In this document: in pieces, positions 1-64,000 of the stretch
Position numbering within the stretch: position 1 is the stretch's first letter
Layout: each line of letters opens with the position of its first letter
Assembly: GCA_022601195.1 (NCBI GenBank)
Contig: JAHZIX010000010.1
Coordinates: 124,001-188,000 of the forward strand
DNA: 64,000 nucleotides
Source: Deltaproteobacteria bacterium
GTDB taxonomy: Bacteria; Acidobacteriota; Thermoanaerobaculia; Multivoradales; JAHZIX01
Direction of reading: 5' to 3'
Translations under genes and position numbers: made by a program
The notes under the pieces: generated by a model
What the model saw: the letters and a program-made list of their open reading frames with translations, nothing else
Told to the model about the DNA's origin: nothing
The model's database searches: none

Positions 1-53
1 TCGCTAGGCCTCTGCTCCCTCAAGACCTCAGAGGAAACCAGGGTTCGCGACTC

Positions 54-2642
54 TCAGGAATGATCGTTCTCGAGCTTCAACTCCTGCGCTAGCACCAATT
101 GGCGAAAGCGGGGCTCTGCGCGCAGACCGTCCAGATCCCGGTCGCCATCGAGGTTCCCCCCCGAGAAGCCCATTTCGACGGACCTTTCCAAGGCCGTGAG
201 AGCTGCGTCGACTCGATTCAGCTTCGCCAATCCACAAGCGACATTGTAGGTGGCTAGGCCAGGCCGATGACCGAGGTCCCGAGCCCGTTCGAAGGCCTCA
301 ATGGCTTCCTCGAAACGGCTCGAGAAATGCAACGCGTAGCCTAGGTTGAACCAGCCGACTCCGAGGGTAGGTCGATCTTTCACGAACTGTCGGTAGAAAT
401 CTACGGCTGGCTCCCAAACTTCCACCGAATACTCCGTGAGCTCCCAGTGGCCTTCTCCTTTGGAGTGCAGATGTTCTCCATTCTCCCCTCGTTTCCAGAG
501 GGCCTCACGGTAGCGATCCAGGTCCAGGTCCTTGGCCAAAGCAACCAATCGCTTGAACTCAGCGTTATTGCGCAGGGCGCTCAGGTCCGGATCCCGCATC
601 ATATGATTCCCACTGGAATAACCATCCTCAATGGCTCGCTGCAACGCCTCCAGAGCCGCGTCCTCCTGCCCCGCCAAGGACCGAGCGCAGGCAAGGTTGT
701 ACCAGGCGGAAGATCGGCCCTCCGGGTCGAGCCTGGCGGCCTTTTCCAGAGCCTCCGAAGCAGCCGGCAGATCCCGCAGCTGTAGCAACCTCGTGCCCAC
801 TCGGTACCAAGCCTGAGCCTTCTTGGAGCCACTGTTTTGCAACATGTGGAGTGATTCCTGGGCGGTTCGATAGCGGTAGTGCTTCAAGGAGTCGCGAGAT
901 CGCCCGGCCTTGGCGAACGCTTCGTCCAAGAGCTCCTGAAAACTGGCCCGGGACCGCAGGGGATCGAAGTCGGAATCCTCCGCGATCATCTCCGGATCGT
1001 CCCACCCCGCTTCCAGAGCGCGGCGAAGGGTGTCTTGAGCTTCCTGAGCGCGCCCCGAAAGGGAGTAGCCACAGGCCGCATTGTAGAGAGAGGTCGCTGG
1101 ATCCATTCCCTTTGCGGCAGCGGCTTCAAAGGCTTCGATGGCTTCTTGATAGCGACCGGCCTGGTGCGCTAGGTAGGCCCCCTCGATCAGCGAAAGCTTC
1201 GAGTCGCCTCGAACAGCTCTCCCATGACCGGCACCGTGCCCTTGATGGGCACTCCCGTAGCTGTGGGCTCTACTCGAATGATTCCCGCCGTGCCGGTGGC
1301 TCGATTCCGCCGAGATCTCCGCTTGTGCTCCGGAGCTATCGGCCCGCATCTCGCTAGAGCTACGAGCTGGAGGATCCTGGGCCTCCTGCGCAGACACTTT
1401 GGAATCGAGTCTCATGCCAGCCAACGAACCGGCCAGGAGCACGGCCAAGGCGGCGCCGACCACAGCGAGGCGGCGGCTGAACCGGCGACGCGGCTGGTCT
1501 GCCCGAAGAATTGCTTTGAGGCGGTTCTTGAGATCGGGTCGACTCGACATCATGAGAGAAACTCCTATGGGAAGAGGTTGCAGTAGGGGGCGACCGATAG
1601 CGATGAGATGTTCCGCGTAGTCCGAAGCGGGAGAACCGGTGAGTAGAACGAGGTCATCCGCCGCCCGTTCGCACTCCCAACGAGCCCACCTCTCGACTCG
1701 CCGGACCAAGGGATGGAACCACCACAGAGCCGTAGCCAATCGCCCTAGCCACAAAGCCCAGCCATCCCCTCGGCGCAGATGAGCCAACTCGTGTACTAGG
1801 ACGACCCGGAGGCGATCGGAATCCCAGCCTCGCCAAGAAGGCGGCAGTACGACAGTCGGCGTGGTGCTTGTCCAGGCGAAGGGCACCGGAAAGGAAAAAC
1901 TCTCCCGCAATTGAGGAGCGTAGGTTAGTCCGACGCGGTGGCAACAATCTTTCACCAGAGCCATCGTCTCCGGGCTCTCAATGGGCCCAGCTTCACGGAT
2001 CGTCCCCCGCACCGCCGCCACCGCCCCGACCACTCGCCAAACGGCATTCAAGAAGCCGAGACCCCAGACCGCCACGAGCCAGAAAAACCAAGACTGGCCC
2101 ATGAAACCGCGGGCGAGAAGGGGCAGAGTGGGGGTTGTTGGCGAAGGTCGAGGACCCAATGGCGAGAAAGCACCGGTCGAAACCGAAGAGCCTCGTGGGG
2201 ACTCGGGAGATCCACTGCCCGCAGCCGGGACGGAGAGCAAGGCAGCGGACTCTTTGCCGAGAGATCTCGGTGTTTCATCGGCCAGCGAAGTCGCCAACGA
2301 AGAGAACTCTCCAGCCGTCTGCCCTCCCGGCAGGCCTCGACTCGATGAATCCACCAAGGGTCGCTGTCCCCCAGCTAGCTGGGAATTGGGTATCTCGGAG
2401 CCGGGTAGCTCGGAGCCGGGTAGCTGTACATTGGGTAGAAAGGCAACCGGAAGGTGCCAACTCGGGCCGGTCAGAAAGAGAATTGGCAGCGCTAGGGCGC
2501 CCACCAGAGTGAGCATCAAAACGAGGTGCCGGGTGGCTGCCGAAACCCGAGAGAGGACCGGCCTCAGGAGGAAAGGAAGTGCGCACCAAAGAGTGACCTG
2601 CAGGAGGAGGAGCAGTGCTGCGACCGGAGTGTCAGTGGACAT
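54..2642 (-). CDS. M56 (BlaR1-type) membrane metallopeptidase with C-terminal TPR repeats
   Basis: A membrane zinc protease that probably cleaves the neighbouring BlaI-type repressor or a membrane substrate after sensing a signal. Hydrophobic helices lie near residues 8-28 and 40-58, with further ones near 183-210 and 393-412. HELAH at 284-288 is the zinc site, and WECERAADD (about 322-330) supplies the third ligand seen in M56 peptidases. The region from about 490 to the end is made of TPR-like helical pairs, not the penicillin-binding sensor domain of true BlaR1. The linker after the second helix contains LPGSE pentapeptide repeats, visible as 15-bp direct repeats near 2395-2430. The start overlaps the repressor stop (TAATG), so the two are translationally coupled. 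The family assignment is firm; the sensed signal is unknown. Confidence 0.9.
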   Translation of the reverse strand: MSTDTPVAALLLLLQVTLWCALPFLLRPVLSRVSAATRHLVLMLTLVGALALPILFLTGPSWHLPVAFLPNVQLPGSELPGSEIPNSQLAGGQRPLVDSSSRGLPGGQTAGEFSSLATSLADETPRSLGKESAALLSVPAAGSGSPESPRGSSVSTGAFSPLGPRPSPTTPTLPLLARGFMGQSWFFWLVAVWGLGFLNAVWRVVGAVAAVRGTIREAGPIESPETMALVKDCCHRVGLTYAPQLRESFSFPVPFAWTSTTPTVVLPPSWRGWDSDRLRVVLVHELAHLRRGDGWALWLGRLATALWWFHPLVRRVERWARWECERAADDLVLLTGSPASDYAEHLIAIGRPLLQPLPIGVSLMMSSRPDLKNRLKAILRADQPRRRFSRRLAVVGAALAVLLAGSLAGMRLDSKVSAQEAQDPPARSSSEMRADSSGAQAEISAESSHRHGGNHSSRAHSYGSAHQGHGAGHGRAVRGDSKLSLIEGAYLAHQAGRYQEAIEAFEAAAAKGMDPATSLYNAACGYSLSGRAQEAQDTLRRALEAGWDDPEMIAEDSDFDPLRSRASFQELLDEAFAKAGRSRDSLKHYRYRTAQESLHMLQNSGSKKAQAWYRVGTRLLQLRDLPAASEALEKAARLDPEGRSSAWYNLACARSLAGQEDAALEALQRAIEDGYSSGNHMMRDPDLSALRNNAEFKRLVALAKDLDLDRYREALWKRGENGEHLHSKGEGHWELTEYSVEVWEPAVDFYRQFVKDRPTLGVGWFNLGYALHFSSRFEEAIEAFERARDLGHRPGLATYNVACGLAKLNRVDAALTALERSVEMGFSGGNLDGDRDLDGLRAEPRFRQLVLAQELKLENDHS

Positions 2643-3022
2643 TAGCGTCCCTCCCGTCGTGCTGCTTCGATCAGTGCCGACAGCTCCTGGAGATCGTCAT
2701 CCGACAGCTCTGAGCCACGGACTTCCAACAAGGCGGTCACCACTTCTGCCGGGGAATCCTCGAAAAAGGTCGACACCAACTGATCGAGAGCTGATCTTCG
2801 AGCATGGCTCCGTTGGACAGTCGGTAGGTAGACATACCGGTTGCCTTCCGCTTCGTGGCGAAGATGACCCTTTCGTTCAAGAATGTTGAGGGTAGAGCGC
2901 ACTGAAGAGTACTTCGGCGGCTCCGTCATCTCCGCCAGGACCTCGGCCGCTGTAGCTTGACCCAATCGATAGATGATCTCCATCATCTCTCGTTCCCGTC
3001 GACTGAAACCAGGCTCTCCCAT
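2642..3022 (-). CDS. BlaI/MecI-family transcriptional repressor
   Basis: A 126-residue winged-helix repressor of the BlaI/MecI/CopY type. The motif SRREREMMEIIYRLG near the N-terminus, the recognition region with YSSVRSTLNILERKGHL and the C-terminal dimerisation helix are all typical. I chose the ATG at 3022 because GGAGG (3031-3035) sits 8 nt upstream; an in-frame start at 3076 would lie inside the promoter. It is the first gene of a two-gene unit with the M56 peptidase. The dyad directly upstream of its start suggests autorepression that is relieved when the M56 partner cleaves it, as known for blaI-blaR1. Confidence 0.92.
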   Translation of the reverse strand: MGEPGFSRREREMMEIIYRLGQATAAEVLAEMTEPPKYSSVRSTLNILERKGHLRHEAEGNRYVYLPTVQRSHARRSALDQLVSTFFEDSPAEVVTALLEVRGSELSDDDLQELSALIEAARREGR

Positions 3023-3051
3023 GATGGCTTCCTCCACTAAGTGCGGTAAAA

Positions 3052-3065
3052 TCCGCATCTGCGGA
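3052..3065. promoter_or_regulatory. Candidate BlaI-type operator (dyad TCCGCA-TC-TGCGGA)
   Basis: A perfect 6-bp inverted repeat with a 2-nt centre, lying immediately downstream of the -10 box of the repressor promoter and 30 nt before the repressor start. BlaI/MecI operators are short dyads with a central ATCTGT or similar core, so position and size fit; the sequence itself is only analogous. A second, looser dyad (AGCTCT...AGAGCT, 3081-3100) covers the -35 region. Confidence 0.5.
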
Positions 3066-3066
3066 A

Positions 3067-3095
3067 AAATTAGCACCCCGAGCTCTGCTCGTCAA
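3067..3095 (-). promoter_or_regulatory. Promoter of the blaI-M56 unit
   Basis: On the minus strand TTGACG (3095-3090) is followed after exactly 17 nt by TAATTT (3072-3067), and TGC directly before the -10 gives an extended -10 (TGN). The predicted transcription start falls in the TCCGCA dyad, which would let the repressor block its own transcription. Confidence 0.55.
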
Positions 3096-3211
3096 GAGCT
3101 TTCTGCGCCAACACTCCTCCCGAGCAGAGATTCCTTGAGGATTGATCGCAGTGACTTTCCTCCGGCGGGGGGAGAAGTCGAGAGGGGATTACTCCTGATA
3201 TAAAGTACGAC

Positions 3212-3217
3212 TATAAT
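3212..3217 (+). promoter_or_regulatory. Consensus -10 box upstream of the PKD-domain gene
   Basis: A perfect TATAAT lies 76 nt before the start of the PKD gene. The -35 position (3189-3194, TTACTC) matches consensus poorly, so an activator or another sigma factor may be involved. It sits in the 270-bp divergent region shared with the blaI promoter. Confidence 0.45.
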
Positions 3218-3292
3218 TTAGCCATTCTTCTAAGTCGCAGAGGCTGTTCTTCACAGGTAATCGAGAAATTGAAACCAACCAAGGAGGAAGTC

Positions 3293-3796
3293 ATGCCACT
3301 ACGACGCAATCAGGTCAGCCCAGATCCCCGGATTCCCACGGTCAGGCCACTCTTAGTAGCCACAGCAGCTATTCTCCTAGCCCTGTCCGCAGGAGCCTCG
3401 GAATCTGAGTCTTCATACCACCCCGAAATGGCGGTCACGAGCCTGGGAACCTATGAGGCCTTTCTCGCTGGTGGGGGCATCATTGCGGACGGTTTCGAGA
3501 GCGGAGATACCCGTGCCTGGACCTCTGCGACTCCCGGACCGATTCCGGTGATCCTTGCCATCCCTACTTCAGGCCCAGCCCCTCTCAACGTCACCTTTGA
3601 CGCCGCTGCCTCCACCGGTGGACCGGGAGGCCCCATCTCGGCCTTCGAGTGGAACTATGGGGACGGAAACATGGCTTCCGGGGTCCTCACCAACAATCTC
3701 TACACCAGCAGCGGTAGCTTCGAAGCCGTCCTCCTGGTGGTCGACTCTCTCGGCATTACCAACTATGCCCGGGAGACCATTACAGTGACTCCCTAA
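3293..3796 (+). CDS. Secreted PKD-domain protein with DGFESGDT motif
   Basis: A 167-residue exported protein. A signal peptide (VRPLLVATAAILLALSAGASE, about residues 17-38) is followed by a short segment with IIADGFESGDTRAW at 63-76 and then a single PKD domain (about 83-167) with the typical FDAAAST, WNYGDG and ITVTP signatures. PKD domains are Ig-like extracellular adhesion or substrate-contact modules. I chose the ATG at 3293 because AAGGAGG lies 5 nt upstream; an earlier in-frame ATG-like start at 3269 precedes this ribosome-binding site. The same DGF[EK]SGDT motif ends the M36 protease encoded convergently and the BNR protein at the right edge. No enzymatic role is visible. Confidence 0.85.
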   Translation: MPLRRNQVSPDPRIPTVRPLLVATAAILLALSAGASESESSYHPEMAVTSLGTYEAFLAGGGIIADGFESGDTRAWTSATPGPIPVILAIPTSGPAPLNVTFDAAASTGGPGGPISAFEWNYGDGNMASGVLTNNLYTSSGSFEAVLLVVDSLGITNYARETITVTP

Positions 3797-3888
3797 CCCC
3801 CACTCTCCTCGAGACCAGCCCCTAAGGGAGAACACTTTCCGGAAGGGGGCTACGAGAAGGAGACTTCGTCACCGGCGAAGCAGCCATC

Positions 3889-3920
3889 AAAAAAGGGCGC
3901 CTTGGAAGGCGCCCTTTTTA
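3889..3920. terminator. Bidirectional rho-independent terminator
   Basis: AAAAGGGCGCCTT, GG, AAGGCGCCCTTTT form a perfect 13-bp stem (3891-3903 with 3906-3918), flanked by A-runs and T-runs, so it can terminate on both strands. It lies between the convergent PKD gene and the M36 protease gene. Confidence 0.9.
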
Positions 3921-3972
3921 CGGACTCGTCAGAAGAGACAGCCCCCGCTCGAAGACGGGGGTCTCGCTTCGA

Positions 3973-6867
3973 CTACGGGAAGGTCAGAGACCAAGCGCTC
4001 GTGTCACCGCTCTTAAACCCATCGGCAAAGATCGAGCTGGAATCGACACAGGAAGTGTTCCCCGTGACGATCACATCGTCGATAAACCATCCGAGGAAGT
4101 TATTCGCCGTGCCGTCTCCGGTGGCAAAGCGGAACCTCACTTGGATCACCTCTCCGGCAAAGGCTGCCAGGGAAATGTTGCCACTGTCCGTCCAAACCGG
4201 ATCCGATGGATCGGAGGAGTCCAGGGAAAACACCGTGGTGTCGCCACTGCCGGTGATGATGGTGACTTCGGTGACATCAAAAGTACCGTTAAAGGACTCG
4301 ACACCTCGGAGGTACTGGAAGTTCAGCTCCGAGGAGGCATCGATCCCAAAAATGGGAGGTGAGGTCAAAGAGCCACTATTGGCACCTCCGGTGTTGTAGT
4401 CACAGGTACCATCCTGGCCGTAGTACACGGAAGTTACCGGCGAGGTATACCCGAGCTCCGGAGCGGGGCAGGTGGAGTCCGCAGCAAAGTGCCACAGTCC
4501 ATCGAGGCTCCAATCCGGGGCACCGCTTTCGAAATCCTCGCTCAGGCCGGCTACGCCGGTGTCCACGAAGACCGTGACCGAATCCGAGGGTGTCGCCGCG
4601 CAGTCCGTCATGGCGGTCACCGTGTACTCGGTGGTGTCGGTGGGTGAGACGGTGATCTGAGCCGTCGTCTCGCCCCCGGGGGACCAGAGGTAGGTGTGAC
4701 CAGGAAGGGCTGGGGTGCCGATCAGGACCGAATCTCCCAAACAGACCGACTCGTTCGATCCGGCATCTGCGACGGGAATGGTCTCTCCCTCTTTGCACAG
4801 ACAGACATCGGGAATCTGAAAGCCGTTGGTCGGGTTGCTGCTGCCAGCGCCGCCGCTAATGGCATCCTCACCGAGGCCAAAGGCTGCAAAAGCCTCCCAA
4901 ATCAAACAGGCGTCTTCGCCACCGTTGTTGTCTTCGGCGGCCTGGACAATGCCATCGCGCACGTCCGTGAAAGCCGGCGAACAAATGGAATTCTTGAGCC
5001 CCTCGTTGAAGTAGAACATCGCGCGCTGATTTCCGAAGCCGCCATCGGCATCATAGAAATCTTCGCTGAACCCATGCTCGTCGATGAGGGCCCAGGTCAC
5101 TTCCCAATAGGCCTGCGCCCATCGGGAGCCGATGCCGTGAGGCACACCAGCGCCATTGATGGACTCGTAGGTCCAGTCATTGACCGCCGGATCCGTGGAA
5201 TAAGGCAGGTCGCGAATGCCGGGTCCGTCCGACGCCTGACCGAAGAGGTAAGTACCGGTGCCGCGGGCATCCGTAGCGAGGTCTCCGGTTTCCATGGTGT
5301 GAACCAACCCCCACCAATCGCTGTAGCCCTCACCGCCCTGCTGAGTGTTGCCCAGGCAACCCGTATTGGAAGGGCCACCTACCAGGCGGTTCGAAATGCC
5401 ATGGCCGTATTCGTGGACGATCACCATGTGGTCGAAATCGCCATCCCGAGCGGGAGTGGCGTTGGTGCAAGTAAACATCTGCATGCGGGGTCTCTGGCCA
5501 TCCGGCGGCGTGCCGAAATTGGCGTTACAGTTGCCGCCTCCGTCCTGGGCTTCCGCCTGCACGTCATCGTTCCCGGCCCCGCCGTTGCCATAATTGTTGA
5601 CCTGGAAATTACCCCCGGCCTCGTCAAAACCATATTGGTACTGAATGTCGTGAATGACATTGTTCCAGTAGAACAGATTGGTGACGGCGGCTTCCCGATA
5701 GGTCGAGGGAGCCATGGATAGATCGAGGGCAAAGTCACAAACCAGAGAAGCTCCACAATCCGGTTCCACCGCTGGGGGACCGTTGCTGGTATTGGAGTCT
5801 TCGTAAGCGTGAGCATTGTTGCCGCGGTGAATGGTGAACTCAGCGCCAGCGACGCCGTCCGTGTCGTGCCAGCCAAAGGGCGAGGCGGTCACGTCATTCG
5901 GATCCGTCTGGACCGACCGGCCGTCCGCCGGCGGCAAGATAGGCGCGTGGATAGGACTCTCGATGGGCGTCGGGTAGACGTTGTAGTCCGCCTCGGCAAC
6001 CCAATCGAGGCGGGTCCAAACCTGGCTGGTGTTGGCATCCACGTTGAAGTCGTACCAGTGAAGGCTATCGGGAGTCTGTAGTTGGAAGTTCCACACCAGA
6101 CGAGCTTCGCCGGCACGGATCGGTAGCAGCATCAGCTTCGCGACAATCGGTTCCGTAGAGGCGGAGTGGGACAGGGTGGTCGCCCTCTGAGGTCCCGCCT
6201 CCACTGAGTGCTGCTGCGCCGAGGAAGCCGGCAGGCCGATCTGGACAGCTGCGGAGATCACTGCTGACGCTGCTGAGACCGTCGGCTCGATGGAGGAGAT
6301 GGTGGATGCCAGACTCGGCAGAAAAGCGTTGTTGACGCTGATGATCCGACCATCGCGGTTGATGTTGACATGCAGCTGACCGTTGTAGAGCGGCAATCCC
6401 AAATGGGTCTGGCGCAGGTAGAGGTGAGTCGCGCCGGTCGCCCTGGTGAAGACGCTATCGGTCACCTCGTAACTACCTAGGTCCGCAGAGCTCAAACCGA
6501 GCAAACCTGCGTTGTCCTGAAGGAAACGAAGGGCGATGGCCTGAGCACTCCCGGTGGCCGGTCCAGTGAGGTACCCACCTCTCTTCAGAAGGGTGCGAGT
6601 CACTCCGGTGAAGGGGTCGAAGGTGACAGCAACGTTGCCCACGGCTCCATCCAGTTGGTCCAACGCTTGGGTCTGAGTCGCTGCGGGAAGAGTTCTCACG
6701 CCAATGTTGTGTTTGGCGCGAGCATCAAAATTTCTCGGGGTCCGCCCCTGATCGTCTTTCGCGGCAGCGACGGGGCTGGCGCTAGCGAGGAACCAACATG
6801 CCGCGAGAGCCACGGCAGTGCGGGAACATTTCAAGGTCAATCCGAATCTTCTCTGCGCTCGGTCCAT
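3973..6867 (-). CDS. Secreted M36 (fungalysin-type) metalloprotease with FTP propeptide
   Basis: An extracellular zinc endopeptidase of 964 residues. The signal peptide is near 17-36. The FTP/propeptide region spans about 50-290. The catalytic domain has HEYGH at 485-489 with the third ligand Glu in GGEGYSDWW (about 511-519), as in fungalysins. After about 700 there is an Ig/PKD-like segment (VADAGSNESVCLGDSV...), then a jelly-roll-like domain (EDFESGAPDWS, IDDVIVTG), and the protein ends with DGFKSGDTSAWS, a presumed sorting or processing tag. The start at 6867 has AAGGAG 9 nt upstream. It is monocistronic: a terminator lies downstream, and a 16-bp palindrome about 100 bp upstream may regulate it. 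Confidence 0.92.
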   Translation of the reverse strand: MDRAQRRFGLTLKCSRTAVALAACWFLASASPVAAAKDDQGRTPRNFDARAKHNIGVRTLPAATQTQALDQLDGAVGNVAVTFDPFTGVTRTLLKRGGYLTGPATGSAQAIALRFLQDNAGLLGLSSADLGSYEVTDSVFTRATGATHLYLRQTHLGLPLYNGQLHVNINRDGRIISVNNAFLPSLASTISSIEPTVSAASAVISAAVQIGLPASSAQQHSVEAGPQRATTLSHSASTEPIVAKLMLLPIRAGEARLVWNFQLQTPDSLHWYDFNVDANTSQVWTRLDWVAEADYNVYPTPIESPIHAPILPPADGRSVQTDPNDVTASPFGWHDTDGVAGAEFTIHRGNNAHAYEDSNTSNGPPAVEPDCGASLVCDFALDLSMAPSTYREAAVTNLFYWNNVIHDIQYQYGFDEAGGNFQVNNYGNGGAGNDDVQAEAQDGGGNCNANFGTPPDGQRPRMQMFTCTNATPARDGDFDHMVIVHEYGHGISNRLVGGPSNTGCLGNTQQGGEGYSDWWGLVHTMETGDLATDARGTGTYLFGQASDGPGIRDLPYSTDPAVNDWTYESINGAGVPHGIGSRWAQAYWEVTWALIDEHGFSEDFYDADGGFGNQRAMFYFNEGLKNSICSPAFTDVRDGIVQAAEDNNGGEDACLIWEAFAAFGLGEDAISGGAGSSNPTNGFQIPDVCLCKEGETIPVADAGSNESVCLGDSVLIGTPALPGHTYLWSPGGETTAQITVSPTDTTEYTVTAMTDCAATPSDSVTVFVDTGVAGLSEDFESGAPDWSLDGLWHFAADSTCPAPELGYTSPVTSVYYGQDGTCDYNTGGANSGSLTSPPIFGIDASSELNFQYLRGVESFNGTFDVTEVTIITGSGDTTVFSLDSSDPSDPVWTDSGNISLAAFAGEVIQVRFRFATGDGTANNFLGWFIDDVIVTGNTSCVDSSSIFADGFKSGDTSAWSLTFP

Positions 6868-6963
6868 AAACAGACTCCTTTGTGTTTCAGAGGCACACCC
6901 CTGCGCCCCACAAGGAGCACAGTCACACCGACTTGTTCAGCTACTCACTCGATAGCGACACCA

Positions 6964-6979
6964 ATCTGCCGCGGCAGAT
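6964..6979. promoter_or_regulatory. Perfect 16-bp palindrome (ATCTGCCGCGGCAGAT)
   Basis: A perfect palindrome in the 183-bp gap between the CDGSH gene (stop at 7051) and the M36 start (6867). There is no loop and no T-run, so it fits a regulator-binding site better than a terminator. Which gene it serves is unknown. Confidence 0.4.
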
Positions 6980-7050
6980 CCTGACCCAATACCAAAGGCC
7001 CAAAATCCCTTCCCCAGGCTCGAGCCTGAAAAGGGAAAAGACCTTCTACC

Positions 7051-7293
7051 CTACTCCGGCAATCGCTTGTGCGCGCCGTCACAGAAGGGGGACTGGGCCG
7101 TATGTTTGCATTGGCAAAGCGCGTAACGCTTCTTCTCTGTGCACTCGAATTCCATCGGCTCGAATTCGGTGCCGGCGTGGGAGCCATCGCAGAAAGGTTG
7201 ATTCTTAGACAGACCACAGGCGCACCACCAATAGGTCCCCGGTTCCAACTCCAGAACGGCTGGGCTACGCTCGGCAACGGCGGGATCAGGCAT
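7051..7293 (-). CDS. Small dual-CDGSH iron-sulfur protein
   Basis: 80 residues with two complete CDGSH-type [2Fe-2S] motifs: C24-x-C26...C35-D-G-S-H39 and C60-x-C62...C71-D-G-A-H75. Such proteins (MitoNEET-like, bacterial tandem form) bind two clusters through 3 Cys and 1 His each and serve in redox or Fe-S handling. GGGGAG lies 7 nt before the ATG. It is transcribed alone; the upstream gap carries a readable promoter. The partner is not evident from the neighbours. Confidence 0.93.
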   Translation of the reverse strand: MPDPAVAERSPAVLELEPGTYWWCACGLSKNQPFCDGSHAGTEFEPMEFECTEKKRYALCQCKHTAQSPFCDGAHKRLPE

Positions 7294-7338
7294 CTTCAGC
7301 TCCCCTTCTCAACCAGAATGTGTCGCATCAAGATCTCT

Positions 7339-7374
7339 ATTCTGCTGGTTCTGAAACCTTCTGGCAAGTGCCAG
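7339..7374 (-). promoter_or_regulatory. Promoter of the CDGSH gene with an inverted repeat over the -35
   Basis: On the minus strand TTGCCA (7367-7362) is followed after 17 nt by CAGAAT (7344-7339). CTGGCA-CT-TGCCAG (7361-7374) forms a dyad overlapping the -35, as expected for a repressor or activator site. The initiation site would be about 40 nt before the start codon. The rest of the 182-bp gap to coaD holds nothing else I can identify. Confidence 0.45.
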
Positions 7375-7475
7375 ATTGGGATGCTAGTCGCTGTTTCCCG
7401 TTGGATTCGTAACGAGACGCTATAGGGGCCTGTCGATGCCAGCGCTAGCCTTCGAGACCGATGGGAGCCTAGAGA

Positions 7476-7970
7476 TTAGAGACCATCCTCCGCCTTGCGC
7501 TTTTGGAGTCGAGCTAGGACTCGCTCCGGAACCAACCCTTCGAGATTCCCACCTAGAAAAAAGACCTCCTTGACGGTGCGACTCGAAAGGTAGGTGTAGT
7601 CTTCCTTGGGAGCCATGAAGAGGGTCTCCACCCGGGGGTTGAGGCGCTTGTTCATGAGGGCCATCTGAAACTCGTACTCGAAATCCGAAACCGCCCTCAA
7701 TCCACGCACGACGCAACAGGCATTCATCTGGTCGACGAAATCCACCAGTAGGCCGGAGAAACTTTCGACCCGGCAATTCGGCAAGTTCGCCAGCTGCTCG
7801 CCAATCATCTCGACCCTCTCGGGTCCCGCGAACAAGGGCCGCTTGGCAGAGTTGCGCAACACCGCGACCACCACCTCGTCGAAAAGAGTGGTACACCTCT
7901 CGATCAGGTTCATGTGTCCGTTGTGCAGCGGGTCAAAGGTTCCGGGATAGACGGCAATACGCTGTTTCAT
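7476..7970 (-). CDS. coaD: Phosphopantetheine adenylyltransferase
   Basis: Catalyses transfer of AMP from ATP to 4'-phosphopantetheine, the penultimate step of coenzyme A synthesis. At 164 residues it has the normal CoaD length. The nucleotidyltransferase signature GTFDPLHNGH is at 10-19; VVRGLRAVSDFEYEFQMALMN and the C-terminal YTYLSSRTVKEV region are diagnostic. The ATG overlaps the stop of the upstream propeller gene (ATGA), so it is the last gene of a coupled operon. The name is certain. Confidence 0.97.
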   Translation of the reverse strand: MKQRIAVYPGTFDPLHNGHMNLIERCTTLFDEVVVAVLRNSAKRPLFAGPERVEMIGEQLANLPNCRVESFSGLLVDFVDQMNACCVVRGLRAVSDFEYEFQMALMNKRLNPRVETLFMAPKEDYTYLSSRTVKEVFFLGGNLEGLVPERVLARLQKRKAEDGL

Positions 7971-10276
7971 GAGGTGCCTCTCATCAAATCGATGGTGACC
8001 ACATTCTGTGCAGCATCGGTGAGGCGAAGCAAGAGAAGGCGAATATCGCTAGGTACTTCGACCACCAGAGTCTCGACCTCTCCATCCAGCATACCGTCCG
8101 CAACCGGAGCCGGCTGCCATTCTCCCGCATTGACGCTGTAGACGGCTTCACGAAGCGGATTCCAAGCATCCCGCACCTTCACTTCGAGGCGATCGTCCTT
8201 GCGGCGAAGGCTCTCGACTACCGGCGCTGAGTGATCGATCGTCACCGGTTGGGTGACCCGGCGCCCGATCAAAGCCTCTTCGCTTCGATTTCCCTTACGG
8301 TCCGAGGCGGAGAGGCGAAATCGATAGAGACCATCAGGAAGCACCGTGGCATCGAAGCTATAGGAGGTGCCTTCCAGATCCTCCGCCATGGAAAGCCAGT
8401 CCCCGCTCTCGCCCGGCTGGTCGTCCGCAGCTTCATCTTCACCGGCAGGGCGGAATTCCAAGTGGTAAATGAGGGGGTCTTGATTCGGGTCCTGTCCCTG
8501 CCACCGCAGCGAACGGTAGCCCAGCTTCCACAGCGGTTTCAAGCGACTCTCGCTCCGGCTGCCATCCATGTCGAGAGTGGTAAAAATGCCATCGCGGGTC
8601 GGGTGGGCCGGCTCGAAGGCTTGCAAACCGGGATTGAAATTCGAAGGCACCAGAATCTGGCCCGGCTGCAGCACCACGAGGTCTTGGATCTTGGGCTTCA
8701 GGTTGCGCTGTAGGTAGGACAGCTGTGTTCCATCCAGGCGGGGGGACTCGCCCTTGCCCGGAATGAGCAGCGCTCTCCATTGCACGTAGCGCCCGATGGG
8801 GATGGAGGAAAGGGGAATCTCTTCTCCCTTCTGCTCGGCGCTCCAAGGCGCCCAAGTGGCATCCGGAGTAGCGCTCAGACCACTGCGAAAGGCGAAGCTG
8901 AGACTGCCTCCAGGAGGAACCTTGCCTTCCCACCGGAAGCTTCCGAATCGGGCGGGCTGACCGGCATCCAACACCCGACTGATGTAGGAGCCTTTCTCTT
9001 CGCTGCCTGAAGCAGCGCGATAGAAGGCTGCCCCATTGGTGGTTCCAAAGGCCAGTCCGTTCTCGCTGGGGAGAAGGCGGACCAGCTGTCGTTCCACCGA
9101 CTCCTTCTCCAAGACCATTCCCACATCGCGGTAACTGTAGAGCTTCCCCTCTTGGCCCGTCGCCGCCCACAAACGCCCTTGAGCCCACAACAACGAGTAA
9201 ACGGTTTCGTCCTGGAAAGACCACAGGCTATCCACCGATCCATCCAGAGACAGACTGAGAATCTCGCTTCGGCTCCCGGAAAAGGAAGCGGGACGACTCC
9301 CGATGGTGGAAGGATCCGCCGCCTTGTCCGTCGTCACCTCTACGGAGACCTCGCCATCCGTTTTTGGAGCCGCGGAAGGTGTCGACGAAGGGCTCTTGGA
9401 AAGATCCACCAGGCTGGCTTCCGACGCCACCGCAGCAGCATACAAAGCTCCGTCCGCCCCGGCGGTCAAAGCGACGATCTCCGGCTGAACCGCGTCGAAA
9501 ACCGTCCGCGCCTTGCCATCGGGGCTGATGTGGAGCACCAAACCTTCCCCGGCGGTGCCTACCAGGACGCCACCTTGGTCCAGCGGCAGCAGGGTCCGCA
9601 GATGAACATCATGGCTGTCGAAAAGGACGCGGCCCTCCCCCTTGTCATCCACGGTAAATAGCTTGCCTCGAGTCCCCGTTGCCACCAGCAAATCGCCATT
9701 GGAGGCCCGGCGGATGTCCCAAATATAGGTCTCTTGGGGGTCAAAGAACGGTTCGCCGGAACCTCCTGCGGTAATTCGGTAGATCTTCCCGTTGGGCGAG
9801 GTACCAGCAAAAATGGAACCATCCGGATCGCTCCACAAAGCGAACACTTCCGGTTCCGGAGCATCGAAGACGACCTCTACATTGCCCTTAGAGTCGAGGT
9901 GAAGAACCCGGCCATCATTGCCGGTCCCCAGCAACCAGCCATCCGGGTGGGCCGCCGCCGTCAGCAGAAAAGGCTCATCCAACTCTGCCAGGCGATCCAT
10001 TCGCTGGGCGAGGAGAAGGCGGCCAAGGGCATCGAGACGAACCCCTTCCAACTCACCGGCCAGAAATTCTGCCCCGCCTTGGGACTTGAAAATTCGCACT
10101 CCACTAGCTTCCGCGGTGGAAACCAGAAGAAAAGAAGACAGAAGAAATACCAGAAAGGCACTGTAGAGGAAGGCTCGGTGCTTCAAGGCGGCTCCTAGGA
10201 TGACGGGTTTGAAAGGTTTAAGGTGTGGGATAGGGATCTTCCGGAGTCTCTGCTCTCGGCGCCACGGTAAGGTCAC
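7967..10276 (-). CDS. Exported beta-propeller protein with Ig-like C-terminus
   Basis: A 769-residue envelope protein with a late signal sequence (hydrophobic stretch about residues 34-57 ending in TAEASG). The first half repeats a motif of the form DG-x-L-x-x-GT-x-x-x-G-K-[LI]-x-x-[IV] about every 40 residues (for example GTGNDGRVLHLDSKG and AGTSPNGKIYRI), which indicates a beta-propeller. The second half looks like FN3/Ig-type sandwiches (for example LPDGLYRFRLSASDRKGNRSEE). The GTG start overlaps the upstream stop (GTGA); coaD overlaps its own stop. Binding of a polymer or assembly role is possible; no catalytic residues are visible. Confidence 0.8.
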   Translation of the reverse strand: MTLPWRREQRLRKIPIPHLKPFKPVILGAALKHRAFLYSAFLVFLLSSFLLVSTAEASGVRIFKSQGGAEFLAGELEGVRLDALGRLLLAQRMDRLAELDEPFLLTAAAHPDGWLLGTGNDGRVLHLDSKGNVEVVFDAPEPEVFALWSDPDGSIFAGTSPNGKIYRITAGGSGEPFFDPQETYIWDIRRASNGDLLVATGTRGKLFTVDDKGEGRVLFDSHDVHLRTLLPLDQGGVLVGTAGEGLVLHISPDGKARTVFDAVQPEIVALTAGADGALYAAAVASEASLVDLSKSPSSTPSAAPKTDGEVSVEVTTDKAADPSTIGSRPASFSGSRSEILSLSLDGSVDSLWSFQDETVYSLLWAQGRLWAATGQEGKLYSYRDVGMVLEKESVERQLVRLLPSENGLAFGTTNGAAFYRAASGSEEKGSYISRVLDAGQPARFGSFRWEGKVPPGGSLSFAFRSGLSATPDATWAPWSAEQKGEEIPLSSIPIGRYVQWRALLIPGKGESPRLDGTQLSYLQRNLKPKIQDLVVLQPGQILVPSNFNPGLQAFEPAHPTRDGIFTTLDMDGSRSESRLKPLWKLGYRSLRWQGQDPNQDPLIYHLEFRPAGEDEAADDQPGESGDWLSMAEDLEGTSYSFDATVLPDGLYRFRLSASDRKGNRSEEALIGRRVTQPVTIDHSAPVVESLRRKDDRLEVKVRDAWNPLREAVYSVNAGEWQPAPVADGMLDGEVETLVVEVPSDIRLLLLRLTDAAQNVVTIDLMRGTS

Positions 10277-12321
10277 CGCAAGCTCCCAGAGTGATCGACC
10301 TCCAGATCTACCCGAACCATGCCCTCGAGGGGAATTTCCTGACGCCGAGTTTCTCGGCGCACAATGGCCAGATTGAGAGCCTGGGTACTGCCGGTGCTAG
10401 CGGAGCTCCAGAGGGAACGTACGGATCCGGGCAACTGGGGTAGCACCTCACCGTCCGTGGCGATACCGTCTGCTGCCACCATCCCCAGAACCACCAGATC
10501 CCGACGAGAATGAAGGGAGCGCAGCACCCGCAATTGCTGCTGGTAGTCCACCGGAGCTCCCGGCTCGATGGCGAAACGGGCAGCATCGCTGCTGACTCCA
10601 TCTCCAATCATGAGATAGAAGGAACCCTTGGGCAGATCTTGCGGGATGTCCACGTCCAGGCTCAGGCGCTCCCTCTCTCCCCCGAAACGGACCAGGTCGA
10701 GGTAGATCCGCGCGGTTTCCCCGGGACGCACTCGGGTTCGCTGAGCATGACCTCCCACCAATTTGGCCAGCCGCTCTCCGGAGCTTCGCTCCAACTCCAC
10801 GTCGACTCGCTGCACGTCGACGTTCTGGAGAGGAGTCTGCAAAGCCATGGCACCGAAGGTGAGCAGGTAGATCGCGGCTTGGTTGCCAGCGTTGTTGCCA
10901 TCGAAAGTCTGGTCGACCAGCAGGTCACCGAATTCTTCCAGGGCGAAGCGAGCGCGCAGATTGAGGCCCTGGGGCCCCGTAGTATGTCCGGCGCTATCGA
11001 GACAACCAAGGGTGGCCACAGCGAGCAGCGTCGGCAACATTTGACGCAACTCCGACATCTCCATATGGAACTCCCGGGGCTCTGCGATGCCATCCCCGGA
11101 AATGCTCAGAGTGAAGGGCATCGTTGGCGCTCGGGCGTTGAGCCGCCCAGAAATGCCCACCTTGCGATCTTGTTCAAAGGCCCCTACCGTCGGCCCCAAA
11201 TTGGAGAGTTTGAACGAATTGGCCGTACTGGAAATCACTGTAATGACCTCCGCCGCGGCCATGGGAAGGCTCACGGGGCCAAAGCCTAGAAACGGGTGAC
11301 CGAAGGCCAATACCTGTTCTCCAAAGCGGTCGGTGACCGTACCGGTCGCTGCCAATTGAAGGTCGCCTCGAATCAGCGCCGCCGCCACGGGACTCCCGGG
11401 CGGCAAAGACAGATCTAGACCGGAAGCTCTTCCGAGGCCACTGCCGGCATTGGCAGGAACTCCCGGACCTGCACTCAAGGGGCGGAGGGAACCCGCTGAC
11501 GCCACCGTCCCGAGGCTCCTCTCGAGGAGCCCCCGACTCGGTCCACCAAAGCCGCCAGCGCTCCAGACGATGCCGGGAACGCCCCGGTCCGAGCCTTGAG
11601 GCCGTAGCTTCGCCAGCTCTTTCTCGAGCAGGTCGAGGGGCAGGTTTCCACTCACTAGATCCTTTAGGGTCACCGCTGGACCAGCCCAGCTCACCGCAGC
11701 CGAGTTGGTGTTTCGTGAGAAGTCGGCTCGGGAGGAACCGTCGCGGGAGGATCGGTCCATGGCGGGCAAGCTCCCTACCGCCGCCAACTTTCGCATGGCG
11801 TCGATGGGAGTGATGCCGGCGATGGCCTCCTTGGAGTAGTTCCATCCGAAAGCAACGGCGCCGGCCAAACGACCGTCGATATAAACGGGGCTGCCGCTCA
11901 TGCCAGCGATGACGCCACTTTCTTCCAACCCTTGTCCGGTTAGTCGAGCGATGATGGCGCTGGACTGGGGAGACGAATCCCTCAACACGCCCAGCACCTC
12001 GACCTCGAAACGCTCGGTTTCCTGCCCAGCGAAAACGGACAGCCCGTAACCTCTTTGACCACGGGAGATCTCGTCGATGGAAATGGTCGAAACCAAGCCC
12101 TCTCCCAAGGGGATCTGGCTCACCGGTAGATCCGGGAACGACGGCTCCTGAGGAGCATCGGTAGCGAAGGCCAAACCTCCAAAGGCCAGCCCTCCAATGG
12201 CCAGCCCTCCAAGAGCGAGCAACCAACCGGCGAACACCCGTCCGGCGAACATCCGTCCGGCGGCCAACGGTCCGGCAGCCAAACAAGTCACCGCAGCGCT
12301 GTCTTTCCTCGATCGATTCAT
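10273..12321 (-). CDS. SpoIVB-like S55 serine peptidase
   Basis: An exported, trypsin-fold serine peptidase of 682 residues. GVIAGMSGSPVYIDGRLAGA at about 137-156 carries the SpoIVB (S55) active-site box. The N-terminal hydrophobic signal is built from repeated GGLA[IF] pentapeptides (about 38-52). A long C-terminal beta-rich region of about 350 residues has no family I recognise. The ATG at 12321 was chosen because the longer in-frame reading would run through tsaC and has non-coding composition. In Bacillus SpoIVB acts in sporulation, but here no sporulation gene is nearby; S55 homologues occur in non-sporulating Acidobacteriota. It overlaps the propeller gene by GTGA. Confidence 0.85.
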   Translation of the reverse strand: MNRSRKDSAAVTCLAAGPLAAGRMFAGRVFAGWLLALGGLAIGGLAFGGLAFATDAPQEPSFPDLPVSQIPLGEGLVSTISIDEISRGQRGYGLSVFAGQETERFEVEVLGVLRDSSPQSSAIIARLTGQGLEESGVIAGMSGSPVYIDGRLAGAVAFGWNYSKEAIAGITPIDAMRKLAAVGSLPAMDRSSRDGSSRADFSRNTNSAAVSWAGPAVTLKDLVSGNLPLDLLEKELAKLRPQGSDRGVPGIVWSAGGFGGPSRGLLERSLGTVASAGSLRPLSAGPGVPANAGSGLGRASGLDLSLPPGSPVAAALIRGDLQLAATGTVTDRFGEQVLAFGHPFLGFGPVSLPMAAAEVITVISSTANSFKLSNLGPTVGAFEQDRKVGISGRLNARAPTMPFTLSISGDGIAEPREFHMEMSELRQMLPTLLAVATLGCLDSAGHTTGPQGLNLRARFALEEFGDLLVDQTFDGNNAGNQAAIYLLTFGAMALQTPLQNVDVQRVDVELERSSGERLAKLVGGHAQRTRVRPGETARIYLDLVRFGGERERLSLDVDIPQDLPKGSFYLMIGDGVSSDAARFAIEPGAPVDYQQQLRVLRSLHSRRDLVVLGMVAADGIATDGEVLPQLPGSVRSLWSSASTGSTQALNLAIVRRETRRQEIPLEGMVRVDLEVDHSGSLR

Positions 12322-12356
12322 TCCGGGCCGAACCCCTTTCCTTCCATTCCGAGTAC

Positions 12357-13028
12357 TCAATGTCCCAGCGAGTCTCTCTCCGGGATAGGGAGTCGTTCCA
12401 GTGGAAAAGCTCCTCGTCGCAACACGTTCCAAGCCTCTCCCTCCCAGCTTACCAGGGTCGAGGGAGGACCTCCGGGCAGCTTGCCGTCGTCGACCAACCA
12501 ACACCGGCCAGCCACCAGGGTGGCCACTTCGGCCACCTCCAAGAGGGGACCCTGGCCGCTCCGATTGGCGCTGGTGGCGGTCACCGGCCCCAACTCTTCG
12601 AGCAACCTTCGGAGCCGGTCGTGAGCCGGCACCCGAACCGCCAACGTTCCTAAACCTGCCGCCGCCGGGAGGGTCTTTCGCAAAGGCAGCAAAGCGGTCA
12701 ACGGCGCCGGCCAAACAGCCCACAATGCTTCCAACACAGCCAACGGTGCATCGATTCCGAGTAGTTCGAGATGATCCCGATGGGCGACCATCACCGGTAG
12801 GGCCTTCCCCGCTGGCCGCCCCTTGATGGTAAATACCTCAGCAACCCCACTAGGGTTGCAGGGATCCGCTGAAAGGGCATAGCTCGACTCGGTAGGTAAG
12901 GCAATGACCTCCCCCGCCCCGAGAGCCTGCTGCAATGGCTGGACGGACTCTCCCCAATGCCATAACCGAGGTGAACCCTCGTCCCCTTGGTTTGCCGAGG
13001 CCCGATCTTCCTTAGCGCAATGGGGCAT
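12357..13028 (-). CDS. tsaC: Sua5/YciO/YrdC-type threonylcarbamoyl-AMP synthase
   Basis: Predicted to make threonylcarbamoyl-AMP from threonine, bicarbonate and ATP for tRNA t6A37 modification. The YrdC fold is shown by VIALPTESSYALSADP near residue 43, the KGRPAGKALPVMV nucleotide-site motif near 70 and the SANRSG motif near 155. At 223 residues it is of TsaC length and lacks the C-terminal Sua5 domain. Its ATG directly follows the recN stop (TGAATG). It could be a YciO-type paralogue, which I cannot exclude. Confidence 0.85.
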   Translation of the reverse strand: MPHCAKEDRASANQGDEGSPRLWHWGESVQPLQQALGAGEVIALPTESSYALSADPCNPSGVAEVFTIKGRPAGKALPVMVAHRDHLELLGIDAPLAVLEALWAVWPAPLTALLPLRKTLPAAAGLGTLAVRVPAHDRLRRLLEELGPVTATSANRSGQGPLLEVAEVATLVAGRCWLVDDGKLPGGPPSTLVSWEGEAWNVLRRGAFPLERLPIPERDSLGH

Positions 13029-14792
13029 TCAAGACATCGCCTTTCGGCGCCGCTTTGAGGCTCCCTTCCGGGCACTGGTTCTCAATAGCTCTTCGGCGTG
13101 AGTGCGAGAGATCTCCGTCACTTTCTTTCCAGCGAGCATACGGGCGGTCTCCTCCATGCGCTGCTCGCCGTCCAGGAGGGACACCTGCGTGTGGGTCCGA
13201 CCGCTACGCACCACCTTGGCGACCTTGAAATGACCATCCCCAAAACTGGCGACCTGAGGGAGATGAGTCACCGCGAGGATCTGACCACTGGCTGCCAAAC
13301 GTTGTAGTTTCCTACCCAGGGAAGCTGCCTGAGAACCTCCCACTCCCGTGTCTACCTCATCGAAAACCAGGGTCGGCTGGGCGCTGGCCCGCTCCCCTCC
13401 CGCCGCCAGCTGAAGAGCGAGGGACAACCGGGACAGCTCGCCACCGGAAGCTACTCGAGCCAGGGGCTGAGTCGCCTCACCAGGATTGGGGGAAAAAAGA
13501 AAGGTCACCTGATCGGTGCCCATGGGCCCGAACTCGATGCCTTGGCCAGCTTCTTCCAAAGGACTATCGCGCCAGGGACGGGGCTCTAAAGCCACCTCCA
13601 AACGAGACTTGTCGAGCCCCAGCTCAGCCAATTCCTGAGCCATACGCTGCACCAGCGACTCTCCCCAGGTGTGGCGAGCCCTAGAGAGAGCACTGGCCTC
13701 CCGGCGGTAATCTTCGAGGGCTTTCTGAGCCTTGGCGCGCAACGCATCGGAGCTCTCCGAATCGCTTTCCAGCCCCGCTAACTCTTCTTGAAGAGTTTCC
13801 CGAAGGCTGAGGATCTCGTCGACGCTGCCGCCATATTTGCGGCACAACCGCTCGACCACCGCGAGGCGCTCTTCGACAGCGTCCAGACGACCGGGGGAGG
13901 TGTCGAGCTCATCGAGGCGGTGGCGCAGATTGCCGGCCAACTCCTCGGTTCGGATGCGTACCTCTTCGAGCTCCTGAAGCCAACCGTCCACTGCGGGCTC
14001 CCAAGGGAGAATCTTGCGCAATTGGGCAGCACTGCGGGCCAACCTCGCCGCCGCGGCCCCTTCTTCGTCCGCCAGCAGATCCAAGGAGCTCCCCAGGGCT
14101 TGGCCAATGGCCTCTCCATGGCGTAGCTGTTCTCTCTCCCGGCGAAGATCCTGATCCTCGCCGGCCTGGAGATCCGCGGCGTCGATCTCAGAAGTCTGAA
14201 AGCGCAGTAGGTCGATGCGCTCCCACCTCAGTCGCTGGTTGCCGGTCAGGTCCCGAAGCCGTGAGGCCAGGTCTTCGTAGGCATCGAAGGCTCTGCGGAC
14301 CTTGTTGAGGAGAGGAGTCGCCGCCGCCCCTCCGCTGCGATCCAACCAATGCCTTTGCAGGTCCGGAGCGATCAATCCGAGCTCCTCCCGCTGGCCGTGA
14401 ATGCGCAGAAGAAAAGGAGCCAATTCCGAAAGGAGTCGCAGAGTGGTGGGCTGATCGTTGATGAAGACTCGGTTGCGACCCCCGCGGCTGATCTCCCGTC
14501 GCACCAACAACTCACCCTGTTCTGGCCCTTCCTCCGACTCCAGACCGGCGGATTCCAGCAGCTCTTGCCATCCCCCGGGGGACAAAGCAAACACTCCGCT
14601 GACGGTCAACCTCTCGGCACCGGTGCGAATCAACTCATGGCTGGCGCGCCCCCCGGCCAATAGAGTCAGCGAGTCGACGACGATGGATTTGCCAGCGCCG
14701 GTCTCTCCGGTGAGCACATTGAGGCCCGGCCCGAAGCGCACCGAAGCACTCGCGAGGACAGCAAGATTCTTGACGTGGAGCTCTCGCAGCAC
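13029..14792 (-). CDS. recN: DNA repair ATPase RecN
   Basis: An SMC-like ATPase of double-strand-break repair. The 587 residues have the Walker A GETGAGKS at about 29-36, a long central coiled coil, and the C-terminal Walker B region VFDEVDTGVGG followed by VTHLPQVASFGD, a RecN hallmark. It starts with GTG at 14792, 11 nt after the stop of the FHA-GGDEF gene. Length and motifs are complete. Confidence 0.96.
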   Translation of the reverse strand: MLRELHVKNLAVLASASVRFGPGLNVLTGETGAGKSIVVDSLTLLAGGRASHELIRTGAERLTVSGVFALSPGGWQELLESAGLESEEGPEQGELLVRREISRGGRNRVFINDQPTTLRLLSELAPFLLRIHGQREELGLIAPDLQRHWLDRSGGAAATPLLNKVRRAFDAYEDLASRLRDLTGNQRLRWERIDLLRFQTSEIDAADLQAGEDQDLRREREQLRHGEAIGQALGSSLDLLADEEGAAAARLARSAAQLRKILPWEPAVDGWLQELEEVRIRTEELAGNLRHRLDELDTSPGRLDAVEERLAVVERLCRKYGGSVDEILSLRETLQEELAGLESDSESSDALRAKAQKALEDYRREASALSRARHTWGESLVQRMAQELAELGLDKSRLEVALEPRPWRDSPLEEAGQGIEFGPMGTDQVTFLFSPNPGEATQPLARVASGGELSRLSLALQLAAGGERASAQPTLVFDEVDTGVGGSQAASLGRKLQRLAASGQILAVTHLPQVASFGDGHFKVAKVVRSGRTHTQVSLLDGEQRMEETARMLAGKKVTEISRTHAEELLRTSARKGASKRRRKAMS

Positions 14793-14803
14793 GGAAACGC
14801 GCT

Positions 14804-15781
14804 CTACGTTTCGGAGTTAAAGACGGAAACCCGATTTCGGCCTTCCCCCTTGGAGATGTAGAGGGCGCGATCCGCGGATTCATAGAAGTCCTTGGGCTCC
14901 GCCATCTCCTGGTCCAGCTGGGCAACCCCGCAGGAACAGGTGATCTTGACCTGGGTATCGGCGTACTCAATCACCGTTTCCGCTACCGCCTGGCAGATTT
15001 TCTCGGCGAGCAGCCTAGCTCCGGCCAGATTGGTTTCCGGAGCCAGAATGACGAATTCGTCGCCATACATGCGGGCGAAGATCTGCTCCGGTCGCAAATG
15101 CTTGCGCACCACTGAAGTGAACTCCTTGAGCACGAAGTCTCCGCACAGGTGGCCGTAGCTATCGTTGACTGCCTTGAAATCGTCCAGGTCGATGACGATG
15201 AGGGTCAAAGGCCTTTGATGTCGCACACAACGGGCAAACTCCCGGTGGAGCTCTTCCTCGTATTTGCGCTTGTTGTAGATATCCGTCAGGCCATCCCGGG
15301 TCACGAGTTGGTAGATGGCCTCGTGATAGGCGTTCTCCACGTCCTTCTCGTGAAGGAACTTGAAATGGACGCTCGCTGCCTGGAACCGATCACCGCTCTT
15401 CAGAGGCTGTGCTCCCACGATGGATCGACCGTTGAGATAGGTGCCATTGGTGCTACCCATGTCTTCCAAGGTCACCTCTGGGCCACGATGGGTGAGACGG
15501 GCGTGCTGACGAGACACCGAAAGGACTTCCGGCAGGCTAATCTCGATCTCCGTCGACCGGCCTAGTACGAGGAGAGAGCCGGGGATAAGCCGAAAACGGG
15601 TACCTAACCGCTTGTCTTCCGGGTGAGCGATGAGAATGACATTGGCTTCGATGTCGGTGCGGGTCGAGCCGCGCTCCAGCATCAGACCTTCTACGGTGTC
15701 GCAGGTCTGCGTCTGACCGGTACCTTCTGACGAGGACAAATCGATGCTGTCCGTCGAGGGATCTTCGGGTCTTTTATTCAC
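14804..15781 (-). CDS. FHA-GGDEF protein with variant YGDEF active site
   Basis: A cytoplasmic signalling protein of 325 residues. An FHA domain (about 65-140) has the GR, SVSRQH and DMGSTNGTYLNG phosphothreonine-binding motifs. It is followed by a GGDEF domain (about 160-320) whose signature reads YGDEF at 239-243, with Tyr in place of the first Gly. No RxxD inhibitory site precedes it. Mg-binding and substrate residues (IDLDDFKAVNDSYGH) are present, so diguanylate cyclase activity is possible but uncertain. GTG start. It heads the recN-coaD operon, and it lies 284 bp from the divergent Ser/Thr kinase, a possible source of the phosphothreonine ligand. Confidence 0.9.
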   Translation of the reverse strand: MNKRPEDPSTDSIDLSSSEGTGQTQTCDTVEGLMLERGSTRTDIEANVILIAHPEDKRLGTRFRLIPGSLLVLGRSTEIEISLPEVLSVSRQHARLTHRGPEVTLEDMGSTNGTYLNGRSIVGAQPLKSGDRFQAASVHFKFLHEKDVENAYHEAIYQLVTRDGLTDIYNKRKYEEELHREFARCVRHQRPLTLIVIDLDDFKAVNDSYGHLCGDFVLKEFTSVVRKHLRPEQIFARMYGDEFVILAPETNLAGARLLAEKICQAVAETVIEYADTQVKITCSCGVAQLDQEMAEPKDFYESADRALYISKGEGRNRVSVFNSET

Positions 15782-15860
15782 CGTGACCTGAGCTCGCTTG
15801 AAATTTGGATCATTTACCAGGGTCGTTCACCTTCCGGAAAACCGACCGGTCTCCGCGCGG

Positions 15861-15929
15861 CCTCGCTGGGGCGGGTTCTCTTACCTCGCTGGAAGCACGG
15901 AGCTTTCCTCGCTGGGAGCACGGAAGCTA
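15861..15929. repeat. Three 23-bp direct repeats in the kinase/GGDEF divergent region
   Basis: Units begin at 15861, 15884 and 15907, each starting CCTCGCTGG; units 2 and 3 agree over almost the whole length (CCTCGCTGG[AG]AGCACGGA...). The exact 23-bp spacing places them on nearly the same helix face. They end next to TTGACG (15930-15935). A possible -10, TATACT, lies at 16022-16027 before the kinase. The rest of the 284-bp gap shows nothing clear. Confidence 0.75.
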
Positions 15930-16065
15930 TTGACGGATTTGAGGTTACCACCGGCCGCTGGGAGCGTCAATAAAGGACCCAGGCATCTTCCCCGGCTTCT
16001 GAGTCGGCGGCTTTTTGGCGCTATACTAGGCCTGACATCCTCTTCGCCAACTCAAGGAGGCCGCC

Positions 16066-17910
16066 TTGGCTCTCGAATCTCTTTCCCTCGAAGAACTCGA
16101 CGGGAAATACGAAATCCTCCGCAAGCTCCGAGAAGGTGGCATGGGCGCCATCTACAAGGTGCGGCATCGCCTATTGGATGAAGTGCGGGTCATCAAGGTC
16201 ATCCACCCCCAGCACGAAGGGGACGAGGGGCTGCAGCGACGCTTCCACCGGGAAGCGAAAACCGCTATCCGACTGCGCCACCCGAATATCGCCCAACTCT
16301 ATGATTTCTCCATCAACGACGAGGGCTCCGCCTACATCGTCATGGAATTCATCGAGGGCATTACCTTCCAGGAGATGCTCGGCAAGGGGACTCCGCCGAG
16401 CCTAGGTTTGGCCCTGGAGATAGCCCAGCAAGGCCTCGAAGCCATCGGCTATCTTCACCAACAGGGCTTCGTGCACCGAGACATCTCCCCGGACAACCTG
16501 ATGATCGCCCGAGGATTCGATGGCGGCCCCCTCGTCAAGCTCATCGATCTGGGCATTGCCAAGAACTTGGAACGCGGTGGCGATCTCACCGCTACCGGAA
16601 CCTTCTTGGGCAAAGTCCGCTACTGCGCCCCGGAAGGATTCGCCGGCGACTCGGCAAAGGTAACGCCCCAGAGCGATCTCTACTCCTATGGCATGCTGGT
16701 CTATGAGCTGCTGACCGGCCGCTGCCCCATCGACGGCGAGAATTTCTCTGAGCTCGTTTCCGGACATCTGTTTCGGGCACCGCTGGACTTTGCTCAAACC
16801 GATCCCGAAGGTCGTATCCCGGAGGGTGTGCAGCAAGTCGTCCTCCGAGCCTTGGCCAAGGAGCCGGACGAGCGAGTCGGAAGCGCCAAGGAGTTTTCTG
16901 CCGGCCTGCAGGAATTCTGTGTCGAAGGCGTCTCCTGGGCCGCTGAATTAGAACAGCGGCTACAGCAGACGACGGATGATTCGAGAGATTCAACTCGGAT
17001 CCCCGCCCCCGGGTCCACTCAAGACCGCCTCAATCGCCAATTCGAAATGGCGGCGATGTCTCCTGCTCCGGCGACAGATCCCGGCGCCCTCAGAGCCCAA
17101 GATTCCCGGGCCAAAGAACTGGACACGGAGGCTCTCGGTGCCAAGGCTCCGGCAGCCAGAGACCCCGAAACCAGTCAGACCAGGGGTTCCTCAACCTCCT
17201 CCGGGGCGACCGGTGCTGAGCGCAGCATCGAAGCCCGGCTCGCCAATGCCGAGCTACTGGCTCAACTGGACCAAGTCGACAAGGCCCGTTTGGAGCTACA
17301 TCATCTGCTCCAGTTGGAACCCCAACACCAACAGGCTCGAGCGCTCCTCGCTTCCTTGGGTGCTCCCCAGGACGGTAGAACGGAGATCTTGCCGCCTCCC
17401 TCCAAATCGACCAATACGGACGAAGACGTCCATGCGCTATTGCAGAAAGCCGGTCTAAAGGGCCCGGAAGAAAACGTCCTGAGATCGGTGCAGGAACCTT
17501 CCTCCGGCATCGACCCGGAAAAGACTTGGATCCAGCATCCCTCCAAAGCGGCCTCCAGAACGCCTCCCTCAGCCTCCACTCCCCCTGGAGCCTCTTCCGA
17601 CGACAGAGTTGGTCAGGCCGTCGCCGCCGTCCGTTCCAGCCTCGACAGCGGTCAGCGAGACCAAGCTCTCCAGCAGTTGGAGCTCGCCGTGTCTCTGTAT
17701 GGCGAAGATCCCCGCATAGAAGAGATTCGCAAAGCTCTAGACCATCCCGCCTCCCCAGCCTCCGGCAGTACGGCCACTTCGTCGACCAAGACCTCTCCCC
17801 TACGCCAAGCGGAAAAAGCCCCTCAAAAGAAAGGCTTCTCCTGGCTGCTGTGGGGAACCCTCGTGGCAGTGCTGTTAACTTTGGTATTGCTCGCTGTGAT
17901 GGCTCGGTAG
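16066..17910 (+). CDS. Membrane-anchored Hanks-type Ser/Thr protein kinase
   Basis: A 614-residue kinase. The catalytic domain (about 14-275) has the glycine loop LREGGMGAIY (21-30), ATP-lysine K44, helix-C Glu E63, HRDISPDN (137-144), the metal-binding DLG (161-163, replacing DFG) and APE (188-190). A disordered Ala/Ser/Pro-rich linker with short TPR-like helices follows, and a single C-terminal transmembrane helix (about 590-612) leaves only a two-residue tail. The TTG start at 16066 is chosen because AAGGAGG lies 5 nt upstream. It converges on an operon with four FHA domains and diverges from an FHA-GGDEF gene, so those are the obvious phosphothreonine readers. Confidence 0.95.
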   Translation: MALESLSLEELDGKYEILRKLREGGMGAIYKVRHRLLDEVRVIKVIHPQHEGDEGLQRRFHREAKTAIRLRHPNIAQLYDFSINDEGSAYIVMEFIEGITFQEMLGKGTPPSLGLALEIAQQGLEAIGYLHQQGFVHRDISPDNLMIARGFDGGPLVKLIDLGIAKNLERGGDLTATGTFLGKVRYCAPEGFAGDSAKVTPQSDLYSYGMLVYELLTGRCPIDGENFSELVSGHLFRAPLDFAQTDPEGRIPEGVQQVVLRALAKEPDERVGSAKEFSAGLQEFCVEGVSWAAELEQRLQQTTDDSRDSTRIPAPGSTQDRLNRQFEMAAMSPAPATDPGALRAQDSRAKELDTEALGAKAPAARDPETSQTRGSSTSSGATGAERSIEARLANAELLAQLDQVDKARLELHHLLQLEPQHQQARALLASLGAPQDGRTEILPPPSKSTNTDEDVHALLQKAGLKGPEENVLRSVQEPSSGIDPEKTWIQHPSKAASRTPPSASTPPGASSDDRVGQAVAAVRSSLDSGQRDQALQQLELAVSLYGEDPRIEEIRKALDHPASPASGSTATSSTKTSPLRQAEKAPQKKGFSWLLWGTLVAVLLTLVLLAVMAR

Positions 17911-17915
17911 CAGGC

Positions 17916-20291
17916 CTAGAGAATCTCTACTTTCACCGGCCCCTTGGCTCTGACCATACAGGCGAGGCGGCAGTCTCCAGGCTCCAGGTCGCACAGATCT
18001 TCGAGGGTTTCCCGCTCTTGGTCGCCGGCCTCGCCGTCGAGGTTCTCCCGGCCGGAGAGAATGCGGATCGGGTCGCTGCCGCAAATGCCGGAGTGACACT
18101 CGGCAGTAATGGGCACGCCATCCCGCTCGGCCAACTCACAGACAGACAGATTGGTATCGATGACGCTGCTGAGACCGGCCCCTTCAAAAACGACCACGGC
18201 AGCCCCCGGCTGGTCGGAGACCGAAGCTCCTTCAGAGGCCCCGGGGGTCATAGAGCCAGAAACAGATGCTCCCGCGGGCTCTGAAGAGGCAGCTACAGGA
18301 AGGCCCGACGCCCCCGAAGCCGAAGGAGCCGAAGCCCGAGGAGCCGAAACCGAGTGAGCTGAAGCCAGGGCGGGGTCATCTCTTCGGTAGAAAGTGAGCA
18401 GTTGGCTACCGACTCGAAACCGATCGCCGTGCTCCATGGGAACGCTATGACGAACCCGATAGTCCGTGCCGTTGGCGCTCTTGAGATCTTTGACGTAGAG
18501 ACGGCCCGTCTCCACAGAAACCGCCAGATGACGCCGAGACAGACTTCGATCTTCGGCGTCGAGAGTGATATCGGGAGCCTCTCGCCCCAAAATGACCACT
18601 CCATCCGCTAGATCGTGGCGACCGGCTTCACGGCCCGAAGCATCGAAATGGGTCATGCGATACCCCTCTTCCTTCTGGGAAAAGAGCAGAAATTGGCGCC
18701 CCGCCCTCACCACATCGCCATCCTCGAGGGGCCATTTGCGAGCTGGCCGAAGGCGTAGAAAGACTCCCGTGGAGCTACCGTCGTCGCGCAAAAAGAAAGC
18801 CCCTTCCACGCTCGAGATGGAAGCGTGGCGCTGCGCCAGGAGAGTATCGCTGGGTACGGAAAAGTCGCAGCCGGACCGGCCGATGGTGGTGACGCCTTTC
18901 TCCGAGACGGGAATTTCTGTTTCTTGGACTCCCCCGGGCAGAGTTCGCACCAGGAATGCTCCCCAATCTTGCTGAATCCGTTGTCCAGCGACATCCGGTT
19001 GCCCAACGGCGGAAGGAGCGGGGCTTTCCAACGCCGTAGCCGCCGCCAGACCCAATCCTGGAGAGGCTCCAGGAGGATCTTCCGCGTCTTCGAGGCCGGT
19101 TTCTACCTGGCCCACACCGTCCAGACGCTGGCGAATCACCTGGGCCACCAACACCCCGTCCCGCATGGCAGATTTGATGTTTCCGCGATGAGTGACCTCG
19201 CGAAAGCTAGCTGGGTCCGCGTCGAAGTCCTCGGTTTCGAAATAGGCTTGACTGAGGAGATCGCCCACCAGGAACACGTTGGGTAGACGAGTCTCCAAGT
19301 ACTGGTTCACCACCATACGCTTGCGGTTGCGGGGTCCACCGGTGGCCATATGGATCCCCATTTCGGCGAGCAGGGTCTCCGGAATATCCTCACCGATGCA
19401 GGCGATGCAGGCTTCTTTGGGAAACTCCAGGTGGGAGGTCTCCATAGGGCGTCCCTCCATCCGGCGCCGGTCCCAACGAAGAGAGAGGTATTCCCGGCGA
19501 TCCTCCGCCGTCACCACAGCGGTCGGCTCGCTGCGGGGGTAATACCGAACGTTGCCGTTCCCCACGTAAGCCTCGAAAAAAGCCTCCGCCAAGGCCTTCG
19601 AGACTCGAGGCATTTTGTCCCCACGGTAAGACCAGTAGACCTCGGAGGGGTCGCCCGCAGCGACCTTGGCGTTGGACAATGCGATGACCGCCTCCGCTGC
19701 GGAGGTGCCGCCGCCAATCACGCAGGCCGGCTGCCCCACATAGGCCTCCGCGTCGGTGAGGCGAAAAGCGATGCCCTCCGTGTTGCCAGGAATATCGAAG
19801 CGGCGGGGAACCCCCCTGCCGAGAGCCAGAGCGACGTAGCGGGCTTGAATCGATGCATCGCATCTGCCGCTATGGTCCCAAATGCGGGCCAGGAGTAGGC
19901 CGTCCCCCTGTCGCTCCAAACCCGTCAGCTCAGCGCCGATGCGGTGATCGATCCCTTCCCCGTGAGCAACTTCTTTCCAGCTTCGGCACATCTCATCTTT
20001 GTCGATGGGCGCGAAATGAAGAGCCGAAACGAGCTCCCCTCCCTTCGGGAAGCACATGCGGTCTCCGCCACCGAAACTCGGCAGGATCAACTTGTCTTTT
20101 CCGTAGTCCCGAATCCTCTTCATGAGGTCGTCATAGTCGATCATCAGCACCGACAGACCCAATTCCTGGCCCCGGCAGGCGGCTGCCATCCCTCCGGGCC
20201 CACCTCCCACCACCAAGAGATCGACGACCTCGTTCTGGGGGACCTCTGTGGAAGGGCTACCGGCATCAGCTTGGACGGTGTCTTGACTCAA
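17916..20291 (-). CDS. Flavoprotein - FHA - FHA - [2Fe-2S] ferredoxin fusion
   Basis: A 791-residue redox-signalling fusion. Residues 22-390 form a two-dinucleotide-fold flavoprotein: GGGPGG (29-34) for FAD, GGGTSAAEA (193-201) for NAD(P)H, and LVGDLL (341-346). Two FHA domains follow (about 445-535 and 545-635), then an Ala/Ser linker and a ferredoxin domain (697-791). The cluster site reads C732-x4-C737-x2-D740, with C774 or C778 as last ligand; the Asp in third place is the pattern of E. coli SdhB. The TTG start overlaps the upstream stop and has GGGAGG before it. It is the last gene of the cytochrome operon and probably passes electrons from NAD(P)H under FHA/phosphothreonine control. Confidence 0.85.
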   Translation of the reverse strand: MSQDTVQADAGSPSTEVPQNEVVDLLVVGGGPGGMAAACRGQELGLSVLMIDYDDLMKRIRDYGKDKLILPSFGGGDRMCFPKGGELVSALHFAPIDKDEMCRSWKEVAHGEGIDHRIGAELTGLERQGDGLLLARIWDHSGRCDASIQARYVALALGRGVPRRFDIPGNTEGIAFRLTDAEAYVGQPACVIGGGTSAAEAVIALSNAKVAAGDPSEVYWSYRGDKMPRVSKALAEAFFEAYVGNGNVRYYPRSEPTAVVTAEDRREYLSLRWDRRRMEGRPMETSHLEFPKEACIACIGEDIPETLLAEMGIHMATGGPRNRKRMVVNQYLETRLPNVFLVGDLLSQAYFETEDFDADPASFREVTHRGNIKSAMRDGVLVAQVIRQRLDGVGQVETGLEDAEDPPGASPGLGLAAATALESPAPSAVGQPDVAGQRIQQDWGAFLVRTLPGGVQETEIPVSEKGVTTIGRSGCDFSVPSDTLLAQRHASISSVEGAFFLRDDGSSTGVFLRLRPARKWPLEDGDVVRAGRQFLLFSQKEEGYRMTHFDASGREAGRHDLADGVVILGREAPDITLDAEDRSLSRRHLAVSVETGRLYVKDLKSANGTDYRVRHSVPMEHGDRFRVGSQLLTFYRRDDPALASAHSVSAPRASAPSASGASGLPVAASSEPAGASVSGSMTPGASEGASVSDQPGAAVVVFEGAGLSSVIDTNLSVCELAERDGVPITAECHSGICGSDPIRILSGRENLDGEAGDQERETLEDLCDLEPGDCRLACMVRAKGPVKVEIL

Positions 20292-21358
20292 GATGGATCC
20301 TCCCGATCGACGCGTTGGAGAGAGCTTTTCAGGCGCGCTTCGAGGCTGCCGAAGCGAATCTCGACCCCAACCTCTAAAGGCACCTCTCCGGTAAGGCGCT
20401 GGCCACCGAGGTAGGTGTGATTGCTACTGCCTTCGTCCCGGAGCGTGAGGCTCTCTCCGCGCAGAGAAATTACCGCGTGGCGGCGGGAAATATCCGGCCC
20501 CTCCAGAATTACTTCGGCTCCCTCTCCCCGGCCGACGACATTGTCCCCTTCCACCAAGGTCAGTTTGCGGGGCGGCCCCACGGGACTACTGAGCTCTAAC
20601 CAGAAGGATGGCTTGGCTGGAGTTGTCGGCTCTGGGGGTGTTGGCTCTGGGGGTGTCGGCTCTGAGTTGGTCACCTCGGAGGGGCTCGCCTCGGCGGAGG
20701 CAGGGATAGAACTTGGCGTTCCCGAGCCGCCCCCTTGGAGATGAAGGGGAAGGCTAGGAAGATCGACGTCGGCCTGGGTGCCTTGAGGGTGGGCTGGCTG
20801 AAGCGGCGCTTCTGAGGACGGCGAAGCACCCAGCGAATCCACCGACACGTCCTCCGGCAGGCTCCCCAGATTGGGCGGCAACACCACTCCTGCTCGGTCG
20901 ATCAGAGTCCCTCCTCCTTCCGGCCCCTTGGCGGGGGAAGCTCCCGGCTTCTGCGACGCGAGAATCGATGGCAAATCCGGCGGCTCGACCCCAGCCTGGG
21001 TTCCTTCCTTGGCGGAAGAACCTTTGAAAGATTCCAAGGAAGAGGCATTGGGGAAGGCGTCGAGACTCTGAAAGATGAAGTCCAGAGAACCTCCAAAAGT
21101 GATCAGGTGCAAGCGGTCTAGGCGGCGGGGCGAGGACACCACAGCGCCGTCCACCTCGGTCCCGTTGAGACTACCGAGGTCCTCCAAGACATAGCCCCCT
21201 CGATCGGCGTCGTAGAGGATCTTTGCGTGGTGGCTCGAGATGGCCTTGGGGGGGAGCACGATGGTGTTGCTGTCTCCCCGACCGAGGGTGACCTCCTCGC
21301 CGATCTCGAAGCTGGCACCTTTCATTTTTCCGTAACGACAGAACAGTCGGGCTCTCAT
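20288..21358 (-). CDS. Double-FHA domain protein
   Basis: 356 residues with an N-terminal FHA domain (about 5-85; GRGDSN, ISSHHAK, DLGSLNGTEVDG) and a C-terminal FHA domain (about 265-345; GRGEGAEV, SRRHAVIS, DEGSSNHTYLGG), joined by a Pro/Ser-rich linker with a TPPEP repeat. It should bind two phosphothreonine partners and act as an adaptor. The ATG at 21358 has GAGGGA 4 nt upstream. It is followed with overlap by the flavoprotein-FHA fusion, which it may bridge to the nearby kinase. The 105-bp gap upstream carries 14-bp tandem repeats. Confidence 0.92.
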   Translation of the reverse strand: MRARLFCRYGKMKGASFEIGEEVTLGRGDSNTIVLPPKAISSHHAKILYDADRGGYVLEDLGSLNGTEVDGAVVSSPRRLDRLHLITFGGSLDFIFQSLDAFPNASSLESFKGSSAKEGTQAGVEPPDLPSILASQKPGASPAKGPEGGGTLIDRAGVVLPPNLGSLPEDVSVDSLGASPSSEAPLQPAHPQGTQADVDLPSLPLHLQGGGSGTPSSIPASAEASPSEVTNSEPTPPEPTPPEPTTPAKPSFWLELSSPVGPPRKLTLVEGDNVVGRGEGAEVILEGPDISRRHAVISLRGESLTLRDEGSSNHTYLGGQRLTGEVPLEVGVEIRFGSLEARLKSSLQRVDREDPS

Positions 21359-21385
21359 GCTTCCCTCAACTTCATACTCTCGATC

Positions 21386-21469
21386 CGTTGTTCTCAATAC
21401 TGGGGTCTCAAAACAGTCTTCTCAACACAGTCGTCTCAACTCAGTCTTTTCAAGACCGGGGTCTCAGTC
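21386..21469. repeat. Six degenerate 14-bp tandem repeats
   Basis: Six consecutive 14-bp units with the consensus C-N5-TCTCAA-N2; the best three are CAGTCTTCTCAACA, CAGTCGTCTCAACT and CAGTCTTTTCAAGA. They fill the gap between the decahaem cytochrome and the double-FHA gene and run over the cytochrome stop codon. The 14-bp period is not a multiple of 3 or of the helix turn. A second 14-bp array lies on the other side of the cytochrome gene. Confidence 0.8.
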
Positions 21470-23050
21470 CAAGTAAAGCAACAGCTCGGAACGGCGACTT
21501 TGGTCCGGATGAAAGACGTGACAAGTGGCGCACCGATTGGAAGCGACCTGTGGACGGTGGCAGTCCTGACACGTTTCCATCGTCGGCAGGTTCTCGATAC
21601 CGGCGTGATCCAGATCCGCCGGCGGTTTCTCCGTGCTGACCGCTCCGTCGCCGAGATACTCCTCGAAAGGAATCTCCTGATGGCAGTCTAGACAGCGCCG
21701 CTGAAGAATATGAGCCCGGTGATTGAACTCGGCTCGATTCCAAGTGCGCTGATCTTTCTGCACCCGCTGGATGGTGGCATCCTCCACTCGATGGCAAGAC
21801 GTGCAGGGCTGGGTCAGGTCAGCGATCAGGCTGTGAATCTCTTCTTTGCGCTCCTCACTGAGCCCCTCACGGGGTTCTCCCAGGGCGAGCGGAAAATGAG
21901 TCTCGTCCAAGGGGGTGTAAGGGTCTCGCAAGGCCCGGCGCAGCTCCCGCAACATGCCTTCGATGCGCTCCAACTCTTTTTGCACCTCTCCGTCCGGCGT
22001 CGACCGCAATCCCAGCGTGTAACCCTCCAAGGTCTCGATGGCTTCACGGTAGAGATCCCGGACCTGGTCCGGCGGAATGTCTGCGGAGGCCTGTAGAAGA
22101 TCCGCCAGACCGGGGTCCTCGAAGAGCAGGCCTCGCAATCGACGAAGGTTGTGCAGGACCCAAGGATCCCGGTGATCGAGAGGAGATTTGCGCACTCCAT
22201 TGCCAGCCTGGCGAAACTCCCCCGGGTTGGTGAAGAGGGCCCAACGACTCCCGGGAGCTCCCTGCTGCAGGATGGCGTCGAGGGTCTCAACACCTATTTC
22301 GTCGCTGCCCGCCGCCGCGATGGGCAGTCGAGGAGTCCCTACGCCCGTGGTCAAATGGCAGGAATCACAGTGGAGGCCGAAGTCGATAGCCTGAAAGCTC
22401 TTGCCGTCGGGCCGCGGTTGATGGCAATGGAGGCAGGCTTTTTCCAAATCCACTAGTTGCTGGCGCTCCATCACTTCTTTCACATGGTGAATGTGGGTGA
22501 AGCTCAGAGGCGCCTCTTCGGCCGGCACCGGCGCCACCTCGAAGGGGGGATGATCCCGATTGAAGGAGCCGTAGGCGTGGCAGTCGAGACAGCGGCTGTC
22601 TTCGATGGAGATGATCTCCGCCTGGCTCCCTTGGTGCTCCGGGTGACAGCTGCTGCAGGGCACTTCCTGAGGCGACGGTACCAAACGTTGAAAGTCGTTG
22701 GTTCGGTAGAGATAGTGAGCCGAAAAAGTGTAGACCCCTAATTCGTCGCCGTATTTCTCGTGGCAGGTCGAACAGGCGTCGTTGACGACCTCTCCCCCCG
22801 GGGTATGGCAAGCACTACAGTCGTTGCTCAAGCTAGCGTGGGCCGAGGATAACGGGCCACTGGCCAGCAAGCCGCCGTCCCGGGCGACAAAATCCACCGT
22901 CGCTATCGCCACAATCAACGCCAGCAGACCGACTCCTAAGAGGACCATGGGTCGCCTCGAAGTGGGTCGCAGGTATTTCTTTGTCAGGTTCAAGCCAGCC
23001 CGGCCAAAGACTCCCTTTCTCTCCCGCTGACGATTTCGTTGAACGCGCAT
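21464..23050 (-). CDS. Membrane-anchored decahaem c-type cytochrome
   Basis: 528 residues with one N-terminal transmembrane helix (about 34-55) and ten CXXCH sites: four in the first third, two in the middle and four at the C-terminus. Distal His ligands are abundant (for example THIHHVKEV, HHVK-like and FNHRAH). The two haem-rich ends and a helical middle suggest a periplasmic wire of c3/c7 type. It probably takes electrons from or gives them to the cytochrome b-like protein upstream. I chose the ATG at 23050; the 24 residues of a longer reading come only from the 14-bp repeat array. Confidence 0.9.
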   Translation of the reverse strand: MRVQRNRQRERKGVFGRAGLNLTKKYLRPTSRRPMVLLGVGLLALIVAIATVDFVARDGGLLASGPLSSAHASLSNDCSACHTPGGEVVNDACSTCHEKYGDELGVYTFSAHYLYRTNDFQRLVPSPQEVPCSSCHPEHQGSQAEIISIEDSRCLDCHAYGSFNRDHPPFEVAPVPAEEAPLSFTHIHHVKEVMERQQLVDLEKACLHCHQPRPDGKSFQAIDFGLHCDSCHLTTGVGTPRLPIAAAGSDEIGVETLDAILQQGAPGSRWALFTNPGEFRQAGNGVRKSPLDHRDPWVLHNLRRLRGLLFEDPGLADLLQASADIPPDQVRDLYREAIETLEGYTLGLRSTPDGEVQKELERIEGMLRELRRALRDPYTPLDETHFPLALGEPREGLSEERKEEIHSLIADLTQPCTSCHRVEDATIQRVQKDQRTWNRAEFNHRAHILQRRCLDCHQEIPFEEYLGDGAVSTEKPPADLDHAGIENLPTMETCQDCHRPQVASNRCATCHVFHPDQSRRSELLLYLD

Positions 23051-23058
23051 CGCTTCCT

Positions 23059-23128
23059 TGTTCCCTCTTCCCTGGTCCATCTTCTGTGGCCCGTCTTCCG
23101 TGGTCTGACTTCTCTGGTCCACCTTCCT
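23059..23128. repeat. Five degenerate 14-bp tandem repeats
   Basis: Units start at 23059, 23073, 23087, 23101 and 23115, each close to TGGTCC[AG]TCTTC[TC]G. They occupy the 116-bp gap between the cytochrome b-like gene and the decahaem cytochrome gene. The period equals that of the array at 21386-21469 and the core GTC-TCTTCT is similar, but the consensus differs. Confidence 0.78.
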
Positions 23129-23166
23129 CGGGATGGCCCTTCACAGGCTTAGTCTGGTGGCGAAAT

Positions 23167-24000
23167 CTAGTAGTACAATACCGAAAAAATATGTAGCATC
23201 AGCAGCCCCAATGCCCCCAGAGAAACCGGCAGGTGGGCGAACAACCAATACCTCAGAGCCGCCTGAAGGGTGTAGTGAGCATCCATGGCCAACTTGCTTC
23301 GGTAGAGCTCCTCCAACTGCCCTAGCTTCTGCCGTTCATCCTCTCCCAAGAGGTTCCGTAGGTAATCGAATTCCCGTTGCCGGGCTCCCCAACCGCCGGT
23401 TACGTCGACAAAATACCCCAGGCGCCGGCGCGGAGCCTCGAGGGCCGGCTCGATCCGCTGCCGGTAGAGATCTCGGGTTGGCTCACAGGCGCTGAGAGCG
23501 ACTTCTTCAGCCCGCACCCGTACCTGCTCTACCAACTCCGGGATCCGCTCGTAATTCACCTCGACGGGCAAACCGGAGGTGAGGACTCTCGGTAGCCAAC
23601 GCTGTAGGCCCAAGCCGATGAAACCGCTCGTCACTACCCATAGGGAAAGGGCCCAAAGCCACCAGTTGAGAGTACCCGTGGGCCATCTGAAACCGCTGTG
23701 CATGAGCATCAGGAGCAGAAACAGACTGCCCCCATAAATGTGAAAGGACAACCAAGCTCGGGAGCTTCCCCAGCGCCGCTTCGAGGCGAAGCTCATAGTT
23801 CGGCGACGCCACCCCCACAAGAGGGCACCCAGAAAGAGCACCGCGGCTGAAATTCCATAGGAGAGACCCCAAATATTGCCGGGTCTCAGCTCCGAAAAAA
23901 ACACATTGAGAACAAAGGCCAAGGCGGCCAGAGCCAACGCCGCGACGAAGACCCAACGGGCCACTCCCTGCCTCGGGGCATTCTTTTTCCCTTTCCCCAT
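23167..24000 (-). CDS. Cytochrome b-like integral membrane protein
   Basis: 277 residues with about five transmembrane helices (about 13-35, 42-63, 80-100, 108-130 and a C-terminal pair near 245-276). Two His in the third helix (SFHIYGG and LMHSGF) and two at the C-terminus (LFAHLPV and MLHIFSVL) are placed to bind two b-haems, as in the b561/ferric-reductase families, although I cannot assign a named family. Start at 24000 avoids overlap with the upstream gene. It lies between the Fe-S protein and the decahaem cytochrome, so it likely carries electrons across the inner membrane. Confidence 0.75.
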   Translation of the reverse strand: MGKGKKNAPRQGVARWVFVAALALAALAFVLNVFFSELRPGNIWGLSYGISAAVLFLGALLWGWRRRTMSFASKRRWGSSRAWLSFHIYGGSLFLLLMLMHSGFRWPTGTLNWWLWALSLWVVTSGFIGLGLQRWLPRVLTSGLPVEVNYERIPELVEQVRVRAEEVALSACEPTRDLYRQRIEPALEAPRRRLGYFVDVTGGWGARQREFDYLRNLLGEDERQKLGQLEELYRSKLAMDAHYTLQAALRYWLFAHLPVSLGALGLLMLHIFSVLYY

Positions 24001-24007
24001 GATCTCT

Positions 24008-25705
24008 TCAAGTCTCCCGCGCCAGCAGCTGCTGGAATTCTTCCAAGGATCCAACTCGAAAGGCGCAGCCCTGGGGGCAATTGCTCACACAGGCCGGCCC
24101 GTGACCGGTGTCGTGGCACAAGTCACATTTACTGGCGACCCTTCTTTCTCGCCCTCGAAGCCCGGTAGGAACCATGTCCTCCGGCCAGACCGTGGCCGTG
24201 TCGTGCATGACGATGGCATCGTAAGGGCAGTTGTTCGCACAGGTAGAACAACCAATACAAATCTTGTCTTCGATCTCCACTACGTCATCTACCCCGGCGC
24301 GATGGATCGCCCCGGTGGGACAACCCACTAGGCAAACTGGATCTCGGCAGTGGTAACAGGACCGAGGAATCAGCAAGTTGTCGTATTTATCTCCTTCCCG
24401 GACGAAACGGGACCGGCCCTCGTGGGTATCGGCACAAGCCTTCACGCAGTCGTCGCAGCGGGTGCAGGAGTTGAGGTCGATGGCGAGAATGCTACTGCCC
24501 TGGACCAACCCCATGTCCAGGGCCACTTGAGTGAACTCCGCATGAGCCACGTGGCGCTTGCTGAAACCCACCTCTCGGATGCGGGTTGCGCAGCTTCGCC
24601 ACAGCCGCTCCGCCACTTCCGGAAAGTTGTCGAGCAGGCTCTGCATGGCCTCGGCGGGAATCTTGACCAATTCCACGAATTCCACCGAAACCGCTGTCGA
24701 TTCCCAGCTGTCTACCCCGTCGACCAATAGCTCCACCTCACCGAGGCTCATCCCCTTGGAGAGATAGGAAACGCCGGCTTCCCCTTCGCCCACCGTCTGA
24801 ATCAGCCGTACAAAGCCGGACCGCAAGAGGTAGAGACAATCCGCTGGCTCCCCTTGTCGCACGATCACTTCTCCCGGTTCGCAGGAGACCAACTCGACGA
24901 TCTCTTTCAAACCATCCAGAAAGAGGTCCGTGGTCCCACGAAACAAAGGAGACGTCTTGAGCTGGGAAAAGAGGGAGCGGCTGCGGTAGATGGAATCCAA
25001 GCGAGCTTTCAAAGCGGCGGACTTGCGCCTCATGAGCCGCAGGGCCGGCACGCGGATCTGCACCAGGCGACAATCGGAAGACACCCGAGCGGTCACCGAC
25101 TGAGGCCAGCCGCTCAGGGCACCGATTTCGCCGAACAGCTCGCCGGGGCCCAGGCGCGTCGCTGCTCCCTGGGGTAGATCGAAGTCCATGGTGGCCAGGA
25201 AAGTGATTTCGTGATCCCCACCGGCGCCCTCCTGGGAAGCCTTGGAAATCTTGCTGGACGTTCCCAGGAAGGTCTTCTCGACCGTCCCGGAAACCTCTTT
25301 CGGGGAAGCCGCCGCCAGGATCGACTTCGCCTCTTCCGGCCGAATGATGCCCGTGCGAGAGAGATCGAAAATGGGACTGGCACCGGTCTCCTGATTGCTC
25401 TGGGCCTGAAGAAAAATCTCCACTTCCCCATCGGCAACGAAAAACGCCAGGTCCAGGTAGGAACCCTCTTCGAAGAGAACCGCACCCTTTTTCCACACCG
25501 CCACGGAAACATCCGGGCTGATTCTCTCTAGAAATTTGTCGTCGTAATCGGCAAAAATCTCGTAGGTCTTCAGCTGAGCCGGGGATAGTTTGTCCGACAG
25601 AGATACCAACCCCGTCGTGGTTCCGTCCGAGGTCCACCGGTCGCGATATTGCTCGATACGCTTGAGCATCGTCTTACCGATGGCAGCTTCGCCTTGTTGG
25701 CTCAT
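24008..25705 (-). CDS. Double cNMP-fold domain fused to a 4x[4Fe-4S] ferredoxin
   Basis: 565 residues. Two cyclic-nucleotide-binding-fold domains (about 45-215 and 245-370) are followed by a DmsB/HybA-like ferredoxin (about 395-560) with four clusters of Cys: CTRCDDC, CYHCRDPVCLVGC, CIGCSTC...C and CDLCH...C...C. The first cNMP domain has an insertion of about 60 residues. In the phosphate-binding cassettes the Glu is kept (FGEIGAL and LGEVELL) but the Arg normally found is Gln or Glu, so cyclic nucleotide binding is doubtful. It overlaps the upstream octahaem gene by ATGA. Likely the cytoplasmic electron-entry subunit with a regulatory sensor. Confidence 0.88.
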   Translation of the reverse strand: MSQQGEAAIGKTMLKRIEQYRDRWTSDGTTTGLVSLSDKLSPAQLKTYEIFADYDDKFLERISPDVSVAVWKKGAVLFEEGSYLDLAFFVADGEVEIFLQAQSNQETGASPIFDLSRTGIIRPEEAKSILAAASPKEVSGTVEKTFLGTSSKISKASQEGAGGDHEITFLATMDFDLPQGAATRLGPGELFGEIGALSGWPQSVTARVSSDCRLVQIRVPALRLMRRKSAALKARLDSIYRSRSLFSQLKTSPLFRGTTDLFLDGLKEIVELVSCEPGEVIVRQGEPADCLYLLRSGFVRLIQTVGEGEAGVSYLSKGMSLGEVELLVDGVDSWESTAVSVEFVELVKIPAEAMQSLLDNFPEVAERLWRSCATRIREVGFSKRHVAHAEFTQVALDMGLVQGSSILAIDLNSCTRCDDCVKACADTHEGRSRFVREGDKYDNLLIPRSCYHCRDPVCLVGCPTGAIHRAGVDDVVEIEDKICIGCSTCANNCPYDAIVMHDTATVWPEDMVPTGLRGRERRVASKCDLCHDTGHGPACVSNCPQGCAFRVGSLEEFQQLLARET

Positions 25706-27852
25706 GGCTCTCCTTCTGCGGATCGGCCCAGAGCCCGGTATAGGGCCTCCAGGCGCTCTTTGAGATGACGAAGGACTTCCTCCACGGGAGTGGATTCGGC
25801 GATCTCGGGAAAAGGGGGCAAATTCAAATCTACGGGAGCCCGGGAGGATCTCGACGCGGCAGAGGAACCTCTGGTTCTTCCCCCACCGGCACCTCGAGGC
25901 CGCGGTGGGCGACGACGGTAAGACGCCTCGGTCGATTGAGCCAGATAAGAATCTGCTGCCTCACCGAGGCGAGCACCAGAGCCCCCACCCCCGGCCCCCC
26001 CCGGCGGAGCTTGGGCCCAGGTCGCGATGGGCACGTCCGGCACCGCTCCACGAGCCGAAAGGGCGGTCGAGAAAGCCGCTTGTAATGAGCTCGACGAGGC
26101 GAGTGGCTTCTCCCAATGGCGCACTTGAGCCATTCCGGCCGCGTAATCGAAGCCCTTGCCGGAGGGATGGCCGGAAGAGATCAACCGAGAGTCGGTGATG
26201 TAGTGACAGCCACTGCAAACCTTGGCTCGAACCTTCAAGTCCGGAAGATCAAGCTTCCCCAATTTCAACGCAGCCACATAGCCAGGCCGCTGGGGCCCGA
26301 GGGATTCATCCCCTTCTTGATGAGGCTCTAGCCACTCTTTGGCGGGACCGTGACAGCTCTCGCAGCCAACTCCATCCTGCACTTCCCGGCTCTCTCGCCC
26401 GGTGACCACGGAGCCATGACAATCCATGCAAATCTGGTTTCCCCGGGCCATCTTTCCCGGGCTGAGGCCATAGAGGCGAGCGATCTGGACATTCTTCGGG
26501 CGTTGGTCAAAGAAGGGGTCCGCAGCTGCGAAATGAGGATCCTCGTACCACCAACCATTCTGCGGGCCGTGGCAGCCGCTACAGCTGCCAGGACCAATGG
26601 TGGCATGACGGGATTTGGGTCGAATTCGGTTCTTCCGCTTGCCGACCACCTGCGGTCGGGCCGGCGCCGCCGATGCCCCATCCGCGGTGGTTCCACCGGC
26701 GGGAGGGTTCGGATTGCCCGCCTGGTCTGTGGTGGCCGCTAACTGGGGTGATTCGGTATCTTCTTCCTCCGTGTCCGGTTCCCCATCCTCCTCCAGGTCC
26801 GCTACCTGGGAACCACCTTCCCCCGACATCAACCCATCGAGACTGGCGAGCTGAGTGCCATCCTGTTTCTCCAGGAACCTGCGGGTCGCCGCTTCGATCT
26901 TGTCTGCCGCCTCGAGGAGGGCTTGGCGATTGTTGGGAATGACTTCCACCGCCCGAACCGTCGCCACCATCTCTTCCACTTCCACCAGAGTGGCCTCGGA
27001 AGCGATTGCTCTCAGCTCCGACAGGGAGGTTCGCACCCGGCGACTCATCGCCTTGGTATAGACCCCTTTGCCCGTCGCCTCGGCCATTCCCCGCAGGCTG
27101 AACTCGAGGTCGAGGGCTCTCCCCACGACGTAGGCTCTGCGCAGGTCTTCCTGGGGTCTCACCGCGTTCTCAGAACCATCTCCGGTGAGAAACGATTGGA
27201 GAAAGTTGTGACGAATCTTCTCCTGCCAAGCCACCAACTCAAAGGTCGCGCTGCCAGTGGAGTGACCTCCAACGTTGACCAGCTCTTCCTCCGGCACGGT
27301 ATGGCAGCCATAACAGCTCGCCACCGTGTCATAGAGATCTGAAGGCCGCCGCATCCCTGCCCGGCGACTGTCTTCAATCCTCTTCTGACGATGCTCCGCC
27401 GTCTCGCTGCCGTAGTCGGCTCCGGAGCCATAGTTGTTGTGAACGTCGAGCCAATCCCGAGCCGCACCGTGGCAGGATTCGCAAGAAACCCCCGAGCCGG
27501 CCCGCAGCTGCTCCCTCTCCACCACCGCCGTATAGTGGCAGCTCAGACAGAGACTCTGGCGTTTGATCAAGCGAAAGCCCATCTTGCCGGCGATGGCCTC
27601 TGCCGACTCTTTGCGGTGGAGGGTTTTGAAGCTGGTCGAATGGGGAGTTCGCTTCCAGACCTCGAACTCGGAGACATGACATTCGCCGCAAGTGGTGGCA
27701 GCGACGATCTTGGCCGGGTCCTGCCGAGCGAACTCGCCGCCAGCAACCGCCGACGTTTCGTTCTGGGCGTTCAATTGAAACTGAAGAAACGACAACGCCA
27801 CCGCCGTGGAAGCGACCGCTGCCCAGCCAAGGAATCTGTTCCGACTCACCAC
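25702..27852 (-). CDS. Octahaem c-type cytochrome made of two c554-like tetrahaem halves
   Basis: An exported cytochrome with eight CXXCH sites. Sites 1-4 (CGECH, CLSCH, CESCH, CYGCH) and 5-8 (CSGCH, CMDCH, CESCH, CSGCH) repeat the same layout; CESCHGAARDWL matches CESCHGPAKEWL, so the gene arose by internal duplication. The halves are separated by a helical, acidic and Pro-rich linker. The C-terminus is Gly/Ser/Arg-rich. A signal peptide follows the GTG at 27852, which I prefer; a TTG at 27906 would add 18 residues before it and has no clear ribosome-binding site. The start is therefore uncertain. Confidence 0.85.
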   Translation of the reverse strand: MVSRNRFLGWAAVASTAVALSFLQFQLNAQNETSAVAGGEFARQDPAKIVAATTCGECHVSEFEVWKRTPHSTSFKTLHRKESAEAIAGKMGFRLIKRQSLCLSCHYTAVVEREQLRAGSGVSCESCHGAARDWLDVHNNYGSGADYGSETAEHRQKRIEDSRRAGMRRPSDLYDTVASCYGCHTVPEEELVNVGGHSTGSATFELVAWQEKIRHNFLQSFLTGDGSENAVRPQEDLRRAYVVGRALDLEFSLRGMAEATGKGVYTKAMSRRVRTSLSELRAIASEATLVEVEEMVATVRAVEVIPNNRQALLEAADKIEAATRRFLEKQDGTQLASLDGLMSGEGGSQVADLEEDGEPDTEEEDTESPQLAATTDQAGNPNPPAGGTTADGASAAPARPQVVGKRKNRIRPKSRHATIGPGSCSGCHGPQNGWWYEDPHFAAADPFFDQRPKNVQIARLYGLSPGKMARGNQICMDCHGSVVTGRESREVQDGVGCESCHGPAKEWLEPHQEGDESLGPQRPGYVAALKLGKLDLPDLKVRAKVCSGCHYITDSRLISSGHPSGKGFDYAAGMAQVRHWEKPLASSSSLQAAFSTALSARGAVPDVPIATWAQAPPGGAGGGGSGARLGEAADSYLAQSTEASYRRRPPRPRGAGGGRTRGSSAASRSSRAPVDLNLPPFPEIAESTPVEEVLRHLKERLEALYRALGRSAEGEP

Positions 27853-27919
27853 GGGTGTGGGCTCGACCTCGAAACAGGGAGGGAAGCACCTCCCGGGAGA
27901 ATCCAATGGGGTCGTGTCA

Positions 27920-29488
27920 TCAAAACTTCGTCACCCACTCCAGGCGGCCACCGAACAGGCTGGCGTCCTCGGCTCCGGGTAGATTGGTCTTTCCCCTCCA
28001 ACCTCCGAACCCATCCAATACCAAGACGAAGCGCCGTCCGAAAGCCATTTGATAACGCAGGGTGACCGCAGCGGCATCCGACACATCGTTGGCCGTGCCC
28101 ACCCGGCCCGCTAACTCTACGATCAGTTGGCGACGGGTCTTCTTCATGAACTTCTGGTACCCCACGGCCCCACCAACGACCTCTCGAGCTCGACTGCTGA
28201 GCGCCGCTCCGTAGCTTCCCAGCCCCACCGCCGCAAAGCTAATGCCGGCCCGTCCCAAGGGGCCTCCGGTACCGGGTCCCCGGGAGGCGGAAGAAAACTC
28301 ATCGATGGCAGCAAAGGTGTTGATGTACATCAAATCGTGAGTGCCATGGGGAGTCCAAGAGAGCTCGCTAAACAGCAGCACTCCATCGGTGGCGAAGGGG
28401 GTTTCCTCATCGACGGCGACGGAGCCCAGAATGCGAAATGACGAGTTGAGTTGCCCCAACCGCTGAACCGCACTGATCCCGACGCTGGCCAGGTCTCCAG
28501 TGGACTCTTCCGAGGTGACATAGAGAAAGTCGGCGTCTACCGTGGACTTGCGAAAATCCGTCGAGGTCAACAGGCCAAAGATCCGAGCATCGTCATCGTC
28601 CACGCTGCCTCGGTGCACGTTGTTCCAGCCGAAGAGAAGGGTGGTCCGAAAATTTGAGGTGTTCTTCGGGAGCAAGGTATTGCGGGTCAGGCCGATGGCA
28701 TCGATGCTGTCGTTGATCAAAATGCCTTCCTGGAAAAACAGCGGCTGGCGACCCAGAGAAAAACCGACGTCGGTATTGCCGAAGTCGTCGCGATCGAGGT
28801 TGGGAAAGATCTCGCCGAAATCTCCTTCGAAAAACAGGCTGGTGATCTCCGCATTGAGCTCATCCTCGAAACCGTCTTCCTGACCAGGAAGGTCCGAGTC
28901 CAGGGTATAGCGGGTAAACCTTCCGTCCTGGTCGAGATTACGAAACGCCAACACGATCCGTTCGGATCCGGAGAGAGAGAGATTCGCAAACAGGTCCAGC
29001 CGCGCCGCCAACTCACTCACTTGGGAACCGTCGTTGTCGAAGCTCTGAAGCGCCGCGCGCAAATTTCCGAAAACCAGGAGGGAAGGTTGCCACACGGCCC
29101 CGGTAGGCAGCTCCCAACCCGGGCTCAGAGTCCCCGTGCCGAGAAAAGGCTCACCCAACTCGATGATGGGCTTCGGGCGTTGGGGAAATCCCTCCAATTG
29201 CAGCGGAATCTCTTTATCCGGTAGCCGGCTAGAGTGCCCCTTGCCGGAGGCCCCATGCCCCTTCGTTTCCGAAGGGCGGTGATCTCCCTCTGCCGAAGCC
29301 TTTTTCGAGTCACCTTTCGAGCTCGCCGTCTCTGCCGCTTCTGCGGAAGACACGGCTGCGGAAGACGCGGCTGCAGAGGAGACCGTGGCATCCTCTTCAT
29401 CATTCGCAAGGGCTGGTCCAGCGAGCAGCGCCAACCCAAGGATTGCCGCCATCCCCCCGGGCAGGAAGGTCCGTCCCAAAATTCTCAT
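27920..29488 (-). CDS. Putative outer-membrane beta-barrel protein of the cytochrome operon
   Basis: 522 residues: a signal peptide (MAAILGLALLAGPALAND, near the N-terminus), a low-complexity Ala/Ser/Lys segment, and then about 400 residues of alternating beta-strands that end in a terminal Phe (EWVTKF), the usual sign for outer-membrane assembly. It contains no CXXCH. Between two cytochrome genes it is a candidate for the porin of a porin-cytochrome conduit. ATG at 29488 follows the upstream stop by one base. The family is not one I recognise. Confidence 0.72.
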   Translation of the reverse strand: MRILGRTFLPGGMAAILGLALLAGPALANDEEDATVSSAAASSAAVSSAEAAETASSKGDSKKASAEGDHRPSETKGHGASGKGHSSRLPDKEIPLQLEGFPQRPKPIIELGEPFLGTGTLSPGWELPTGAVWQPSLLVFGNLRAALQSFDNDGSQVSELAARLDLFANLSLSGSERIVLAFRNLDQDGRFTRYTLDSDLPGQEDGFEDELNAEITSLFFEGDFGEIFPNLDRDDFGNTDVGFSLGRQPLFFQEGILINDSIDAIGLTRNTLLPKNTSNFRTTLLFGWNNVHRGSVDDDDARIFGLLTSTDFRKSTVDADFLYVTSEESTGDLASVGISAVQRLGQLNSSFRILGSVAVDEETPFATDGVLLFSELSWTPHGTHDLMYINTFAAIDEFSSASRGPGTGGPLGRAGISFAAVGLGSYGAALSSRAREVVGGAVGYQKFMKKTRRQLIVELAGRVGTANDVSDAAAVTLRYQMAFGRRFVLVLDGFGGWRGKTNLPGAEDASLFGGRLEWVTKF

Positions 29489-29489
29489 C

Positions 29490-31469
29490 TCAGCGACCAC
29501 TGGACTTCTCCCCTGCCGCTGGGTCATCGCTGAGTCCCTCCGCCGAGGCGGTTTTCTGCATCGGCGGCTGAGGGTCGTCGAGCCGCTGTGGATCCTGATC
29601 CGGAGGCCCCAAGTCCACCCAGGGTTCCTTCAAAGGTCCCTCCGGAAGGGTCACCTCTCGCGTCCACAGAACCAGGTGTCCAGCCACCACCCCGTCGGCG
29701 ATCTCTCGAGCGCTCATGCCGTAGTCGAAGCCAACGTCCTTGATCTCATAGATCAAATTGATCGGCACCATCCCCGTCACCAGCTCCACCGTCGCCGTAT
29801 AGGGGGCCTGACCGGTGAGCAGATCGCCGGCCACTTTGTATTTGGCCCAGCGGTTGCCGAGGGGTTCGATGTTCATTTTGTGCTTCCGAGCTCCCCGAGG
29901 GCGACCCGTGAGGATCGTGGAAGACGTCGATGGCCTGAGGAAGGGCAGCGGATCGGGAGAGTAGTTTACCGCCAGCACCTGCTCCCGCTCGCCCCCTCGA
30001 ACCATGCGGGTGACGAACTTGGATTGCAGACTAAAAAGGTATTTGTCGGCGGGTAACTCTCCGTTATGAACGTAAATAGAGTGAGCGTCCCGCACGTCTC
30101 CATTGGGATCGAGATCCCCAGATACGAAGACCTCTTCTCCCTGGGCATCCCGTACCGTAGTGCGGAGAAACACCAAGCGCTCCGCGTCGAAACCCGTGGG
30201 AACGCCATGGCCGTTGGTGCCGTTGCGCACCTCGACCTGAAACACAATCCCCTTCGAGCCCACCTTTTCGACCACGATCTCGCCGATACGATATCCCTCC
30301 CGGAGGATCTTGCGCCGTTCCCGGGTCGCTTCCGCCAGCAGCTCTTGGTTGTCCGAGAGGACGTCGCGAGCATCGTAGCGATCATCCGCCGACTGCCAGC
30401 GTTCCGGAAACTCAAAGCCCTCTGGAATCTCTTCCTCGAAGCTATCGGTCCCCCAACCCGCCTCGTGCTCAAAGGTCAGCCACTCTCTCAAGGAAGCCAA
30501 TTCGCTAGCCTCGGTGTTGTGAGGAAAGAGGCCGGGGTGAATCACGGAATAGTCCGGCCCAATAAACATATGGTTGGTGATCTTGCGATCCGCCGTGGGC
30601 TTGCCGCCGACCATGGCCGCCGGTCCTTCTTGGTACCCGGAGACTTTGCCGGGCTCGACCCCCATGTGGCAATCCTGACAGGAGGTTCCCTCCTTCGCCG
30701 CGGGGGAATTCTTAAATTCGCTAAAAGCTTCTTCCAAGCGAAAGCCGTTGACCAGGTTGACGTCGTGACAGGTGCCGCATATTCCGGAAGTCGACAATTG
30801 GAAGAACTTCTCCGCCTTCGTGTGGACAGCTCGCCCCGCTTTTCCTCTAACGGTGTTGACGTTGTAATCACCACTGTCGATGACCCGTTCCAACTCTTCG
30901 TTGCCCTTGGGGCCGTACACCGGTTCGAAGAGATCTCCTTCGACGATCGCCAAGCGGCCACTCAACTTCCCGTAGGCTTTGTTGAGGCGATGACAGGTAA
31001 TACAGGTCACCCCTTCCCGGGAGGTCGGGTGGCGATCCAAGTTGCTCATGAACTCCGGTTCTCCCAAATTCATTCCTACCGGGGTATGACAACGGATGCA
31101 GAAGTCGCCGTTGGTTCCGTTAGTCAGTTTGAGAATGGTGCCGTGCATGGCATTGAATACCGGGCTCATTTGAGCGTAGGCATGGGAAGAGACGGACCAC
31201 TCTCGATAGTGCTTGGGGTGACAGGTAGCGCAGGTCGTCGCCGCTGGGAAGCGATTTTCGAGAAACAATGCGGCGTGCTCTTCGTCGGCGCTCTTGGGAG
31301 CTTCCTCAGAAGTCTCCAGTGGCGGCTCCGCGGTCGACTGAGCCAAGGATTGAGCGAGGCTTGGGAGCAGCAAGCTGCTACCGACAGCAAGGACAACTAG
31401 GCCCCCACGCCAGGAGCGCGTCACAGCAACCCACCGTCGCCCTGAGAATGACCAACGAGATTTCACCAT
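29490..31469 (-). CDS. Pentahaem c-type cytochrome of the c554/multihaem type
   Basis: 659 residues, exported (signal peptide about 22-43), with five CXXCH sites (CATCH, CIRCH, CITCH, CGTCH, CQDCH) in the first 290 residues. The C-terminal half is a beta-rich domain (for example NGTNGHGVPTGFDAERLVFLRTTVRD) common to multihaem proteins of this type in environmental bacteria. GGGAGT precedes the ATG by 5 nt. It is the first gene of the operon running to 17916. It may be the periplasmic or outer-surface partner of the barrel protein. Confidence 0.87.
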   Translation of the reverse strand: MVKSRWSFSGRRWVAVTRSWRGGLVVLAVGSSLLLPSLAQSLAQSTAEPPLETSEEAPKSADEEHAALFLENRFPAATTCATCHPKHYREWSVSSHAYAQMSPVFNAMHGTILKLTNGTNGDFCIRCHTPVGMNLGEPEFMSNLDRHPTSREGVTCITCHRLNKAYGKLSGRLAIVEGDLFEPVYGPKGNEELERVIDSGDYNVNTVRGKAGRAVHTKAEKFFQLSTSGICGTCHDVNLVNGFRLEEAFSEFKNSPAAKEGTSCQDCHMGVEPGKVSGYQEGPAAMVGGKPTADRKITNHMFIGPDYSVIHPGLFPHNTEASELASLREWLTFEHEAGWGTDSFEEEIPEGFEFPERWQSADDRYDARDVLSDNQELLAEATRERRKILREGYRIGEIVVEKVGSKGIVFQVEVRNGTNGHGVPTGFDAERLVFLRTTVRDAQGEEVFVSGDLDPNGDVRDAHSIYVHNGELPADKYLFSLQSKFVTRMVRGGEREQVLAVNYSPDPLPFLRPSTSSTILTGRPRGARKHKMNIEPLGNRWAKYKVAGDLLTGQAPYTATVELVTGMVPINLIYEIKDVGFDYGMSAREIADGVVAGHLVLWTREVTLPEGPLKEPWVDLGPPDQDPQRLDDPQPPMQKTASAEGLSDDPAAGEKSSGR

Positions 31470-31518
31470 TTCTACTCCCTATGGGTTGAGTAGCGGGGTA
31501 TCTATATTTCTTCCGATT

Positions 31519-31547
31519 ACGCTAACAGCCCTGCCGAAACGAGTCAA
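31519..31547 (-). promoter_or_regulatory. Candidate promoter of the cytochrome operon
   Basis: TTGACT (31547-31542), 17-nt spacer, then TAGCGT (31524-31519) preceded by TGT. The -35 is good; the -10 is weak but has an extended TGN. It lies about 50 nt upstream of the first cytochrome gene. Confidence 0.35.
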
Positions 31548-31592
31548 AACGCCCATCCCCGCCACCGGGCTTTCGTCTTCACTCACCTTGGC

Positions 31593-34500
31593 CTACTCAT
31601 TAGGTTGCCACCAACTATCCGCCTGGTAAATAGCTCGAAAGATCCACCACAAGCTCTCGCCCTGGTCCAGTGCAGCCAGGAGAGGTGCTGCCAATCCCAA
31701 TACCCGGAAAAATTTATAGCGCCCCTGGAGACGGGCCGCAGAAAAGGCTTCCAGGACCAGCCGGCACGCCAGATCGTGCCGGCCAGCCCGGTGGAAGCCC
31801 GCTGCCAGGGCTGCCAACGCTTCCCCTCGATCCGGCCCCAGAACCGAACGATTCGAGATTTGCAGCAACTCCTCGAGCCAAGCATCTTCCTCCCGGTCAC
31901 CAAGAACTTCTGCCAGCTCGACGAAGCGATCCGGCCGCAGAACAGTATCTTCGTCGTCTTCGAGCCACCCCCTCACTGCCTGCCGGCCCAGGGAATGAGC
32001 CTCCTCCCTTCGCCCTAGAATCTCCAGCGCCGCGGCAGCTGGGCCGCTGCCACTCAGTGGGGGCCGAGCCTGGGGACCGATGAACTCCGCCTTCCTTAAC
32101 AAATCCAGGGCCTCCTGGGCCTGACCCGCCGCCGCCTCTGACCGGGCTACCAGCGCCAGGAGGTCCGAGCTGGGGGAATCGCCATAACTCCGGGCGAGGG
32201 CCGCCTTCCTGGCTTTGCTTCTGGCTTCCGAGGCGGCCACCGGCTCGCCCACCGACTCCATAGCCGAGGCCAGGGCCAGTTGCATGCGGACTCTCTCGAA
32301 GGGCCGTCCGGAGAGGGCGTTGACTCGCTTCTTCAGCTTCGCCGCTCGGTGCTTTCCCTCTTCCCCTCGCCCAACCGTCACCAACCCCTCGACCACGGCT
32401 CCAAGAACCTCGCTCACCATTGGCTCCATACGCAGCTGGAGAACCAGGTCCTCGGCTTCATCGAATCGCTCCGCCGCCACCAGAGCCAGGCAGATCGGCT
32501 GAACCAAGGCCCCGGTGCGAGTTCCGGGAGGGATGGCCGCAAGCTCCTTCAGGGAACGCTCGAGTGCTTCCCTGGCCTTCTCCTGCGGCGCTTCGAAGGC
32601 CCTTTCGTTGAGGGCTCTATCGCTGGAGGCCCTATCACTGAAAGCAAGTGACACCTCTGCCATGGCCGCGGCCTTCCCCGACTCCCCGTCCAGGCATTGA
32701 GCTTCGCGGATAGCCTTCTCCGCCAGATCAACCGCCTCCTGCCGTCCACCGGCCCGTAGATATTCGATTGCCACAGCTCCCAAACCCGCGGCGCGCTTCT
32801 CGGCCTCCGGGTTCTCCCCCGCTGCTGCGATGGCTTCCGGGAAAAGCTGGCAATGGGCCAATCCGGTCGCCACCTTGAGCCAAGCTTCCGCTTGATACGA
32901 GTCGTCCTCGCAGAGAATCCCTTCCGCCGCCTCCCGGGCCGCCACCGCTTCCCCAAGGTGGGCGAAGGCTCCAGCGAGCCCTTCGAGAGGACCGTCCAGA
33001 TCGTCCTGATCCAAGGAGCTGTCTTCGATCCAGCTTTTGAGGGTGAAAAGCCCTTCCCGGTCTCCCATCACTGCCTGAACAGAAATAGCCTCGCAAAGAG
33101 CATAGGAGACCCAAGGCCCTTGCATCCTGGTGACACTCTCTCGGGCTCCCTGCGCGGCTCGGGCACCCACCGGGAGCAACAGGGGGGAACGCAAATATTC
33201 GACGCAACCGAGGTAGCCACGAACTCGCTGCCGGGCATCTCGGTCCTTGGTCAGTAGATCCAACGCCCCCTGTGCTAGCTCCAGGGCCCGATCGGGCTCC
33301 CCAGCCCGCTCCCAAGCCTGGGCCAAGGAGGCAAGCCCCTGGGATGCCACTGCCAAAGACACGGCAGACTCTTCGTCGTCGTCAGAGGAATCCTGGGGAA
33401 TAGGGTCAGGAGCCGGTGCATCGGGGCGCGGAGTCGTCCATTGGATGGCCTGGGAAGTCAGCGCCTTCAACACCTCGGGATCCATCTGGGCAGCTAGGGC
33501 AGCCGCTGCCGGTAGAATCTCGAAGCCAAAGCCCCCGGTCGCTTGACCGAGTAGCTCAGCAGCGACATCCCGAGCCCGATCCCCGAGTCCGGCAGCTACG
33601 AATCCTGGCACCAAAGCGGCCGCAGCAGTGAAGGCTTCCCCGGGATCCTCCTTCGACAGGCTTCCAGCTAGCTCCAGGGCCGACTCCAGACCAGCCCCAT
33701 GCCTCGCTTGGCCGAGAGCTCCTGCCAACTCCACTAGGCAGTCCACCATCCAGCTCGAAAAGGTGATGGCGGCTGCCGCGTCGAGGCAATGATCGAGAGC
33801 ACCTCGGGCGTTCTCTCCCCTTCCCTCGGCCAGATGAGCGGCAGCGAGCTCCAGGAAGGCCTTGCACCGGCGCTGGGGGTCCTGCACCAGAGCGGCATAG
33901 CCTTCCGCTTCCCCCAACCGACCTGTTCGAGCCAACACGGCGATGGCCCCTACCGGTGTCCAAGTAGCAAACGACCCGGCGGTCGCCAGGACCTGGCAGA
34001 TCTGAATCGCTGACAACAGGTCCTGAGGCTCAGCTTCTCGGGCCGCCTCGAGAGCCAACTCAGCATCCCGGACGAAGCCATCCAAGCGATGAAATCGCCT
34101 GCGGTGGCACTCTAACCACGACGAGCTCACCAGAGCGGACAACTCCTTTTGCCGATCGAGCTCGAAGAGGTGGCGCGCATAGGCGGCCAGAGCGTAATCC
34201 GGAGTGCTCTCCGGCCAGCCTTGCTCTTCGAAACCACGGCACCAAGCCAAGATGCGATCTCGGTAGCGGTTCACTTCCCCCTCCCCCAAGTCGTCCTCCA
34301 AAGCACCTCGAAGGTTGGCATGCATGAGCTCCAACCGATCGCTGCCGAGAAGAAATCGCTCCAAGGGAGCCAGTGCCTTGCGGACCAAGCGCCCTGGCGT
34401 CTCCAACGCCGCCGCCATTTCCGACGCGGTCAAGCCACGGACTGCCGCTACCAAGAGCCCCAACAGATCCCAAGATAGCTCCCCTTCCGCGGTCTTCTCC

Positions 34501-36119
34501 AAGGCTCGAAGTTGGTCCCGGAAAAAACCGCCCACATCCTCCGGTGGATCCTGCTCGAGGCGAAACAGAGCTTCCTCTCCTTGACTAGCCAAGGTCTCCC
34601 CAACGAAACGTACGAAGAGGGGCTCCCCACCGGTGAGCCGGCGAACCCGCTCAGCAAACCTATCCAGCTCCGTCTTGCCAGAAACATGGCGCAGAAGAGC
34701 TTGAACGCTAGAGATATCGAAGCCTCCCAGGGAGAGCTCCGCAGACCTCCTCAGGGGATGTTCCCGGACCACCTGCTCCTGGGCGGGAGGGTTGGGCCGA
34801 GACGAAACAATGACCCGAGTGAACTCTCCCAAAACAGACGGCAGCAGATCTGCAATGCAAAGATCTCCCCGGGTCGAGGCAGGAGCCATTTCGTCCAGCC
34901 CATCCACGAGAAGCAGTAGCGGTGAGGTTTCTGTAGCCGCTTGGTGAGCGAGCTGCCACAGCTGCTCCCATTGAACACGGAGCTCTTCCAAGTCCGTAGG
35001 TGTTCCCCCCGGCGCCCCGAGAATTCCTAGGAGTTGACTGTTGACGGCGCGAAGAAAGGCAGTAGGAGTATTGCGCCCCCCTTCGGAGCGGACGAAAAAG
35101 AACACCACCAGGGGAGCCGGCTGGGGCCAGGTGCCCGTTTCCGAACGATGTACCAAATGAGCCATGAAGGTAGATTTGCCAAAGCCTCCACTGGCCTCGA
35201 CCAGTAAATAGGGCTTCTCCCCCTGAGCAACGAAGTCCACCACGGCGTTCCACTCTGCCTGGCGGCCCACGAAGCGACCGACGTAGTAGTCCAGAAGCCC
35301 CGAGACCCCGGAGCGATAGTCCGGTCGGGCCAAACCGGCTCCAGCCAACCCTCGAAGATCCTCTCTGGCGGCCATCTCCAACCGTTTCTGCCTCCGCTTC
35401 TCCCCTGGGTCATGACTCGAGAAACCCTTGGCTTGGAGCAGATGGACATCCAAGGCGAACCGCAGAGGCCTCCCCGGTAGATGCAGCTGCTCCTGACCAG
35501 CGGCTACCGCCCGGTCGAAAGAGAGCAGACCCCGGCCGTCTCGGCCGCTGCCTTCCGGGGACTGAGGATCCAAGGACCGGGAGCGAGCAAAGCCAGTGGT
35601 TTCAAGAGCCACGTAGGTACCACTCTCCACCAGAGCGCGCAGCACCGCTGCCTCATCGCACAAGCCGCCGGAGAAGTCTTCCAGCTCCCGCCGGTCGAAA
35701 GCATCCCAACGATCCGCCCCATCGGTCTTGCGCTCGTGACTCAGTGAGACGGCGACCAGGGCATGGCCTTCGATGACGATGAGTAGAGGGAGCAGGTCAT
35801 GGGCCAAGCAGAGGCCACAGAACAACGCCGCCAGATCCAAACAGGTCCCTTCTCCCGGCGGGCCGAGAATCTCCCCCGGGGGCCGAAGGAGCTGCTCCTG
35901 ATCGTGAAAGTGAAACTTCTCCCGAGCGTATTGAATCGGAGCCTCGCCCTCGGCTAGAGAGTCGTAGAGAAATTCCACCAATCGGCGACGGCCTTCCGGG
36001 AGTCCGCCCAGATCCAAACGATTGGGGGCGGCTATCTGGGAGGCAGACTGGGCAGCTCGAGGGTTGACGTAGCGGGCCAGACCTTTCTCGTCGGCCTTGG
36101 GCCAGGGGGGCCAGGGCAT
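31593..36119 (-). CDS. Transglutaminase-like / STAND NTPase / helical-repeat protein
   Basis: A 1508-residue multidomain protein. The N-terminal transglutaminase-like fold (about 45-180) has a candidate triad: Cys in GEGTCLDLA (about 93), His in EGHALVAVS (about 119) and Asp in WDAFD (about 139). The STAND (NACHT-like) NTPase follows, with Walker A ASGGFGKST (about 309-317), Walker B LLLLVDGLDE (about 401-410) and VSSRPNPP sensor. From about 600 to the end there are some 900 residues of alpha-helical TPR-like repeats that would form the sensor superstructure. This architecture matches predicted NLR-like conflict proteins. ATG at 36119; the lipase gene ends 7 nt upstream. The trigger and target are unknown. 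Confidence 0.85.
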   Translation of the reverse strand: MPWPPWPKADEKGLARYVNPRAAQSASQIAAPNRLDLGGLPEGRRRLVEFLYDSLAEGEAPIQYAREKFHFHDQEQLLRPPGEILGPPGEGTCLDLAALFCGLCLAHDLLPLLIVIEGHALVAVSLSHERKTDGADRWDAFDRRELEDFSGGLCDEAAVLRALVESGTYVALETTGFARSRSLDPQSPEGSGRDGRGLLSFDRAVAAGQEQLHLPGRPLRFALDVHLLQAKGFSSHDPGEKRRQKRLEMAAREDLRGLAGAGLARPDYRSGVSGLLDYYVGRFVGRQAEWNAVVDFVAQGEKPYLLVEASGGFGKSTFMAHLVHRSETGTWPQPAPLVVFFFVRSEGGRNTPTAFLRAVNSQLLGILGAPGGTPTDLEELRVQWEQLWQLAHQAATETSPLLLLVDGLDEMAPASTRGDLCIADLLPSVLGEFTRVIVSSRPNPPAQEQVVREHPLRRSAELSLGGFDISSVQALLRHVSGKTELDRFAERVRRLTGGEPLFVRFVGETLASQGEEALFRLEQDPPEDVGGFFRDQLRALEKTAEGELSWDLLGLLVAAVRGLTASEMAAALETPGRLVRKALAPLERFLLGSDRLELMHANLRGALEDDLGEGEVNRYRDRILAWCRGFEEQGWPESTPDYALAAYARHLFELDRQKELSALVSSSWLECHRRRFHRLDGFVRDAELALEAAREAEPQDLLSAIQICQVLATAGSFATWTPVGAIAVLARTGRLGEAEGYAALVQDPQRRCKAFLELAAAHLAEGRGENARGALDHCLDAAAAITFSSWMVDCLVELAGALGQARHGAGLESALELAGSLSKEDPGEAFTAAAALVPGFVAAGLGDRARDVAAELLGQATGGFGFEILPAAAALAAQMDPEVLKALTSQAIQWTTPRPDAPAPDPIPQDSSDDDEESAVSLAVASQGLASLAQAWERAGEPDRALELAQGALDLLTKDRDARQRVRGYLGCVEYLRSPLLLPVGARAAQGARESVTRMQGPWVSYALCEAISVQAVMGDREGLFTLKSWIEDSSLDQDDLDGPLEGLAGAFAHLGEAVAAREAAEGILCEDDSYQAEAWLKVATGLAHCQLFPEAIAAAGENPEAEKRAAGLGAVAIEYLRAGGRQEAVDLAEKAIREAQCLDGESGKAAAMAEVSLAFSDRASSDRALNERAFEAPQEKAREALERSLKELAAIPPGTRTGALVQPICLALVAAERFDEAEDLVLQLRMEPMVSEVLGAVVEGLVTVGRGEEGKHRAAKLKKRVNALSGRPFERVRMQLALASAMESVGEPVAASEARSKARKAALARSYGDSPSSDLLALVARSEAAAGQAQEALDLLRKAEFIGPQARPPLSGSGPAAAALEILGRREEAHSLGRQAVRGWLEDDEDTVLRPDRFVELAEVLGDREEDAWLEELLQISNRSVLGPDRGEALAALAAGFHRAGRHDLACRLVLEAFSAARLQGRYKFFRVLGLAAPLLAALDQGESLWWIFRAIYQADSWWQPNE

Positions 36120-36126
36120 GGGCGGC

Positions 36127-37584
36127 TCAGGCTCCCGCCACCTCGAAAAGGGCATCCACCGGCGAGGGGCCTCCGTAGGGAGCGCCGGACGCCGACAGGG
36201 TGACCCGATAGGTACCAGCGGCGAGGCCTCCCACGGTTACCTGCCAACCATCAGCCCCCGGCTCCAAAGGGAGCTGCTGGGAAGAGCCACCGGAAGTGAG
36301 GGGCTCGAGCCGGGCTACCAGAGCTCCCAACCTCCCCGGGTCGGTGACGTCGAAGAGTTGCCCCCGCACCACCACCGGCTCGTCCGCCAGGTAGAGGTCA
36401 TCCACCTCCAGACCGAGAGCGGGAGGAGAGGAAGGACGGTCAGATATTCCACCACCTCGCACCGCGCCGGCCTGGGGATTCTGACTGAGCTTGAGCCGTT
36501 CGAAGAGTTGATCCAGCACCTTCGGCGTATTCTGAAGTGCGCTGTGCTGTTGAGCGAAATAGGTGTCTCGAAACCTCCCCGTAAGCTCGATGGGGACCGC
36601 AGAGATCCGGGGCACCGTGCCATCTCCATCTGCCAGGGACTCTTCCACAACGGGAGGAGGATCGAAACTCGGTCGCAGGAGATCTCCGTCCAGCCAGGCA
36701 CTCTGTTTGGTGCGTTGGCGAATGCCGATGATAGGCACCATTTCGTACCCGTGGCGCGAAAACCGCGAGTCCTGTCGATTCTCCTCTACGGCAGCTTCGA
36801 TCTGACGGTGAAAGGCCAGGGCTGCCGTGGCCCGCTCTCGGTCCACGTGAGGCAGGGCAGGCCCCTCGGCGATGCGCTGGTAGCCCTGAATGGAACCGAC
36901 CGCTTGGTAGATGGGCAGCAATTGGTAAACGGAGGTCAGCGAACGCATCATCTCCGTGAGGTCCAGAAAGGCTTTCTTGTATCCGTTGGCGAGAAAGTCG
37001 AGGGCATTCAAGGAACCCCGGTGAGGAGTCCCAAAGGTAACCAGAGCGCGGCACTCCTGCCAACCTCCCAGTACTTCCAGGTAATGACGGCTCACCAAAC
37101 CACCCATGCTGTGGGCCAACAGGATCACCCGAGCGTCCCGGGCACCACTGTAGTCCCGCCATCGGGGCAGAGCCGACTCCACCAGCCGCTGTAGCTTGCG
37201 GGCGGCTACCCGGTTGTCTCGGCGCCAATCGTAGGGAAACTCGAAGTAGTTGGCCGGCTTGGGACTTTCCGGGTCGCCGGGGACGATTTCGAAACGCTGC
37301 TGAAACAGCCGCCGCAGCCCGCTGTAACCGTCCACTTTGCACAGGCCGGGAACGATGTGAAAGTCCGGAATGAGGCGAGACGCTCGGACCCCGTCTCCCA
37401 GGTCGTCCACCTGGGGATCATCACCGTCCAGTTTCAATGCCTTGAGGCTTCCCCCAAGGCCTCGAAGGGCCCCCCAGGCAGCCTGACCGGAAAGAGCCCA
37501 GACGTCCTTTCCATCTTTCTCCAGAACGCTGCCCACGATGCCTGGAAGCACCACGACCATATCCCGCAACCGGACCTTCGCCAT
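36127..37584 (-). CDS. LCAT-like alpha/beta-hydrolase (lipase/acyltransferase)
   Basis: A 485-residue predicted cytoplasmic lipid hydrolase or acyltransferase. The LCAT/PDAT-type fold is seen from VVLPGIVGSVLEKDG near the N-terminus, the nucleophile elbow AHSMGG (157-162, Ser159), GDGTVP with the acid near 340 and a His in QQHSAL near 370. The last ~90 residues form a beta-sandwich (LYLADEPVVVRGQLF, GTYRVTLSASG). No signal peptide. It is followed after 7 nt by the STAND gene, so the pair is probably co-transcribed; a membrane-attacking effector switched by the STAND protein is a fair inference, not shown. Confidence 0.87.
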   Translation of the reverse strand: MAKVRLRDMVVVLPGIVGSVLEKDGKDVWALSGQAAWGALRGLGGSLKALKLDGDDPQVDDLGDGVRASRLIPDFHIVPGLCKVDGYSGLRRLFQQRFEIVPGDPESPKPANYFEFPYDWRRDNRVAARKLQRLVESALPRWRDYSGARDARVILLAHSMGGLVSRHYLEVLGGWQECRALVTFGTPHRGSLNALDFLANGYKKAFLDLTEMMRSLTSVYQLLPIYQAVGSIQGYQRIAEGPALPHVDRERATAALAFHRQIEAAVEENRQDSRFSRHGYEMVPIIGIRQRTKQSAWLDGDLLRPSFDPPPVVEESLADGDGTVPRISAVPIELTGRFRDTYFAQQHSALQNTPKVLDQLFERLKLSQNPQAGAVRGGGISDRPSSPPALGLEVDDLYLADEPVVVRGQLFDVTDPGRLGALVARLEPLTSGGSSQQLPLEPGADGWQVTVGGLAAGTYRVTLSASGAPYGGPSPVDALFEVAGA

Positions 37585-37852
37585 TGCCCTTCGGCTCCTC
37601 TCCGGTACCCCTCCGAAGCCACGCTTTCAGTACTCAAGACTGTGCCAAGTCTAGCATGGGGTAGGACTGAACCTGCGCCTTGCCTCACGGAGCGTACCCG
37701 GGTCCTGCCCAAGCCTCGAGCGACTCCCGCCTTTGACCTCTTCTGACTCCTCTTTTCGCTCTACCAGGTAGGACTGAGAAATCGAGCCGCTGCGGTCCTC
37801 GAATGCGGACGACTGAACCCAACCAGGAAACAAGCTCAAATATTTAACGCTG

Positions 37853-39247
37853 ATGAATCGAGATTTCCGTAGCGATAGATGCCTTTCCGCCTCCTGGCGG
37901 CCAGCTGTGCTGAGTCTCCTCTTATTAGGCATTTCTTGGGCTGCCGGGGCTCAGGGCTTTCATGATCTCGAGTGGTGGGAAGCGTACCAACAAGCCCCCC
38001 ACACCAGCGGCTGTTCCCAGCGGATCGCCTATCTCGACAAGGCGACTCAAGGAAGGGCTGAGCCAGCCCTGGAAGCTTCGGATCGCAACAGCCCCGAGAT
38101 CAGAGGCTACTTCCCTTACCTCGAGCTAGCTCTGGCCTATATGGAGTGTGGCAACCACGCCCAAGCTCTGGAGATGGTGGACATAGCCGTGGCGAGGGGC
38201 AGTCGGATTCGCCAACGGCTGGTGCGGCTTCAGAACAGCCGGCGAAACAAAAAAAGCGAGCAGCTCTACGTCTTGGCACAGCACCGCGAGAATCAACTGG
38301 GAAGGCTGAAAGCTCAGCTACAAGTGGAAAAACACCAGCAGGTGAACAGAAAGCCCAAGAAGAACCCCCAAGAGGAGCCCCAAGAGACTCCACCGCCCAC
38401 GACACCCCCTCCAGCTGCTGAAGAATTCCGCGAGGTCATTCTCCAGCCCATAGAACCAACGATTCCTCAACCCAGACCGAAGCCCGTCCCCACTCCGCTG
38501 CCGAAGAACCCAGTGGAACCGCCTTCGATCTCAGAAGTCACCGAGCATGCCCCTCCGGTGGCACCGCAGCGAGAGAGCCAGCCACCGCTGGTCCATGCTG
38601 CTCCGAGTAACATTCCAAGTACCAACCCCGATACCAGTCCTCCTACGGCCAGCCCGGGAACCGGTAGCACCGATAGCTCCGGCAGCACCGGCGGCACGGA
38701 GCGGCCCTCCATCGCTCCAACTCCTAGGGAGCGCCAGGTCTTAGAGGAGATTCGCTCCAACCTTTCAGTCCAAGTGCATATCGGCAAAAATCTGAAGGTT
38801 TCTTGTGCCGGCAAGTGCAGCTTTCGACCAGCCGAGGGAGCTCTAGAGATCGCTGGCGAAATATGGCTGCTCCCTCGTGGATATCGCCAAGTATTCGTCG
38901 ATGAGGCCGAGTTCCTTTTTCCGGACCGCCAGGACATCAGCTATGACCGGGACCTGCGGGCCATGAAGGCCTTGATGGAAGCCGAAGAGGGAATCTGGCT
39001 GCACTTGAATTTCGGCGATGGGGACGACTCCTCAAATCAGAAGAAGAAGGCTCTGAGCGCAATTCCAGCTGCGTGGACCGCTGGCGCCCTGATGTTTCCG
39101 ACAACGGGAAAACCAGACCTTTACCAGGCAGCAAGAGCTTCCAAGGTCACTGAGATCGCTGCCCTCAAAACCGTCGACTTCACTTCCAGAAAAGCTGAGC
39201 TGCTAGTAGACCTGGCCCGGCTCAGACCTTCACCAGATGCTCCCTGA
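37853..39247 (+). CDS. Secreted protein of unknown family (tandem paralogue A)
   Basis: 464 residues, not recognised. Signal peptide (about 17-34, ending AAGAQG), an N-terminal helical segment with DLEWWEAYQQ and a TPR-like ELALAYMECGNHAQALEMVD pair (about 90-110), a Pro-rich/Ser-rich linker (about 165-300) and a C-terminal domain of about 160 residues. The C-terminal domain shares CAGKCSFRP, EIWLLPRGY, ISYDRDLRAMKALMEA and IAALKT with the next gene. Its stop overlaps the next start by 11 nt. The gene is divergent from the lipase; the 268-bp gap holds no clear promoter. Confidence 0.75.
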   Translation: MNRDFRSDRCLSASWRPAVLSLLLLGISWAAGAQGFHDLEWWEAYQQAPHTSGCSQRIAYLDKATQGRAEPALEASDRNSPEIRGYFPYLELALAYMECGNHAQALEMVDIAVARGSRIRQRLVRLQNSRRNKKSEQLYVLAQHRENQLGRLKAQLQVEKHQQVNRKPKKNPQEEPQETPPPTTPPPAAEEFREVILQPIEPTIPQPRPKPVPTPLPKNPVEPPSISEVTEHAPPVAPQRESQPPLVHAAPSNIPSTNPDTSPPTASPGTGSTDSSGSTGGTERPSIAPTPRERQVLEEIRSNLSVQVHIGKNLKVSCAGKCSFRPAEGALEIAGEIWLLPRGYRQVFVDEAEFLFPDRQDISYDRDLRAMKALMEAEEGIWLHLNFGDGDDSSNQKKKALSAIPAAWTAGALMFPTTGKPDLYQAARASKVTEIAALKTVDFTSRKAELLVDLARLRPSPDAP

Positions 39248-40691
39248 ATGGCCCATTAGTCGATTTCACCGCAGTCTCAAGAGCCTTTCGGCTGTTGCCC
39301 GGGACTCCTGTCGTGAAAGTTGCTTGTTTGCGAATCGCCGGGATCTTTCGGCCAATCCAAAAACGAAACCGGAACCCATTCACAAATCTCACCAGGTTCC
39401 CGCGCCGCCGGATCACCAAAAGTGTCCCCTTTCGAGCCTCAAAGACCTTCTCCACTGGCTCCTCGGTACCTTTCACCTGCTGATCGTCTGGCCTGGCATC
39501 ATAGGCAGAGCCTTCCCCTCTGTCGGCTTGGCATTCATTCTCGGAGCAGCCCAGCTACCCGCCGAGTCCCTCGACTGGTGGGAGGCATATCAAACAGCTC
39601 TCCGGAGCGAAAGTTGTTTGGTGCAGATCGACCACTTCAAACAAGCGATCCGACAGCGAGGGGATCCGGGTTTCCTCACCTCCTCCGGAACCGATCCATT
39701 CGAGAGCTATTTCCCATTCGTCTCTCTGGCCGAGGCCTACGAAGATTGCAACGAGCTAGACCTGGCCCACGAGATGGTCCTCATCGCCATCTCCCGAGGC
39801 CAACATCTGGCTCCGAGATTGAATCCGCCCGCGAATCTTCAGGATCGAGAGCGCAGGCGGTGGGAATACCAGGTCAGCAGGAGCCGTGAGAGACGAATTG
39901 GTGAGCTGAGAGTCCGATTGCAAACCAAGCGGGATTTGGTAGCTGAAGGTCTGCTGGTAGGAAAAGGGCTCGATGACAGGAAAGACGAAAAGCCTCCCCG
40001 AGCCCATCCTTCCCAAGACGAGCACCGGCCGCCCAATCCGACCCAGCCCCCCGATCCGATCCAGCCAAAAGAGCCGATACCTACCACCCCCGTCCCTCAA
40101 CTTCCTATCAAGAGGCCGACCCCGAGCACAGAAGGGCTCAATGCGAGACCCATCGAATTTCAGTTTCCGGATCCCCAGGAAGAACCCGTTCCCAGACCAG
40201 AGCCAAGCACCGGCCCCACCGCAGCCCTGCAGATCGGCCGTCAGCTGCGAATCACTTGTTCCGCCCCCTGCAAGTTCCTTCCAGAAGAGGGAGCGGTAGA
40301 GGTTGATTCAGCAACCTGGCTCCTACCCCGCGGCTACCCTCGACTTTGGATCGATGGCAAGAAACAGAATTTCCCTAGGCGTCGAGATCTCAGTTATGAC
40401 CGTGACCTACGCGCCATGGAGGCCCTCATGGAGGCCAATCTGGAAAACCGGATTCGCCTCAATTTCGGCCATGAAGATAGCTCTTCACAGAACCACAAAC
40501 TTGCTCTGAAGGCTATCCCGACCCCCTGGGTCACCGGTGCCCTGATGTTCCCGACCAGAGACCCAGCCGAACTCTACGAATTGGTCCGATTGTCGCGAAT
40601 TCACGAGATCGCTGCCCTCAAGACCTTCGACCTCACTCCCCTCAAAACCCGACTTCTCACCCAGTTGGCCGACTTGAGGCCCCCCTACTGA
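39237..40691 (+). CDS. Secreted protein of unknown family (tandem paralogue B)
   Basis: 484 residues and a paralogue of the preceding gene: DWWEAYQTAL after the signal, the same TPR-like region, a Pro-rich linker (many PP, PTP and DPIQP), and a C-terminal domain with CSAPCKFLP, TWLLPRGY, LSYDRDLRAMEALMEA, ALMFPT and IAALKTFDLT. The first 70 residues before the hydrophobic stretch are unlike a normal signal region; ATG at 39237 is the only ATG start, and a TTG nearer the hydrophobic stretch is possible. It converges on the SUMF1 gene with only 3 bp between the stops. Function unknown. Confidence 0.7.
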   Translation: MLPEWPISRFHRSLKSLSAVARDSCRESCLFANRRDLSANPKTKPEPIHKSHQVPAPPDHQKCPLSSLKDLLHWLLGTFHLLIVWPGIIGRAFPSVGLAFILGAAQLPAESLDWWEAYQTALRSESCLVQIDHFKQAIRQRGDPGFLTSSGTDPFESYFPFVSLAEAYEDCNELDLAHEMVLIAISRGQHLAPRLNPPANLQDRERRRWEYQVSRSRERRIGELRVRLQTKRDLVAEGLLVGKGLDDRKDEKPPRAHPSQDEHRPPNPTQPPDPIQPKEPIPTTPVPQLPIKRPTPSTEGLNARPIEFQFPDPQEEPVPRPEPSTGPTAALQIGRQLRITCSAPCKFLPEEGAVEVDSATWLLPRGYPRLWIDGKKQNFPRRRDLSYDRDLRAMEALMEANLENRIRLNFGHEDSSSQNHKLALKAIPTPWVTGALMFPTRDPAELYELVRLSRIHEIAALKTFDLTPLKTRLLTQLADLRPPY

Positions 40692-40694
40692 GGC

Positions 40695-43139
40695 TCAGTA
40701 GGCTTCTGCAGGCCAGGCGCAGCGGAACCCCACATGGTCAAGGCGAAGGCCAGCCGGCAAGGCTTGGCGGACCCAAGGCTGCATCATCCCGGGAGGCTCC
40801 AGCCAGGAGCCGCCGCGAACGACCTTGACCCGGTCTGGTTCAGACCCTTCCAAGTCATCGACCTCGCTAGGGCTAGCGTCGTAATCGGAAGCGGTCCATT
40901 CTGCAACGTTGCCTTGGAGGCCCAAGATGCCTCCGCTGTTCTCTTCGGTGTCGTACACCGCCGCTACAGCCTCCCAACCATCCCCTGAATCCGGGCCACA
41001 GCAGAGTTCCTCCCCGTGGTTCCCCAGGAACATCGTAGCGGCTGGATCGACTTCACTAGAAGACCGAGCAGCTAGTTCCCACTCAACCTCTTTGGGCAAA
41101 CGGCCCTTCACCCATCTACAGAAGGCTCTCGCTTCACCCCAACTCACTCCCGTCACGGGTAGGTTCTTGTCATCAACACTTTCTTCAGAGTCCAATCTTG
41201 GGCAATTCTTGGCACGGACGCAGCGCTGGTAGTGGGCCCAGGTCGTCTCCGTCTTAGCAATAGAGAAGGAATCGATGGGGCCGAAGTCCGAAGGATTGAG
41301 CTCATCGCCAGCGCACAAAATTGGGTTCGAGGTCTCTGGACAGCCAATCTGAAGAGGCTCGGTAACGAAGATCTTCACCTTGGAGTCTTCTGAGGAAAGC
41401 GGCAGCCGAAACTGCAAATGCCACAACCCCCAACCGACCAGCGAACCGAGAACCGAGAAAAGAAGGAAAGCGGCGATGACAGACCACCAAGGACGGCGGT
41501 GGGAAATCACCAGCCCCGGAGGGGGAAGGCCTTCTGGAATCTCCGGCGGGTCGTCTGCTTCCGGCCGCGAAATCGGTGGGATCTCGGGGATTCCCGCCGC
41601 TTCTCCTGGAGGCCGCTCCCTCTGTTCGCCTGTTTCTCTTGAAGATGAGGCTTCCCCTGAGTCTGGGTCCTCTGATCCCGCAGAGACAGGAGGAGATGTG
41701 CCGCCTCGCGATGGCCTTGAACCTGGGTCGGAGCCAGTTTCACCCTCCGAACTTCCCGAGAGATCGGAGCTGGGTTCTGACGAATGGTCCTTCTGAGGCC
41801 CCTGGCTCCGCCTCTCAGCTCTCTCGACCTCCCGAGTCAACCTTTTTAACCCAGGAGCCTGCTGGTCCAGCCTCCTTGCCTCCTCCAGACTTTGGCGAGC
41901 TTCCCCTGTCTTGCCATCGCGGAGATTTCGCCAAGCCTCCTCTCGAGCCCCGCTACTCTGCTTCTCCGCCCGACCGACTCGCCGCCGCAAGGTGTCTGCT
42001 TGCCGAGGAAGCCGGTCGGCATGTTGGTTGATCTCTTCCCGGGCCTCTCCGAGCTGGCCCATAGCCAGCAGCTCATCCACTCGGCCGACCAGAAGCTCTG
42101 CGCCTTCTGCTTCAAGGCGAGCCTCTTCCTCCTTGATTCTCAACTCCAGCGGGGCAAGATCCGGGTGCCTCGGACTCTCCTGAGTCAATTTCTCGAAACT
42201 GCGGCGAGCCTGGCCCGGTTCTCGGCCAGAGAGATCAAGAATTACCTTCTCCAGCAGCCTTGCCATCTCCTGCTTCCGGGCCCGAAGCTGTTCTTGTTGA
42301 CGACCCACCCCAGGATTCTCCGGCCTAAGCACCTCGAGATCCTTGAGAAAACCTTCAGCCTCCTCGAAGGCGCCTTCTGCCAGAGCGCCCTCGAAACTCC
42401 TCTTGAGCTCTTCCCGGTGCCGGCCGTCCTCCTCAACTTGCTCCCGCTCTCTCTCGGTCTCTAACAACTTCTCCAACTGAGAGCCGAGAGCTGCAATCTC
42501 CGAAGAGCTGGTCCCCAAATTCCGAAGCTCCTCTAATGCCTCCTGCGCCGAGCCTGCCTGTCCCTCCTCCAGGAACCCCCGAACCAACTGCTCCGCCTCC
42601 CGCAGTTGCTCCTGCCGAATCTCCACCTGACGAATCTCTCTTGCCAGACCCGCCACCTCCTCGGGCTCAAAGCCATCTGCCGCCTGAGAGAAATACCAAC
42701 GGGCATCGTCTACCCGACGGCGATCGAGCAAACTACGGACTTCCGCCTTAAGAGTCTCGAGAGCACGCTGGTGAGAGGTCTCTTGAGACGCCGGAGCCGG
42801 AGCACTGGGGACATCTCTCTCTTGGATCCGCCACAATAGATCCAAAGCACGCTGGTGGTCCGGGTGGACCTTGGTTACCCTATTGAGCAGCTCCTCAGCT
42901 CGCGCCTCCTGGCCCGTCTCTAGAGCTTCGAAAGCCAGCTTGACCCACCGCCCTACCTCTCGGTTCGAGCAGCCCATAGCGAGGCTCTTTCTCATTAACT
43001 GAAGAGCGCGCCGATGTCGAGGATTCTTGGCCAGGATAAAGTCGAGGCTTCGCCGTGCCCCAGAAGGATTCCCTCCCTCCAGAAACTTACTCGCGTCCCG
43101 GATGCTCTTTGAGATGCTCTGCTTCTGTTTCCTAGGCAT
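40695..43139 (-). CDS. TPR/coiled-coil, membrane-spanning protein with SUMF1 (FGE-like) domain
   Basis: 814 residues. N-terminal helical/TPR-like repeats and coiled coil (about 1-445) are cytoplasmic; a Ser/Gly/Pro-rich linker follows, then a transmembrane helix (about 550-572), and an extracytoplasmic formylglycine-generating-enzyme-sulfatase (SUMF1) domain (597-814; signatures GVSWGEARAFCRWV, LGLQGNVAEW, VVRGGSW, GFRCAW). The Cys pair of true FGE (CxxxxC before GFRC) is absent here, where the region reads PWVRQALP, so it is probably a binding or non-canonical SUMF1 protein. It follows the vWA gene by 9 nt and is the last gene of the cluster. Confidence 0.85.
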   Translation of the reverse strand: MPRKQKQSISKSIRDASKFLEGGNPSGARRSLDFILAKNPRHRRALQLMRKSLAMGCSNREVGRWVKLAFEALETGQEARAEELLNRVTKVHPDHQRALDLLWRIQERDVPSAPAPASQETSHQRALETLKAEVRSLLDRRRVDDARWYFSQAADGFEPEEVAGLAREIRQVEIRQEQLREAEQLVRGFLEEGQAGSAQEALEELRNLGTSSSEIAALGSQLEKLLETEREREQVEEDGRHREELKRSFEGALAEGAFEEAEGFLKDLEVLRPENPGVGRQQEQLRARKQEMARLLEKVILDLSGREPGQARRSFEKLTQESPRHPDLAPLELRIKEEEARLEAEGAELLVGRVDELLAMGQLGEAREEINQHADRLPRQADTLRRRVGRAEKQSSGAREEAWRNLRDGKTGEARQSLEEARRLDQQAPGLKRLTREVERAERRSQGPQKDHSSEPSSDLSGSSEGETGSDPGSRPSRGGTSPPVSAGSEDPDSGEASSSRETGEQRERPPGEAAGIPEIPPISRPEADDPPEIPEGLPPPGLVISHRRPWWSVIAAFLLFSVLGSLVGWGLWHLQFRLPLSSEDSKVKIFVTEPLQIGCPETSNPILCAGDELNPSDFGPIDSFSIAKTETTWAHYQRCVRAKNCPRLDSEESVDDKNLPVTGVSWGEARAFCRWVKGRLPKEVEWELAARSSSEVDPAATMFLGNHGEELCCGPDSGDGWEAVAAVYDTEENSGGILGLQGNVAEWTASDYDASPSEVDDLEGSEPDRVKVVRGGSWLEPPGMMQPWVRQALPAGLRLDHVGFRCAWPAEAY

Positions 43140-43148
43140 AGTTCATCG

Positions 43149-44831
43149 TCAATCAGAATTTAGAGGCAGAACCTTCGCAAACCAGTCGAGAATGTGCTTC
43201 CTAGTCCACCCCCCAACCCTTTTCAATTCCTCTGACCCACTACTCGCGTAGCACAAGGCAAAGCCTACGATCACCAAGAGTGACAGTAGCCTGTAGTGAC
43301 TGAAACGAAAATCCTGACGAAAGAACTCAAAGACGTATTGCACTCCAATAAATAGACTTAGTGACGCAAGCACATTCATAATCACGTAGTACGCAATGGG
43401 ATCCTTCTTATCAGACCCAAAAAGACCGAAGTACTCAACCAGAAACGTCCCAAAAGCGCAGAGAAGAGTCAGCCAAAAAACATAGAGGCCAAGGCGAAAG
43501 AGCCTCCATGCCTGATCTTCCCGAATTTTTCGAGTTGGATACAGGACTAGCGGGTCCTGTATCATCCGAGGGGAATTTTCGGGTAACAACTCCAAGTAGT
43601 AGCTCTGTTTTCTATCTACCTTCTCTTCTGACCCATCACGAACTTTGACATTGAATCTTGATATATCCTTCACCTCCTTCTCCAAAGGAGTTCTAAGAAC
43701 GATGGAAGGCTTCATCGTGCCAGATTTACCCTGATCTTCACTACTCAATCTCCCGTAAACCTCTACAGAGATCGCCCCCTTCCTTACAACGTCACCATCA
43801 TCGATTCGATAGAGATTCCCCTTGGAGATCTCAGCAACCCGAGTACCAACAGCACCCCTCACCTTCCTCCTAGTCACCTTGAAATCGACCTCGAACCTGC
43901 TCCCCGAATCCATCTTAGATCTCTCTTCGTCGCCGACATCTCCGTTGGGCTCAATATCGAAGTGATGAGCGTTAAATGCCTGACTGACGAACTTCTGGAC
44001 ATGATCTTGAATGCTCGTCCAGCTTTCGACAATCACGATACTCAGCTCAAGCCCGGCAATCTTTTTACGCCACAACCGTGAGATATCCTCTCCACAGCCC
44101 TCACTGCTCGTCAGAATCAGCAACATCCAAGTATCATTCCCCCCTCCGGAAGCAGATTCCGAAAGTTTCGAGAACGAATCCACAAGATCCTGTGTAACAA
44201 TCTCAACCTCACTATTCGGGCACACTAAATTGTGACCAGAGGTATCGTTCACTCCGTCTGTCATAAGAAAAATAAGATCGGTATGAGAAGATCCCTGATC
44301 AGCAAAAGTATCTGATCTCTCACCATCAATCGCCTTCGCAGCCTCTCGAATTGCCTTCGAAACATCAGTAAAGTCAGCGTACGGTTTCTCAAGCCTCAGG
44401 CCGCCCAGAGCTTTCTCGCTTCGACGGCAGCTATTCTTGATATGAGTAGGCGTCATCACACGATCACTCGGAAAGAAATCTTGAGCAAAGAATCCACAAT
44501 CAATCTTGTCGAAATCCTCTCGATAAAACTTATAAACCTCCTCTCGGACTCCGTCTCGCAGCGCGTGCTGCTCTTCACTCGTAGTCGAGATATCTTGCAG
44601 TATGTAGAAATGAACCCTTTCCTCCGCGGGCATTTTCCGACCATCTTCCATCTCCAACCAACCCGAAGCAGGATTCTCGAAATCTGTAAGATCTGGACCA
44701 GAAACGTCTACTGCCTCTTGAAATCTTCCGCAGGCTGAGTAAGTTGCCAATGCAGCAAATAGAAGTGAGGCACCAAGGCCAGCACGAAAGCTCCAACCAT
44801 CGGCATTGCCCTTCATTCTCCTATTTGCCAT
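43149..44831 (-). CDS. Membrane vWA-like protein encoded by AT-rich sequence
   Basis: 560 residues. An N-terminal hydrophobic signal (about 17-35, ending in a poor lipobox YSAC) precedes a vWA-like domain (about 72-290) with a partly degenerate MIDAS (QDISTT instead of DxSxS) and LMTDGVND. A beta-rich region follows (about 300-440) and then three transmembrane helices (about 450-530). GC content is visibly lower than in neighbouring genes (many AAAAT, ATAAG stretches), and the codon use differs. A 101-bp gap separates it from the preceding gene, so it may form its own unit with the SUMF1 gene. Recent acquisition is possible. Confidence 0.8.
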   Translation of the reverse strand: MANRRMKGNADGWSFRAGLGASLLFAALATYSACGRFQEAVDVSGPDLTDFENPASGWLEMEDGRKMPAEERVHFYILQDISTTSEEQHALRDGVREEVYKFYREDFDKIDCGFFAQDFFPSDRVMTPTHIKNSCRRSEKALGGLRLEKPYADFTDVSKAIREAAKAIDGERSDTFADQGSSHTDLIFLMTDGVNDTSGHNLVCPNSEVEIVTQDLVDSFSKLSESASGGGNDTWMLLILTSSEGCGEDISRLWRKKIAGLELSIVIVESWTSIQDHVQKFVSQAFNAHHFDIEPNGDVGDEERSKMDSGSRFEVDFKVTRRKVRGAVGTRVAEISKGNLYRIDDGDVVRKGAISVEVYGRLSSEDQGKSGTMKPSIVLRTPLEKEVKDISRFNVKVRDGSEEKVDRKQSYYLELLPENSPRMIQDPLVLYPTRKIREDQAWRLFRLGLYVFWLTLLCAFGTFLVEYFGLFGSDKKDPIAYYVIMNVLASLSLFIGVQYVFEFFRQDFRFSHYRLLSLLVIVGFALCYASSGSEELKRVGGWTRKHILDWFAKVLPLNSD

Positions 44832-44932
44832 TGAATTCTTGGTCCTACTCAGTACGCTGAACGATCAAATCTGCTTCTCGGAAACCAATCAAAAGACTCA
44901 ACACTTAGCTCCCGGTATAGGGTCCTGACACC

Positions 44933-45994
44933 CTAGCCCTTCCCCCGCCGCCACTCTTTCGGACCTTCCGAAATGCATTCGTTGCGCTCCAGAATGTCCA
45001 CGGAAGTGGCATCGACCTTGAGGTCGGCGACGCTCCAAAACGGACCCTGGCAAGTTTCGGGAACGTGATAAATCTTCTGTTTACAGCCCCGGGTGGTGAT
45101 CGCTACGGTCGCCTGAGAGGCACCGAGGGTGCCGGTACCGGCATAGCGGTTGACGAGGTAGCGATAGGTGCCGGAAACCCGATGGTAGAGAGTGACGGTT
45201 TCAAAGCCTTCAGAGCGGGTGTGATCGACATCCAGCCTCCCGTAGATCTCGCCGCTATTGGCCTTTCCCTCCTTCTTCCCGAAGTACACATGGCGCTTGT
45301 TGGTAGGCAGGCCGGGGTTTTCCAGCAGGACGTGGGCATCCAGGTCCCGGGGGTTCTCCGCCCAGTCCAGCACCAGGCGGGCTGCCTCCTCAACTTCGAG
45401 GACCGGCGACAGAGGAAGGGAAAACTCCACGTCGCTTCCTTCTTCTAGGGAGATCTCCCGGCTACCGGCGCAAAAGCCCGACGCTTCCGCCTGCAAGGAG
45501 TGTTTCCCCGCAGGCAAGATCAGGGTGAAGGGACCTCCAGTGAGAAACTCTTCGCCCTCCTGAGAGACGAGGCGCACCATAGAAATGGGTTTCTCGGTAC
45601 GCGCATTGACGACGGAAACGAGAACTCTCGACGACATCGAACGGAGGCCAACTTCGACTTGCCGACGCTCCAAGGGAAGCGCTTCGAAGGAGACCGGAGC
45701 AGGGCGAAAGCCCTCAGCCTGCACTTCCAGCTCCACCTGACCACTGGGTAGCCGGGGGAAGACCAGCCGGGCAAGGGAGCCTTCATCGACAGGGGTTCCA
45801 GAGATCACCCTACCGCTGCGCAGGTCGGTTACAGCAACGGAAACGCCCCCAAGGTTTTGGCCGAAAGAAACATCCTTGAGCAGCAGCTCGACCTGGGCCG
45901 GCTTGGGAAGGAAGAAAGGCACAGCTGCCCCAGCACCTGCCAATAGCAGCAAGAAGAAGAGAAGGGTCAGCATGGGCCAGCGACTTCGTTGCAT
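44933..45994 (-). CDS. Membrane-anchored protein with PEGA-like and YfaP/DUF2135-like domains
   Basis: 353 residues: a transmembrane anchor (about 8-30), then two carboxypeptidase-regulatory-like or PEGA-like beta-sandwiches (about 35-125 and 125-200, with LPSGQVELEVQAEGF and LPAGKHSLQAEASGF), and a C-terminal domain (about 205-345) starting RLVLDWAENPRDLDAHV, which resembles the YfaP/DUF2135 pattern of xxWxxxPxDLDxHV. The role is unknown; surface or periplasmic binding is likely. It follows the trypsin-like protease by 9 nt. A hairpin (44918-44935) covers its stop codon. Confidence 0.72.
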   Translation of the reverse strand: MQRSRWPMLTLLFFLLLLAGAGAAVPFFLPKPAQVELLLKDVSFGQNLGGVSVAVTDLRSGRVISGTPVDEGSLARLVFPRLPSGQVELEVQAEGFRPAPVSFEALPLERRQVEVGLRSMSSRVLVSVVNARTEKPISMVRLVSQEGEEFLTGGPFTLILPAGKHSLQAEASGFCAGSREISLEEGSDVEFSLPLSPVLEVEEAARLVLDWAENPRDLDAHVLLENPGLPTNKRHVYFGKKEGKANSGEIYGRLDVDHTRSEGFETVTLYHRVSGTYRYLVNRYAGTGTLGASQATVAITTRGCKQKIYHVPETCQGPFWSVADLKVDATSVDILERNECISEGPKEWRRGKG

Positions 45995-46003
45995 CGATGG
46001 CTC

Positions 46004-46768
46004 CTAAAGGGGTTGACCCACTCGGTCCTGGAAAAACCGACTGAGGGCTTCGCTGGGTACCACCACGCCGAGACCTTCGTGGCCTTGAGTGGCATCCCCC
46101 TTTTGGCTAGCCACCCCTAACACCGTCCAGTCCGAGGTCAGCAGGACGGGTCCACCACTGTTGCCGGGATTGAGATCCATGCCGGAAGTGAAGAAACGGT
46201 TATCTCGGAAGCTCGACAAACTGCCGATACCGGAGACCGCCGCTTCGTCGGAGGTGGATGCGGTTGGCGGGTAGCCGATGGTAATGACTTCCACCATGGC
46301 ACCTGCCCCCTCGAAGAGAGTTGAATCTGCCAACGGCAGCGGGATCAGCTCTAGGTCCGGGAACGACAGGATCGCGAGGTCTAGCTCCGTCTCATCGGAG
46401 TAGCCGGAAATCTGCGCTTGGTGCTTGCGGCCCCGGTAGTCCACCAAGGTGATGGGGCTGCTGCAGGCCTGATGGTCCTTGACCACGTGAGCCGCCGTGG
46501 CGACGAAGCCGGCCTTGATGACAAAAGAGGTGCCGGACCGTCCTCCCTCCCCATCGCAACTCAGTACCTGCACATTGAGAATGCTCTGTTTGAGCTCTTC
46601 CAGATTGGCGTCGGAGAGCTCTGGGGCCACATCAGAAGGACCTTCCCGGATCAGCACATAGTGCCACCGGGTGGCATCCAGCCAGGCGAGGACGGTGGCG
46701 ACCACAGGCAGCAGAAAGAGGAGAACGAGAATCGTCACCATGGTCGCGCGAGATTTTCCTTGACTCAT
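46004..46768 (-). CDS. Membrane-anchored trypsin-like (S1C-type) serine protease
   Basis: 254 residues with an N-terminal signal anchor (about 10-29) and an S1 protease domain with a complete triad: His94 in ATAAHVV, Asp130 in LDLAIL and Ser204 in NPGNSGGP. There is no PDZ domain, unlike DegP/HtrA. GGAGG lies 6 nt upstream of the ATG. It follows the tubulin-like gene after 39 nt. In this cluster it could process the exported vWA, SUMF1 or GrpE-like proteins. Confidence 0.9.
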   Translation of the reverse strand: MSQGKSRATMVTILVLLFLLPVVATVLAWLDATRWHYVLIREGPSDVAPELSDANLEELKQSILNVQVLSCDGEGGRSGTSFVIKAGFVATAAHVVKDHQACSSPITLVDYRGRKHQAQISGYSDETELDLAILSFPDLELIPLPLADSTLFEGAGAMVEVITIGYPPTASTSDEAAVSGIGSLSSFRDNRFFTSGMDLNPGNSGGPVLLTSDWTVLGVASQKGDATQGHEGLGVVVPSEALSRFFQDRVGQPL

Positions 46769-46807
46769 GACAGCCTCCAGGGCAATAGGTTGAAAAGCAT
46801 GGGACCT

Positions 46808-49800
46808 CTAGAGCAGGCCATCGCAAACCGGACATTTGGGACCGGCATCCACCATGGAATAGCAGGTCGGGCACTCCACCTGGGCCGGAGCTTCCGGCTC
46901 CTTGGCAGGTTCCTCGGAGGGTTTCTCGGGTGGCTCAGGGGAGGAACTGATGGGAGGCTCGTCAGAGGAAGATGTTGACGAAGCCTCGTCCCCGGCTCGG
47001 GAGCCGGACGGCGGTGGGCTGGGAGGCGCTATCGGCTCCGCCAACTCCCAGGACGAACCGCACTCCGGACAGGGAAACTGGTCCTGGTAGCCAGACCAGG
47101 AGTGGCATTGAGGGCAGTCCAGCTTCGGTTCCGACCGCATCTGGTTGCCGCAGCTCCAGCATTCGTCGAGATCGTCGGGGACCCGCGAGCCACAGATCGA
47201 GCAGGAGAGGCCCTGCGCCACGTGCTGGTTACAGTGCAGGCAGTAGGTGGCCCGAATATCGATCTCCTTGCTGCAGTTGGGGCAGGGGCGCGAGCGGCCC
47301 TGGACCGGTGGCTCAGGAGACGGAGCCGGCGCTTCCGACCAATCCTTGCTGGGGCCTCGCAGGCGCTCCGGGTCGAGAGCCAGAGCATCCAGGTAGGCCC
47401 GTTTCTGGACCACCAGGCTTTGACTCTGCACCTCGAACTTGCCAGCGGCAACCACGTGACCTGCCAAGGCCGTTTGATAGTCCTCGTAGGTCAGCTCCTC
47501 CCCTTGCTTGCCACGGCGCCGGGCGTTCAGGGCGTTTTCCAGCTTGGTCGTTTCCTCCTTGGTGGGAAGCATGGTGCGCACTTGGTCCCGCGCGGTCGCC
47601 AACACGGCATGCTCCGGGGAATAACGCACCACCGTCATGTTGGAGACCCATTTGTCGTCCCGCATGGGCGGGTATACCAGGTGCAGGTAGAAGTCCAGTA
47701 GCAACCAATAGGCCCACAGCAAGCCCGCCGAGCGCAGTAGTTGGATGGACTCCTCTACCGCTTCCAACAGCTGGCGGCGGTCGGTGCGATGCTCTTCCCG
47801 GCCATCCCGGTAAAGAGCATCGATGGCCTGAGCCTCGGTACCCAATTGAATGTCCTCGGCGTCTAGCATGCCCCCACGGACATAGCTGTAGTAGGAAACC
47901 ACTTGCTCTGAGTCTTCTTCCTCGAGGTTTTTCACCTTGAACAAGCCGAGCACTCTGGCGAGGACGAAAGCTCGAATGGAATCCGCCAGCTTGCGAGCTT
48001 CTTCATCGGTCTTGGGCACCAGATCGCCGAACTGGAAGCGATTCTTGTCGAAGTGGAGCTCGTCCTTCTCCTTGTGGTCCGCATAGGCACTGCGCAAACC
48101 ACCAGGGCGAGTGATGGCTTCGGAGTAGAAAGCGGCGACTCCGGCCAGCTCGTTGTAGAACAGGATCGTGCCGCGATTCCCCTTGCCGAGGTTCTGAAAA
48201 CTAGGTGGTGAGTCCGCTGGTGAGCGGACCTCCGAGATCTGGCGTTGGAAATCGGCGAAACGAAGCTCGTTGTCCTTGTCCACTCCAATCAGACAGGGTC
48301 GCTGATCGGCGACCACCGGTCGGGTATCGATGTGGCTCAGACCTGTCTTGGCCGGCGATAGCCACACCTTGGCTAGGTCATAGGCCCGCTTGATCATGCG
48401 CTCCCGCTCGCCATCCCACCGCTTGTCTTGGAGCAGCTCCAGGGCTTCCGGCTGCTTCTCCTGGGTGGCAAAGACCTCCTTGCAGCGCGCCAGGATTCGA
48501 CCTTCCAGTTGGTCCGTGGGGGTCTTCGAGATCTGCGCCATGGCAGCGGTCACGGAGTCGACCTTGAACACCTCTTGGAGCAGCTGATTTCCTACCTGCT
48601 CCAGGGTTCTCCGATGGCGTTCCCCCTCGCCGCACCAACGGCGGTACCAGGTGTCGCAATCGCTCTCCTGGTACAGACTCACGACCAAAGCCGAGGGTTG
48701 CAGCTGAGCGAAATACTCCTGCTTGTCCCGCAGCAGGTGCTGCAACTTGGCGAAGCCGGATAGAAGCTTCCAATAGCGTGCCAGCAGGCCTTCTCCGGTG
48801 GCGTCATCCTTGCCGAGAAATCGGTCGATCTCTTCGCAGATGGCCTTGCCTCGCTTGGCCACCTGCTTTTTGACTCGCGAAAAGTAGTATTGGTAGAGGG
48901 CTCCGGGAGGAGCTCCCTTCCCCGTACCTACCAAAAGCTCGAAGTCCCATTTCAGGTGATGCCCGCGGAACAGCCACTCGCTCTCATGGCGGGCAATGTC
49001 TAACTTCAACTGATCCAGGTCATAGCCATAGGCCTGGGTTTCGTCTCGCCAGACCTCGATCTGGCTGTCGAAATGGCCTTGATAGAGAAAATTCTCGCTG
49101 CGCAGCAACGATTTGAGCTCCCGGAGCAACGACAAGGTGTAGGCCACCCCGTGCTTCGAGTCGTTGGCCGTCTTCTCTGCCTGCTTTTCGATACCCGCCG
49201 TGAGCCGCTCCATGTAGTTCCGCTTGTTGGACTCGATCTGGCGCACTCCCATACCCCACTCGTCCGGATCATCACTATCTTCGTGGGCGAACAGACGGTC
49301 CAGTTCTCCTAGTTCCCGCTCCAGGACGGTGGCTCGCTGGGAGTTCGGCGTGGCTTCCAGTAAATGGCGGATCTTCTGGGCCTTTTCCCACAGGAAACTG
49401 GGAAAGGTCCGCCCTCCCCCTTCTTCGTAGACTTCCAGGGCGTCTTCCACATCGACCCGGTCGATGACACCGCCCCCATCTCGACGCTCATAGCGACCCT
49501 GAACGAAGCGCACGTCTTCCTGGTTGAGAAACCGAGTGAGAAGCCGCTCCAGCGGATCATCCAACAGCGTCTTTTGCCAGAAATCGAGGATCTCCGTCGC
49601 CAAGCGAGCGCCACAGGCGGTGTGGACTCGGTCGGTGGGAAACTCGATGGCGGAATAACCAAAGGAGCCGAAGCGGGTGGGAAAGGTGTCGCCGATGACA
49701 TGCCGCTCCCGGCTCTGTCCGCGGCTACTCAAAGTGCGGTTGAGGTAGTTGTGGGAGTAGACGTCCAAGGCGAAATTGACCAGGTTGACGCGCGTCGCCC

Positions 49801-50767
49801 GCTTCTTGCCGGCGAAGCTACCCTGGGCGTAGTCCTGGAATAGGACTTCGGCGATCATCCGATAGGCGTTCATCTCGCCGCCACCGGAGGGAATGCTCAA
49901 CCCCGCTTCGTTGGCGCCGTCCACCAGGTAGGTGACATCGAAAGGGGGAGGGGCAACGATTTCGCTTCGATTGCCGTCCCAGTTGGCTTCGAAGCCATTG
50001 CCGAAGGAGTGATGGTTGAGCTCCATCAGGGCTGCGTAACCGTTGGCCTGTACCCGCTTGCCACCGGCGTAGCTGGTGAAGAAACTGGGCAAAAGCAGAA
50101 TGCCGACAGTGGAAGCGTTGGCGAAGTACTGCTTGAGCAGAAATCCCATATCCAGAAAGGTGCCACCCCCGGTACCTCCCGCCAAGGAGCAGATGATGAA
50201 GATGTCGACGTTCCCGGGTTCGAAATCGAAACCCAGCTCCGCCGACTGACCGAGGATCCTCGGGTCACTCAGGCTGTTGCGGGCATGTTCCAGGGTTGAG
50301 GTGACTTTCTGAAAATTAGGAGCGTGGTAGAGGCCCAGCCGGCTGGCCAGGCGGATCTGGCCCGCACCGTCCCCCAAATCCCCTAAGTTGGCGATCTTGC
50401 CCGTGTGGGGAAACCACCGCTTGATATGGGGATAGGTACTCAGATGGTTGACGTACTTCCCCGTCCCCCCTTCGATGGTCAGGTCGATGCGTTCCGAAGG
50501 CCGAAAACGTACCGCTTCGAAGAGGGGGTCCGCGGAGGCTGGTAAGTCATATTGCTCTCGGGCGTTGGTAGTGGTGTCCGTGTCCACGTGGACATATCGC
50601 AGGAAGGGAAGGGCGGAGAGAGAGCCGTAGCGCTCTACCACCAGACGCCGCAAGCGAAGCAGTACTTCTTTGCCGGTGCCGCCGAGGCCGATCATCAGAG
50701 TCGGACTGACGGGCTTGTTGTCGTTCTTCTTGGTCGGCGCAGTCTGTAGGAGTTGTTCCAAGCTCAT
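46808..50767 (-). CDS. Large tubulin/FtsZ-superfamily GTPase with C-terminal zinc ribbons
   Basis: A 1319-residue predicted GTPase of the Tubulin_2 type. Motifs: first nucleotide loop MIGLGGTGKEVL (25-36), VHVDTDTTTN (59-68, matching the FtsZ NTD loop), and the tubulin signature CSLAGGTGGGTFLD (193-206). The region to about 550 covers the GTPase fold. About 600 residues of mainly helical sequence follow. The C-terminus has four zinc ribbons (eight CxxC knuckles) from about 1148, with a Pro/Ser/Glu-rich stretch before the last. GAGGAAAC precedes the ATG. It lies between a small membrane protein and a protease in a co-oriented series. A filament-forming, envelope-linked role is inferred from family. 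Confidence 0.88.
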   Translation of the reverse strand: MSLEQLLQTAPTKKNDNKPVSPTLMIGLGGTGKEVLLRLRRLVVERYGSLSALPFLRYVHVDTDTTTNAREQYDLPASADPLFEAVRFRPSERIDLTIEGGTGKYVNHLSTYPHIKRWFPHTGKIANLGDLGDGAGQIRLASRLGLYHAPNFQKVTSTLEHARNSLSDPRILGQSAELGFDFEPGNVDIFIICSLAGGTGGGTFLDMGFLLKQYFANASTVGILLLPSFFTSYAGGKRVQANGYAALMELNHHSFGNGFEANWDGNRSEIVAPPPFDVTYLVDGANEAGLSIPSGGGEMNAYRMIAEVLFQDYAQGSFAGKKRATRVNLVNFALDVYSHNYLNRTLSSRGQSRERHVIGDTFPTRFGSFGYSAIEFPTDRVHTACGARLATEILDFWQKTLLDDPLERLLTRFLNQEDVRFVQGRYERRDGGGVIDRVDVEDALEVYEEGGGRTFPSFLWEKAQKIRHLLEATPNSQRATVLERELGELDRLFAHEDSDDPDEWGMGVRQIESNKRNYMERLTAGIEKQAEKTANDSKHGVAYTLSLLRELKSLLRSENFLYQGHFDSQIEVWRDETQAYGYDLDQLKLDIARHESEWLFRGHHLKWDFELLVGTGKGAPPGALYQYYFSRVKKQVAKRGKAICEEIDRFLGKDDATGEGLLARYWKLLSGFAKLQHLLRDKQEYFAQLQPSALVVSLYQESDCDTWYRRWCGEGERHRRTLEQVGNQLLQEVFKVDSVTAAMAQISKTPTDQLEGRILARCKEVFATQEKQPEALELLQDKRWDGERERMIKRAYDLAKVWLSPAKTGLSHIDTRPVVADQRPCLIGVDKDNELRFADFQRQISEVRSPADSPPSFQNLGKGNRGTILFYNELAGVAAFYSEAITRPGGLRSAYADHKEKDELHFDKNRFQFGDLVPKTDEEARKLADSIRAFVLARVLGLFKVKNLEEEDSEQVVSYYSYVRGGMLDAEDIQLGTEAQAIDALYRDGREEHRTDRRQLLEAVEESIQLLRSAGLLWAYWLLLDFYLHLVYPPMRDDKWVSNMTVVRYSPEHAVLATARDQVRTMLPTKEETTKLENALNARRRGKQGEELTYEDYQTALAGHVVAAGKFEVQSQSLVVQKRAYLDALALDPERLRGPSKDWSEAPAPSPEPPVQGRSRPCPNCSKEIDIRATYCLHCNQHVAQGLSCSICGSRVPDDLDECWSCGNQMRSEPKLDCPQCHSWSGYQDQFPCPECGSSWELAEPIAPPSPPPSGSRAGDEASSTSSSDEPPISSSPEPPEKPSEEPAKEPEAPAQVECPTCYSMVDAGPKCPVCDGLL

Positions 50768-50793
50768 TTCGTTTCCTCAGATATTGGGTGGCT

Positions 50794-51213
50794 TCAGCTA
50801 CGAACGAAACTGATCAGAAACCAGAAGGCAAGCAGGCCCACCAGGGCCAAGGAGGTCCATTGAAACCAAAGCAGGTAGAAGCCGAAGGTGTAAATCGTGT
50901 AGGAGCTGAGGTGAAACCAAGTGCACAGATAGAGCAGCACCCCAGGCCAAAAGATCGCCCGGGCTCCCACCTCCCCGAAATGACGCAGCAGGCTCGGGTA
51001 GAGGCCCCAATAGAAAAAACACCAAACGACCACGCTTCCCAGAATCACCCATAGGGCGCTTAGAAAGGGATTGGCGGTGGTGACCAGGGTGCCTCCGGTG
51101 GCCCCCGCATGGGGAGCCAAAACCGCCAGAAGAAGGGCCAAGCCCGAGAGCTTGGCGGCGAAGCCCCAAGGGATGCTGCCCTCGAGGTCACTGGGTAGCG
51201 AAGTTCTAGTCAT
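50794..51213 (-). CDS. Small integral membrane protein
   Basis: 139 residues, not recognised. A signal-like hydrophobic stretch (about 17-38) is followed by two or three transmembrane helices (about 48-68, 82-104 and 112-136). The ATG at 51213 has GAGGAG 9 nt upstream; longer readings would run antisense-like through the Gly/Arg/Pro-rich tail of the vWA gene. It lies 13 nt from the vWA gene and 26 nt from the tubulin-like gene, so it may anchor the GTPase at the membrane. Confidence 0.75.
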   Translation of the reverse strand: MTRTSLPSDLEGSIPWGFAAKLSGLALLLAVLAPHAGATGGTLVTTANPFLSALWVILGSVVVWCFFYWGLYPSLLRHFGEVGARAIFWPGVLLYLCTWFHLSSYTIYTFGFYLLWFQWTSLALVGLLAFWFLISFVRS

Positions 51214-51226
51214 GATGCATCTCTCC

Positions 51227-53140
51227 TCAAGAGCCAGGTCGGTTGATGGTCGGTCGACCGGAAGAGCGAGGGGACGAGGGACCTGCCCCGCCCCGCGGCG
51301 ACGATGATGTGGAAGTTGGTCGAGAACCTCGGGGGGCACCAGGGCTTGCCGAGCTCGGTCTCCCTCCGGGACGGCCACTGCCGGGGCGACCGGCGGTAGG
51401 GCGTCCCCCTCCAGGCCGACCTGGCCGGCCCCGAGAGGCACGAGATTCTTGTCCCTCGGCCACGGGGTCTCCGCCCACCTCCTGAATTTCCAAGGAGGTC
51501 GAAACTCCGTCCCGCACAGTGACGTTAAATCGCCCGGCGGTACTGGCCGCCTCCACGCGAACCGCCGCCGAAGCGCGGTTGGGAAGAAAGGTGGCAGCCC
51601 CCAGGAGAGGCCGGCCCAGCGTCCCTAGGCGCTGCCCTTGGTAATCGCAGTAGCGGGATTGAAGCCGCCTCAAGTCGACGAAGTTCTCCTCTCCCGCCAG
51701 ACGGATCTGGTAACGAGCGCGTTTGCCGAAGACAAAGACCAGAAGCCCCAGAAGACTCAGAAGGCCGAGCATCAGCAGCACGAAGAGCAGTTGCCGCCCG
51801 TAGCCGGAGGTCAGCTGAAAGGAGACGGCAACCGGATTCGAAGGAGCCGCTGGGATGTTCAAATGCTCTTCGATCTGAAAAATTTCCGGGGCCGCCTCCG
51901 CACCGAAGATCCCCGCCATCTGGCTGCGGTCGAATTCCGCCTTTAGACCCGTGCCTTCGGCTCGGACCCTCCCGGAGTAGGTGACGGTCAAACCCTTGGA
52001 GGCAGAGGCAAACCAAGCGCCCAGACCTTCGGTCTCCAAGGGAATGGGCTTCTTGGATCGGAGTTGGGCCTTCAGCCCCGTACTTTGCCGGGGGGAAATG
52101 GCAGACAGAGCCTTCGAGGTTCCCTCAAACTCTTCGCTTGGAATGGACTTGAGCCCATAGTCCTTCCCCGACTTTCCAGTGGGACGGAAAGGACTCACGG
52201 GAACGATGCGAATGGAACCGCTGACGATGCGGTGCTGGGTCAAGAGGTTCGTGACCCTCCCGTCCAGGTTCAGTTCCACCCGCTGGCGGTGCCGAAAGAG
52301 AGATTGTTGCCGTTGGGAGATCTGCACCGACAGGGTTTGTACATCCAGGCGCAGAATGTCGTTCTCAAGATTTTTGAGTTTCCAATGAACCGGTTCCTGA
52401 AAAAGGGGGCCACCCATCCCCTGTCGGCGAGCGAGAAGAAAATCCTGTCGAAACTTGGTATCGAAGAAGGTCTCAGACACTCCCTCTACGGCATTTGGAG
52501 AGACCAGGATGCCGTAGACCGCCAGGGTCCCGGAACTACCGCTCACCAGGGAAGCGAAGGGCAACTTGTAGAGGTGAACAGCCCGGTAACGGTCCTCCCC
52601 GTGAACCTCTTCGAAGAAGCGCCGGACCCCTTGGTCGGGTTCCCCCTGGCGGTCCTCGACGATGTTGTCGGTAATCAGCCAGATCAGTCCCTCGAAACGG
52701 CGAGTGGCTGCTCGCAAGCCTTCGGCAAGGAAAGTGTGCCGCCCCGAATGGGGAATGCGGCTGCTCACTCGCTCGAAATCGAACTCTCCAAGAGGGCTCG
52801 GAGGGTGGATGCGCCCAACGTCGGCAAAGCGGAAGGATTCCGAAGAAGTGAGGACCGACATACTGACCTGGTCACCGCCGAAGACGCTCTGCGCAGCGAC
52901 GAAGTCGTCGAGCCAACTGGCCAAAGCAGGGTATTGAAAAAAGTAACGTCCTCCCGCTTCCGCCAAGGTAGGGCCATCGGCACCGGGTGGCTGATACCCC
53001 GGGTACATGCTGCCGGAGTTATCCAGAAGAATCTTGACCTCCAGGCTCTCGCCGGAGCGCAGCTCCGCCGTCAAAGGAAAAGCCATCATCAAAGCGAAGA
53101 CGATGCCAAGGGCGAAGACCGAGAGGGTTCGGGTGTTCAT
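51227..53140 (-). CDS. Membrane vWA protein with intact MIDAS and GRP-rich tail
   Basis: 637 residues. Signal peptide (about 6-25), then a vWA domain (about 32-225) with DNSGSM at 40-45 and ITDN near 155, a beta-rich region (about 250-430), a transmembrane helix (about 442-465), a beta-rich cytoplasmic domain (about 470-550), and a low-complexity tail of Gly/Arg/Pro/Ser (about 565-637). The vWA thus faces the periplasm. It overlaps the zinc-ribbon propeller gene by ATGA. vWA partners are known from predicted tubulin-like membrane-remodelling systems. Confidence 0.85.
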   Translation of the reverse strand: MNTRTLSVFALGIVFALMMAFPLTAELRSGESLEVKILLDNSGSMYPGYQPPGADGPTLAEAGGRYFFQYPALASWLDDFVAAQSVFGGDQVSMSVLTSSESFRFADVGRIHPPSPLGEFDFERVSSRIPHSGRHTFLAEGLRAATRRFEGLIWLITDNIVEDRQGEPDQGVRRFFEEVHGEDRYRAVHLYKLPFASLVSGSSGTLAVYGILVSPNAVEGVSETFFDTKFRQDFLLARRQGMGGPLFQEPVHWKLKNLENDILRLDVQTLSVQISQRQQSLFRHRQRVELNLDGRVTNLLTQHRIVSGSIRIVPVSPFRPTGKSGKDYGLKSIPSEEFEGTSKALSAISPRQSTGLKAQLRSKKPIPLETEGLGAWFASASKGLTVTYSGRVRAEGTGLKAEFDRSQMAGIFGAEAAPEIFQIEEHLNIPAAPSNPVAVSFQLTSGYGRQLLFVLLMLGLLSLLGLLVFVFGKRARYQIRLAGEENFVDLRRLQSRYCDYQGQRLGTLGRPLLGAATFLPNRASAAVRVEAASTAGRFNVTVRDGVSTSLEIQEVGGDPVAEGQESRASRGRPGRPGGGRPTAGRPGSGRPGGRPSSASPGAPRGSRPTSTSSSPRGGAGPSSPRSSGRPTINRPGS

Positions 53141-54411
53141 TTCGCTACCACCTCGTAGAGGGCCACCTTGCCGCGGGCGCTACCGGTAGCCAAATAGGGT
53201 CCAAAGGAGGCAAGGGCAGTGATGCCGTTCTCCTGAGAGTCGACACGGATTTCTCGTTGCTGGTGAGGGCCGTGCCAGTCGTACAACAGCACCCGGCCAT
53301 CCTGGAGACCGACTGCGAAGGCGAATCCTCGGATGATCAAAGGCTGGCCGATCACCCGGTCCATGTGGCCCAACTTCTCCCGCCGGTGCAGGTAGGGGAA
53401 GCGAATCCCATTGGTCTCCACTTGCCCCCATTGGTCGACGCTCCCCAAGGCAAATTTCTTGACGTCGCTATCCAGCCGGATGGCTCCCTTGCCCCATTCC
53501 AGGCGGCACAACTGGTCTTCCTCACCGACCACCGTAAAGAGCTTGTTGCCCATGGCTGCCACCACGGTGTTCTGCATGGGGCCCACCGGCAGATCGTGAA
53601 ACGGAACCGAGCTCACTCGCAGAGGAACGACTCCCGCCTTTAGACAGTGCAGCTGGAGACGGCCCTTGGCCTCGGAGAGAAGATGCACCGTTTGGCTCAG
53701 AAAATCTCCCGCCAGAGCACTGAGTTTGGGCTCGGTGAGCAAGACCCGCGGCGCGGCGGGCCGCGAGCCGGAAACGCCATCGACCACGATCAGGCTCATG
53801 CGACCATCCCGGCGCTTGACCGTCGCGAATAGCCGGTCCCCTAGGGCCAGCAGGGCTTCCGCCGGACGCCCCTCGACCTCTAACTGCCAACGGGGCTCCG
53901 TCTTGGGATCCGGGAGCGTCAATGCGCCTAAGGAAAAGGCCGTCAGCCGCCCTTCTTGCCCAAGAAAGAGGGTGCTCCGGGAAATACAGGGATGGCAGCT
54001 CATGACCGAACCCTGCAAGTTCAGTCGGCGGTGAAAGGCGGTCGTCGGTTCGACGATCTCCACCTGGCCGGCATGTGAAATGGCGATGAGATGGGAATCC
54101 CAAGACAACAAGGAGAAGCAGCCGTCGGCCAAGCTCAGGTCGCCATTGGGCACCGGCAGGAGCCGAGATTCGGGAAGGCGAATCTCGGGCTTTGCGGCGT
54201 TGAGGCCGAGGCGCTTGGGGCCCCCTCGATAGCCGGACCAATGGTCGTCCTCGCCGGGAAAAGGCTGTCCGCAACGCTGGCAAAAATTAGCGAAGGCCCG
54301 CCCCGGGGCGCGGCAAGAGCCGCAACTCTTGACGAAGCGCCGGCACGTGGAACAGGCGGCAATCTCTTTGGCGAGATCCTTGGCCGAGCAATCCGGGTAA
54401 GGACAATCCAT
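53137..54411 (-). CDS. Zinc-ribbon protein with beta-propeller-like domain
   Basis: 424 residues. The N-terminal 50 residues hold four Cys pairs (C3/C8, C20/C23, C30/C33, C44/C47) forming two zinc ribbons. The rest is a WD40/PQQ-like propeller (for example DGRVLLYDWHG, ATGSARGKVALYEV at the end). No signal peptide, so it is cytoplasmic. The ATG overlaps nothing upstream but its stop overlaps the vWA start (ATGA). A truncated copy of its first ~25 codons is found at 56437-56598. Adaptor role inferred from the architecture. Confidence 0.8.
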   Translation of the reverse strand: MDCPYPDCSAKDLAKEIAACSTCRRFVKSCGSCRAPGRAFANFCQRCGQPFPGEDDHWSGYRGGPKRLGLNAAKPEIRLPESRLLPVPNGDLSLADGCFSLLSWDSHLIAISHAGQVEIVEPTTAFHRRLNLQGSVMSCHPCISRSTLFLGQEGRLTAFSLGALTLPDPKTEPRWQLEVEGRPAEALLALGDRLFATVKRRDGRMSLIVVDGVSGSRPAAPRVLLTEPKLSALAGDFLSQTVHLLSEAKGRLQLHCLKAGVVPLRVSSVPFHDLPVGPMQNTVVAAMGNKLFTVVGEEDQLCRLEWGKGAIRLDSDVKKFALGSVDQWGQVETNGIRFPYLHRREKLGHMDRVIGQPLIIRGFAFAVGLQDGRVLLYDWHGPHQQREIRVDSQENGITALASFGPYLATGSARGKVALYEVVAK

Positions 54412-54424
54412 AACAGCTCCGGTC

Positions 54425-56440
54425 CTAATGGCGGTTGACGATCACTTCCGGATGCTGCAGCACCCGGTCCGAGGTGAGGTCCAGGAAGCCCACCCCCACC
54501 ACCCCGAGGATCGTTCCCTCGGGATAGGTTGGGTTCACTGCCGTGGAGCGGCCGATGTGAAGGCTGCTTTCAAAGTTGGATTTCCCGGGGACGATCTCGA
54601 TCACCTGAAGCTGGCCCCAGAGGAGAATCTCCACCACGAGCCCTTTGGCTTCCTCGAGATCCTCGTGACGCCCCTCCAGCTCCAGCTGCCAGTAGTGGCG
54701 GAAGAATTGGTCGGCGAAATCCTGGAAGTCCTCCCGCACCCAATCCTCTAAGCGAAATTCCAGCCGGCGACGGCCTTCGTCAGTGTTGACGAGGCTCAAC
54801 AGGTGATAGGAGAAGTCCCGCAGCTGAAAGAGCTTTCGGCTGGCGGTGTCGGCATCTAGAGGAGCCTCATCCTCCCCCGTCGCCCCGAGAATCTTCTTGA
54901 TCACGGTCAGCTTTGAAAGCAGAGTGCTCGCTTCGAGCACCGGCTGAGCGGCGGCGAGAGCAGCGCTCGAAAGGTCGACAGAACTCGAGAGGCTAGCCGG
55001 CAGAGTGCTCCGGATCTCGTCCACTTTGAGCCGTAGGTCCAGATCGACCCCTTCGAAGCTCTCCTCAAAGATCGTCCCTTGGAGCGAGCCCTGAACCTTG
55101 ACCCACAGCTCTCCCAAGGCCTGCCGCTCGAGCTCTAAAGTGGCAGCGAAAGGACGCGCCTCCAGGTGATCCGGCAGGGAACTGAAATGCTGAAGCTTCT
55201 CGACTCGAGCTGCTAAAACTGCCTGTGACTTCTTCAGTTCGGCGGCGACTAGGCGAAGCTCCCCTTCGATCCTCTGCACCGCTGCCTCCGGAGCCGAACT
55301 GGGAGTCAGGTTCTCTAGCTCGCTGAGACGGTGGCTGAAGTGCTGAAGCGCTTGCTTCCAGGAGCTTTCGGTCTCGCTGGCTCGCCCTTCCAGCATTTCT
55401 CGGAGGGTGGTCAACTCTTCGAGGGCTACCTTTCCGCTAGATAGACCCCTAAGCTGGTGGGCGAGATCTTCAACCCGATGCTGAAGCTTCGAGACTTCGG
55501 CGGACTCATCCTTCGGGGCTGGAAATACATTTCTTTCGGGACTGGAGCTGGCAGACCTTCTCTTTCTCCAACTGACGGCGAAGTGCAAAAACCAAAGGAG
55601 AAGGCTGAGGGCGCCGGCTAGGGCTCCTGCGAGCCTGCCAAAAGTAACTCCTGGGCTGTTGAAACCTGGGCTGGCAACACCTGGGCTGAACTCCTCCCGC
55701 AACTTCTCGGTTTTCATGTCGAGCCGAGCTTCAAGATTTCTATCGACAGAAATGTCTTCTGGCCTTGAGGAATCCTCACCTGGCCCTGGTGATGGTTCGG
55801 GAGGTTTACCCCCTGATCGGCTCCCTCCTACCCCCAACTCATCAGCAGTTTGCGTAGCGATTGCTGCCCTCTCCTGAAGAGTCACTATCAAGGCATCTAG
55901 AGAAGCAAATCTTTCTTCGTTGTTCCGCGGTCTCGGCTGCACGCTGGAGAGGGAGGAAGTGAAGGGAGAAGCTCCTCCACTGGCGTTCTCTCTCTCCAGA
56001 TCCAGACGAGCCTGGTGTGCCAGAGAATGGAACTGGCCAGGTTTCCAGTCGTCCTGGTAGACCTTCTTGAGCTGACCGAGCATCGCCGCGGCCTCACTCA
56101 GTCTGCCTCCCAACTCGGGGCAATTCCTGGCGTCCCGACATGGATCGGCCGAGTTGAGGGCCAGAAAGGTTGCCAGGGAAGAACCCAGTTCCTTAGATGG
56201 CTGATTGAGGGAAGACCATGAAAGTCTCGACAGACAACCTTTTAGATAGATCAGCTGTGCCTGGTTCGGAACCTCACCATTCTCCAGAGTGTTTCTGAAA
56301 GTCTCGATACCGCTACACACCTCTTGGCCCAGGGCCGGAGCCGAGCAAACCACCCCAATGATCAACAAGCTCATGAGAGCCACCACAGAAAAGCGGCGGT
56401 TGGCAGAAGCCAAGGGCATCTCCGGAGAAAGAAAGATCAT
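54425..56440 (-). CDS. Membrane-anchored GrpE-like protein, copy 1
   Basis: 671 residues. Signal or anchor (about 17-38), a periplasmic region with conserved Cys (about 40-265), a transmembrane helix (267-290), a cytoplasmic coiled coil (about 310-425), a helical region, and a C-terminal segment (about 595-671) that follows the GrpE beta-domain pattern: LQVIEIVPG...FESSLHIG, then EGTILGVVGVGF and DRVLQHPEVIVNR, compared with GrpE I-x-P-G-x-x-F-D-P-x-x-H and G-[KR]-x-[IL]-R-x-A-x-V-x-V. It may be a nucleotide-exchange factor for the Hsp70 encoded nearby. ATG at 56440 overlaps the remnant ORF stop (ATGA); a TTG at 56413 or ATG at 56419 are alternatives. Paralogue of the next gene. Confidence 0.75.
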   Translation of the reverse strand: MIFLSPEMPLASANRRFSVVALMSLLIIGVVCSAPALGQEVCSGIETFRNTLENGEVPNQAQLIYLKGCLSRLSWSSLNQPSKELGSSLATFLALNSADPCRDARNCPELGGRLSEAAAMLGQLKKVYQDDWKPGQFHSLAHQARLDLERENASGGASPFTSSLSSVQPRPRNNEERFASLDALIVTLQERAAIATQTADELGVGGSRSGGKPPEPSPGPGEDSSRPEDISVDRNLEARLDMKTEKLREEFSPGVASPGFNSPGVTFGRLAGALAGALSLLLWFLHFAVSWRKRRSASSSPERNVFPAPKDESAEVSKLQHRVEDLAHQLRGLSSGKVALEELTTLREMLEGRASETESSWKQALQHFSHRLSELENLTPSSAPEAAVQRIEGELRLVAAELKKSQAVLAARVEKLQHFSSLPDHLEARPFAATLELERQALGELWVKVQGSLQGTIFEESFEGVDLDLRLKVDEIRSTLPASLSSSVDLSSAALAAAQPVLEASTLLSKLTVIKKILGATGEDEAPLDADTASRKLFQLRDFSYHLLSLVNTDEGRRRLEFRLEDWVREDFQDFADQFFRHYWQLELEGRHEDLEEAKGLVVEILLWGQLQVIEIVPGKSNFESSLHIGRSTAVNPTYPEGTILGVVGVGFLDLTSDRVLQHPEVIVNRH

Positions 56441-56598
56441 CTTCCGACCCCGTCCGATGCACTGCTTCCCCTGCGCGCAAGGGCTTGATGATCCATGGAT
56501 CGCCCACCATGGCTCCTGCCGAAACGCCAGCAAGTAGCGCATCCAGCCATCTCTTCAGCGAGATTCTTGGCCGAGCCATCCGGGTAAGGGCAATCCAT
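56437..56598 (-). pseudogene. Truncated duplicate of the zinc-ribbon propeller gene
   Basis: A 53-codon ORF whose first 26 residues match the start of the zinc-ribbon gene (MDCPYPDGSAKNLAEEMAGC against MDCPYPDCSAKDLAKEIAAC), after which homology stops. Cys8 is changed to Gly. It sits 13 nt after the stop of GrpE-like copy 2, the same spacing as the intact gene after copy 1. Its TGA overlaps the ATG of copy 1. It is a scar of tandem duplication of a (GrpE-like + zinc-ribbon 5' end) unit. Confidence 0.82.
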
Positions 56599-56611
56599 AG
56601 CGACTCCGGCC

Positions 56612-58558
56612 CTAGCGGCGGTTGACGATCACTTCTGGGCGCTGGAGCACCCGATCGGTGGTGAGGTCCCGGAAACCCACCCGCACCACCCCCAAGATCG
56701 CTCCCTCGGGATAGCTTGAGTTGGTTGCCGTGGAACGGCCCATATGAAGACTGCTGTCGAACCTGGTCTTCCCGGGGATGATCTCGATCACCTGAAGTTG
56801 GCCCCAGAGGAGAATTTCCGCCACGAGATCCTTGGCTGCTTCGAGGTTCCCTTGGCGACCTTCCAGTTCCAGTTGCCAGTACTGCCGAAAGAACTGGTCG
56901 GCGAAACCCCGGAAGTCCTCCCGCACCCAATCCGCCAAGCGGAATTGCAACCGGCGGCGGCCCTCGTCCGTGTTGAGCAGGCTCAGCAAGTGAAAGGAGA
57001 AATCGCGCATCTGAAAGAGCTTGCGGCTAGCGGCGGCGCCGTCCACAGGAGTAACCTCTCCCCTTGTCTCTCCAAGAATCTTTTTGATCACCGTAAACTT
57101 CGAGAGCAGAGTGCTCGCTTCCGCCACCGGCTGCGCCGCGACGAGAGCGGCCCTGGAAAGATCTTCAGAACTCTGGAGGCGCTCCGGCAAGAGGCTTCGG
57201 ATCTGGTCCACCTTGGGCCTCCAATCCGAATCGCTCCCTTCCAGGCTCTCCTGAAAGGTCGTCCCCTGGAGCGAACCCTGAACCTTCTCCCACAGCTCTC
57301 TCAAGGCCTGGCGCTCTAGCTCCAAAGTGCCAGCGAGGCGGCGTGCCTCCAGTTGATCTGGCAGGGAACTGAGCTGCTGAAGCTTCTCGACTTGCCCCAG
57401 CAAAGCTGTCTGAGCAGTCTTTTGTTGCGCTGTTGCTAGGCGAAGCTCCTCTTCGACCCTCTGCACCGCTGCCACCGGAGCTGAGCTAGGAGTCTGGTTT
57501 TCGAACTCGTGGAGACGAAGGCTAAGGCTCTGTAGCGCTTGCTGCCAGGAGCTTTCGGCCTCGCTGACCTGTCCTTCCAGCACCTCGCGGAGGGTAGTCA
57601 ACTCTCCTCGGGCTGCCTTCCCGCCTTCTAGATCCCGCTGCTGCTGGGCGAGATCTTCAAGCCTTTTTTTGAGCCCCGAGACCTCGGTGGAGTCATGCCT
57701 GGTTGGCGGAAATTTCGTTTCTCTGGAGGTAGATGGGACCAACCTCTTCTTCTTCTGGATGGCGAATAGAAGGGTCCACAATAGAAGACTGAGAGCTCCG
57801 GCGAGGGCACCGAAGTAGGCTGGAAAGCTGCTACCAGGAACAACCTTTTGGTAAGAATCTCCACCCTCCTCAGAGACAGAGAACTTCTCTTCGAGCTTGG
57901 TGAAACGGAGCTTTAGTTGATCCAGTTCCAATTCGACAGCTCGTTGGTGCGCTTTCCATGCGACCGCATCGAGTCCTCCAATCAACCCATCGAGAGAGAG
58001 GCTCCTGTCGTAGTTACTTAGCCTTCCATTGACAGTCTCACTTGTCGGGATGGTTGCCAGCGTTCCCTGGATGAACGACATCTCTTCAACCGATGTCTTG
58101 CCTGCTAATGCCGTTCGGGCATCAACCGCCACGTCATTGAATTCAGGCAGAGTTTGGTACTCCTCGCTGAGATCTCGAAGCCGCGCCAAAACCCAAGAGA
58201 TTCTTTGAAGACTTTTGCTCTGACCAACGAGCTTCTCGGGATCCGCAATGCTGTCGACCGGTGTTTTGAGATTCCTCTTCAGAAAGTCTGCGATTGCGAC
58301 TCCTGGAGAATTGTTAGTCTCCTTCCATGAAGCCCAATTGCCCGATGGCTTTAGACAATCCACCAGCGCTTCAAGCTGCTGGTTGTTAGGAATCTCATTT
58401 CTCTCCAGAGTGTCCCTAAAACTCCTGATCCCGCTGCACACCTCCTCCCCCAGCGCCAGCGTTGGACAACCCAACGCGATGATCACCAGGCCCACGAGGC
58501 CCCAAGTTGGAAGACGATTGGTGGCGGTCATGGGAATCTCCGGAGAAAGGAACGTCAT
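56612..58558 (-). CDS. Membrane-anchored GrpE-like protein, copy 2
   Basis: 648 residues and the same architecture as copy 1: signal (about 18-37), periplasmic region (about 38-245), transmembrane helix (246-268), coiled coil (about 290-400), helical region and a C-terminal GrpE-like beta segment (about 572-648; VIEIIPGKTRFDSSLHMG and DRVLQRPEVIVNR). The C-terminal two-thirds are highly similar to copy 1; the periplasmic parts differ strongly and are less GC-rich. The ATG at 58558 lies 4 nt after the Hsp70 stop; an ATG at 58531 with GGAGA 5 nt upstream is an alternative. Confidence 0.76.
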   Translation of the reverse strand: MTFLSPEIPMTATNRLPTWGLVGLVIIALGCPTLALGEEVCSGIRSFRDTLERNEIPNNQQLEALVDCLKPSGNWASWKETNNSPGVAIADFLKRNLKTPVDSIADPEKLVGQSKSLQRISWVLARLRDLSEEYQTLPEFNDVAVDARTALAGKTSVEEMSFIQGTLATIPTSETVNGRLSNYDRSLSLDGLIGGLDAVAWKAHQRAVELELDQLKLRFTKLEEKFSVSEEGGDSYQKVVPGSSFPAYFGALAGALSLLLWTLLFAIQKKKRLVPSTSRETKFPPTRHDSTEVSGLKKRLEDLAQQQRDLEGGKAARGELTTLREVLEGQVSEAESSWQQALQSLSLRLHEFENQTPSSAPVAAVQRVEEELRLATAQQKTAQTALLGQVEKLQQLSSLPDQLEARRLAGTLELERQALRELWEKVQGSLQGTTFQESLEGSDSDWRPKVDQIRSLLPERLQSSEDLSRAALVAAQPVAEASTLLSKFTVIKKILGETRGEVTPVDGAAASRKLFQMRDFSFHLLSLLNTDEGRRRLQFRLADWVREDFRGFADQFFRQYWQLELEGRQGNLEAAKDLVAEILLWGQLQVIEIIPGKTRFDSSLHMGRSTATNSSYPEGAILGVVRVGFRDLTTDRVLQRPEVIVNRR

Positions 58559-58562
58559 CTAT

Positions 58563-61415
58563 CTATCCCATCCAATGCAGCTCTTCCGCCGGACGGAGGG
58601 GCTTGATGTCGATGGTTTGGTCGCCCACCATTACGGTGAGGCGGCGATTGGCGTCGAGGGTGAAAAGGACTCGAATCTCTTGGGTCTTGGCCAGGTCGAA
58701 GGAGTAGTCGAGATTGCCCACTTCGTGAATGTCCGGGTTGCCCTTGATGCGAATGGCGGTCCCGAGGTTCAGCAGCAGCTTGCGCTGCAGCCGACCGGAC
58801 AGGTCCAGCTCGCTGGCGGACAGGACACGCTCTCTCTCGAGGGGATAGATCTCGCCACTGGGGATGATCGTCTCGAATTCGGGAGTGCCCAGAGGGTCAA
58901 AGCGAACCCAGCCGTAGGCATGGGGGAGACGGTGCTCTTGTACCAACCGGATCGTGCCACCGGCCCGGTGGCGCAACTGGCCGAACTTCAAGGCGCCCTT
59001 GGCCACGCAGGTTTTGAGCAGATCTTCTTCCAGGAAGATACGCCCCGCCTCCAAAGCCTTTGGAAAGAGCTCTGCAACCTTGTCCTGAACCGCTCCCATG
59101 AGGCTCTGCCGGCCGCCATGGAGCACAAAATCGATATTGTCGGCTTTGATCTGAGCCAGGGAGAGGGCAGAGGTCACCAGGGAAAGAGCTTGATCGAGAG
59201 TCGGCCCCAACAACTCTTCGAGATTCTGGCGGCTGAGCTCCAGCCGAACGCTCTTACCGCCTCGCACATACCTACCCTTTTCCACGTGACCCAAAGCGGA
59301 CGCCGGGAGCTTTTCGGAGACAGGGTCTTCGCGGCTCAAGCGAATCTTCAGCTTCTCGACATACTCTTTCCAATCCCGACGAGCCCGGTAGACCTCTTGC
59401 CAGGTAGCACTGGGCCATTGCTCTGCCTTCCGTCGATCCACCACTTGGCGGTGCGGCAAGGACACCAAGGTGGTGTCGAAAAGAGGCTCTGCCGCCTGAG
59501 CGCTAGCCAAAAGATCAGCCATCAGAACGACGTCCAGGTGATCACCACCCAAAAGGTTGTTGCCCTTGGTAGCGAGGATCTTGAGACCGATGCTGGCATC
59601 TTCCAGGCGGGTAGCCTGAGCCACCGAAATATCCAAAGTGCCACCACCATGGTCGTAGACCAAGAGGTTGAGGCCCCGCTTGCGACCAATCATCCTCTGC
59701 AACTCCCCTTTCAGACTGCGTTGGTCCGAGAGGTAATGGAGAAAGTAGAAAGCGGCGGCTGAAGGTTCGTCGAGGATGATTCCGGCGTTGATCTCGGTGC
59801 CGATCAACTCCCGGAGCCGAGCGGTGACCGCCTCCACCTGATCCCTTTCCGTCGCGATGCCGGCCCGCTCACAGGCTTCTAGAATTCCTTGGATCTGCAA
59901 GTCGAAGAAATTGGCGGGCACCGAAATGATGGCTCGCTGGACGTCATAGTGCACCCTCCGGGTCTCTAGCAAACGCTGCTCAGCGAAAGCCACCAAGTGC
60001 CTCAGGATGTGGGCGGCGATCTCCTCCGGACGGTAGCTCTTGCCGAGGATCTCTAAGGCCTCGTCATATCCCATGAGGCGCTTGATGGAAGGCACCATTC
60101 TTTCCGGGAAGGTGCGGCTCGCCTCCAGGGCGTCGTGGCCGATGCGCGTGGTGCCGTCCGGATGAAAGTACAGCAGGCTGGGAATGAGTCCCGACGGACC
60201 CTCACCATTGGGACCCGGGACCTCGACGAGCTCCGGGCTCAGATCTGATCCCAACACGGAGACGACGGAGTTGGTGGTGCCGAAATCGATGCCGACGTAG
60301 TCCGGGTAGGGAGTCAGCTCGTGGAGCAGAAGCTCCACCGGTAGACGTACATTGTCGAGATCTTCTTGCGCGGTAACGATTTCCACGAAGCCCTGGTGAG
60401 TGCCAGGTTCCAAGCCCTGAGGCTCACAACCGAGGGTGAAGGAGAGCAGGCTTTTATCCGACACCTGAGTGCCCTCTATGGCCGAGAGAGTCCGAGGCAG
60501 GATGGGAGGGGAGAGCACCTTGAGCCACTTGGCGGGGGCTCTCACTGCCTTCACTTCGACGTCGATGGAGCCTCGGTTGCGGATCTCCACGGGAATCGCA
60601 TCCACTCGCTTGGCAGAGCCTTCGAATCGCACTTGGCGCGGCGCTGGCTCCAGGCGATAGCGATACAAATTCGCTTGGGCGGACACTTGGAAGATCTGCT
60701 TGTCAGCCAACTGAAGGAGAAAACCAGCATCAGTGCCGTCTTCCTCGGATTCGATGGAGGTGTCCCAAAAGACCGGAATCTCGACGCTCTGCCCGGACTC
60801 CACGGAGATGGGAAGCCCCACTTTTCCAACCCCCAGTTGGCGGGTCCCCTTGGTGTCGATCGCCGTAACCCGCAGGGCGAGCCCACCTTCGTTGGCCAGA
60901 TGAATCACCTGGTCGCCCCTTTTACCTTCGGAGAGCTCTCCGAAGCTCACTGCAGCGGCGACCGGTCGAGGGCCGGAACGCACCGTTACTTCGACGGTAC
61001 GGCGAAGATTCCCTTCCTGATTGAGAATCAGATGGTAGAGAGTATGCAGCTGCCGAAAATCTTTGGGCAACTTATCCGGGTCAAGGCGAAGGGGGACATT
61101 CGCTTTCTGGCCCCCTTTGATCACTAGAGAGCTCGATTTTCCGTGGCTGAGCCAGGCGCTCTCGGGGTCTTGGCGGATTTCGACATGGAGATCCTGGGGG
61201 TCCTGATTCCACAGCACCAAAGTCTGTTCCTGACGGGAAGGAAGGGAGGAAACCAGGATCACCGACTCCGGCTGAATGGCCAACTGCAAAGCCAGCCGAC
61301 CACAGCCGGCGCAGTAGTTGTCCCCGGCTGCCACTGGCCACTCTCCGCAGTGAGAGCAGAATTGCCTACGCTGCGGTGTCGTGCCAACGCTCTTTGGGGC
61401 TGCTCTTGTCGTCAT
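58563..61415 (-). CDS. Zinc ribbon - Ig-like - Hsp70 fusion protein
   Basis: A 950-residue cytoplasmic Hsp70-family ATPase. Residues 20-38 form a zinc ribbon (CSHCG...CAGCG); 45-365 are Ig-like beta-sandwiches (MSP/ASH-like, for example LVLWNQDPQDLHVEI and IPVEIRNRGSIDVEV). The actin-like ATPase starts at about 372: phosphate-1 GIDFGTTNS (375-383), ILDEPSAAA (547-555), phosphate-2 YDHGGGTLDIS (587-597), adenosine loop VLHGGRQS (764-771). The C-terminal part is short, with no normal DnaK lid or substrate domain. It heads the minus-strand series, followed within 4 nt by GrpE-like copy 2. The start ATG at 61415 has only a weak ribosome site. Confidence 0.9.
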   Translation of the reverse strand: MTTRAAPKSVGTTPQRRQFCSHCGEWPVAAGDNYCAGCGRLALQLAIQPESVILVSSLPSRQEQTLVLWNQDPQDLHVEIRQDPESAWLSHGKSSSLVIKGGQKANVPLRLDPDKLPKDFRQLHTLYHLILNQEGNLRRTVEVTVRSGPRPVAAAVSFGELSEGKRGDQVIHLANEGGLALRVTAIDTKGTRQLGVGKVGLPISVESGQSVEIPVFWDTSIESEEDGTDAGFLLQLADKQIFQVSAQANLYRYRLEPAPRQVRFEGSAKRVDAIPVEIRNRGSIDVEVKAVRAPAKWLKVLSPPILPRTLSAIEGTQVSDKSLLSFTLGCEPQGLEPGTHQGFVEIVTAQEDLDNVRLPVELLLHELTPYPDYVGIDFGTTNSVVSVLGSDLSPELVEVPGPNGEGPSGLIPSLLYFHPDGTTRIGHDALEASRTFPERMVPSIKRLMGYDEALEILGKSYRPEEIAAHILRHLVAFAEQRLLETRRVHYDVQRAIISVPANFFDLQIQGILEACERAGIATERDQVEAVTARLRELIGTEINAGIILDEPSAAAFYFLHYLSDQRSLKGELQRMIGRKRGLNLLVYDHGGGTLDISVAQATRLEDASIGLKILATKGNNLLGGDHLDVVLMADLLASAQAAEPLFDTTLVSLPHRQVVDRRKAEQWPSATWQEVYRARRDWKEYVEKLKIRLSREDPVSEKLPASALGHVEKGRYVRGGKSVRLELSRQNLEELLGPTLDQALSLVTSALSLAQIKADNIDFVLHGGRQSLMGAVQDKVAELFPKALEAGRIFLEEDLLKTCVAKGALKFGQLRHRAGGTIRLVQEHRLPHAYGWVRFDPLGTPEFETIIPSGEIYPLERERVLSASELDLSGRLQRKLLLNLGTAIRIKGNPDIHEVGNLDYSFDLAKTQEIRVLFTLDANRRLTVMVGDQTIDIKPLRPAEELHWMG

Positions 61416-61944
61416 GTCGTGGCTTCAGTCAATCCGGTCTCGAGTCGTTACGCTCTTGGTCCTAGGGGGCAGAGAAAGACGCTCCTCGGGGTCTCCTTCC
61501 CCAACAACCAGCCCTGCCCTTCGACTACTCTCAAAAAGAGAGCGCAAAACCTCCCCTCGGAGAGGTCACGTTTCCGCAGTTCCTCTCAAACTTTCTAAAA
61601 AACAATCCAAGAAACCCTGCGCGCCACAAGGATCGCTACTCCCCCCTCAGAGAACGTCGAAAGAGAAATCGACAATCGATCGAATTAGCTGCAAATGCAC
61701 ACTTACAAATAGTAATTACATAGCCCCTGCGAAAGCGGCTCCATGGACTCAGCGAGTGACACGAGAATCCTGCCTACCGACAAGGGCGGCCCTACCTCGA
61801 TCATTCGGCTGGAAGTCCAGATGACCCAACCCGGGCCTCTTCACCATCAAGTAATGGTAAAATTCAGAATGACTAGCATAGAAAACTTAACGATCAGAGC
61901 GACTCAGGGTACCGGCCGCTCCCCATGCACCTTTGGAGAGAAAC
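61416..61944. other. 529-bp divergent intergenic region
   Basis: No convincing gene: the open frames here have non-coding composition. The stretch is AT-richer than average, especially 61640-61735 and 61850-61900. It contains the starts of the Hsp70 series and of the secreted protein to the right. Ribosome site GGAGAG is at 61934-61939. I found no consensus promoter; TAAAAT at 61857-61862 is a possible -10 for the rightward gene, without a good -35. Confidence 0.6.
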
Positions 61945-62862
61945 ATGAGAGTTATTTCTTGTTATCGAGTACCGACGCTTCTGATAATTTCTGCTCTTCT
62001 CTGCAGCGAAACCTTCCTCAATTCGGCAATAGCTCAGGGACCTACGGAGAGTAGCTTTCCCTTGCCTGAAGCGATTTCTCAAGATCCTGGAGCTTGTGTT
62101 GCCGGTGCCGTGGCTCTTGGGCTCGCGGGACGCTACCCAGAAATTCTGGATGAGCTGAATTACAAAACCTCCCAAGAGCTCTACACTTTTCTATGGGTTG
62201 CCACCGGTATGGATCCAAAAGGAACTAGCTCGGAAGCTTTGCTGAAAGGCAAGGTAATTCTCAACCAGGTTCTCAATGACATGAGTAAGGAGTACATCTA
62301 CTTCCTCGAAACCACTATCCTAATCCCTGGTACGCCTCGAGACAAAGACAAGCCGAACGACCCGAACGACCCGAACCTCAATTGGGTGGCGGAAGTCGAC
62401 CGAGTCATGAAAAGTGGCGGTGTAGTTGAGCTTGGGCTGACCCTACCGGGAGGCGAAGCTCATTGTGCCCTTCTAGTCGAGCGCCCCCTGCCAAGAAATG
62501 ATGGAGGTGCCGGACTGATCTTCGCCGACGATCCGAGCCAAAGTGACGGTAAGCCAGAGATCAAGAAGTACGGGGCGGTGTTTTCGAAAAGTGGAAAATC
62601 TCTTTCCGAAGCTGCCTACTGGCTGGACTACATCGCCCTCGAAACATTGACCAAGAAGAGAAAACCCGTGTCTTCCGGCGGTGGCAAGGGGTCTCCCGAC
62701 TCAGATGGCCATGACAAAGGCGAAGATGACGGAGCTGAGGGACAGGACGACCCCGAGGAAGACGACCCGACGGGGAAAGATGGAAAGAAAGAAAAAGATA
62801 AAAAAGAAAGGAGAGACGATCCGAGAAAGAAGGAAAAGAACAAGAAACAAAAAGAAGGATGA
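61945..62862 (+). CDS. Secreted putative papain-fold (C39-like) protein with highly charged tail
   Basis: 305 residues. Signal peptide (about 9-31, ending AIAQG). A compact domain (about 35-235) has DPGACVAGAVALGLAG (Cys51) and, 120 residues later, EAHCALLVERP (His173) followed by FADDPS (Asp195/196); this order of Cys, His, DP is that of papain-like C39/NlpC-type peptidases, a weak inference. The last ~65 residues are very rich in Lys, Asp, Glu and Gly. I chose the ATG at 61945 with GGAGAG 5 nt upstream; the TTG at 61933 overlaps that site. It is divergent from the Hsp70 gene and AT-rich like its surroundings. Confidence 0.7.
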   Translation: MRVISCYRVPTLLIISALLCSETFLNSAIAQGPTESSFPLPEAISQDPGACVAGAVALGLAGRYPEILDELNYKTSQELYTFLWVATGMDPKGTSSEALLKGKVILNQVLNDMSKEYIYFLETTILIPGTPRDKDKPNDPNDPNLNWVAEVDRVMKSGGVVELGLTLPGGEAHCALLVERPLPRNDGGAGLIFADDPSQSDGKPEIKKYGAVFSKSGKSLSEAAYWLDYIALETLTKKRKPVSSGGGKGSPDSDGHDKGEDDGAEGQDDPEEDDPTGKDGKKEKDKKERRDDPRKKEKNKKQKEG

Positions 62863-63428
62863 GCACCCAAGAACTTTGGTTGTGTCGCCAGATCTCTTCG
62901 GCAAGGTCAGCTCTCTTCGGAACGGCTAGGAGTACAACACCGACTCCGCCAGCTCTCCTACCGAATGCTCATCCCCTGCCTACTCGAGCGGCTCTTTCAT
63001 CGCGGCTCTCCTCTGTTCCGCAGAACCATACCGAACAGCCGAGTCGAAAGGCTTGGCAACGGCGCTGGATGCCGGTCGGTCGACTCACTTCCTCTCGAAA
63101 AATCCATTGGAACTCTCGCTCCCCTGGGGCAGCCACCGAAACCTGGTTCAGCCTCCCCTCGAGCCTCCAACGAGGAGATCACTGCGTCAAGGACCAGGCA
63201 CGGTAGGTTTTTGTGCCTCTACGACTTCGACGCAGCTGGGGAGAAAAGCCTAGAGAAGCTCCACAAGCTGCTCTCCCTGGAGCACCCTCTTCCGAGGAAA
63301 GATGGCAAGGCGGAAATCGAAAAGAAGCAGACGCCGAAAAAGAAAGGGGGACAGCCAAGATCATCTGGAGGCACCCTAGGTCCCTCCTCCTAGCCTTCCC
63401 GGGAAAAGCCTGTCCGGGTATCGCCTCG
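62863..63428. other. 566-bp region without a confident gene
   Basis: Three overlapping plus-strand reading frames of 66 to 142 codons cross this region. One continues in frame from the TGA of the preceding gene for about 176 codons (to 63393) and ends in another Lys-rich tail (RKDGKAEIEKKQTPKKKGG), like the preceding protein. Another begins with ATG overlapping that TGA (62859-63206). None has a good ribosome site or recognised similarity. A decayed paralogue tail is possible. Confidence 0.35.
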
Positions 63429-64000
63429 TCACGGCAACTGGAAGCTCCATACCGATGTATCTCCCGACTCGAAGCCGTCCAGGAAAATGGCAGTGAGCGA
63501 AGTACGGGAAAGGTGGTAGACCTGCCCTTCGGAAAGGGCGTAGAACTCTAGAGAACCCTCTTGTGTCACCAAGGTTTTCTCTAGTCCAGGGCCTGCTATG
63601 GGGCTTCCCAAGAGTTCCCAGGTCACTCCCTGGTCGAGACTTTCCACCAGCTGGTTACCGGCGATAGCCCAGGCTCCCTGGGGCACCAGCGCCGAGAACT
63701 CCGGCACCCCCATCGTTCCTGGCACTTGAGTCCAGGTCCCCCCTCCATCGACAGTCCGGACCAGCCCCGAGGTATCTCCAAGGGCGAAAATCAGGCCAGG
63801 TACATGAGGGTTAGCGGAGACCTCAAGGATCTCGGCCCCATCCCAAACGGGGAGGAAATCCCAGGAATCTCCTCCATCGACACTCTCGTAGATGCCCCCC
63901 AGCGCAGGAGCGGAGTTCGAGACCGTCACGTAGGCCGTCTCCGGCAGCCCAAATGAGATGTCTTCCGTGGTCGGATCGCTCAGCGGCCACCTACTCCAAA
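63429..64000 (-). CDS. BNR/sortilin-like secreted protein, 3' part (partial)
   Basis: The reading frame stays open from the window edge, so the 5' end is missing; about 190 codons are present. It has BNR/Asp-box-type repeats (SVDGGDSWD, TVDGGGTWT, SLDQGVTWE) spaced about 40 residues apart, as in seven-bladed propellers of sialidase/sortilin/YCF48-like proteins, and it ends with IFLDGFESGDTSVWSFQLP, the same C-terminal tag as the M36 protease. Extracellular or surface location is likely. No terminator with a T-run is seen downstream. Confidence 0.85.
   Translation of the reverse strand, partial: WSRWPLSDPTTEDISFGLPETAYVTVSNSAPALGGIYESVDGGDSWDFLPVWDGAEILEVSANPHVPGLIFALGDTSGLVRTVDGGGTWTQVPGTMGVPEFSALVPQGAWAIAGNQLVESLDQGVTWELLGSPIAGPGLEKTLVTQEGSLEFYALSEGQVYHLSRTSLTAIFLDGFESGDTSVWSFQLP

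Follow-up and report, generated by a model that had tools for sequence, protein, structure and literature searches.

What brings an Hsp70, putative exchange factors and a tubulin-superfamily protein together in one run of membrane protein genes? The initial annotation of the window (the whole stretch of 64,000 nucleotides analysed here) had placed nine co-oriented genes at 46004-61415 and proposed an undescribed Hsp70–GrpE–tubulin machine at the cell envelope. All the named genes are present as long ORFs on the minus strand, but only eight lie inside that interval; the ninth core gene sits just beyond it, and two further genes extend the co-oriented run to 40695. From the Hsp70 gene downstream, the features are as follows.

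58563..61415, minus strand: Hsp70 (P0001); Pfam HSP70 E=2e-32, PDB profile match to DnaK E=7e-41
56612..58558, minus strand: GrpE-like protein a (P0002); Pfam GrpE 2.7e-4, AF2 model with Foldseek matches to GrpE structures
54425..56542 (likely true start 56440), minus strand: GrpE-like protein b (P0003), recent paralogue of a; Pfam GrpE 7e-3
53137..54411, minus strand: protein with zinc ribbons and a beta-propeller-like part (P0004); Pfam DZR 0.006, weak WD40 matches
51227..53140, minus strand: vWA-type membrane protein; invariant DNSxSM motif, transmembrane segment with charged flanks
50794..51213, minus strand: 139-aa protein (counted from ATG 51213) containing three hydrophobic segments
46808..50767, minus strand: Tubulin_2/FtsZl1-type GTPase-fold protein (P0007); Pfam Tubulin_2 (PF13809) 3e-63
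46004..46768, minus strand: membrane-anchored trypsin-like protease (P0008), predicted extracytoplasmic; Pfam Trypsin_2 6e-18
44933..45994, minus strand: membrane-anchored carboxypeptidase-regulatory/PEGA-like protein, ninth core member; Pfam CarboxypepD_reg 1e-7, PEGA 2e-5
43149..44831, minus strand: lineage-specific vWA-like protein whose C-terminal part holds three hydrophobic segments
40695..43139, minus strand: TPR–TM–FGE-sulfatase (C-type-lectin-like) protein; Pfam FGE-sulfatase 2.8e-31

In the same order the intergenic gaps are 4, 69, 13, -4, 13, 26, 39, 9, 101 and 9 bp, the single overlap (4 bp) being that of the vWA gene with the propeller gene; the range is -4 to 101 bp. Promoter and terminator scans for operon boundaries returned nothing above chance. 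The lineage-specific vWA-like gene has a GC content of 0.476, compared with 0.57-0.62 for the other genes. A phage origin of the cluster was rejected, as it had no match to phage records, and so was a MoxR–vWA ternary system, since Pfam found no AAA/MoxR match among the operon proteins.

The predicted Hsp70 consists of an N-terminal zinc ribbon, Ig-like beta domains, a DnaK-type ATPase domain (about 373-812) and a short C-terminus that probably resembles the substrate-binding beta domain (SBDbeta) of an Hsp70 (residues 393-490; hhalign probability 77%, E=2e-5). The ATPase residues D377, T380, K445, E550, D588 and T593 are invariant in all six orthologues, and all six stop right after the SBDbeta-like part, leaving no helical lid (SBDalpha). 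Its fusion to a zinc ribbon, claimed from the outset, is confirmed by Pfam, which also places zinc ribbons on the propeller and tubulin-like proteins. The Ig-like repeats have a weak choice_anch_D match and recur in separate zinc-ribbon proteins of Desulfonema magnum and Aminicenantes; they are candidate counterparts of the FNIII-repeat component of DO-GTPase/GAP1 systems. In these two genomes a gene of 523-544 aa follows the Hsp70 gene; profile comparison did not support it as a second, degenerate Hsp70.

Both GrpE-like proteins fall under the Pfam gathering score. Protein a is predicted to have a signal or transmembrane segment (16-34), an extracytoplasmic helical domain, a second transmembrane segment (249-267) followed by the positive-inside flank QKKKR, a cytosolic coiled coil and a GrpE head; a predicted transmembrane segment with such a flank precedes the head in eight GrpE proteins. 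In the AF2 model the C-terminal part (541-648; pLDDT 71-91) has the beta head by which GrpE contacts the Hsp70 ATPase domain, and the eight best PDB matches in Foldseek are all GrpE (prob 0.93-1.0, E 0.004-0.12). These matches, together with distant homologues, one of them above the Pfam GrpE cut-off (31.6 bits), strengthen the weak Pfam call. When the GrpE and tubulin alignments were searched against PDB sequences, only coiled-coil or chance matches came up. The two paralogues share 57% identity over their full length and 75% in the C-terminal part. The extracytoplasmic domain shows little conservation, and AF2 models it poorly. The window and D. magnum have each gained extra GrpE heads independently, a sign that the exchange factor is under selection. 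Full-text literature searches turned up no description of a GrpE anchored in the membrane. The pair shares with DnaK–GrpE the ATPase catalytic residues, the GrpE beta head and probably the SBDbeta-like C-terminus; it differs in the N-terminal additions and missing lid of the Hsp70, in a GrpE whose predicted topology crosses the membrane and places one domain outside, and in an operon where no J-domain gene was recognised.

The tubulin-like protein comprises a Tubulin_2 domain, a helical middle region and C-terminal zinc ribbons. The glycines of its nucleotide loops, G29-G32 and G197-G202 (GGTG, GGTGxG), are invariant in 15 proteins. Its AF2 model (pLDDT 83.7) has CetZ, tubulin and FtsZ as top Foldseek matches (prob 1.00), in agreement with the earlier assignment to the tubulin superfamily. 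The protein is thus predicted to fold like CetZ/tubulin, a likeness from which polymerisation does not follow. Filaments are uncertain, because two features with a part in FtsZ filaments, T6-H7 and the C-terminal elements, could not be identified in FtsZl1 proteins by Makarova and Koonin (2010, PMC2875224).

The remaining core genes match their initial descriptions. The vWA protein has no Pfam match, yet its DNSxSM motif (MIDAS-type DxSxS) is invariant in three orthologues, giving the Tubulin_2 gene a vWA partner with an intact MIDAS motif; its predicted layout is a signal peptide, an extracytoplasmic DNSGSM domain, a transmembrane segment (452-470) and a basic, Pro/Ser-rich cytosolic tail. 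His94, Asp130 and Ser204 of the protease are conserved in three orthologues. The propeller protein has orthologues in all six genomes that carry the cluster, and homologues of the small protein occupy the same position in G002, Aminicenantes and D. magnum. The carboxypeptidase-regulatory gene, which corresponds to the ninth membrane protein first reported, adjoins the protease gene in G002, gp7, Aminicenantes and D. magnum. FGE proteins follow the core in Aminicenantes too.

Each of these families is common singly, and the boundary scans were uninformative, so the cluster could have arisen by chance, with a Tubulin_2 gene happening to lie among unremarkable genes for chaperones, proteases and membrane proteins. 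The neighbourhood search suggested with the initial annotation makes this exceedingly improbable. With P0007 as a single query, the contig search found no match; with an alignment as query, it found seven loci. The order Hsp70–GrpE–propeller–vWA–(three-segment protein)–tubulin-like–trypsin–(carboxypeptidase-regulatory) is also present in a further five genomes. Three are Acidobacteriota (G002, SZUA-115 and gp7 Acidobacteria), one is an Aminicenantes MAG in which two contigs each carry part of the cluster, and the last is D. magnum. These six genomes represent at least two phyla, and identity between their tubulin-like proteins is about 41-65%. Such conserved order rules out chance, and with the predicted topology it supports a dedicated Hsp70–GrpE–tubulin-like module at the envelope.

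Do homologues of the tubulin-like gene occur regularly without the chaperone genes? Distant Tubulin_2 genes do (16 neighbourhood stretches), and these Tubulin_2–vWA loci indicate that a tubulin-like protein does not always depend on the chaperone. Every gene found of the subfamily studied here, in contrast, has Hsp70/GrpE in the same genome (6/6). In five genomes they belong to one cluster, and in the remaining one they lie on another contig whose ends fit. Of 59 relatives, three have the Hsp70 subfamily, and precisely these three have the tubulin subfamily. Independent evidence comes from a distant locus in Blastocatellia, which carries vWA–4TM–tubulin–Hsp70–TM-GrpE.

The distribution is patchy: the cluster is absent from G001, a genome of the same genus, and present in only 1 of 149 genomes of the phylum. 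This would suit an anti-invader system like those that Kaur, Burroughs, Iyer and Aravind put forward (2020; PMC7159879), in which sensing outside or inside the cell triggers Hsp70/tubulin assemblies that contain the infection, with FGE or protease as effectors or sensors. Many parts are shared with their GAP1-N2-type DO-GTPase systems (tubulin with vWA, Hsp70 with GrpE, zinc ribbons, trypsin, FGE, membrane association), a STAND NTPase plus lipase-like gene sits below the operon, and on Thermales plasmids distant Tubulin_2–vWA pairs have BrxL and DUF1156/Swt1-HEPN genes as neighbours. However, PADLOC matched no core gene apart from generic trypsin matches, the core set is constant rather than hypervariable, and the genome yielded neither DO-GTPase2 nor GAP1-N2. 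Of the DO-GTPases of the TRAFAC clade, DO-GTPase2 (PF19993) had no match in the window's own genome, G002, G018, gp7, D. magnum or Blastocatellia, and in Aminicenantes only sub-threshold matches on a different contig; Pfam scans of the window matched no other DO-GTPase subtype. GAP1-N2 (PF20013), absent from the window's genome, was found only in Aminicenantes C416, on a contig other than that of the chaperone operon. We consider a conflict role rather unlikely.

We favour, at roughly even confidence, a rare, horizontally spread, membrane-spanning machine in which an envelope event acts through GrpE and the dedicated Hsp70 to switch a tubulin-like scaffold. The operon is predicted to encode a cytosolic side (zinc-ribbon Hsp70, tubulin-like GTPase, zinc-ribbon propeller) and an extracytoplasmic side (vWA protein, trypsin-like protease, carboxypeptidase-regulatory protein and, in some lineages, an FGE/lectin-like domain), with the GrpE proteins running between them. 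A ligand, damage or proteolysis by the trypsin-like protease would rearrange the outer part of the GrpE dimer, whose cytosolic heads would then drive ADP/ATP exchange on the lidless Hsp70. By cycling on a single dedicated client, for which the tubulin-like protein and the vWA tail are the likeliest candidates, the Hsp70 would switch assembly or release of this submembrane scaffold. Contacts among the cytosolic components are probably maintained by the zinc ribbons that Hsp70, propeller and tubulin tail each carry. More tentatively, the transmembrane GrpE may itself be a receptor, a new signalling principle that couples an extracytoplasmic event to nucleotide exchange and a polymer switch at the inner membrane face. 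Events outside the cell could thereby possibly drive an internal cytoskeleton or a defence response. Prokaryotic Tubulin_2 proteins have no known mechanism; the operon links one branch to a specific chaperone cycle, and so to defined biochemical pairs, and a membrane-crossing GrpE, if true, would be a new route for signals into the cytoplasm.

How does this compare with other Tubulin_2 systems? In Synechocystis, an association with proteins of pilus assembly is reported for sll0445 (Tubulin_2), sll0446 (actin-fold ATPase) and sll0447 (coiled coil), and mutants in these genes are impaired in phototaxis (PMC9880817). A possible parallel is that in both cases Tubulin_2 is encoded next to a coiled-coil protein and an ATPase of the actin fold, the Synechocystis partners bearing the annotations FtsA and DivIC in place of Hsp70 and GrpE. 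It would fit a device for envelope quality control or cell-surface assembly (secretion, pili, motility) with tubulin-like filaments and chaperone as scaffold and motor, as would the predicted outward-facing HtrA-like protease and PEGA-type proteins; the window operon, however, has no pilin or secretion gene, and we regard this alternative as unlikely.

The favoured membrane-spanning machine shares with FtsZl1/Tubulin_2 vWA systems a Tubulin_2 protein with a long helical C-terminus and adjoining exported vWA and membrane proteins. The partners in the main text of PMC2875224 are vWA, kinase, GTPase and OmpA; here they include Hsp70/GrpE, and the tubulin tail carries several zinc ribbons. The claim of an undescribed machine has to be narrowed in the light of Kaur et al., whose DO-GTPase/GAP1 systems include tubulin+vWA sets and Hsp70+GrpE sets, presented as themes that do not overlap; GTPases combined with tubulin homologues and an Hsp70 are also mentioned there. 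What sets the present locus apart, besides its genome lacking DO-GTPase2 and GAP1-N2, is that one operon carries both themes, published separately until now, with a GrpE predicted to be transmembrane and with propeller, trypsin and carboxypeptidase-regulatory genes as a fixed core.

All of the genes named in the initial annotation are present as long minus-strand ORFs. Eight of the nine that it placed within 46004-61415 lie inside those limits, but the ninth sits elsewhere:

44933-45994, minus strand, membrane-anchored carboxypeptidase-regulatory/PEGA-like protein

Pfam recognized HSP70 (2e-32), Tubulin_2 (3e-63), Trypsin_2 (6e-18), zinc ribbons and, weakly, GrpE among the cluster proteins. 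The same-strand run extends to 40695 through a vWA-like gene and then a TPR–TM–FGE-sulfatase gene, with intergenic spacing of -4 to 101 bp; promoter and terminator scans of the run gave no signal above chance. The low GC content of the vWA-like gene (43149-44831, minus strand; 0.476 versus 0.57-0.62 in its neighbours) suggests a later insertion. Some 3 kb past the operon, a NACHT-type STAND NTPase gene (1520 aa; PADLOC STAND_TPR 1e-42) and, after it, an LCAT/PGAP1-like hydrolase gene (31593-37584, minus strand) form what looks like a conflict-type pair. Multihaem cytochromes, a cNMP-binding/Fe-S protein and an FHA-fused oxidoreductase cluster at 17916-31469 (minus strand).

The tubulin-like gene occurs once in the window's 8.0 Mb genome. 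Among 59 relatives, two other genomes encode full-length homologues (65% and 42% identity) in neighbourhoods of the same gene order, and the Hsp70 subfamily is confined to exactly these three genomes. Three more genomes came from a profile scan across named genomes: an Acidobacteria gp7 MAG (tubulin 48%), an Aminicenantes MAG (41% identity) and the complete Desulfonema magnum genome (46%). The Hsp70, GrpE, propeller, vWA, tubulin and trypsin genes follow an identical order in all these genomes; the Aminicenantes cluster is divided between two contigs whose ends fit each other, and the D. magnum series is broken by a transposase-like ORF and a lytic transglycosylase gene. The module is rare (1 of 149 genomes of the phylum) and was not found in a same-genus genome. 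The pairing of Aminicenantes with D. magnum in the protein tree (support 100/99) points to probable transfer of the module between phyla. A further Hsp70-family copy is present in the gp7 MAG (L055 3419-7009, plus strand), with no tubulin or GrpE genes within the 20 kb read. Three of the six operons also encode, between Hsp70 and GrpE, a conserved protein of 520-545 aa that belongs to no recognized family and is possibly a degenerate actin-fold protein:

L054 12319-13890, plus strand, 520-545 aa protein
L050 (D. magnum) 14915-16549, minus strand, 520-545 aa protein
L031 near 3700-5116, plus strand, 520-545 aa protein

The predicted structure of tubulin-like residues 1-1150 is confident (AF2; pLDDT 83.7, pTM 0.75), with CetZ, tubulins and FtsZ as top PDB matches (prob 1.00). 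Its nucleotide loops are invariant across 15 diverse relatives, and its tail holds eight CxxC motifs, sufficient for several zinc ribbons. For FtsZl1 proteins, Makarova and Koonin could not identify the T6-H7 elements and left polymerisation open (PMC2875224).

The Hsp70 profile matches solved DnaK structures strongly (7e-41), and the catalytic residues D377, T380, K445, E550, D588 and T593 do not vary among six orthologues. Its last 140 residues can be aligned with an Hsp70 substrate-binding beta domain (hhalign prob 77%), after which the chain stops without a lid. N-terminally, a zinc ribbon precedes Ig-like repeats; this part looks like an adaptor module, since at one Blastocatellia locus it forms a separate 144-residue protein, adjoining propeller, vWA, 4-TM and tubulin genes. 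Another Blastocatellia feature is an Hsp70 (L056 7688-11575, minus strand) whose additional N-terminal stretch looks J-domain-like by eye; the gene after it encodes a 227-aa TM-GrpE above Pfam's cut-off.

Both window GrpE proteins, which arose by recent duplication, comprise an N-terminal hydrophobic segment, a region of ~200 residues, a second hydrophobic segment, basic residues, a coiled coil and the GrpE head. AF2 modelled the head well (71-91) and the remainder poorly. The best eight PDB matches in Foldseek were all GrpE, at E-values (0.004-0.12) that are modest because most of the modelled chain is uncertain. The charge distribution predicts an exported outer domain and a cytosolic head alongside Hsp70. 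D. magnum independently has two adjacent GrpE genes, one encoding a double-headed protein (1194 aa, tandem heads).

From this predicted anatomy, our leading reading of three is an envelope-signal machine, in which GrpE would act as a transmembrane relay to the dedicated Hsp70, and Hsp70 would act on the tubulin-like protein. A surface-assembly device remains as a rival. The sole experimental hint on function comes from Synechocystis, via a distant Tubulin_2 protein: sll0445-0447 mutants are impaired in phototaxis, and the products of these genes associate with pilus assembly proteins (PMC9880817). A conflict system is the other remaining reading. Meiothermus (L061 10330-18407) and Thermus (L062 10473-18432) plasmids carry a Tubulin_2–vWA pair, then a hypothetical gene, then brxL, and the Meiothermus pair adjoins DUF1156 and Swt1-HEPN genes; a defence link for Tubulin_2 is thus possible.

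Whether homologues regularly lack the chaperone genes depends on the branch. Every gene found of this tubulin subfamily has them in its genome, whereas 16 stretches (several of them short contigs) around distant Tubulin_2 genes from order relatives, Blastocatellia, a betaproteobacterium, Oscillospiraceae and plasmids yielded neither a full Hsp70 nor a full GrpE. One distant Blastocatellia locus does combine vWA–4TM–tubulin–Hsp70–TM-GrpE. Tubulin_2 with vWA therefore looks like the older core, the chaperone pair being a property of particular branches.

The machine was initially annotated as possibly undescribed, but both of its gene sets are published. Kaur et al. (2020) defined GTPase-centric systems by DO-GTPases and GAP1, with tubulin+vWA (52%) and Hsp70+GrpE (14%) as non-overlapping themes of GAP1-N2 neighbourhoods, trypsin and FGE components in Planctomycetes, and mention of a class uniting GTPases with tubulin homologues and Hsp70 (PMC7159879). 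What differs here is that both themes are joined. In Aminicenantes, a GAP1-N2 locus (contig C416) that includes two sub-threshold DO-GTPase2-like genes, as well as two Hsp70 genes of which one is VWA-fused, lies on a different contig from the chaperone–tubulin operon; the two are therefore separate systems. As DO-GTPase2 and GAP1-N2 were absent from the window's genome in a genome-wide search, the window locus, judged by the features that define the DO-GTPase class, falls outside it, but it has parts in common with that class and perhaps follows its logic too.

Follow-up and report, generated by a model that had tools for sequence, protein, structure and literature searches.

Predicted membrane-anchored GrpE-family proteins paired with a lid-less Hsp70 in a bacterial Tubulin_2 operon

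The window, by which we mean the whole stretch of 64,000 nucleotides analysed here, carries two tandem GrpE-like genes on the minus strand, P0001 (54425-56440) and P0002 (56612-58558), directly downstream of an Hsp70 gene (P0003) and followed by genes for zinc-ribbon, VWA-like, Tubulin_2, trypsin-like and PEGA-domain proteins (Table 1). With the Hsp70 frame ending at 58563 and P0002 starting at 58558, the gap is 4 nt, as given in the earlier note. Both GrpE-like frames were confirmed to be open, from 56612 to 58558 for P0002 and from 54425 to 56542 for P0001. The start of P0001 is probably at residue 35 of its frame (56440) and not at the open end, because it is there that P0002 begins to align with it. 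The 34 residues before this point come from reading through what is left of a copy of the beginning of the zinc-ribbon gene that lies downstream. This remnant, 97 nt long, shares 79% identity with the beginning of the gene at 53137-54411 and the bases upstream of it, and its position between P0001 and P0002 indicates that the pair arose by tandem duplication. The GrpE modules of the two copies are 78% identical, with dN of 0.12 and dS of 0.51, showing purifying selection on the module between the paralogues. The four motifs described earlier as shared, VIEI(V/I)PGK, F(D/E)SSLH, EG(T/A)ILGVV and DRVLQ(H/R)PEVIVNR, were found in both proteins. A scan for promoters and terminators gave nothing above shuffle level.

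Table 1. Features of the operon in the window, in order of position, with the evidence for each.
Feature	Position	Strand	Evidence
PEGA/CarboxypepD_reg-domain protein, membrane-anchored	44933..45994	-	Pfam PEGA E 2.1e-5, CarboxypepD_reg E 1.1e-7
Trypsin-like protease, membrane-anchored, one N-terminal membrane helix	46004..46768	-	Pfam Trypsin_2 E 5.6e-18; hydropathy
Tubulin_2 protein with C-terminal zinc ribbons (P0006, 1319 aa)	46808..50767	-	Pfam Tubulin_2 E 3.2e-63; four-genome alignment
Small multi-helix membrane protein, operon-conserved, start inferred	50794..51213	-	Open frame
VWA-like membrane protein (P0005): signal, DNSGSM motif, one membrane helix	51227..53140	-	Hydropathy
Zinc-ribbon protein with beta-propeller-like part (P0004)	53137..54411	-	Pfam below cut-off: DZR E 0.006, WD40-type E 0.01
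GrpE-like membrane-anchored protein, copy A (P0001)	54425..56440	-	Frame open from 56542; probable start 56440
GrpE module, copy A	54428..54736	-	Pfam GrpE to residues 644-703
Putative membrane helix, copy A (residues 305-323), then WRKRR	55574..55630	-	Hydropathy
Tandem-duplication scar: remnant of zinc-ribbon gene start between the GrpE-like genes	56513..56609 (about)	-	Nucleotide identity
GrpE-like membrane-anchored protein, copy B (P0002, 648 aa)	56612..58558	-	Pfam, hydropathy, model
GrpE four-helix-bundle and beta module, copy B (residues 546-648)	56615..56923	-	Pfam GrpE to 587-646; model superposition
Putative membrane helix, copy B (residues 249-267), then KKKR	57758..57814	-	Hydropathy
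Non-canonical Hsp70 (P0003, 950 aa)	58563..61415	-	Pfam HSP70, NBD model, hhalign, six-genome alignment

Among the remaining operon proteins, P0006 matched only tubulin families in Pfam. P0005 had no Pfam match at E<=1 and we take it to be VWA-like from its DNSGSM motif. A P0004-type gene occupies the same position at six other loci (L020, L024, L065, L155, L156 and L174), and frames of 140-153 aa resembling the small membrane protein by eye are present at L071, L069 and L068. No J-domain protein was found among the operon proteins scanned with Pfam. PADLOC matched the trypsin-like and STAND proteins only; the Hsp70, the GrpE-like and VWA-like proteins, the Tubulin_2 protein and the zinc-ribbon protein were not recognised by it.

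The C-terminus of P0001 and P0002 is the four-helix and beta module of GrpE, as judged by profile, fold and tree. The window copies match Pfam GrpE with E values of 2.7e-4 and 0.007, their scores of 21.2 and 17.3 bits both lying below the PF01025 cut-off of 25.8. Several relatives score above this curated threshold (39.3 and 28.8 bits in Desulfonema, 27.5 in genome G018 and 27.2 in G498), the members from G090 are borderline at 25.6 and 25.9 bits, and those from G002 (20.5 bits) and G499 (18.2 bits) fall below. A profile built from five family members retrieves ordinary grpE genes, all 32 of the non-system matches examined fitting PF01025 (11 further ones lay outside this count), and in hhalign the family profile aligned to GrpE with a probability of 98.5% and an E value of 1.7e-15, against at most 1.4% for 100 column-shuffled decoys. 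The resemblance is more than chance. No GrpE came back from sequence searches of the PDB, whether the query was P0002, its C-terminal part, or profile A3 or A6; many of the matches were designed repeat or helical proteins. The model of copy B contains a four-helix bundle followed by a GrpE beta domain: the best 9 of 236 PDB matches in Foldseek were all GrpE, as were the top 7 entries in a VIA structure comparison (Z 8.7-6.7), and residues 136-244 of the model superpose on 1dkg_A with Z 8.2 and an rmsd of 4.0 over 97 residues. The five models of copy B varied in pLDDT from 60 to 78, and the first helical part (residues 1-140) is less certain at 46-83. In the phylogeny the family members form one supported clade within the GrpE tree (96/92). 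The homology claimed in the earlier note is thereby borne out; the note had named as evidence against it the lack of any GrpE profile match together with a non-GrpE fold, and a GrpE profile match and a GrpE fold are what we found.

In front of this module each chain has a long helical stretch and, by hydropathy, an N-terminal hydrophobic segment that resembles a signal and a second, internal one, matching the signal and single membrane helix proposed earlier for both paralogues. The predicted layout begins with the signal-like segment and an extracytoplasmic part; after the single membrane helix come a coiled coil and, at the C-terminus, the GrpE module. A membrane helix was present in all ten full-length family members and in none of 33 canonical GrpEs or 8 other accessory GrpE-like proteins. 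Such a series of signal, outer segment, helix and coiled coil is what one would expect if an extracytoplasmic ligand altered the coiled coil and so gated the exchange factor, a mechanism for the periplasmic signal relay that the earlier note had suggested, and the two copies do diverge most on the outside (33% identity, against 78% for the GrpE module), like receptors with different inputs. Yet among 28 pairs compared by blastp at E<1e-3, the extracytoplasmic region gives a match in 4, whereas the last 245 residues, at the cytoplasmic end, do so in all 28, and in G090 the extracytoplasmic region is a 107-residue low-complexity segment, 70% P/T/S/A/G, with the rest of the protein kept. A region so little conserved does not support signal relay, which we consider decidedly improbable; a role as anchor or locator requires no sensor.

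The neighbouring P0003 consists of a zinc ribbon (20-39), an N-terminal beta-sandwich region, an actin-like ATPase domain (about 373-805) with phosphate and adenosine motifs, and a short C-terminal SBDbeta-like domain. It matches Pfam HSP70 with an E value of 2e-32 and its modelled NBD superposes on DnaK with Z 33 and an rmsd of 2.9 over 371 residues, the model being poor outside the ATPase domain. Invariant in a six-genome alignment are D377, G379, K445, E550, D588, G590, T593 and a GGD motif, which we take to have catalytic roles as the phosphate and adenosine motifs. The C-terminus aligned to the SBDbeta of DnaK (388-497) in hhalign with E 5e-5 and a probability of 67%, in a part where the model is mostly below pLDDT 50. 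The chain stops right after this part and the helical lid is absent. The description of this Hsp70 as non-canonical in the earlier note was correct.

An Hsp70 gene of the P0003 family lies at most two genes upstream of the membrane GrpE in all eight genomes with upstream DNA, which are acidobacterial, Aminicenantes and Desulfobacterota, and the operon of the pair also encodes Tubulin_2, VWA-like and trypsin-like proteins. The Hsp70 frame of G658 is short, at 300 aa. Used as the only query against genome contigs, the window Hsp70 gave no matches; loci were found with the Tubulin_2 alignment as query. Of these, 75 of 80 covered the query incompletely, for the most part in its N-terminal domain, and were taken as other systems outside the system count. 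The G063 match (L017/L025) overlapped only the coiled-coil part of its query and the operon was not seen there. The family profile gave weak matches (37-44 bits) to GrpE-like proteins of G693, G603 and G511, which were left out of the family count; those of G693 and G603 have no membrane helix and the G511 frame is partial. The GrpE fold is the one used by ordinary DnaK, of which the genome has two full genes, and the module might accordingly recruit housekeeping DnaK to the membrane with the adjoining Hsp70 not being its partner. This is highly improbable given the pairing in eight of eight genomes, the place of the housekeeping GrpE beside dnaK elsewhere, and the recurrence of accessory Hsp70-GrpE pairs. 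An ordinary GrpE is retained in all seven system genomes searched.

We scored ten columns of the aligned region that are invariant in ordinary GrpE across ten family members. Six are retained in 9 or 10 members and D165 in 7; A171 is kept in 2 and changed in 8, G137 is changed in all ten, and the beta-domain arginine R201, which all 20 ordinary GrpEs have, is kept in 2 and replaced by Gln in 8. With these three mostly changed the contact with Hsp70 may differ or be lost. The proteins could then be anchors rather than exchangers, their module having lost or weakened exchange and serving to hold the Hsp70, or the Hsp70 in its ADP state, to the membrane, and the family does have invariants of its own in His605 and Asn646, with Arg608 and Arg626 nearly so. 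Core positions of the module are nevertheless retained (Asp554, Leu583, Phe600, Gly628 and Val643) and it evolves slowly, as expected for an active interface co-adapted with an unusual Hsp70. We regard the anchor reading as unlikely.

Taken together, we think it fairly likely that P0001 and P0002 are predicted exchange factors of the GrpE family, fixed in the inner membrane, dedicated to their own lid-less Hsp70 and localising it. The chain would insert via its N-terminal signal, expose a variable extracytoplasmic part and cross the membrane once, leaving the coiled coil, a helical domain and the GrpE module on the cytoplasmic side. There the protein, presumably a dimer through its coil, would bind the operon Hsp70, and the module would prise the ATPase domain apart, releasing ADP. 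Exchange would be limited to the membrane, the site of the VWA-like, trypsin-like and PEGA proteins, and Hsp70 cycling would be confined to assembly or disassembly of a membrane-bound complex around the Tubulin_2 protein, the putative client. The layout suggests that a chaperone cycle is linked to a tubulin-like machine bound to the membrane. As a tentative possibility only, bacteria of several phyla may have a second, membrane-tethered Hsp70 cycle in which a GrpE dimer in the inner membrane, supplied by the pair of paralogues here and by the tandem modules of a single chain in Desulfonema, acts as a spatial or gated switch, and the lid-less Hsp70 with an Hsp70-like partner builds or dismantles a Tubulin_2 polymer under control of the envelope proteins.

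Like ordinary bacterial and mitochondrial GrpE (PF01025), the family has a C-terminal four-helix and beta module with a long coil before it and a gene beside Hsp70. It differs by the signal, extracytoplasmic segment, membrane helix and extra helical domain, by the changes at G137, A171 and R201, and by the two GrpE modules per chain in Desulfonema, where the window instead has a pair of paralogues. A dedicated HSP70 with its own GrpE is also a theme of the GAP1-N2 GTPase-centric conflict systems, a subset of which has a second HSP70-like protein without peptide-binding domain, and which also include a sister theme of tubulin together with membrane vWA proteins; zinc ribbons and the membrane setting are shared as well (Kaur et al. 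2020, PMC7159879). The themes are termed non-overlapping there, whereas tubulin, VWA-like protein (by motif, without Pfam match), Hsp70 and GrpE share one operon here. Unlike the GAP1-N2 systems, the operon genes scanned here include no GTPase: no GTPase or GAP1 family appeared in Pfam matches at E<=1 for ten proteins of the window, the frame at 50794-51213 being outside the scan. Dedicated Hsp70-GrpE pairs in such systems are already in print; in section 29 of PMC7159879 no GrpE is described as carrying a membrane helix. The FtsZl1 membrane-remodelling system likewise combines tubulin-like, VWA and envelope proteins (Makarova and Koonin 2010, PMC2875224), but Hsp70 and GrpE have 0 occurrences in the text of that article. 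In yeast the N-terminal helix of Snl1 holds an exchange factor for cytosolic Hsp70 in the membrane (Kumar et al. 2014, PMC3962485), a comparison of function only as Snl1 has a BAG fold and resides in the eukaryotic ER; it was termed the only known membrane-associated exchange factor in 2014. According to a 2015 review, eubacterial genomes encode one Hsp70 exchange factor only, GrpE (PMC4753570). We found no description of a membrane-anchored GrpE or of a tubulin operon with Hsp70 in the open-licence PMC literature, and GrpE is absent from the available text of PMC11090510.

If our hypothesis were correct, bacteria too would use a tethered exchange factor to set where Hsp70 cycles. The Hsp70-GrpE pair would be an ATP-driven part with a client that can be searched for, and would open the tubulin-VWA systems, which are so far unexplained, to experimental testing.

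Two GrpE-like reading frames of 705 and 648 residues (copies A and B) follow a non-canonical Hsp70 gene whose frame stops 4 nt upstream, as the earlier note had described, and the C-terminal motifs it quoted were found in both copies alike. By hydropathy scan, each copy has a hydrophobic segment at its N-terminus and a single membrane helix in the interior, the latter followed by a Lys/Arg run. Since the run trails the internal helix, the positive-inside rule would place the C-terminus of both in the cytoplasm. Copy A has an open frame from 56542 and its residue 35 (56440) aligns with the start of copy B. The copies are separated by a leftover of the beginning of the downstream zinc-ribbon gene (79% over 97 nt) and are therefore a tandem duplication of the GrpE-like gene together with the start of the next gene, the remnant being its scar.

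Coordinates of the features discussed (positions are those of the window unless a locus, L, of another genome is named)
Feature	Position	Strand
Two GrpE-like frames	54425-58558	minus
Hsp70 frame	58563-61415	minus
Zinc-ribbon gene remnant	56513-56609	
Protein between Hsp70 and GrpE-like genes, about 480-545 aa, not in window	L065:1117-2565; L155:10416-12050; L156:6320-7891; L174:6385-7977	
1194-aa Desulfonema magnum protein	L155:6842-10426	
Overlapping NACHT/STAND ATPase and LCAT-like hydrolase genes	31593-36155 and 36127-37584	
TPR protein with FGE-sulfatase domain	40695-43139	
CxxCH-rich frames	21464-31469	
Look-alike proteins	37853-40691	plus

In the window copies the match to the Pfam GrpE profile was confined to the final 60 residues, with E values of 2.7e-4 and 0.007 that fall short of the curated cut-off, and PDB sequence searches returned no GrpE among their matches, which counts against GrpE identity. 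Five lines of evidence beyond these Pfam matches support it. Relatives from the same operon exceeded the Pfam cut-off in Desulfonema magnum (39.3 and 28.8 bits), SZUA-115 (27.5) and one Candidatus Aminicenantes genome (G498, 27.2); the Acidobacteria gp7 AA8 protein scored 25.6 bits (25.9 when scored with its neighbours), and genome G002 (20.5), the second Aminicenantes genome (G499, 18.2) and one Desulfonema module (20.8) stayed below the cut-off together with the window copies. Whole-genome searches with a profile built from five family members (A3) gave matches in 8 of 148 genomes of the class, four of them members of the Tubulin_2/Hsp70/anchored GrpE-like system, and in 43 of 396 in a phylum sample. 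PF01025 was found in 35/35 sequences: the 32 non-system A3 matches with loci (excluding 11 from the phylum sample without loci), both domains from the window and the ordinary GrpE of the same genome. Alignment of ten members to 20 ordinary GrpEs by hhalign gave 98.5% (E 1.7e-15, 101 columns), the maximum for 100 column-shuffled decoys being 1.4%, and in a tree with GrpE sequences the ten family domains formed a single clade (96/92). An AlphaFold2 model of residues 405-648 had a mean pLDDT of 77.8 and pTM of 0.71, with pLDDT about 81-93 in the last 100 residues. The nine best of its 236 Foldseek matches were all GrpE (E 5.7e-4 to 0.063), as were the seven best VIA-align entries (Z 8.7 to 6.7). 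VIA-align superposed it on 1dkg_A with Z 8.2 and an rmsd of 4.0 across 97 residues; the remaining six alignments had rmsd values of 12 to 14.5, which probably reflects a different angle of the long helix. The proposed GrpE identity of the C-terminus is supported by profile, hhalign, fold and tree.

Full-length Tubulin_2 relatives were scarce (5/80 loci kept, from 84,980 species genomes), their hosts being two Acidobacteria, gp7 AA8 (G090) and SZUA-115 (G018), the two Aminicenantes and Desulfonema magnum (G497). These five genomes and four more (G000, G002, G524, G658) carry the system, which is rare (4/148 in the class, 2/396 in the phylum sample). Within Desulfonema's class 6/291 genomes match at E<=1e-8 and three of them (Desulfonema, G524, G658) have the membrane-anchored form. 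The tether proposed earlier held up: all 10 full-length members have a membrane helix and 9 an N-terminal hydrophobic segment over threshold; no helix was detected in 33 ordinary GrpEs or in 8 other accessory GrpE-like proteins (a partial frame from G511 excluded). An ordinary GrpE is retained in 7/7 system genomes searched (141-184 bits), G524 and G658 lying outside that search. A gene of the same Hsp70 family as the window's lies at most two genes upstream of the GrpE-like gene in 8/8 genomes with upstream DNA available, its frame being short in G658. An extra protein separates the two in G090, G498, Desulfonema and G524 (in the last by an A11 match), and a Pfam scan of two copies gave no convincing family. 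The description 'HSP70 sans peptide-binding domain' in PMC7159879 would suit it, and it is possibly a degenerate Hsp70/actin-like partner.

In Desulfonema magnum a 1194-aa protein has one membrane helix followed by two tandem GrpE modules, possibly a covalent GrpE dimer, and adjoins an 889-aa protein with one module. Desulfonema and one Aminicenantes genome carry additional soluble Hsp70-GrpE pairs. The accessory GrpE-like genes concerned, at four Desulfonema loci (L157 to L160) and one Aminicenantes locus (L161), encode no membrane helix; a non-housekeeping Hsp70 gene adjoins 4/5 of them and L160 has a weak Hsp70-like frame farther away. There seem to be several separate Hsp70-GrpE pairs within one species.

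In the Hsp70 partner the motif residues of the ATPase domain (Pfam E 2e-32; model against DnaK Z 33, rmsd 2.9, 371 residues) are invariant across six genomes, as are the four Cys of a zinc ribbon (Pfam E 0.002, below cut-off), and the N-terminal beta-sandwich region weakly matches choice-of-anchor-D. By hhalign its C-terminal part aligned with the substrate-binding beta domain of DnaK (67%, E 5e-5), its model there being unusable (mostly pLDDT <50); because the chain ends right after this part the protein has no lid. On the GrpE side, we scored, across the ten family members of the hhalign alignment, the ten columns that do not vary among 20 ordinary GrpEs. Six of them (an Asp, a Leu, a Phe, a Gly and two Val) are kept in at least 9/10 and Asp165 in 7; Ala171 and Arg201 are kept in 2 each, with Gln replacing Arg201 in 8, and no member has Gly137; His605 and Asn646 are family-specific invariants and Arg608 and Arg626 nearly so. 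The Arg201 column is presumably the DnaK-contacting Arg of E. coli GrpE. Its change fits a co-adapted interface and also a weakened one.

The earlier note also envisaged relay of a periplasmic signal. In pairwise comparisons of eight proteins (blastp E<1e-3) the C-terminal 245 residues match in 28/28 pairs and the extracytoplasmic part in 4/28, and a conserved sensor, and with it the relay, is therefore unsupported. Between the window copies the GrpE module has dN 0.12 and dS 0.51, the extracytoplasmic part dN 0.80 with dS saturated; in G090 this part is 107 residues long and 70% P/T/S/A/G. A variable receptor fits these data, and so does a mere spacer and anchor.

Elsewhere in the window, a NACHT/STAND ATPase gene (Pfam NACHT E 1e-12; PADLOC STAND_TPR E 1e-42), farther downstream on the operon's strand, overlaps the end of a LCAT-like hydrolase gene, and the pair may be another conflict module. 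Next to the operon, and on its strand, lies a gene for a TPR protein that has an FGE-sulfatase domain (Pfam E 2.8e-31) as well as a membrane helix. Read by eye, CxxCH-rich, multihaem cytochrome-like frames flank one of cyclic-nucleotide-binding/ferredoxin-like type and probably form an electron-transfer cluster with it, and two neighbouring look-alike proteins (464 and 484 aa) have Pro-rich middle parts.

Dedicated Hsp70-GrpE pairs are already in print, since Kaur et al. 2020 (PMC7159879) describe HSP70 with GrpE as a theme of GAP1-N2 GTPase systems (about 14%), a subset adding a second HSP70 without peptide-binding domain, separate from a tubulin and membrane vWA theme (about 52%). The window operon differs in uniting both themes and in its membrane-anchored GrpE and, unlike those systems, showed no GTPase family among ten proteins scanned with Pfam. 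Makarova and Koonin 2010 (PMC2875224) tie a tubulin-like family to VWA proteins, the text searched leaving Hsp70 and GrpE, both present here, unmentioned. A term search of PMC12987570, a review from 2025 on GrpE-like factors, found neither 'transmembrane' nor 'membrane-anchored', and literature searches for membrane-anchored GrpE found no description. Snl1 (PMC3962485) is a works-like parallel with a different fold.

We favour P0001 and P0002, the two GrpE-like copies, as putative membrane-tethered, dedicated Hsp70 exchange factors, a mechanism of which homology, fold, membrane helix, pairing and the retained ordinary GrpE are observed steps. With the inferred topology such a factor would bind Hsp70, promote exchange, dimerise and have a client. 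The VWA-like, trypsin-like and PEGA proteins of the operon are also at the membrane; hydropathy scans gave no membrane helices in the Tubulin_2, Hsp70 and zinc-ribbon proteins. An exchange factor fixed at the membrane would confine productive Hsp70 cycling to the membrane complex.
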